This document shows, piece by piece, positions 1 through 27,724 of a DNA stretch of 27,724 nt. A program made the translations under genes and the position numbers. The notes under the pieces were generated by a model, which saw only the letters and a list, made by a program, of their open reading frames with translations, searched no databases and was not told where the DNA came from. The first letter of the stretch is position 1; each line of letters begins with the position of its first letter. The stretch is from a virus: positions 1 to 27,724 of the IMG/VR virus record IMGVR_UViG_3300042987_002408. One strand, written 5' to 3'.

Positions 1-196
1 TGCTACCACTGGTTCCACTAGTTCCACTGCTTCCACTGACGCTTGAAGTTCCAGAAGTCTGAGCGGTTCCAGAGCTTCCACTTGTTCCACTACTACCGCT
101 GCTTCCACTGCTACCACTGGTTCCACTAGTTCCACTGCTTCCACTGACGCTTGAAGTTCCAGAAGTCTGAGCGGTTCCAGAGCTTCCACTTGTTCC
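1..196. repeat. 108-bp direct tandem repeat (36 codons)
   Basis: Bases 1-88 recur without mismatch at 109-196, giving a period of 108 bp, exactly 36 codons. Identity ends at base 89 versus 197. The repeat lies inside the collagen-like fibre region and keeps frame, so each copy adds 36 residues, including the GTAQTSGTSSVSG interruption. Perfect nucleotide identity, not just protein identity, suggests a recent duplication. More copies may lie beyond the left edge. Confidence 0.9.
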
Positions 197-427
197 GCTA
201 GTGCCAGAAGTTCTACTAGCTGTAGATGTTCCATCAGTACCTGTAGTGCCGCTTGTGCCACTACTTCCGCTGGTTCCAGTGCTTCCACTACTTCCAGCTA
301 GACCGCTAGTGCCGCTGCTTCCGCTACTCGCACTGCTACCGCTGTTTCCAGATACTCCACTGGTTCCACTGCTTCCGCTTAAACCACTAGTTCCACTTGA
401 ACCAGACGAACCTGAAGTACCGCTAGA
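1..427 (-). repeat. Collagen-like Gly-X-Ser coding repeat
   Basis: On the minus strand this stretch codes for triplets such as GTS, GSS and GLS from about residue 598 of the fibre gene. Interruptions occur (GTAQTSGTSSVSG and TASRTSG). The glycine-every-third-residue pattern is that of a collagen triple helix, with Ser/Thr in place of Pro. The DNA is visibly more GC-rich than the rest of the gene because of the GGN, AGC and ACC codons. A plus-strand open frame at 201-533, rich in Pro, Leu and Val, is only the complement of this repeat. Confidence 0.85.
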
Positions 428-2218
428 AATACTCGTAATTTTAATTATGTTATTCTCTACTACAAGATATTCTGTAGCACTAGTCGTTAATTGTGGCAAT
501 TCTGTAAATACTAAATTATTAGAACCACTGTAATATAATGTTCCTGTAGTTAAAGAGTCTACTCCATCAAATTTTGGTATGTATCCAGTAACTCCAACTC
601 CATCAAATACATATCTTCCGCTAAGTGGCGATAAATTAATTGCATTATTTATATATCCAGAACTAATAAATAATGTATCAGAGAATTCAGAGACTACTTC
701 TTGAGAATCTATTGCGCGTACTTTAACAAAATAATTATTATTTTCTTTTACTGAAAAAATAAAAGATGGATCTACTGTAGAATATACAAAATTAGCAAAA
801 CCTGTTATTCTTTTTGCTATTTGTATTCCAGTTACAGTGTCATTTAAATCATTAAAACTTGTACCATTAGGAGCGAAAATAGGCAAATATCTATTATTAG
901 AATAAGTTCCCGTATATATATTGCCACTAAAATATCCACCAGAAGGTAGAAATTGAAATTGATTGTTACCTGTATAATTGTAAGATAAAAATACCTCTGA
1001 TGAATCAGTATAACCAGAAGGTATTCTTATTTCTGTAATATAATTAAAACCAGTAGTTATTGCAAAAATACCTGTTGGATAAGAACCAAAATTATCTACA
1101 TAAATTGTATGATCAACCCATTGAATACCAGAAGATCCATAAGTTGTAAAAATATTAGAGCTTCCACTTACACCGCTACCAGTTCCATAATAAATAGATT
1201 GAATATTTTCGCTTGTTCTATTATCAAGAAAATAATCATATTTATTTTTATTTGTTCCGCTTTCTTCTACTAAAATATGAAAACTACAATCTTGTGACTG
1301 TTCAACATGATCCCATTTTATAAAAGCTTCAAGATGTAAGTTTTTATCCGTTCTATTTAAACTTGAACTTACATATCCAGTCAAGTTCAACAATTTATTA
1401 GGTAAGCTTGAGACCGAATAAGAATTTGGTTTTATTCCTGAAGAAGCTATTTTTTGACCGCTATAAAAATAATTATAAGGAACAAAATGTAAATAATAAG
1501 GTTGTCTTACAAAATTATCAGATTCAATATTTTGGTTTACACTTGTTAAATCTGGAATATAAACTGTATTTAAATTTGGGTTTTTAACTTCAACATTATA
1601 TAAATAATCATCAACATCTGGATTAAAAACGGTTCCAGTGGTTACAAAAACTGAAACTTTATTTATGATAGAACTGTCTTGATAAGATAAACCTACATTA
1701 ACAAAATTATCTATCGAATAGCTATTAATATCTACGCTAGGAGTTCCAAAATCAATTAAAGCTATACCAGTACTTTTTCTACCCTGATTATCTGTGCTTA
1801 CGGCATCTATAAAAAATTTATTTAAACCAGAAATATTCTGAACTCCAGTTACTCCAACAAAAGCTTGTAAAACATCTGAAGAATCTACAGAAAGCGTAGA
1901 TTGCTTTATAGAAAAAGGCAAAGAATATATCAACTTTCTATTTATATCATAATAATTTATATCAAAACCAGAAAAACCCGCATCTCTAATAGTACCGCTT
2001 AAAATCTGCTGCGTTACTGGCTTTTCAACTGTCCAACTTAAATTTATTGTATTTTCAGCTAAGTGTCCAGAAACAAATGGTATATTAATATCTAAACCAT
2101 ATATTGACGGCGAAATAGTATTATTTTTGTAAGAAAATTGACTGTTTAAAGACAAATCCATGCTTTTAACCTTAAAAGCACTATCATAATCAATTCCCGT
2201 TGCTGGAATAAAAGCCAT
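1..2218 (-). CDS. Tail fibre / receptor-binding protein with collagen-like C-terminal region (partial, C-terminus off the window)
   Basis: An open frame starts at ATG 2218 (first residues MAFIPATGIDYDSAF) and runs without a stop for 739 codons to the left edge. It begins 8 bases after the stop of the J-like gene, where a host-specificity fibre is expected. No Shine-Dalgarno sequence precedes the ATG. Residues about 1-590 are beta-rich with many Gly/Ser/Thr/Asn/Tyr residues, and suggest serial Ig/FN3-like domains. A segment near residue 560 (GYIPKFDGV) is of a kind common in phage fibre shafts. From about residue 598 the protein becomes a run of Gly-Thr-Ser and Gly-Ser-Ser triplets, which resembles the collagen-like triple helices of trimeric phage fibres. 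The real C-terminus, probably the receptor-binding head, is missing. The fibre role is inferred from position and composition; no specific family was recognised. Confidence 0.8.
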   Translation of the reverse strand, partial: MAFIPATGIDYDSAFKVKSMDLSLNSQFSYKNNTISPSIYGLDINIPFVSGHLAENTINLSWTVEKPVTQQILSGTIRDAGFSGFDINYYDINRKLIYSLPFSIKQSTLSVDSSDVLQAFVGVTGVQNISGLNKFFIDAVSTDNQGRKSTGIALIDFGTPSVDINSYSIDNFVNVGLSYQDSSIINKVSVFVTTGTVFNPDVDDYLYNVEVKNPNLNTVYIPDLTSVNQNIESDNFVRQPYYLHFVPYNYFYSGQKIASSGIKPNSYSVSSLPNKLLNLTGYVSSSLNRTDKNLHLEAFIKWDHVEQSQDCSFHILVEESGTNKNKYDYFLDNRTSENIQSIYYGTGSGVSGSSNIFTTYGSSGIQWVDHTIYVDNFGSYPTGIFAITTGFNYITEIRIPSGYTDSSEVFLSYNYTGNNQFQFLPSGGYFSGNIYTGTYSNNRYLPIFAPNGTSFNDLNDTVTGIQIAKRITGFANFVYSTVDPSFIFSVKENNNYFVKVRAIDSQEVVSEFSDTLFISSGYINNAINLSPLSGRYVFDGVGVTGYIPKFDGVDSLTTGTLYYSGSNNLVFTELPQLTTSATEYLVVENNIIKITSISSGTSGSSGSSGTSGLSGSSGTSGVSGNSGSSASSGSSGTSGLAGSSGSTGTSGSSGTSGTTGTDGTSTASRTSGTSGTSGSSGTAQTSGTSSVSGSSGTSGTSGSSGSSGSSGTSGSSGTAQTSGTSSVSGSSGTSGTSGS

Positions 2219-2226
2219 ATATTACA

Positions 2227-5200
2227 TTACACATTAATTAATTTCATATTTTCATCAAAAGCGTAAAAATCAATCGAATAAGGAGGACTAAAACTAAATC
2301 TATTTAATGGTATTTCGCCTAAAAATAAATTAATAAACTTTGCCTGTGATCTTAAAATTTTAAACTTTAAAGTTTTTCCATCTTTAGTTATTATACAATA
2401 CAATCCATAAACTTTCGCATTAGTGGAAAGCGATCCAGAACTAAATAAAGCGACAAAATCTATTTTTAATTCTTTAAATTTATTTTCTGTAAATCCTGAA
2501 TCTAAAGTTTCGTTATCAATACTAAATGAATAATCATAATCAGAATTTATGGAAGTTAAATAATTTATATCTTTATTGAATAAAACGCCTTGGGCAAAAA
2601 ATGCTTGAATTTGTGCGTCCGTAAAAGCTGGAGATATATAATTATCTGTAGAAAAAATAATTTCTTTTTTATTATTTTGGCTTTCATCTATGTATTCGTC
2701 TTTTTCTACAAAATTAAATTTTTCATAAGAATATTTCATAGCCGCTAACGAATATTCATTACTTGAATTTTCGCCAATATTTGTTATTCTATATAAATCT
2801 CCATCTTCTGTAAAATTATTTAAATATATAGTAAAAGAAGCATCACTTCTTAAAGCTGAAAAACTTCCATAACTTAAATCAGGAAATAAAGAAAAATTAA
2901 CATCATTTATTCTAGCATAAGGAGTGTTAAAAGCCACTACTCCATACAAAGGATTCCCCCTTGCTCTAGCGATCTCTCTGAGTTTAACATTATTTAAATA
3001 GTAAATTATATAAGATCCATCATATACAATATTTAACGTGTCTATTTCTGTTACCATTTTTCCAGCAAAAGCTACAGAAGTTCCATTTTCTATATAATAT
3101 AAAGATCCAGCAGATATATAAAATCCATAATTTATATCATTTTGATCTACTGAAGTATTATTTATCTCACTTAAACCACAAACTAAATAAGTTCCAGAAA
3201 AAGTTACTTTAAAAGATATTTGACAACTATCTATATAGCTTTGCTTTGTAAAAGCTTTTCTTGTCCAACCAGATGGCCCTATATTATCTCCATATACTGT
3301 TTTTCCATCATCAGAAGCTATAACTTTACTAACTATATTCCAAGAAACGTAAGCTGAATTAATTAACTTTAATCTTAAATTAGAATTGTCTACTTCACTT
3401 ACATAATAACACAACTCAATCAACTCATCATCTACCAATGAAAATATTTTTATAACACTACCTAAAGCATTTTCTGAAACTTCTCTATCTATGCCTACAT
3501 AACTATTTTTATAATCTAGTGAAGTTATTCTTCCAAAATTAATATTACTATTTTTTAGCGCATCACTTATTCTTATTATATCTCCCACTTTCAATAATGA
3601 TATTTCAACACCACCATTAAAATTCACAATTTGAGATTCAAGCTTTCCAGTAGCTAAAAACCATTTACCCACTCTTTGAGCTTGATATTTAGAAGTGATA
3701 CCAAAACCAAGAATTTCTTTTTCAATTATTCCAAATTTTTGTATTAAATTAGCGTCTTCTACATAAACCATTTTATCTTTAAAATTATCCAACTGATCAA
3801 GATAAGATACTTTTATTACAGAAAATGCTGTGTTTAAATTACCAGAAGAATAACTAAATAAACCATCTTTAACATTCGAATTATTAAACACATAAGAAAC
3901 AGGTTTTTTTACATCACTTGTTAAATTTAAATAACCATTCTTAAAATAAAAAACACCCCTAAAAATAGAAGCCAAATCAGATAGCACCCTCAAACCTTCT
4001 GTTTCACTATTTATTAAAATATTTGCCGCAAATCTAGGCTCTAAGAAATCTGAAAAACCTTCTTGTCTTGCAACGCATTTTCCAGAACCAACGTTTAAGC
4101 CAGTATCAAAAATTTTTGCAGAAGCGTATTTTTTCGATACCGCTTCATCAGGCGAATTGAAATTGGTTACTGTATTCTTATATCCTGAAATATAAGAAAC
4201 TGCAAAAGATTTGATTTTGTCTTGAGTATTTAAAACAGAAGGGTCTTTTAATATATATTCTTTTAAAGCAACAAAAAAATTTCCACTTAAATCAGATTCT
4301 ATAAATTTTCTAGGCCCAAAATCATTATATAATTTTATTGTAGCAATTGACCCATTTGTTGTGATAGGACCAATTATTTTCTTAACGTTTAAATTTAAAT
4401 CTTCTCCTATTTGATTTTTAACATCATATAAAAATAAAATTCCTCCAAATGGATATTTATTTTGCAAAGTGAATATGTCATCTGTAGTTATTATTTGTAT
4501 CGTGTTGAAACCTTCTTCGCCAAAAACAAAAGAATTATTAAAATAAAAATCTTGGTATTTGTACTTTGTCGAACAATTGGTTTTTATCAGTTCATCGCAA
4601 TACTTTGATATTTTATATAACTCCCATTTATTTATATCGTTTTCTGTTAATATAGATTTAGCTAATCCATACCTTCCATTAACACATAAATCATTAAATA
4701 TCCAAGCTGGATTATCTGTCCATCTTAAAGATTTACTATAATTTCCAGACCAATCTCCAGAATACTCCTTAGCTTCTGAATCATAATTGTCTGGAACAGT
4801 TATTTTTAACAATTTACAGTCAAAACTTCTAACAGGAACTGAAGAAAAATGTTTTGAGCTAACTTTATTTCTGCAAATAGCAGAAAAAGGATATAAAAAA
4901 TTATAATTAACAATTTCAACTATACTATTAATAGAAAAAGCTCTTGCTAAAACCCCTTTTCTTGGACCATTTGCTGGAATTCTTTTCTGAACACTATAAA
5001 CATTAATAATAAATTCAGAATTAATATTGTCTAGTTTATCGTATTTATCTATTTCTATTTCAAAAGTTAATAAAACTGGATTTTGTTTTGCGATGATATA
5101 TCCCTGAAACAATAAGTATTCTGTTTTCTGCTTGAAAGAGTTTGTTATACTAATAACAAAACGCACCGTGTTATTAAAATTATTTCCAGATGCATCTATA

Positions 5201-5775
5201 TAATACAACTCATCTAAACTAATAATAACTTTTATCAAGTTTGTATATTTATTCTTTACATAATGAGAAAATACTTTAGCTACATTTTTTAAATCAATAA
5301 CTGATCTTTGAAAAGGATCTGTAGTGCTTTCATTAAAAGAAGTTAATATATAATTTGGAGATATTTTATCGCCATCTACTTTTGAAAAATCATCAATACT
5401 AGAAGTTAAATCGTATATCTTTGTTTTATATTCATAAGTAGAACTTGATATAGCAGGAATATTTGAACTTTCAGAACCTAAAGATAATGAAAAATCAGAA
5501 GAACTTATATTAAATAAGTTGCTTTTTTTATCTTTTATTGAAACGTCATTAAAGTATACGCCATAAGCCAAAGATCCATTCGTCTGTGTTGAAACGCTAG
5601 AGCTTAAATCAATATAATTTATAGCATTTCCAAAAGTATCAGTTAATCCTTCTATTGGCCCTTCAGATATCAGATCCACTGCTTCATAAAAACTTTCAGA
5701 ATTAACAGTAAAACCCTCAGAATTTGCAGAGTTTTGAAACATTGTTACATCTGATTTTGATAAATTTATTTTCAT
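2227..5775 (-). CDS. Tail tip / central fibre protein, lambda gpJ-like, with inserted ConA-like domain
   Basis: This 1182-residue protein is the homologue of lambda gpJ, which closes the end of the tail tube and contacts the receptor. The N-terminal signature LISEGPIEGLTD (about residues 36-47) and WTDNPAW (352-358) followed by NDLCVNGRYGL are hallmarks of the gpJ family. So is ETEGLRVLSDLASIFRGV, further on. Residues about 830-970 (from the GPSGW at 837) read as a beta-sandwich of ConA/SPRY type, followed by a second beta-rich stretch. The start overlaps the stop of the I-like gene as ATGA. No C-terminal receptor-binding tail like that of lambda J is obvious. That role is probably carried by the next gene, the collagen-like fibre. 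Confidence 0.9.
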   Translation of the reverse strand: MKINLSKSDVTMFQNSANSEGFTVNSESFYEAVDLISEGPIEGLTDTFGNAINYIDLSSSVSTQTNGSLAYGVYFNDVSIKDKKSNLFNISSSDFSLSLGSESSNIPAISSSTYEYKTKIYDLTSSIDDFSKVDGDKISPNYILTSFNESTTDPFQRSVIDLKNVAKVFSHYVKNKYTNLIKVIISLDELYYIDASGNNFNNTVRFVISITNSFKQKTEYLLFQGYIIAKQNPVLLTFEIEIDKYDKLDNINSEFIINVYSVQKRIPANGPRKGVLARAFSINSIVEIVNYNFLYPFSAICRNKVSSKHFSSVPVRSFDCKLLKITVPDNYDSEAKEYSGDWSGNYSKSLRWTDNPAWIFNDLCVNGRYGLAKSILTENDINKWELYKISKYCDELIKTNCSTKYKYQDFYFNNSFVFGEEGFNTIQIITTDDIFTLQNKYPFGGILFLYDVKNQIGEDLNLNVKKIIGPITTNGSIATIKLYNDFGPRKFIESDLSGNFFVALKEYILKDPSVLNTQDKIKSFAVSYISGYKNTVTNFNSPDEAVSKKYASAKIFDTGLNVGSGKCVARQEGFSDFLEPRFAANILINSETEGLRVLSDLASIFRGVFYFKNGYLNLTSDVKKPVSYVFNNSNVKDGLFSYSSGNLNTAFSVIKVSYLDQLDNFKDKMVYVEDANLIQKFGIIEKEILGFGITSKYQAQRVGKWFLATGKLESQIVNFNGGVEISLLKVGDIIRISDALKNSNINFGRITSLDYKNSYVGIDREVSENALGSVIKIFSLVDDELIELCYYVSEVDNSNLRLKLINSAYVSWNIVSKVIASDDGKTVYGDNIGPSGWTRKAFTKQSYIDSCQISFKVTFSGTYLVCGLSEINNTSVDQNDINYGFYISAGSLYYIENGTSVAFAGKMVTEIDTLNIVYDGSYIIYYLNNVKLREIARARGNPLYGVVAFNTPYARINDVNFSLFPDLSYGSFSALRSDASFTIYLNNFTEDGDLYRITNIGENSSNEYSLAAMKYSYEKFNFVEKDEYIDESQNNKKEIIFSTDNYISPAFTDAQIQAFFAQGVLFNKDINYLTSINSDYDYSFSIDNETLDSGFTENKFKELKIDFVALFSSGSLSTNAKVYGLYCIITKDGKTLKFKILRSQAKFINLFLGEIPLNRFSFSPPYSIDFYAFDENMKLINV

Positions 5776-6266
5776 TCTGCAATTTCGTTTATATTAGTTA
5801 CGTCATTAGAAATTACAATAGATCCAATTTTTAAACGACCATAACCTATTGGTATAGGAACATTTCTTTTAGTAACATTTTCGTAAGAAGAAAATATTTT
5901 AGAAGTTGTTTTTATATCAATTGGCGATTTAGGTGTTAATAACTTAGTGATTAAAAATTGAATACCTATAGAAATAGCCAAAATTAACAAACTTATACCA
6001 AAATCACTTCCCATAATTAATGGAACAACTTCAATTTTAGAATTATTTTTTAGAATTGGAGAGTTAATATACTCAGGAGGCATGATTTTGCCATCAACAT
6101 ATACTATAAAGTTTGAAATATATTCTTCTAATAAACCTAAAGCTTTAACTAAACAACCAGTATTAGCCTCTATAGCTTCAAAAGCTTCAGCCACAGTTGA
6201 AATATTTAAATTCCAATCTAGTTTCATATAATTTTCAAAAACTCCATGTAGTTTTACGTTTACCAT
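5772..6266 (-). CDS. Tail assembly protein, lambda gpI-like
   Basis: This 164-residue protein sits between the K-like and J-like genes, as I does in lambda. Residues 1-82 have the look of the ubiquitin/beta-grasp fold of the I family (LHGVFENYMKLDW at the start, then VDGKIMPPEYI). Residues 89-110 form one hydrophobic helix (ISLLILAISIGIQFLITKLL), a likely membrane segment. The C-terminal VPIPIGYGRLKIGS (136-149) matches the family's conserved pattern of VPxxYGRxxVGS type. The exact function is unknown; lambda I is needed for tail-tip assembly and is absent from the finished virion. The start lies 7 bases after the K stop, without a Shine-Dalgarno sequence, and the gene ends in an ATGA overlap with J. 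Confidence 0.88.
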   Translation of the reverse strand: MVNVKLHGVFENYMKLDWNLNISTVAEAFEAIEANTGCLVKALGLLEEYISNFIVYVDGKIMPPEYINSPILKNNSKIEVVPLIMGSDFGISLLILAISIGIQFLITKLLTPKSPIDIKTTSKIFSSYENVTKRNVPIPIGYGRLKIGSIVISNDVTNINEIAE

Positions 6267-6273
6267 GATAGTA

Positions 6274-6600
6274 TTATTTACACTTCATTTCAGACCAATT
6301 ATCAGACGATATATTATAAATCAACATGTCCAATCTATGAAATTTCTGATAATGAATGTCTGATTCAGAAAATCTATCTGAATTATTATGACTATGGAAT
6401 AGATATTTTATAGTAAATTTATTTTTGATAGATAAATAATCAACTGGAGAAATCAAAAAAAAGTTTTCATCTTGAGGGTGTTTGTTATCTAATTCTATAA
6501 AAAAATCCTTATCTTTATCTGATACAATAAAACCGCAAACTTCTATTTTTTTATTAAAACATATAGATTTTATATGCTCTTTTAAATCATGATTTATCAT
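6274..6600 (-). CDS. Tail assembly protein, lambda gpK-like, JAB/MPN (JAMM) metallopeptidase domain only
   Basis: I place the start at ATG 6600 (MINHDLKEHI), giving 108 residues and a 14-bp overlap with the L-like gene. The frame is open up to 6669, but the extra N-terminus (MKTIYLMMELCLL) is out-of-frame L sequence with no JAB-like features. The JAMM metal-site residues are visible: E20 in IEVCGFIV, H69 and H71 in LFHSH, S78 and D81 in SESD. NKHPQDENFFLI (39-50) matches the conserved pre-catalytic stretch of the family. The spacing from HSH to S is one residue shorter than usual. Lambda K also has a C-terminal NlpC/P60 peptidase; here it is absent. The JAMM peptidase is expected to bind zinc. 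Its target in tail assembly is not known. Confidence 0.88.
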   Translation of the reverse strand: MINHDLKEHIKSICFNKKIEVCGFIVSDKDKDFFIELDNKHPQDENFFLISPVDYLSIKNKFTIKYLFHSHNNSDRFSESDIHYQKFHRLDMLIYNISSDNWSEMKCK

Positions 6601-7651
6601 TATTAAATGGATAAGTTGCAGAAAAAGCACCAAAAGGCAAAGCTCCATCATCAGATAAATAGTCTTCAAATCTTAATAAACAACCTCTCAAAGTTTTAGA
6701 GCATCTATCTTGTTTCCAAACATTTGTATTTTTATCAGGAAATTTTCCTAAAATATTATTAGATACACAAACATAAAAAGTTTTAGGCTTATTTAAAAAA
6801 TTTACGCTTCCAACATCTTGCTGGGCATCTAAACTTGAAATCGTATCTACATAAACAAAATCTCCACTATTATATGTTGTAGTAGCGGACCATTCACCTT
6901 TATAAGTTATTGCTGATAAATTGTATGAGTTATTTGCAAGATCTGGTTTATAAGATGTTAAAAATGTTTTATCATTTTCATCAGCCACTGGTAAACCTGG
7001 ATCTGGAGAATTTGCATTACCTCCCCAAGCAGATTCTTTAAAGTATAAATAACTTGATTGTAATTTATTTAAAGGAGTTGAATTTATTTGAGGCCCTTTA
7101 AAAGCAGGTGTGTTTCCATAATTACATCCATAACATCTATAATTCCATGAACAAGTATCATTCGTGACTTTTCTTGTTGGCAGAGATAAATTCTCAATAT
7201 CAACTTTTGTCACTAACTCTAATTCAACATTTTCTTTATTTTCAGATTTTTTTAAATTTATAATAAATTTATCATAAGCAATATAAGTATTAAAAGCTGA
7301 TACTCCAAAAGGATTTATTCCATCAGTAAAATTAACAGTATCTAAATCTTTTCCTAATATTTTTTTTCTAAAAAACTTTTTACCTATTAGATCCGCACGA
7401 TCCTTTAGTATTTTAGAGAAATAATTATTTATATTAGCTATTTTTAAAATTGGTCTACTCTGTTTTCCATCTGACGATGTTTCAAAAGAAGAAAACTCGC
7501 AAGGTATAAAAGTATATTGATTGCCTTGAAATATTAAATTAGATGAAAAATTCTTAGAACCATGAAAACGAAGATAACCTTCGTTTGACTCAAGTTCAAT
7601 TTCGAATAAATCTAAAATTAAATAATTGTTTAATTTAAATAAAGTTTTCAT
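6587..7651 (-). CDS. Minor tail protein, lambda gpL-like (Fe-S), with inserted CBM-like domain
   Basis: This 354-residue protein lies directly before the K, I and J homologues. Lambda gpL holds an iron-sulfur cluster through four cysteines in two pairs, spaced 9 and 7 residues. Here C167 and C176 (with an extra C173) and C317 and C324 reproduce the same 9 and 7 spacing. In lambda about 23 residues separate the pairs; here about 140 do. The added part includes residues about 250-315 (W254, YNSGDFVYV, FYVCVSNN, W312), which resembles the small aromatic carbohydrate-binding domains of CBM5/12 type common in phage structural proteins. The C-terminal GALPFGAFSATYPF is also L-like. The start overlaps the previous stop as ATGA. 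Cluster binding is inferred from the cysteines. Confidence 0.87.
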   Translation of the reverse strand: MKTLFKLNNYLILDLFEIELESNEGYLRFHGSKNFSSNLIFQGNQYTFIPCEFSSFETSSDGKQSRPILKIANINNYFSKILKDRADLIGKKFFRKKILGKDLDTVNFTDGINPFGVSAFNTYIAYDKFIINLKKSENKENVELELVTKVDIENLSLPTRKVTNDTCSWNYRCYGCNYGNTPAFKGPQINSTPLNKLQSSYLYFKESAWGGNANSPDPGLPVADENDKTFLTSYKPDLANNSYNLSAITYKGEWSATTTYNSGDFVYVDTISSLDAQQDVGSVNFLNKPKTFYVCVSNNILGKFPDKNTNVWKQDRCSKTLRGCLLRFEDYLSDDGALPFGAFSATYPFNNDKS

Positions 7652-10386
7652 AGAGCTTTACCAGCTAAATTAAAAGCGTTTGGCAATCTTATTTGATTTG
7701 CTTTTAAGTTTAAAACCGAAGACGAACCACCAGTAAAAAGTTTAAAATAAGAATTCAATAAAAAATTATTTAACTGTTGATTTTCACCAACATTTAATAA
7801 TCTATTATAAAATACAATATCAAAATAACTCATACTTTCTCCAGCGGTCGTGCAGTTGCTTATTAATTTCAAAGTTGTATTTTCTATAAGAGAAGTAATA
7901 TAACTATCCGCAAATTCAACAAAAGATCCCATATTATAAGTAACAATTAAATTACCATTCACATAAACTGAATAAATACTATTTGTTCTTTTAATATTTA
8001 TTAACATCGGATAATAATCTACGGCATTCAACAAGCTTTTAGATAATTGAATATAATTATTATTCGCAATACCAGTTACATTCCACCATAAAGCCGCTCC
8101 CATTTCTGTATTTTTATAAGGATGATTAAACAATGGATTAACAAAAAATTCAAAAACATTGCGTTCTTTTTTGTAATACCAAGCATCGGTATTATAAGGA
8201 AATGCTTTTATTAAAATTTGATTATCTATTGTATTGATAGTTGGATTTAATGACCAATCCAATAACTTAAATTTAGAAGTAATATAAGTTTGATTGTCAG
8301 TATATTTAGGATCTTTTGTAATTGGCTTGTATGCTACAACCATGTATAAATCAAACTGATTACAATTTTTCTTTATCATTTCCGTGTTAGATGCAGAAAA
8401 TTGATATTGAACATATTGAGAGCCATTTAAAGTAACCGATTTTAATCCAGTACCTAAATAATCATTATTAAAAATTCCACCAGCAACTGTACCAGCTAAA
8501 GTCGCAGTAGTTGTAGTATCTTTCCAATTAGAAGCTCCAGAATCTATAGCAGAATTCTCAAATCTAAAAACATAATCAGAAGCTACATTCCCAGAAGCAA
8601 TAGTAAAATTTGTTTTTATATTGGAAAATCCATTTAAAATTTTACCAGCTGAAGATTGATTTTGATTTATTGGATTAAAAAATAATTGAGGCGTAAAATT
8701 ACTATTTGGTTTTACAAGTTTTGTATCTTCTATAGTTCCTGTATCAATTCCAAAAAAACTTGGATCGTATTTTAAACTTGGCGCTTTTGACGTAACTTTT
8801 AAAATAGGATATAATTGACCTTGTTCACCATAAACATGAGGCCAAGAAGATAAAGTGCCAAAACTAGATCCAGCTATAATAGCAGCAAATACCTGTTTCC
8901 CATCAACAATATTCATATTATTTCCTATTTTTGTTTCGTAAACAGTATAACTCGTAGCTCCTTTATCATTTGGCGATCCAAAAATAGGAAAAACAGTACG
9001 AAAAGAATTTTTATTTTTATCTATTCCACCAACATTAGCCGCACCATTGCCATATATCCAAGCAACCAAAGCTTTAGATCCTCCACCACCAGCAGTTAAC
9101 GCAGAATTACATTTTGAAATTATGTTATAATTTATATCAGTATATTCTTTATCTATATTAGAAACTATTTCAAAATTAAAAACTGATCCGCCATTTTTAC
9201 AATCTGTTATATTAGAACCAGCCTGAGAGTATGCTGCTTGAGTTTGAGAAAAAAGATTTTCAAATGAATATGTTGTTTGATTTCTCTCGTTTGGATATTC
9301 AATAGAACCTTTTAAATCACCACCTTTTCCAGCGTATCCTAGAAGTTTTGTAGTTTCTGATAAATAAATATTTATATTAGTACCGTAAGTAGAATTACCT
9401 GAAAAATTTTTTAATTGACCTTGTAAATTTAAAGAATATAGACTTTCATCATCAGCAGTAAAAGTTGTTAAATCAGGTAAATAAACATTTATTCCAGATA
9501 TGTATTTAAAATTATTATTCCCTTTATTTTGAGAAATAATCTGATTATATAAGTTATAATTTGTATAAATTGATCTAGGAGATATATATACATCAAGAGC
9601 ATTTTTTGTAAATATTAAATTCACTTTGTTACTCATATTTCCAGTCAATACTTCATTTGACACCTGACTATCTAATTGATTTATTCCAGTAGCATAGACA
9701 GATTCACCAGTCACATTATCTACCCAAGTGTACATTCTTGCATAATAAGGTTGATCTAAAATAAACTGAGAACCATCATCATAAGCTTCTACTTTTCTAA
9801 AAATATCTTCATCTGGAAATCCATAATAAGTGGAGAATACTGGAATCGAATTATTCTGCGGAACATTGTAAGTTTTTGAAACAACTTTTGTTGAAAAAGA
9901 TGTATCAGTGGCAACATCTAAACCCCATCCAGTAACAAAACGATTATTTAAATATCCAGTTCCAGTTGGTGGTCTCCAGTAAAAACTATAACTTAATCCT
10001 TTTTCTGGATCATAATTTTTTAAAGCTCGAAAATTTCTAACATGACCGCCCGTTGTGTCAACTATTCTATGTCCAGTTGCATATATGGTTATACTTCCAC
10101 TTGGATCTACAGAACCATCTTCAGTAGATTCTGATGATATAGTTATAGAAGCTGTTTCATAACCTGATACACCATTTAGCGTAGGATTAAATAAAATATC
10201 AAAATGATCTGAATTTCCATTAGCAATAATTAATTGCGAATCAGATAAAAGAAAATTACTATCACTACTTGTCATAGTATAAGCAATCTCTGAATTACCG
10301 CTATTATAAATATAAACAGGATAATTTATGCCAAAACCAGTCATGCATTCACCAATAAATTTACCAGTAGAATTTGTATATATCAT
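7648..10386 (-). CDS. Large multidomain tail adhesin (Ig/ASH-like, FN3-like, ConA-like)
   Basis: A 912-residue protein inserted between the M-like and L-like genes, where lambda has nothing. Residues about 10-110 look like an Ig-type ASH/HYDIN beta-sandwich (YIYNSGNSEIAY, FDILFNP, ITIYATG). Residues about 115-230 resemble an FN3-like module. The middle contains glycine-rich loops (AGKGGDLKG, ALTAGGGGSKA, GAANVGG) typical of surface-exposed fibre tips. Residues about 600-890 fit a ConA/LamG-like lectin fold and end in YFDIVFYNRLL, followed by a short helix, as such virion domains often do. Both ends are ATGA overlaps with the neighbouring genes. A role in binding the cell surface is inferred; no family name can be given with certainty. 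Confidence 0.7.
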   Translation of the reverse strand: MIYTNSTGKFIGECMTGFGINYPVYIYNSGNSEIAYTMTSSDSNFLLSDSQLIIANGNSDHFDILFNPTLNGVSGYETASITISSESTEDGSVDPSGSITIYATGHRIVDTTGGHVRNFRALKNYDPEKGLSYSFYWRPPTGTGYLNNRFVTGWGLDVATDTSFSTKVVSKTYNVPQNNSIPVFSTYYGFPDEDIFRKVEAYDDGSQFILDQPYYARMYTWVDNVTGESVYATGINQLDSQVSNEVLTGNMSNKVNLIFTKNALDVYISPRSIYTNYNLYNQIISQNKGNNNFKYISGINVYLPDLTTFTADDESLYSLNLQGQLKNFSGNSTYGTNINIYLSETTKLLGYAGKGGDLKGSIEYPNERNQTTYSFENLFSQTQAAYSQAGSNITDCKNGGSVFNFEIVSNIDKEYTDINYNIISKCNSALTAGGGGSKALVAWIYGNGAANVGGIDKNKNSFRTVFPIFGSPNDKGATSYTVYETKIGNNMNIVDGKQVFAAIIAGSSFGTLSSWPHVYGEQGQLYPILKVTSKAPSLKYDPSFFGIDTGTIEDTKLVKPNSNFTPQLFFNPINQNQSSAGKILNGFSNIKTNFTIASGNVASDYVFRFENSAIDSGASNWKDTTTTATLAGTVAGGIFNNDYLGTGLKSVTLNGSQYVQYQFSASNTEMIKKNCNQFDLYMVVAYKPITKDPKYTDNQTYITSKFKLLDWSLNPTINTIDNQILIKAFPYNTDAWYYKKERNVFEFFVNPLFNHPYKNTEMGAALWWNVTGIANNNYIQLSKSLLNAVDYYPMLINIKRTNSIYSVYVNGNLIVTYNMGSFVEFADSYITSLIENTTLKLISNCTTAGESMSYFDIVFYNRLLNVGENQQLNNFLLNSYFKLFTGGSSSVLNLKANQIRLPNAFNLAGKAL

Positions 10387-12380
10387 AGTTGTAATAGCGT
10401 ATTGAAAAATATATCAGAATCTGTTTTACCTTTAAATTCTAAAAACTTAGCTGATATATCATGATTGTTATAGAACTTATATGTATGACTCCATTCTGGA
10501 CAATAAACGTTAACTGTTTTATTATAAGGAGCTGGTAAATCTATTTCAAAAATTTTGAAACCCGCTTTATTATCTAAAAATTTTAATAAAGCTATAGTTT
10601 CTTTATCAGAACGATTATTAAAAGCAAAATCAAAAGTTAAAACAGTTTTATTAATTCCATCATTTTCAAAAGCTGGCGCAGTCATCTCATATTCATTTTT
10701 TAAAAATCTTGGAGATACTGGAATGCTATAATCAATATCAGGTTTAAAATAAAATTTATTAGTAAATAAAGAATTAGAACCAGTAGGACTTGTAGAATCA
10801 TTTAATATAGCATTACTTGTTCCAGTATACCAATAATAACCTTCAACATTATTATCTGCATTTTTTAAAAATACTACATCATCTTTAACATAAGTTTTTT
10901 CTTGTTTATATTCTCTTGTGACTTCTACTCCAGTAACCAAGAATCCTCGATAGTCCAAACAAGAGTTATAAGCCGAAACGCAATTAATATTAACGCTATT
11001 TAAATTAGACTCCTTTGAAGCATAACTTAAATTTTCAAAATATATTTTAGCATTATTTTTATATGGATAAAATAGATCCATATTGACACTTTGATATGAT
11101 TCTTCGATATTTAATGGAGCATATTCAAAAGTATTTTGAAAAAATCCTATCAAAGCTTTTGATTGAATATCAGATAATCCATCGTATGTTAAAGTAAAAT
11201 TACTAGTTAAATTATTTACATTAGGAGTAACATTGGTATAATAACCATCACCATACTGCATTCTTAATGTTTTCGTAGAAAAACTTGCAGAGCAACCATA
11301 AGTTTTTTTAAATAACGAATCTATATTTTTAGTTAAAAACTGAGATCCTGTAATATTTATTGGCGAATATCTATAATCAGAAGCTGTAAAATCTTGAGAA
11401 GCTAAATATAAATTATCATCATTAGTAAAATGTTTCTTAAATAAATATTTTTCAATTTCTAAAATTTGATCATCTGTTGGAACTTTTGAATACCCTAACA
11501 TTTCATAGTAAGAAATATTACTTGCATCATAATTATATAACGCACTTGTAGCCGAATTTCCATGACCATTGCCAGCAGTTCCTAATCTTAAATTATCAGA
11601 ATTTGCATGAAAATAATTTGAACTATTAATGTTTAAAATTTCATATCCATTATTTCTTATGCGTAAAGCATTAGTTGTATTATTTTTTATTATAGATACT
11701 ATATTTTTATTATTTAATAGTTTCGCTGATGAAAACGCAGAGTTTATTGTTGAAGCGGATGGATAAACGGCTTCTGCTGGCCCTCCAACGAACTCTTCCG
11801 AACCATTAGGAACATTTGGATTTAAAATTCCATTAGAGTTATTTCCATAAACACCTAAATAACCGCTTGATTTTACTGGATTAGAATCGTCTGTATTTAA
11901 TATTGTCGAAAAATTAGAATAATATCCATCAACAGTTTGATATCCATATCTTAAAGAATCAAATTCATAAACTATAAACCAACATCTATCATCTGATAAA
12001 AATCCAGAAAAATCGCTTGAAGTATATAATTGATTATATTCTTGATTTTCATTAAAAGCTTTGAACGATAAACAATTTTTTTGATCATTGAAAACTGGAC
12101 GAGTTTCTTTTGCTGCTGTTGAATCTATATTTATTAAATATTGTAAAGAATGACCTGGAGCAGAATTGTACCAAACGTTAACTCTTCCAGACCCATCGAA
12201 TTCTAAATTATTTAAATTATCTAAATTAAACCAAGCAAAAAGACCAGATAAATTAGTTGGATAACTTGAATTACCAGTATAATACTGAAAATCGACCAAA
12301 TCATATTGATCGTATGAAGTAGTTAAAGAAAAATTCTTTATTCCAGAAATAGAAAATTGTGAATCTACGAATTTACTCAT
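10383..12380 (-). CDS. ConA-like domain fused to two lambda-gpM-like tail tip domains
   Basis: 665 residues. After a short N-terminal stretch (MSKFVDSQFSIS), residues about 45-320 match the LamG/ConA-type domain of many phage proteins. Its entry is LSGLFAWFNLDNLNNL, then VNVWYNSAPG, and its exit is TDDQILEIEKYLFKKHF. Residues about 360-475 carry the M-family signature QYGDGYY (GDGYY 377-381) followed by NNLTSNFTLTYDGL, as in lambda minor tail protein M. Residues about 485-545 resemble a CBM-like spacer (YVKDDVVF, YYWYTG, FYFKPD). Residues about 550-660 form a second M-like domain ending YNKTVNVYCPEWSHTYKFY. Lambda M is only about 109 residues. Position upstream of L supports the assignment, although the adhesin gene intervenes. 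The second M-like domain is less certain than the first. Confidence 0.72.
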   Translation of the reverse strand: MSKFVDSQFSISGIKNFSLTTSYDQYDLVDFQYYTGNSSYPTNLSGLFAWFNLDNLNNLEFDGSGRVNVWYNSAPGHSLQYLINIDSTAAKETRPVFNDQKNCLSFKAFNENQEYNQLYTSSDFSGFLSDDRCWFIVYEFDSLRYGYQTVDGYYSNFSTILNTDDSNPVKSSGYLGVYGNNSNGILNPNVPNGSEEFVGGPAEAVYPSASTINSAFSSAKLLNNKNIVSIIKNNTTNALRIRNNGYEILNINSSNYFHANSDNLRLGTAGNGHGNSATSALYNYDASNISYYEMLGYSKVPTDDQILEIEKYLFKKHFTNDDNLYLASQDFTASDYRYSPINITGSQFLTKNIDSLFKKTYGCSASFSTKTLRMQYGDGYYTNVTPNVNNLTSNFTLTYDGLSDIQSKALIGFFQNTFEYAPLNIEESYQSVNMDLFYPYKNNAKIYFENLSYASKESNLNSVNINCVSAYNSCLDYRGFLVTGVEVTREYKQEKTYVKDDVVFLKNADNNVEGYYWYTGTSNAILNDSTSPTGSNSLFTNKFYFKPDIDYSIPVSPRFLKNEYEMTAPAFENDGINKTVLTFDFAFNNRSDKETIALLKFLDNKAGFKIFEIDLPAPYNKTVNVYCPEWSHTYKFYNNHDISAKFLEFKGKTDSDIFFNTLLQL

Positions 12381-13183
12381 AATATATTTCTTAATGGTGC
12401 TACGCGTTGAGTTATAGCTAAATTACTTTGAACTATTCCGTCTGAAGAAACATCAATTGATCTTGATTGAATTTTTCCTGAAATATTAAACATGTTCAAT
12501 AATGAATTAGAATAATTTTTCAAATATAATTCACAATAAGTATCTTTTCCTTCTATAGGCGCTATATCATTTTCTTTTGCAACATTTCCTTCTACCGATA
12601 CATTTTTTAATCTATTTGTCTTTGCCACTCTGAAAGGAATAATATTTCCAACTTCAAAAAATGGAATTCTATCGCATTGTTCTGAATAAGTGTATTTAAA
12701 GATTTCATCAAATCCAAACACCTTGCTTGTATCCATAATATAACTATGGTTAGCATGAGCTAAATTAGTTAATGGAGAATTTCTAGAATTTGTAAATTCT
12801 TTTATATTAACTGTGCTATTTGTTGAATTTATTTTACCATACCAATCAAAATTAACATCCATTACTACAGGAGAAAAATCAGAAACAGAAAATGACATTG
12901 ATTTTAAATAACAGTTTTCTATAGAAATTCCCCCAAATGAACAGTTTATAGGAGTTTCGCTATCTCCAATTGGAAATAAGTAAGATGGAACTGTTCCAGT
13001 TAAAAAAAACTTAGAAGACAAAGATCCAATCACTGTATTATCTGGAGCATATCTTAATAAGCTACCATCTGATAAAATTACTGGTGATATATTACTTTGT
13101 AAAGATATGGATACAGAATCAGAATAATAAACAGCGTTATTGATTCTGAAATCTATATTTTCATATTTTATAAATTTGCTCAT
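12377..13183 (-). CDS. Beta-rich virion protein, probable paralogue of the 15 kb gene; possible tail tube/hub protein
   Basis: I choose ATG 13183 (MSKFIKYENIDFRI, 268 residues) because it overlaps the previous stop as TAATG and gives a plausible N-terminus. The frame is open to 13258, but those 25 residues are shadow of the upstream gene. The protein is almost all beta strand with alternating hydrophobic and Ser/Asn/Val residues. A C-x-R-type motif (FKYTYSEQCDRIP) and a CYLKSMSFSVSDFSP strand recur in similar form in the protein at 14978-15922, which suggests a common origin. No family was recognised. Placement between tape measure and tip proteins would suit a tube-fold or distal-tail protein, but that is inference. 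The gene ends in an ATGA overlap with the M-like fusion. Confidence 0.68.
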   Translation of the reverse strand: MSKFIKYENIDFRINNAVYYSDSVSISLQSNISPVILSDGSLLRYAPDNTVIGSLSSKFFLTGTVPSYLFPIGDSETPINCSFGGISIENCYLKSMSFSVSDFSPVVMDVNFDWYGKINSTNSTVNIKEFTNSRNSPLTNLAHANHSYIMDTSKVFGFDEIFKYTYSEQCDRIPFFEVGNIIPFRVAKTNRLKNVSVEGNVAKENDIAPIEGKDTYCELYLKNYSNSLLNMFNISGKIQSRSIDVSSDGIVQSNLAITQRVAPLRNIL

Positions 13184-14976
13184 TAAACTATTGTATAAGC
13201 AATTGTTGAAACTACTGAAAAAGTTACTGGTAGTGTTTTTGTACCAGCCGAACTGCATAATCTATACTGCAATAATTGACCAGAAGTAAAAGCAGTTGAC
13301 CCTTGAAAATTAGCTTTAGTTTTTACGGCTACTTGATTTTTAGTCATTGTAAAAGTAGTTGCGCCAATAATTCCACTTGTTGGATAAGACACTGGATTAC
13401 TTGGAGGGCTAACATAAAAACCAGAAACAAATCCGTCTGGAGTAAACTCATTATAAACTTGTGAAATAGCAGATATTTCAAATCTAAAACCTACTCCATC
13501 ACCATTATCATCAGAAGTCATTACCATTACTCTTTCAACAGTTCCATCAAAATTTGCTATTCCAAATGGTGATGCTATTGAATTATGGCCAGATGGATTG
13601 CTGCTAGAATTTGGATATAATGGATTAAAATATATATCAGTACCCGTAACTTTAGCCTGATATGTTTGAACAAATTTTCCTTTACAATAATCATCATTAG
13701 AAGTATAACTTCCATCTATATCTAAACTTCCTGCCGTACTTAGTTTTGCAACAACGTCTGGAGATGCTCCAGCATATCCATTTTTTACAAATACAAAATA
13801 ATCATTTAAACCAGCAAAAATAGTATCATTATATAAGTTTCCAATAGACCATTTATCAGTGCTTGGTGAACCATCATAACGAGAAAAAGTTACAAAACTA
13901 TTTCTGGGTCCAGTGTCTCCTCCTCCAAATGGCTTATTTGCGGCTACTACAATTTGAGCATATCCTTGAGTGTTTGTATTTTGAAAATATGCTGGAGTAT
14001 AATCTGTTGGATCCGTTGATCTTACATCTAATTTATATAATGGACCAGTTGTACCTAAACCCAAAAATCCACTACCACCTATTGTATAAACTAAATTTTT
14101 TTCACTTAATGTGCTATCTGCTCCAAAATAAATTTTATTGGATTGTAAGCCATAATATGATGTAGCTATAGTATTTTTATAACTGACCGTTGATTGATTA
14201 CTACGAGATTGATATCTAGCTAATTCACCTATTCCACTTGCATGCAATAAATAGGCAGGTATTGCATGACCCAAACCTATTTTAGGAGCAGTTAAACTAT
14301 TATCAACATAAATACCATTAAAGCCTATATTAATATCACCAAGATTATTATAATTTAAAAGCAGAATTTCATCTGTTGCACTTGTTTTAACTTCCGTATT
14401 ATATGGATCGAACAATAAAGCATTTCCAGAATTTTGAAATTGAATTGAATCGCCGCTAACCAAAAATCTATCAGATAAAGTTCCAGTAGAATTAGTTAAT
14501 CCAAAATTGCCACTTTGATCAACTACAAATAAATTGGTAAAAGTTGAACCATTATTAATCGATGATTCTAAATATAATTTAGTATCATTTGATTTTTTAC
14601 TAAATTCATAATAAGTATTTGGATCGCTTAATGAAAAAGCTATCTTTCTGCCAGAATTAGCAGTGCTTAATCTAATTTGTCCAGAACCATTTGTAGCCGT
14701 TAAATTATCTACGACATCTAATGAAACATATGGAGTTCTATCATTTATACCTACAAAACCATAATTTCCACTTACACTTAATCCATAAATACCATTATTT
14801 TCAAAAATAGTAAAACCTTGACTATCTTGAGCATAAAAACCAGTAAAAGCTTTACTAAATTCGTCTCTAGTTATTTTATTATCTTGTGTGGAATCGGTAT
14901 TGGATACCAAAAATATATCAGTAGCCGCAACATTTGCTCCTAATTTATCAGATAATGATGATAGTGGTATGCCCAT
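13183..14976 (-). CDS. Tail fibre-like protein
   Basis: 597 residues. The N-terminus (MGIPLSSLSDKLG, then TDIFLVSNTDST) resembles the short anchoring segment of phage fibres that precedes the shaft. Two stretches, FVGINDRTPYVSLDVVDN (about 75-92) and LGLGTTGPLYKLDV (about 305-318), follow the GIN/GLGTT...LDV pattern repeated in many phage and algal-virus fibre shafts. The C-terminal quarter (VERVMVMTSDDNGDG onward) looks like a compact beta-structured head. I see no intramolecular chaperone peptidase motif. It lies 1 base after the previous gene and overlaps the next by one base (TAATG), between two probable paralogues. A fibre role is inferred from composition and these motifs. Confidence 0.72.
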   Translation of the reverse strand: MGIPLSSLSDKLGANVAATDIFLVSNTDSTQDNKITRDEFSKAFTGFYAQDSQGFTIFENNGIYGLSVSGNYGFVGINDRTPYVSLDVVDNLTATNGSGQIRLSTANSGRKIAFSLSDPNTYYEFSKKSNDTKLYLESSINNGSTFTNLFVVDQSGNFGLTNSTGTLSDRFLVSGDSIQFQNSGNALLFDPYNTEVKTSATDEILLLNYNNLGDINIGFNGIYVDNSLTAPKIGLGHAIPAYLLHASGIGELARYQSRSNQSTVSYKNTIATSYYGLQSNKIYFGADSTLSEKNLVYTIGGSGFLGLGTTGPLYKLDVRSTDPTDYTPAYFQNTNTQGYAQIVVAANKPFGGGDTGPRNSFVTFSRYDGSPSTDKWSIGNLYNDTIFAGLNDYFVFVKNGYAGASPDVVAKLSTAGSLDIDGSYTSNDDYCKGKFVQTYQAKVTGTDIYFNPLYPNSSSNPSGHNSIASPFGIANFDGTVERVMVMTSDDNGDGVGFRFEISAISQVYNEFTPDGFVSGFYVSPPSNPVSYPTSGIIGATTFTMTKNQVAVKTKANFQGSTAFTSGQLLQYRLCSSAGTKTLPVTFSVVSTIAYTIV

Positions 14977-14977
14977 A

Positions 14978-15922
14978 TTAATTGTTTAAATAACCTTTAT
15001 AATTAAGTTTTACACTTAAAACGTCATCCGCATTTGAATTAAATTCTTGAGATATCAATTTTACATTAGTAAAAGATTGATTGAACATGTTTATTCCTAC
15101 TGCTTTTCTATACATTAATAAATCTGTTCCGCCATTTACAGTTAGATTCTGATTAGATACTTGAAGCACTTGATCTTCAAAAACTGTACCATTTATTGAT
15201 ATCGAAAAACTGGAATCAGTGTCATTATCTAATTGAGAATACAATAATTTAGAAGTATAGTCATCGACTTCTAATGTAAATGATGCATTTATTTCTATTG
15301 GTAAATCTAATAAAACTTCATAAGGCACATAATTAGGACCAGGAGCAATTGGTCCTGTTGGTCCAGAATATGAATAACCACTTTGATTTAAAACATAAAT
15401 AGGTCTTTTTGTACAATTTATACTATAATCAAAATTAGTTATTCTATTTGTGCTAGATCCGCTACATGTTAATATTATATCTTTTACTTGTGGAACAGAA
15501 ATATAAGGAGCTTTTAAACTTCCTGAAGCATCATAATTAGGACCAACATCTCCATAAACTATTATATCAGATGTAGTTGTAGGTATTTCTCCGACTGAAC
15601 AAGATAAACCAAAACTATTAAGATAACCAGATAAAAATCCAAATTTCTTGTTATTATAATTCAAACTACCCTTAAAACCTATAGCTGTTTTATTATTATT
15701 TTCACCAGTAAAAGCTAAAAATGGTTCGTTATATAACAAATATTTATTTATAGAAAAATTTGCAACAGGCACTTCAGCAATAACCTGTTTATTATATCCA
15801 ACGCCTATTGTTTTAATTGGCGCATAATTAATATTATATCCACCATCGACAGAAATAATTCCAGAGATAGTGCTATTATTTAAGAAAAAGTAATTTTCGT
15901 AATTTAATGTTGCGCTTTTCAT
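14978..15922 (-). CDS. Beta-rich virion protein, probable paralogue of the 12.4-13.2 kb gene
   Basis: 314 residues, directly downstream of the tape measure gene (4-base gap) and 1 base before the fibre-like gene. It is beta-rich with no membrane segment. FGFLSGYLNSFGLSCSV and FDYSINCTKRP correspond to similarly placed FGGISIENCYLKSMSFSV and FKYTYSEQCDRIP in the protein at 12377-13183. The two look like divergent copies of one fold. A short proline/glycine insert (SGPTGPIAPGPNYVP, about residues 186-200) is unique to this copy. No family was recognised. In lambda-like tails the gene after the tape measure belongs to the tail tip, so a ring or hub role is possible but unproven. Confidence 0.68.
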   Translation of the reverse strand: MKSATLNYENYFFLNNSTISGIISVDGGYNINYAPIKTIGVGYNKQVIAEVPVANFSINKYLLYNEPFLAFTGENNNKTAIGFKGSLNYNNKKFGFLSGYLNSFGLSCSVGEIPTTTSDIIVYGDVGPNYDASGSLKAPYISVPQVKDIILTCSGSSTNRITNFDYSINCTKRPIYVLNQSGYSYSGPTGPIAPGPNYVPYEVLLDLPIEINASFTLEVDDYTSKLLYSQLDNDTDSSFSISINGTVFEDQVLQVSNQNLTVNGGTDLLMYRKAVGINMFNQSFTNVKLISQEFNSNADDVLSVKLNYKGYLNN

Positions 15923-15926
15923 ATTA

Positions 15927-18900
15927 TCAGTTTCTTATACCAGCTAATGAACCGCCAAAACGTTTTTCTTTTCTAATAGTATCAAGAACAACCTCATAAA
16001 CTTTACTATTTAAATTTTGTGATAACTCAACATCTTGTTGTGCATAACTTGTGCTATTAGCTCCAATTTCAATCTTACCATCTCTTTGTACAGTAGTATT
16101 AAAATTAAATGAATTACTAGCATTAGTATTATTATTAATTGTGCTATTATTTCCAATTGCACCACCATAACCAACTCCAGATGAAGCGCCACCTATTGCA
16201 TAACGTTTAACTATTGGATTATCAACCAATCCACCAGTAGCATAAGTTGGAACAGTATCTGATAAACGAGAACCAATTAAACCACCAATTTGACGACGAC
16301 CAAATCTTGGTTTAGGAGTCGCAAAAACAGCTTGATTTTGTACTATTGCTAATCCTTCTGGGCTAAGTCCAGCGTCTCCACTAGCTGCAATTTCTAATTG
16401 CCCAGCAGGTGTTGCTGCATATCCTCCTTCTGGCAATTTAGTAGGTTGATTAAATTTATTGATTCCAGCAGATATACCTAAGCTTACAGCCGCACCAGCT
16501 AATGATCCAATCAAACCAGCCATTTGTTGTCTTTGCGCTCTTTTCTTTTGTCTAGCTGCTTCTATTTCTGCTCTTCTTTGATCTCTCAATTCATTATATA
16601 GTTTACTTTCTTCTAAACCAAAACTAGTCATATTAGACTCCATAGAAGAAATATCATCAAAATTACTCGTAAAAGTTCCTCCCGCAGCAAAACGAGGAGC
16701 CATACTAAAATTTAATTTATCAATTTCAGCGGGACCACCCATCGCCATTACTGCATTTCTATTTAATACATATTCACCATTCTCTAGCAATGCTGGATAT
16801 TTATCTCCAGAACCAGTTCCAGAAATATACATACCAGATTGAGCGCGAATGTATCCTCCTTTTTGTTTCAAACCTCCAGCGGCTGCTGCATTACTTATTC
16901 CTGGGATATTCATGCCAAAACTTCCTAACAATCCATATATTGCACTTCTCATCATAATCGTACTCATTTCATCAAGAAATTTTGAAGCTATCCCCATCAA
17001 AGCTTCTCCTAAATTATTTGATTCGCGAATTGCTGCTTTTATTCCGTCTACCAAACCATCACCAAACATTTTAGGCAGATCTCTTCCTAAAGTATTTATT
17101 AGCTCTTCACTTTGACCTCTTAAACTAGCCACACCAATAACAAAGTTGCCACCGAATGTAGATTGCATTCTCTTGTATTCATCAGTATTTTTCTTAATTC
17201 GATCTCCAATATCTCTTTGTACTACTAAAATATCTTTTTCTTTTATTAATCTATTTTGTAAAGCTTTAGTGTCTTCAGCTATTTTATCTGATTCTTTAGT
17301 TTTAGATACTAAAGCTCTGTTTCTAATAGTTTCAAGTTGTTGATAAATACTTAATGTTTGTTGATCTTGCATTAATTTGGCAGCTTCACTTTGTGAAACT
17401 CCAAGTTGTGCAGCTCTTGATTCAAAATTACTAGTTATATCTGAAATTTGTTGTTGAGTCAATTGATTTTTAGGATCAACATTAAGCAAATCTTTTTTGT
17501 ATTCAGAGAAATCATATCCTCCTAAAGAACCTGGTCTTTGCTGCTGTAATTGCTGATAAGCTTTAAAAGCAGAAGTTTGCTCTGGAGAATAAGATTTAAG
17601 TTGCGCTATTTGTTCTTTTTGTTGTATAGCTAAAGCGCGATCAGCTGCCGTAGTGGAGATGCTTGATACTCTAATATCAGCTATATCTTTAGCTTTTGAT
17701 AGTTGTTCATTACTCATTCCTATATAAGGATTTTTTTTCATTTCTTCATATGATCCACCCATTTGCTCTTTTAATATATTATTAGTTAATTCAAAAACAG
17801 CATTTGTTAAATTTTGTAAAGCAGTTGTATTAGCTTCTCTTGTTGCAATTTCTATTGCTGCTTGTTGTATTTGATCATTTAAAGTCGCGTCTTCGACTTT
17901 ACGTCTTTCTTGTATTGCTTGATTTTCTAATCTGATTGTTTCTTCTGTATTCGAACGAATGCCTTGACCCAAGATTCTAAAAGGATCTTGGACTCTAGCT
18001 TCAGTTAATTGAGCTTGAGCGCTGCCTCTAGCCGCACTAATTGCAGATCTAACTTGCAATTCATCAACTAATTCTCGCATAGCTCGCAAACGCAAAAGAA
18101 TGCCTTTATCAACTTCTGCTTTTTTAACTGCTAAATCTGTTTCTGCTTTTAATCTTGCAGCTTCAAATGAAGATCTAATACGATTTTCTTCTTCTAAATA
18201 TTTTTGATTAGCATCGAATTTAATTTTTTCTTGTTTTGCTGTTTCTGCTGCATATTCAATAGATTTTTGAGCATTAATATTTGTTAAAAATTCAGCGCTC
18301 TTTGACAAAGAATTTACTGCTTGAATGGCTGTATAAATTTTTTTAGCTGCTTCTTCAGCATTATCCCCTAAATTTTTAGATTTCTCTGTTAATGTTTTTA
18401 GAGCAGACTCTCTTCCACCTGCGCTTGTTAAATCTAATTTTTCTAAACCTTGTATACCAGATTCTTCAATCGTTTGTTTTGCTTGTTTTAAATTTTGTTG
18501 ATTCAAATCGTTAAGCACACTTGTTAAATCAAAACTATAATCTCCTTTTTGAATTTGTGGTAATAATTGTGTTTCAAAATACTGAGCATTTTGTTGAGAT
18601 TGTAGTATACTAGATTTAAAAGTATCTGTTAATTTGGATGCGTTTTTCTCTAAGAAGTCATTCTTTGCTTTTTCTTGATCTATTTGAAATTTATTATTGT
18701 TTAATTGTATTTTATTTAAACCTTCGGTATATTTTCTTGTAGCAACTTGAGGGGCCATTTGTAATTTGCTAAATTCATCTAACGTATCAGATAAGAAAGA
18801 ATCTAGAAAACTATTGAAACCTGTAGAAAATTCTAGTATTGTATTTTGAATTTTGTTTTCACCAGTTGCGGAGATGAATCGTTTTTCAAGATCAAAATTT

Positions 18901-21900
18901 TGTTTTTGTAAATTATTAGCTATTCTTTCAAAAATTGCTGAATAAGATTCAGTAGCTACTTTATTAAAATTAGCAAATTTTTCAGAAATATCAGAAATAG
19001 AAACACTTTTTTCTAATTCTTTTATAAACTCTTCTGGATTTTTGAGAAAATTCTCATAAGCGATTCTTACTTTATCGCTTCTATCTTTTGTATTTTGAGG
19101 AATAATTGATTCAATGAAATTTCTAATAACTTCATTGTAAGCCTGTATTCCTTTGTCTGATGCGCTAACAGGACTAGTTATGCGCCTTTCTGGTAAATCA
19201 GCAATAATTTCTTCTTGTTTTGTTTTCGCTGTTTTTCTTGCTTTTTCCGCTTCTTGTAAAGTCTTTTTAAAATCATCAATGAATTTTTTACTTTCTGATT
19301 TTCCTAGTCCCACTGATAAAGCAGAAGCTCTCTCTTGCGGTGTTAAATTTTGTCCAAATAATCCAGTTTGTTTTGCAGATTCTTTGCTAACTTGATTAGT
19401 ATATTCTTGTAATTGTCTTGTCATTATCGCAACATCACCACCTGCTGCTAAGAACATTTCTTGCAATTTAGTGTCTTTTATTTGAGAAAAATTATTAGCT
19501 AAATTTTTAGTGGCAGTTTCTATTTCTGTTGAAGAAGCTCCTTTAGCAACCATATCCGTCAAAGATTTTTGAGCTTCTACATATGAAGACGCGGCAGATA
19601 TATTAGCTTGTGCTTTTTGAGTTTGTTCTTGATTCAATTCCATCAAATCTTCTGCGGTTAATTTGGCTGCATCTAAAGCAGCAGTTAAACCAATTAATCC
19701 TCCTATAGCTGCACCAAAAGCGGCTCCCAATCCTGGAATAATTCTATTTCCTATATCTGCACCAGTTGTTAAAGCTGTCACTCCAGTGCTTAAACCTGAC
19801 TGCAACATTCTTTCATTTTCAGTCATGTCTATTCTTTTTTTATTTCCAACAATAAAAGATTCTAGTTGTCCCGCAATCATAGGTCCAAGTAATCCAATAT
19901 TATCGAATGCAGCAGATAAACTTTTGTTAAATCGAGCAAATCTACTTGTATTTTGAGAAGTATTCGAAACTGTTTGTTGAGCCGCTTGTCTTTCAGCTTT
20001 AGCGTGTTCAATAGCAGCTTTTCTTACTTCATTAAAACTTTGTTGATTTAAATTAAATTGTGGAAGCAACTTAGTTAAAGCATCACTTATCTGTTTATTA
20101 GTTGTCGTATTTAAATCAATACTCTTTATATAATCATTTACTGCTTTATTTATTTTGTTATAACTTACCGCTCCTCCACCAACTGATGCGCTGCGCTGTA
20201 AAGGAGTTCCTCTAATATCAAAATCAGCAAAATTAGGAATAAATCCCTTACTCATTAAACCAGCAGCTTTTTGTCCTCTCATTGAATCGCTCAAAGCATT
20301 ACTTAAACCACCATGATCAGCAATCGCGGAACTAAATGTTGGTTGACTGCTATTTCTAATGTGTGGGAAAGGTTTTGTATCGAAGATAGCTTTATTGCCG
20401 CTCATGCTTTCTTCTAAGCCCATTACTGCTTGTTTATAAGCAAAATTGGGTATGAAGCCTAAAGCAGATTTAAGACTACCAATTTCTTGATGAGAAAACG
20501 TTCCATCTTCATTTAACAACATTCTCAAAATTCTTGCTTGAGGATTATTTTTTGCAAATTCACGAACAGCTTTTGTAAATCCACGAATACCTTTATTACC
20601 ACCTTGTAAACCAGTTCTGCCGGGAATATTAAGATCTCCTTGAGCAACTCTTTTTTCTCTAGCAGATTTAATTGTACTTCTTGAACCAATTAAAATATCG
20701 ATCATGTTTGATTTACCTATGATCTTTTTAATATTTTCAGCAGAAACTACATCTTTTTGAGGCACTTCAAATCCTGCTCTATCAAATACATAACTACTAT
20801 ATTTATTAAAATCAGTACCAGTCATTATCTCGCCACCATATTGACTAACGGCGCGAGTTGTTTTTCCTGAACCTGCGGGACCGATTATTGAGCTAATTGG
20901 TTTATTAGTATCAGCTAAAAATTGTAATGCTTGTTTATATGCTGCGCCTTTTAAAGAATCGCCAGTTAATACTCCAACATCAGCTAAATTAGGAATAAAA
21001 CCTGATGCTGAATTCAAAATCATTTTCTTACTTGCAGCATTATATGTCCAACGCCCCATCTTATCGTACATGGCTTTATTATTTTTATAATCGCCATAGA
21101 AAATTCCTTGTTCTTTGTATTTTTTCAATTTCTCTATTTCGCCAAGATTTTGAAGATTAGAAACACCAGCCAAATCAGATCTTAAAGCCGCATAATTTGC
21201 GCCTCTCACACCTTCAGCACCTTGACGATAATCACTTAATTTAACCCTTGTTCCAATGTATTGATTTTTAGCAAGCCAATCATTATAAGCTTTTTTCAAT
21301 AAAGCTGTCTTGGGTCTAATTTTTTCTTTATCTTCATATTTACCACTTTCAGAAAGTGATTTCAAATATTCCCAAGCAGATTTAGTTTCTGGATTACTAG
21401 ACCAAAAAACTCCTAAAACATCTGAGAGTCGATCATAGTTAATTCTCTTCATTCTTCCAGAAACTTGACCAGTATATACTGAATTTGGATTAAAGACGTA
21501 TCTTGAATTTCCAAATGCTTCGCTCATCATTCCTCTTTCCATACCAAGCGACTTTGTTTTTCCTCCGCTTGATAATCTTAAAGCCGCAACTCTAGCAGAA
21601 AATTCAGCATAAGCATTAACATCATCTGTTAATCTAGGATTTATATAAGAAGTATCAGGTATAAAAACATTATTGCCTAATATGGACATTACCATATTAT
21701 TCAACTGCTCTTTTAATTGATATCCATATGATTTAAAACCGGGTTGTCTATATACAGTACCACTTAATCCTGTTCCTTCTTCTCCAGAAAATACATTACC
21801 AAAACCCGTTTTTGTTCTAAAAAATTTAGTGCTAATTTTTTTTCCTTCAAAATTAGGAATGAAACCACTTGCAGCAGCCATTGCTAAAAACGCAGGATTT

Positions 21901-24900
21901 TTTACATAATTATTTAATAAGCTATCTGTTTCTGCGGACAATGCTTCTACAAGACTAGGGCTATTCTTCAACATTTGAGAATAACTTGTTCCAGCTAATT
22001 CAAGAAAGTTTTTACCAAACTGAGATGGCAATTGACTTTCATGACCAGTTTCATTGAAAGCCATGATAGATTCTTTTATTTTAGCCGCTTTTTCAGGGTC
22101 AGTTTTAACAACTCTATTAAATTTATCATTCAAATGTTTAGTAACTGATCCGCTTGATAAATTTTTTTTCGGAAAACCTTTGAAATCAAAAGCAACGATT
22201 CCTTCTTTTTGTAAAAGAGCTTCGTCAAATGCAGTTTGACTAGATATTGCTTTAGGTTGTAATGCGCTACCTCTAACAAATTCACCAAATATATTTGATT
22301 TATTTATTAATTGTAATGCTTTTCTACTAAAAGTTTCATACAATGGGCCAAAAATATTACTATCTCCTTTCTCATCTGCGCCTTCAGCAGTGCTTCTAAA
22401 ATTAACTTGTCTAAAAGTATCTATGTCACTTGCTTTAGATATTCCTAAAGCAGGTTGAATAGTATCAAAAGCAGGATTACCAAATTTTTTAAACCAAGGA
22501 ATTCTTATCGCACTTGTAGGAGGAGCAAAATTAGGAATAAAACCACCACTTAAATTTACTCTATCTTTATAGTAATGAAGAAGAATTTTTTGATTCATTG
22601 CTTTCTGCATTTCTTCACGACTTAAACCTTTTAAGAATTCACTTTTAGAATCAGAAGATAAACTAGAAATTTTTGTTTTATTTAAAAACTCGTCATCTTG
22701 ACCTTTTCCTATGATTTCTGTAAAATCTGGAACGAAAACAAATTCATTACCATTAAACCAAAAATCTTCATTGGAATGTTGCAATAAATTTTTATATGTT
22801 AATTTAGAATGTCTAATAATTTTACCTGCAATTTGTGGGTTCGTGTGTCCAAGACCGCTATGAGCATCCGCAAAAGTTCCTGAATCATAATATCCTTTAT
22901 TGAAACCTAAGCTAGTATCATCTGGTATATTAGGCACTACTTTAAAATCAACCGCACCATTCCAAGATGGAGGTTCTCCAATATACTTACCAACAAGTTT
23001 TTCAAAATCTCTTCCGCGTTCGAGGCTTTGTTTTAATTTAGATTTTTTAGCATCAGCAAAAAAATTAGGAATAAAGCCGCGATACATATATGGATCGACA
23101 CCCGTTCTACTTATAGCGTTTTGTCTATGTGCGCGACCAGCTTTTGATCCAGCGGGAGGATTAATAAAAGGTTGAGCAAAACCGGGAATATATTTAACAT
23201 CTTCCGCTGTATTCATTACCCCACCAACAGGAGATGAAACAACTCTGCCGGGAGTATAACCACCAGCTTGTGCGCCAACAACTTCAGCCATTTTTGTTGC
23301 GTTAGGAATATATCCACCTGCGCGTGTAACTTGTAATCCACCAGAACCTTTAACTCTTACTCCTTGTCCAGCCAATTGAACTGCTAATTGTTTAGCAAGA
23401 GTAGTTTGCATTTGATACTCTGCTGTTTGTTGTCTAGCTAACTGAAGTAATAATTGAGCTTGTGCAGCTTGATTACCCATATTTCCAGCAAGAGCTTGAG
23501 AAACTGGCCCTTGTTGCTGCATGATTTGCAAAATAGATTGTTCAATATTTTTTCTATTTTGTGTTTCAGTTGTTATGCCAGCAATTTGAGGCAGAGCCTG
23601 ACTAAGATAAGTAAAAGAATTTTGTATTAACTTAAAAAGCGTAAAGAAAGCTGCAATAGCGCCGGGACCAGCTATTACATTACGAATACCTTTTAATAAA
23701 CCATTTGCAAAAGTAGAACCAACCCCTTCTCCTTCGAGAACTTCATTCATACTTTCAACAAAAGATTTTAATTGCTCAGCACCATACTTAGCCAATGGTT
23801 CGAATGTTACTTTGCCAATGTTATTTGCTAATTGTTGAGTAGAAGTTGCGGTTTGTTTTAATAAAGCATCAAGAGTTTGATTCAATTTTGCAGTTGCTAC
23901 TTCGGCTTCATTTGTTGCCGCTGCGCCTCTTTGTAAAGCTCCAGCGTATGTACCTTGTGATTTATTTAAATCATTAACAATAGCTTTTAAGATGTTAACT
24001 TGATAAACACCCGCAACTTGTTCTGATAATTGCGCTCTTTGAGCGTCAGCTAAACCTTTATAAGCTCCAGCAAAGTTTTGTAATATTTGGACGGCTGGTA
24101 AAATATTACCTTGAACGTCTCTTACAGAAATATTAAAAGCTTCTAATTGATCTAAAGTATCAGTACGTTGTAAGCGAGTAAAAATTGTTTTTAATGCGTT
24201 ACCAATTACCGCGCCACCTCTTGCTGTACTTTGTTGAGCTGAAGTGACCAATGCGTTCAATTGATCAAGACTAACACCTGCTTCTTGCGCCGCTTGTCCT
24301 GTACGAGACAAAGCTTCGGCCAAATCTCCTGCACCTACAGCATAATCTTGTTCTACAGCAACTAGCTTATTTAAAATTTGAGTGGTAGAAATTCCAGTTG
24401 CAGCGAATCCGTTTACGGTAGATGTCAATGCATCAACAGCATTTGCAGTGCTAATTCCCGCCAATCTTGTTAATGTCAATGCATCTTTTGTTCTTTGAAG
24501 AGTTTCTTCAGCTTTCAAACCTTGACGAGAGAATTCAAGAGCGGCTTTAGAAGCTTCATCGAATGAAGAAGCTGTTAATTTAGTTACATTAAATAAATCT
24601 GTACTAAATTTTTGCAACTGACTTGTAGTTAATCCGAATACGCGATTAATATCTGCAAGATTTTTTTCAACTTCAATTGTTACATTAGCTAATTCCTTGA
24701 AACTGCGAATTACACCTCCAAGAACAGCAGTAGAAGCGCCGAATGCAATAACGCGAGCATTAGAAGCAGCGAGCGCAGCTTCGAAGTCTTTAACATCGCC
24801 AGTGATTCTTCCTAATGGTTGAGAAAAACCTCGTTGATTAATGCTTAGATTAATTTGGTTGTTCTGAGCGAATCTTTGATTATACGCTTGAACACCAGCT

Positions 24901-24956
24901 TGAATAGAAGCTGTTAATGCTGCTTGATTAGCTGCGACATTAATTTGAACTGCCAT
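15927..24956 (-). CDS. Tail tape measure protein with GFIPNF-delimited cargo-like domains
   Basis: A 3009-residue protein that sets tail length and is ejected during infection. Residues about 80-400 match the TP901-type tape measure core (FGASTAVLGGVI, SFDEASKAALEFSRQG, TARGGAVIGNALKTIFTRL). A hydrophobic stretch follows near 430-460. Residues 548-1577 hold eight copies of a GFIPNFA-type peptide separating distinct segments. One contains Walker A GPAGSGKT (1359-1366); two contain DFK signatures (D670 and D924). After 1577 come hydrophobic stretches near 1705-1770, with IIPGLGAAFGAAIGGLIGL, then about 900 residues of charged helix and coiled coil. The C-terminal GDKYPALLENGEYVLNRNAV (2717-2736) is a typical tape-measure ending, followed by a hydrophobic segment, AGLIGSLAGAAVSLGIS. 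The ATG lies 28 bases after the upstream stop, with only a weak AAGAAA-type leader. At about 0.15 nm per residue, even the protein without the cassette implies a long tail. Confidence 0.95.
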   Translation of the reverse strand: MAVQINVAANQAALTASIQAGVQAYNQRFAQNNQINLSINQRGFSQPLGRITGDVKDFEAALAASNARVIAFGASTAVLGGVIRSFKELANVTIEVEKNLADINRVFGLTTSQLQKFSTDLFNVTKLTASSFDEASKAALEFSRQGLKAEETLQRTKDALTLTRLAGISTANAVDALTSTVNGFAATGISTTQILNKLVAVEQDYAVGAGDLAEALSRTGQAAQEAGVSLDQLNALVTSAQQSTARGGAVIGNALKTIFTRLQRTDTLDQLEAFNISVRDVQGNILPAVQILQNFAGAYKGLADAQRAQLSEQVAGVYQVNILKAIVNDLNKSQGTYAGALQRGAAATNEAEVATAKLNQTLDALLKQTATSTQQLANNIGKVTFEPLAKYGAEQLKSFVESMNEVLEGEGVGSTFANGLLKGIRNVIAGPGAIAAFFTLFKLIQNSFTYLSQALPQIAGITTETQNRKNIEQSILQIMQQQGPVSQALAGNMGNQAAQAQLLLQLARQQTAEYQMQTTLAKQLAVQLAGQGVRVKGSGGLQVTRAGGYIPNATKMAEVVGAQAGGYTPGRVVSSPVGGVMNTAEDVKYIPGFAQPFINPPAGSKAGRAHRQNAISRTGVDPYMYRGFIPNFFADAKKSKLKQSLERGRDFEKLVGKYIGEPPSWNGAVDFKVVPNIPDDTSLGFNKGYYDSGTFADAHSGLGHTNPQIAGKIIRHSKLTYKNLLQHSNEDFWFNGNEFVFVPDFTEIIGKGQDDEFLNKTKISSLSSDSKSEFLKGLSREEMQKAMNQKILLHYYKDRVNLSGGFIPNFAPPTSAIRIPWFKKFGNPAFDTIQPALGISKASDIDTFRQVNFRSTAEGADEKGDSNIFGPLYETFSRKALQLINKSNIFGEFVRGSALQPKAISSQTAFDEALLQKEGIVAFDFKGFPKKNLSSGSVTKHLNDKFNRVVKTDPEKAAKIKESIMAFNETGHESQLPSQFGKNFLELAGTSYSQMLKNSPSLVEALSAETDSLLNNYVKNPAFLAMAAASGFIPNFEGKKISTKFFRTKTGFGNVFSGEEGTGLSGTVYRQPGFKSYGYQLKEQLNNMVMSILGNNVFIPDTSYINPRLTDDVNAYAEFSARVAALRLSSGGKTKSLGMERGMMSEAFGNSRYVFNPNSVYTGQVSGRMKRINYDRLSDVLGVFWSSNPETKSAWEYLKSLSESGKYEDKEKIRPKTALLKKAYNDWLAKNQYIGTRVKLSDYRQGAEGVRGANYAALRSDLAGVSNLQNLGEIEKLKKYKEQGIFYGDYKNNKAMYDKMGRWTYNAASKKMILNSASGFIPNLADVGVLTGDSLKGAAYKQALQFLADTNKPISSIIGPAGSGKTTRAVSQYGGEIMTGTDFNKYSSYVFDRAGFEVPQKDVVSAENIKKIIGKSNMIDILIGSRSTIKSAREKRVAQGDLNIPGRTGLQGGNKGIRGFTKAVREFAKNNPQARILRMLLNEDGTFSHQEIGSLKSALGFIPNFAYKQAVMGLEESMSGNKAIFDTKPFPHIRNSSQPTFSSAIADHGGLSNALSDSMRGQKAAGLMSKGFIPNFADFDIRGTPLQRSASVGGGAVSYNKINKAVNDYIKSIDLNTTTNKQISDALTKLLPQFNLNQQSFNEVRKAAIEHAKAERQAAQQTVSNTSQNTSRFARFNKSLSAAFDNIGLLGPMIAGQLESFIVGNKKRIDMTENERMLQSGLSTGVTALTTGADIGNRIIPGLGAAFGAAIGGLIGLTAALDAAKLTAEDLMELNQEQTQKAQANISAASSYVEAQKSLTDMVAKGASSTEIETATKNLANNFSQIKDTKLQEMFLAAGGDVAIMTRQLQEYTNQVSKESAKQTGLFGQNLTPQERASALSVGLGKSESKKFIDDFKKTLQEAEKARKTAKTKQEEIIADLPERRITSPVSASDKGIQAYNEVIRNFIESIIPQNTKDRSDKVRIAYENFLKNPEEFIKELEKSVSISDISEKFANFNKVATESYSAIFERIANNLQKQNFDLEKRFISATGENKIQNTILEFSTGFNSFLDSFLSDTLDEFSKLQMAPQVATRKYTEGLNKIQLNNNKFQIDQEKAKNDFLEKNASKLTDTFKSSILQSQQNAQYFETQLLPQIQKGDYSFDLTSVLNDLNQQNLKQAKQTIEESGIQGLEKLDLTSAGGRESALKTLTEKSKNLGDNAEEAAKKIYTAIQAVNSLSKSAEFLTNINAQKSIEYAAETAKQEKIKFDANQKYLEEENRIRSSFEAARLKAETDLAVKKAEVDKGILLRLRAMRELVDELQVRSAISAARGSAQAQLTEARVQDPFRILGQGIRSNTEETIRLENQAIQERRKVEDATLNDQIQQAAIEIATREANTTALQNLTNAVFELTNNILKEQMGGSYEEMKKNPYIGMSNEQLSKAKDIADIRVSSISTTAADRALAIQQKEQIAQLKSYSPEQTSAFKAYQQLQQQRPGSLGGYDFSEYKKDLLNVDPKNQLTQQQISDITSNFESRAAQLGVSQSEAAKLMQDQQTLSIYQQLETIRNRALVSKTKESDKIAEDTKALQNRLIKEKDILVVQRDIGDRIKKNTDEYKRMQSTFGGNFVIGVASLRGQSEELINTLGRDLPKMFGDGLVDGIKAAIRESNNLGEALMGIASKFLDEMSTIMMRSAIYGLLGSFGMNIPGISNAAAAGGLKQKGGYIRAQSGMYISGTGSGDKYPALLENGEYVLNRNAVMAMGGPAEIDKLNFSMAPRFAAGGTFTSNFDDISSMESNMTSFGLEESKLYNELRDQRRAEIEAARQKKRAQRQQMAGLIGSLAGAAVSLGISAGINKFNQPTKLPEGGYAATPAGQLEIAASGDAGLSPEGLAIVQNQAVFATPKPRFGRRQIGGLIGSRLSDTVPTYATGGLVDNPIVKRYAIGGASSGVGYGGAIGNNSTINNNTNASNSFNFNTTVQRDGKIEIGANSTSYAQQDVELSQNLNSKVYEVVLDTIRKEKRFGGSLAGIRN
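20226..23315 (-). repeat. Dispersed GFIPNFA peptide repeat within the tape measure gene
   Basis: Eight seven-residue copies in frame, with the first base on the minus strand: 23315 (GYIPNAT), 23192 (YIPGFAQ), 23078 (GFIPNFF), 22544 (GFIPNFA), 21866 (GFIPNFE), 21002 (GFIPNLA), 20459 (GFIPNFA) and 20246 (GFIPNFA). Spacing is irregular: about 41, 38, 178, 226, 288, 181 and 71 residues. Several copies also match at DNA level, the plus strand reading gcaaaattaggaataaaacc or a near variant. The sequences between copies do not resemble one another, so this marks module boundaries and is not a simple tandem repeat. Confidence 0.88.
20460..20981 (-). other. P-loop kinase/NTPase-like domain inside the tape measure protein
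   Basis: Residues about 1326-1499 lie between two GFIPNF copies. A hydrophobic strand, SSIIGP, leads into a perfect Walker A motif GPAGSGKT (1359-1366) followed by TRA. Downstream are GTDFNKYSS, a hydrophobic strand MIDILIGS, and an Arg/Lys-rich region STIKSAREKRVAQ. That order resembles P-loop nucleic acid or nucleoside kinases and zeta-toxin-like folds, in which the Arg-rich segment acts as a lid. Substrate and activity are unknown. The Walker A match is direct; the family placement is inference. Confidence 0.55.
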
Positions 24957-24984
24957 ATTTCTTATTTACACGTTAAATTATTAA

Positions 24985-25980
24985 TTATCCGAATATTTTC
25001 ATCATATCATCCATACTCAATGAACCACCTTTCTTCTTGGCCTCATCAGCTAAAGAAAGAGTTTTTTGACCTTTAGCCTTCAAACCTATATATTCAAGAT
25101 CTTCGGAAGTCGCTCCAACGATAGAAGTAGCTTGGTTTTCTTTATTATTTTTATTTTCTATAGCTTTTTTAGCGTTTTCATTCGCATTAACATAATCAAT
25201 AATCTTGTCAGGATCATTTTTAATTTCTTGAGGCATTTTATCGTTCTGCTGAAATACATTCTTAAAAAATCTAGCATAAATAAGTAATTTTACTTGATTA
25301 TAAGTAAGTTCACATACTGATTTACCAAAGAATTCAGTAGGATTTTCTGCAAAAGGCATGTATAAATTAAAAAAATCTTGTAAAACTAAATATTGAATCG
25401 TGTTGTCATTTATATTTTTATATACTTCTGAATATTGTTTTATGATGCAAGTTAGAGTTTCTGAGTCAATATTATCAAATTGATCTTCTTCAAAAGCGAC
25501 CATACTTAGTTTTTTATCTTTATATAAACACTTAAGAATATAAAAATCATTAACTCTTTCTTCAGCATAACTTTCGGCAGTTCTATTAAAAAAGGCTGCT
25601 TTAGTATTTTTTAAATCGTATAATCTTTTTTGTGCCGATTCGATATCTGCATTTATTCTTAATATTTCTGATTTTAAATATAATACTTTTTTTTGTTTAG
25701 TTAAGTTCTCAATAAAATCTTCTTCTTGTTTTATTAAAGACTCTTGTCTACTAGACCATTGTTTTTCTTCAATAAGTCGTTTTAAAGTTTCGTCGTTAGT
25801 TGGTACGCCACGATTTTTAGCTTCTTCAAAATAATAATCATAGATCTGATCGATATCGACCTGATCTTCTAAAGACAAATGCTTTAAATAAAAAAGATTC
25901 TCTAAAACCTTGATTTCAGAGAATCCGTTTTTAATATCCCGAAAAGCTTTTTTATACTTACTCTGTTGGGACTGTTCCAT
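24985..25980 (-). CDS. Putative tail assembly chaperone, immediately upstream of the tape measure
   Basis: 331 residues, rich in Lys, Glu and Leu, and predicted almost wholly helical with a likely coiled coil at about residues 70-125 (LIEEKQWSSRQESLIKQE). The C-terminus MDDMMKIFG is a short acidic-hydrophobic tail of a kind I associate with chaperone-like phage proteins. It sits directly before the tape measure, where siphophages encode the chaperones that keep the tape measure soluble. This is the only gene with a clear Shine-Dalgarno sequence: GGAG, 6 bases before ATG 25980, inside the previous gene's last codons. It overlaps that gene by 23 bases in another frame. I recognise no named family. 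The function is inferred from position and composition. Confidence 0.62.
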   Translation of the reverse strand: MEQSQQSKYKKAFRDIKNGFSEIKVLENLFYLKHLSLEDQVDIDQIYDYYFEEAKNRGVPTNDETLKRLIEEKQWSSRQESLIKQEEDFIENLTKQKKVLYLKSEILRINADIESAQKRLYDLKNTKAAFFNRTAESYAEERVNDFYILKCLYKDKKLSMVAFEEDQFDNIDSETLTCIIKQYSEVYKNINDNTIQYLVLQDFFNLYMPFAENPTEFFGKSVCELTYNQVKLLIYARFFKNVFQQNDKMPQEIKNDPDKIIDYVNANENAKKAIENKNNKENQATSIVGATSEDLEYIGLKAKGQKTLSLADEAKKKGGSLSMDDMMKIFG

Positions 25981-26737
25981 CTATTTCTCCAATTATTCTA
26001 TCGAACTCTTCTTTTTCAGTGTTGCTAGTAAAGAACCAATAACTAATAATACTCGCTAACTTACTATAACACTTTTCGTAAATTTCATTCTTATTTTCTT
26101 CGTAATCAAACATAGCCGCTTCTTTAGCTTCGAAAGTTTTACCTGGAAATAACCATTCAAATTCAGCATTTTTCTTACTATTATCCTTAAATTGAGTAAG
26201 ATTAAGTACATACCATAGAATAGCTCTGTTCTGAGCTTTGATATCAGCGGTATGATTAAAAAGAGTCATATAACTAGTTTCTTTTTCAATAAGTGTTTTT
26301 CGTCTTTGCAAAATTTCAGAAGTAACAGATTCGATCTTCTTTTTATAGTCTTCATCACGCTCTGATTCTGGCTTCAAATTAAGAATCGTAAGTCTACTTT
26401 GTAGATCGCCAATTTCTCCAGCGGCAGAAACCATTACCTTAGCGTCAGCATCGCTAATTAAACCACCAGTATCGCTGTACTTATTTAGCAACATTGCTTT
26501 TGTCAAAATACCATTTCTGATACATCTGCTCATTTCAATGCTGAATTCCATGTCGGCTTCTTGCATTTGTTTTCGATTTGGCTGCAAAATATTTATTTCT
26601 ACTGGAATCTGTTTCTTTACCTTTTCTTTATAAGTGCGAGTAACTGATTCACCTTGTTCATTTGTTACCGTTTCAGTCTTGTCTTCTTCGACCTCGGCAT
26701 TTTTAAAAATATTGAAACTATATAGAGACTTTGACAT
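25958..26737 (-). CDS. Putative tail assembly chaperone or virion protein, first gene of the minus-strand unit
   Basis: 259 residues, charged and mostly helical after a Lys/Glu-rich N-terminus (residues about 14-45). The stretch KQMQEADMEFSIEMSRC followed by IRNGILTKAMLLNKYSD (about 56-89) looks like a conserved core. A second helical part runs from about 165 to 245 (WYVLNLTQF, EWLFPGKTFEA, IISYWFFTS). It lies two genes before the tape measure, the usual place of the first chaperone of a G/GT-type pair. The next start is offset by +1 and no slippery heptamer is visible, so a lambda-style -1 fusion is not supported. No Shine-Dalgarno sequence precedes the ATG. I recognise no named family. Confidence 0.6.
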   Translation of the reverse strand: MSKSLYSFNIFKNAEVEEDKTETVTNEQGESVTRTYKEKVKKQIPVEINILQPNRKQMQEADMEFSIEMSRCIRNGILTKAMLLNKYSDTGGLISDADAKVMVSAAGEIGDLQSRLTILNLKPESERDEDYKKKIESVTSEILQRRKTLIEKETSYMTLFNHTADIKAQNRAILWYVLNLTQFKDNSKKNAEFEWLFPGKTFEAKEAAMFDYEENKNEIYEKCYSKLASIISYWFFTSNTEKEEFDRIIGEIDGTVPTE

Positions 26738-26792
26738 AATTTATTTATACTAATATATATTCTATAGTTTTTCAACCAGTGTAAAAGTAAAT
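26738..26792. promoter_or_regulatory. Divergent intergenic promoter region
   Basis: This is the only sizeable non-coding gap and it separates two divergent units, so promoters for both are expected. It is strongly AT-rich. For the plus strand, TTGACA (26731-26736) and TATATA (26754-26759), 17 bases apart, fit a sigma70-type promoter with a weak -10. The TTGACA overlaps the first codons of the minus-strand gene. For the minus strand, TATAAATA at 26749-26742 ends 4 bases before the ATG. Promoter presence is likely; the exact elements are uncertain. Confidence 0.5.
26742..26749 (-). promoter_or_regulatory. TATAAATA, match to the T4-type late promoter core
   Basis: On the minus strand the bases TATAAATA lie just before ATG 26737. 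They are identical to the core late promoter sequence of T4-like phages, which drives virion genes. A start about 6 bases downstream would fall at the ATG, giving a nearly leaderless message, consistent with the missing Shine-Dalgarno sequence. In such AT-rich DNA an 8-base match can occur by chance, so this is weak evidence. Confidence 0.3.
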
Positions 26793-27248
26793 ATGGCTAC
26801 AAATCTTATCTCTGCTTCTGAAAGAACTGCGCTCAACGCAGTTATTGATGATATTCATGAGACATTTGCTCGCGAAATCACTGTTTTTAAAGAAGCTTCT
26901 CAAATCGTAATCATTACTGATCCTAATTTTAATCCATTATATAATACTGCTGGTCAAACCACTTCATATGTAAATACACCTGTTTATAAGACATTTAAAG
27001 TTAGAATCCAATATAATGACGATATTGGTAAAAAATATTGGAGCGAATCAGGATTGGCTTCTCAGATTAAATTAGAAGCAGTTGTTGGTTCAGTTAGAAT
27101 TAAAATCAGAGCAGAAGATTACGATTATATTAAAGATGGTCGCCGTTTTGATGTAGACGGTAAAAGATATGTTTTAAATTCTACTTTCAGACCACATGGT
27201 TTATTCGATAATCAATTCTATACATTATATCTCAAGCCCGATCCATAA
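26793..27248 (+). CDS. Putative head closure / head-tail connector protein
   Basis: 151 residues, first gene of the plus-strand unit. An N-terminal helix (NAVIDDIHETFAREITVFKEA, shortened here: about residues 15-35) is followed by a mainly beta-structured part. The last 30 residues, with GRRFDVDGKRYVLNS and then FYTLYLKP, match the general shape of small head-closure proteins (G-x-x-Y-x-V, then a final strand before the stop). The next gene starts 3 bases after the stop. No Shine-Dalgarno sequence is visible. The role is inferred from size, strand layout and this weak pattern; an unrelated neck or tail-completion protein is also possible. Confidence 0.55.
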   Translation: MATNLISASERTALNAVIDDIHETFAREITVFKEASQIVIITDPNFNPLYNTAGQTTSYVNTPVYKTFKVRIQYNDDIGKKYWSESGLASQIKLEAVVGSVRIKIRAEDYDYIKDGRRFDVDGKRYVLNSTFRPHGLFDNQFYTLYLKPDP

Positions 27249-27251
27249 GAT

Positions 27252-27724
27252 ATGAATCCCGAATGGATAAAAATGTTTCAAGATTTGCAAGCCGACAAAG
27301 AATATCAAAAAGAAATAAATAAAATAATTGATCAAGAATTTAATAAAATAAAAGATGAATTCATTGACGAATTCATGAATCACCCAATTACGCAAGAAAT
27401 CCAAGGTGGAATAAGCGCAACAAATATATCAGGAACTCTTGGCGGTATAACTAATCTATATTCTTTTATTGGATTTGATGAAGGAACTGATCCAATTAGA
27501 CCTATTGAAGAATTATTAAAGAAATCAAATTATAGAATTATATATAATAATAAATCTGTTGATGCAACAGTAATTTTTGATATACCAACTGCGGCTAAAA
27601 TATTCGAAATAACACCGATGCCTTGGGCAGTTGGAAGAAGCTGGGCAAGAGGAATAGAAACAGGAATTTCTGGTCTTGGATATTACTTAAAAAAAACTAA
27701 GAACAGTCGCTCTGGTTTAGGTAT
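27252..27724 (+). CDS. Virion protein, possible tail completion or neck protein (partial, C-terminus off the window)
   Basis: An open frame starts at ATG 27252 (MNPEWIKMFQDLQADKEYQ), 3 bases after the previous stop, and runs 157 codons without a stop to the right edge. The first 50 residues form a charged helix. A beta/Gly-rich middle follows (GGISATNISGTLGG). The end, MPWAVGRSWARGIETGISGLGYYL then SRSG (about 124-156), resembles the C-terminal pattern of small phage neck and tail-completion proteins. No specific family was recognised. It is probably co-transcribed with the connector-like gene. Confidence 0.6.
   Translation, partial: MNPEWIKMFQDLQADKEYQKEINKIIDQEFNKIKDEFIDEFMNHPITQEIQGGISATNISGTLGGITNLYSFIGFDEGTDPIRPIEELLKKSNYRIIYNNKSVDATVIFDIPTAAKIFEITPMPWAVGRSWARGIETGISGLGYYLKKTKNSRSGLG

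Follow-up and report, generated by a model that had tools for sequence, protein, structure and literature searches.

A tape measure protein in a lambda-like tail module carries an array of exchangeable cargo-like domains joined by a GFIPNFA peptide

The window, which here means the whole stretch of viral DNA that was analysed (27,724 nucleotides), encodes on its minus strand a tape measure protein (TMP). This assignment is made by homology: a PhageMin_Tail match covers aa 127-316 of the protein, and in PHROG the protein matches phrog_4211, the family of tail length tape measure proteins (E values in Table 1). The gene sits in a lambda-like tail module, ahead of genes for L, JAB-type K-like, I-like and J proteins, and both its core homology and its position are those of a phage TMP gene. 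In most relatives two proteins are encoded immediately upstream of the TMP; a conserved protease gene adjoining the TMP was looked for among the neighbours and was not found. A cultured phage carrying the module was also searched for and none was found, and relatives of the N-terminal TMP core show only 20-32% identity among the matches listed.

Table 1. Features of the TMP gene and its product (nucleotide positions in the window; aa, residues of the TMP)
Feature	aa	Position	Strand	Remarks
TMP ORF, 3009 aa		15927..24956	-	PhageMin_Tail, E = 1e-26; phrog_4211, E = 5.5e-44
Constant N-terminal TMP core	1-547	23316..24956	-	N-flank 88-98% aa identity in 11/13 relatives
Motif copy 1, GYIPNAT (degenerate)	548-554	23295..23315	-	
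Constant spacer, family 3, 72 aa, starts NTAEDVKYIPGFAQPFINPPAGSKAG		23079..23294	-	First segment in 12/12 architectures with family 3
Motif copy 2, GFIPNFF	627-633	23058..23078	-	
Cargo A, family 4	634-804	22545..23057	-	Degenerate PD-(D/E)XK-like; GRDFE, VDF and FADA present
Motif copy 3, GFIPNFA	805-811	22524..22544	-	
Cargo B, family 1	812-1030	21867..22523	-	PD-(D/E)XK-like; E63, D100, [ED]-x-K115
Motif copy 4, GFIPNFE	1031-1037	21846..21866	-	
Cargo C, family 7	1038-1318	21003..21845	-	No recognised domain type; found only adjoining family 1
Motif copy 5, GFIPNLA	1319-1325	20982..21002	-	
Cargo D, family 11	1326-1499	20460..20981	-	P-loop domain, Walker A GPAGSGKTT
Motif copy 6, GFIPNFA	1500-1506	20439..20459	-	
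Constant terminal spacer, family 0, 64 aa		20247..20438	-	Family 0 or 2 is the last segment in 66 distinct architectures
Motif copy 7, GFIPNFA	1571-1577	20226..20246	-	
C-terminal tape	1578-3009	15927..20225	-	aa 1578-2600 without Trp, Gln/Glu/Ala-rich
Gly-rich hydrophobic helix IIPGLGAAFGAAIGGLIGLTA	1739-1759	19680..19742	-	169 aa past the last motif

Between the core and the tape lie seven copies of the motif G[FY]IPN[FLA], which span 20226-23315, exactly the region marked out in the initial annotation. Eight copies had been counted there; the only candidate for an eighth is YIPGFAQPF, a weak resemblance within the family 3 spacer. The spacings then given (178, 226, 288, 181 and 71 residues) are correct as distances from motif start to motif start, while the lengths between motifs are 171, 219, 281 and 174 aa for four mutually unrelated domains, called cargo A to D here, and 64 aa for the terminal spacer, one of two constant spacers. 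From the N to the C terminus the order is the core, copy 1, the family 3 spacer, cargo A, B, C and D, the family 0 spacer, copy 7 and the tape, and the copies are restricted to the cargo region, the tape having none. The cargo also differs from the tape in residue composition, as had been noticed for Trp and Pro: W, P and H make up 0.7, 3.8 and 1.1% of the cargo and 0, 1.6 and 0.1% of the tape. Of 85 TMPs, 54 have a TM-like helix comparable to that of the window tape past their last motif, and none of the 85 has one within the cargo.

Two of the window domains resemble PD-(D/E)XK nucleases. In cargo B the catalytic E, D and (E,D)xK are kept in all 12 aligned relatives. In the alignment of cargo A the E and two D are kept and the catalytic Lys is replaced by His or Tyr (DAH or DAY for DAK), so that cargo A lacks the Lys expected of a PD-(D/E)XK member, and its profile link to families 24, 13 and 6 is weak (E about 0.013-0.015). 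Cargo D has the Walker A sequence of P-loop NTPases, and its profile finds P-loop proteins in the PDB, the best being 6c2u (E = 1.5e-6) and the remainder weak. Structures predicted by AlphaFold are of low confidence, with a pLDDT of 41 for cargo C (4 sequences) and 54 for cargo A+B (15 sequences), and a Foldseek search of the latter low-confidence model against the PDB gave no match at E<=0.001; the fold assignments therefore rest on catalytic-residue patterns.

The motif is specific to viruses and TMPs. A profile, [AMK][AS]xG[FY][IV]PNFA, gives 441 copies in 111 TMP ORFs versus 1 in shuffled versions of those ORFs. As a degenerate DNA pattern, GFIPNFA occurs at at least 120 loci in viral contigs, and among the viral matches listed 100 of 120 ORFs have two or more motifs and 110 of 120 have 250 aa or more. 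The same pattern gives 119 matches in prokaryote genome contigs, where a single ORF (1/119) has two or more motifs; this ORF, L142, comes from a 4-kb contig in a MAG and is 75% identical to the window TMP over 1311 aa, with the domain order unchanged. The reversed peptide, which has an equal composition, gives 22 matches in viral contigs, all of them single. Judged from these sequence counts, the motif repeat is not due to chance and the peptide is a hallmark of viruses and of TMPs. Codon identity between motif copies within an ORF is 0.69, where 0.58 would be expected, and identical pairs of copies make up just 12%, so it is the peptide and not the DNA that is conserved, and the idea that the motif serves as a recombination site at the DNA level is not favoured. 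No mention of the motif (FIPNF) was found in the literature searched.

The motif core consists of six near-invariant positions with a hydrophobic FI..F, and the copies are spaced very unevenly, at 54-327 aa from the 5th to the 95th percentile. Unrelated cargo-like domains do lie between copies. The constant spacers of about 65-75 aa are also motif-bounded, and in a few cases just 3 or 47-48 aa separate two copies, so a copy need not mark the edge of a cargo domain.

The modularity of the array is seen when related loci are compared. The comparison set consists of 162 motif ORFs, some of whose loci overlap on one contig; a full-region alignment was left unused because family 11 fragments were misplaced in it. 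The segments of these ORFs fall into 90 sequence families, about 87 when spacers 0, 2 and 3 are excluded, and 0-7 cargo units in varied order lie between the fixed spacers, the architectures with no cargo coming mainly from truncated loci and therefore not being readable as TMPs without cargo. The stretch from the N terminus up to the first motif hardly varies in length (median 626 aa), whereas the array is variable in length. Family 11 (cargo D) is seen adjoining families 7, 5, 39, 22, 23, 0 and 2; a cargo family is present twice in the same TMP in only 1 of 162 motif ORFs, and 50 of 51 relatives of the window cargo fall in motif-bearing ORFs.

Furthermore, the breakpoints coincide with the motif. 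The N-flank, that is, the last 300 aa ahead of slot 1, was compared in 13 relatives, of which the exceptions to high identity are L250 (58% aa identity) and L142 (incomplete there). At the nucleotide level, 10 of 11 relatives share 83-94% identity with the window over the 300 nt before slot 1 (L250, 56%), and right after the motif the identity falls to 17-38%, except in L284, in which the window's own cargo is kept. Between these conserved flanks slot 1 is occupied by nine families (4, 43, 13, 20, 10, 44, 24, 32 and 16), and past the next motif cargo family 1 resumes. Moreover, the near relative L246 keeps 91% identity to the window TMP for 1198 aa, after which exactly cargo D and one motif are absent. 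On the sequence comparison, close relatives differ by recent gain, loss and replacement of cassettes at the motif and not by divergence. A motif search with a domain comparison in related TMPs does find distinct cargo between the copies, and the initial view of mutually unrelated, cargo-like globular domains is strongly borne out at the sequence level, by families reused in different orders, by breakpoints exactly at the motif and by many enzyme signatures.

The most frequent cargo has an invariant GxxFE ... D ... [ED]xK, which is the PD-(D/E)XK catalytic pattern. The G, E, D and K are kept without exception by the 39 sequences of families 5/9/22/78 and by 16 of family 6; in families 24/13 (n=7), G, F, D and K are present in 7/7 and E in 5/7, and profile comparison joins several of these PD-(D/E)XK-like families. 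Other cargo types include an SNase (Pfam, E = 1.9e-9), a GNAT (E = 7.4e-5, above the Pfam cut-off in the members shown), a GHKL ATPase (HATPase, E = 3.7e-5), a segment related to cytidyltransferases (Pfam), a HAD-like type with the motifs DWDGT / TxRP / K / VDD and a kinase-like type with VKK / HGxN / DPG. Most cargo has no match in Pfam, PADLOC or PHROG, and nothing credible came up when PDB sequences were searched with profiles for cargo A and B and for the HAD-like, kinase-like and nuclease families; lectin matches in this search were rejected, because only the GxxFE stretch is in common. Several cargo types (PD-(D/E)XK, SNase, GNAT, HAD, kinase-like and P-loop) show enzyme signatures in which catalytic residues are conserved.

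Relatives swap domains like cartridges, which suggests a second task for the TMP, the delivery of a varying set of proteins to the bacterial cell. In the reading preferred here, to which a probability of about 0.6 is given, the TMP of a lambda-like siphophage doubles as a protein-delivery vehicle with exchangeable cargo units, each ended by GFIPNFA. The array would sit between the constant N-terminal core and the helical tape, bracketed by the constant spacers, with the joint peptide closing each unit. Upon tail firing the cargo would be threaded with the TMP through the tail tube, presumably unfolded, would enter the cell with or ahead of the DNA and fold inside, and may act early on host nucleic acids or defences. 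A difficulty is that folded domains of 170-280 aa should not fit inside a tail tube, so that the cargo would have to be kept there unfolded or be stored in another place. The turnover of the cargo resembles the mark left by an arms race with host defences, and together with the enzyme types it fits host takeover or counter-defence. As to precedent, lambda gpH is labelled at the inner membrane during injection, and TMPs leave the tail and act there (PMC13190303). Further points against this reading are the absence of the catalytic Lys in cargo A, the poor structure models, the many cargo segments that match no database family and the negative result for a conserved protease neighbour.

In the delivery reading the peptide, for which a processing site, a docking motif or a linker had been put forward initially, would most likely mark the units for handling, either by proteolytic release of single domains or by binding to the tube or a chaperone. 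Processing is slightly favoured: one short peptide recurring unchanged between domains that are otherwise unrelated is a typical picture for processing sites. A chaperone- or tube-binding motif is nearly as likely. The strongest rival takes up the second role and leaves out release: GFIPNFA may be a docking motif that meets the lumen of the tail tube or a tail-assembly chaperone at handling points, keeping the domains unfolded for loading while the cargo remains in the TMP. The near-invariant core with its hydrophobic residues does resemble a binding peptide, in most relatives the two genes just ahead of the TMP gene are where tail-assembly chaperones are usually encoded, and the constant spacers are likewise motif-bounded. 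On the other hand, the irregular spacing is unlike a register along a tube, and in the window the copies occur in the cargo region and not in the tape. Docking is possible, with poorer odds than even.

A structural or extracytoplasmic cargo with a periplasmic or cell-wall role in penetration is improbable. It has a precedent in TMPs with peptidoglycan hydrolase motifs, such as the one reported for the mycobacteriophage TM4 TMP (PMC1796659), but nuclease, GNAT, P-loop, kinase-like and GHKL types normally take cytoplasmic substrates, and lysozyme, amidase and peptidase families matched 0 of 137 representative segments. Most improbable are selfish or neutral inserts, homing-endonuclease-like nuclease cassettes which would spread through TMP genes with no delivery and be tolerated because tape length is flexible: nuclease-like domains are the commonest cargo and the insertions are clean, but GNAT, HAD, kinase-like and GHKL domains share the same arrays, the ends of inteins are absent from all segments, the relatives of the window cargo keep almost entirely to motif-bearing ORFs and self-duplication within a TMP is nearly absent. 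An intein as such was also rejected (Cys/Ser start and HN end in 0/354 segments), as was a polymorphic toxin system, the variable part lying in the middle of the protein with a constant spacer and the tape after it and not being a C-terminal toxin.

The nearest known kind is the polyvalent proteins of phages and conjugative elements, which hold many unrelated effector-type domains and presumably enter the recipient cell together with DNA (Iyer et al. 2017, PMC5512222). As in these, unrelated domains including GNATs, kinase-like domains and nucleases are joined in one large protein, and sequence signatures across the group indicate several unrelated effector domains per polypeptide. Polyvalent domains, however, are carried by conjugation proteins or by proteins packaged in the head, many of which have a metallopeptidase hub, whereas here the carrier is a TMP with a joint peptide closing every unit; tape measures are unmentioned in the text of that paper, and the zincin-like metallopeptidase hub, present in about 36% of polyvalent proteins, was not matched in the window TMP. 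The TMP-related effectors Sle1 and Tme also combine a TMP-like coiled coil with variable functional domains, but they belong to contractile injection systems of Actinobacteria and have a C-terminal effector, and the accessible parts of the reports describe no multi-domain array or joint peptide (PMC13277306, PMC11126660). The TM4 TMP likewise has an extra activity inside it, which is reported to be a cell-wall hydrolase motif and not an exchangeable array (PMC1796659).

The modular cargo array in TMPs is real, widespread and apparently undescribed: no description of such cassettes was found in the literature searched, which included few subscription journals and preprints, and an earlier description is possible. 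Protein fragments are shuffled here as in phage domain mosaicism generally. A survey devoted to such mosaicism was unable to confirm any in TMPs that is both genuine and recent (Smug et al. 2023, PMC10684548), whereas genuine recent domain swapping is visible in the TMPs of this group. If the delivery reading is true, the role of the tape measure goes beyond that of the ruler and membrane channel it is usually taken for and includes the transport of changeable early-acting proteins, and the joint peptide would be part of a natural modular route for proteins into bacteria via a non-contractile tail. A wider proposal, that the TMPs of a large group of uncultivated siphophages are a general cassette-loaded injection system, in which dedicated machinery would read the universal joint peptide and any inserted domain would be loaded, injected and released, is made tentatively, as something conceivable rather than expected. 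Moreover, one searchable peptide flags many unannotated candidate domains for host takeover or counter-defence.

Among the remaining segments of the group, inspection by eye picked out a possible ART-like segment in family 33 and a possible HExxH segment in family 34, the HEASH of L007 being a lead only.

Beyond the last copy of the G[FY]IPN[FLA] motif, the tape measure protein (TMP) contains a Gly-rich hydrophobic helix, which is present at a comparable position in many relatives and may be the membrane-inserting part of the protein. A DEK_C match in the window TMP is also located shortly past the last motif, and at 21.8 bits versus a cut-off of 24.8 it is sub-threshold. In some related TMPs (loci L033, L048 and L072), motif pairs are separated by only 3 aa and other copies are 47-48 aa apart, with no cargo-sized domain between these closely spaced copies.

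Features around the last motif and in the genes flanking the TMP
Feature	Position	Strand	Remark
Sub-threshold DEK_C match, TMP aa 1600-1648	20013-20159	(-)	E=1.8e-4
Gly-rich hydrophobic helix	19680-19742	(-)	169 aa past last motif
Tail-region protein, 597 aa	within 7648-14976		no family match
Tail-region protein, 293 aa	within 7648-14976		no family match
Tail-region protein, 912 aa	within 7648-14976		weak Ig-like match only
Tail-region protein, 665 aa	within 7648-14976		minor-tail match only, C-terminal part
Upstream gene, 331 aa	24985-25980	(-)	no significant family match
Upstream gene, 259 aa	25958-26737	(-)	no significant family match

Four large proteins of the tail region are encoded between the TMP and the lambda-like L/K/I/J genes, and directly 5' of the TMP there is an overlapping gene pair, whose 331-aa and 259-aa members are found again in 76 and 64 related loci, respectively; judged by position, their products may be enlarged tail-assembly chaperones.

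The TMP of locus L142, a 3960-base contig within the ‘Proteobacteria’ MAG WB5_3A_111, is 75% identical to that of the window and has the identical cargo order. This is probably phage sequence that was binned together with a host, and a possible pointer to that host.
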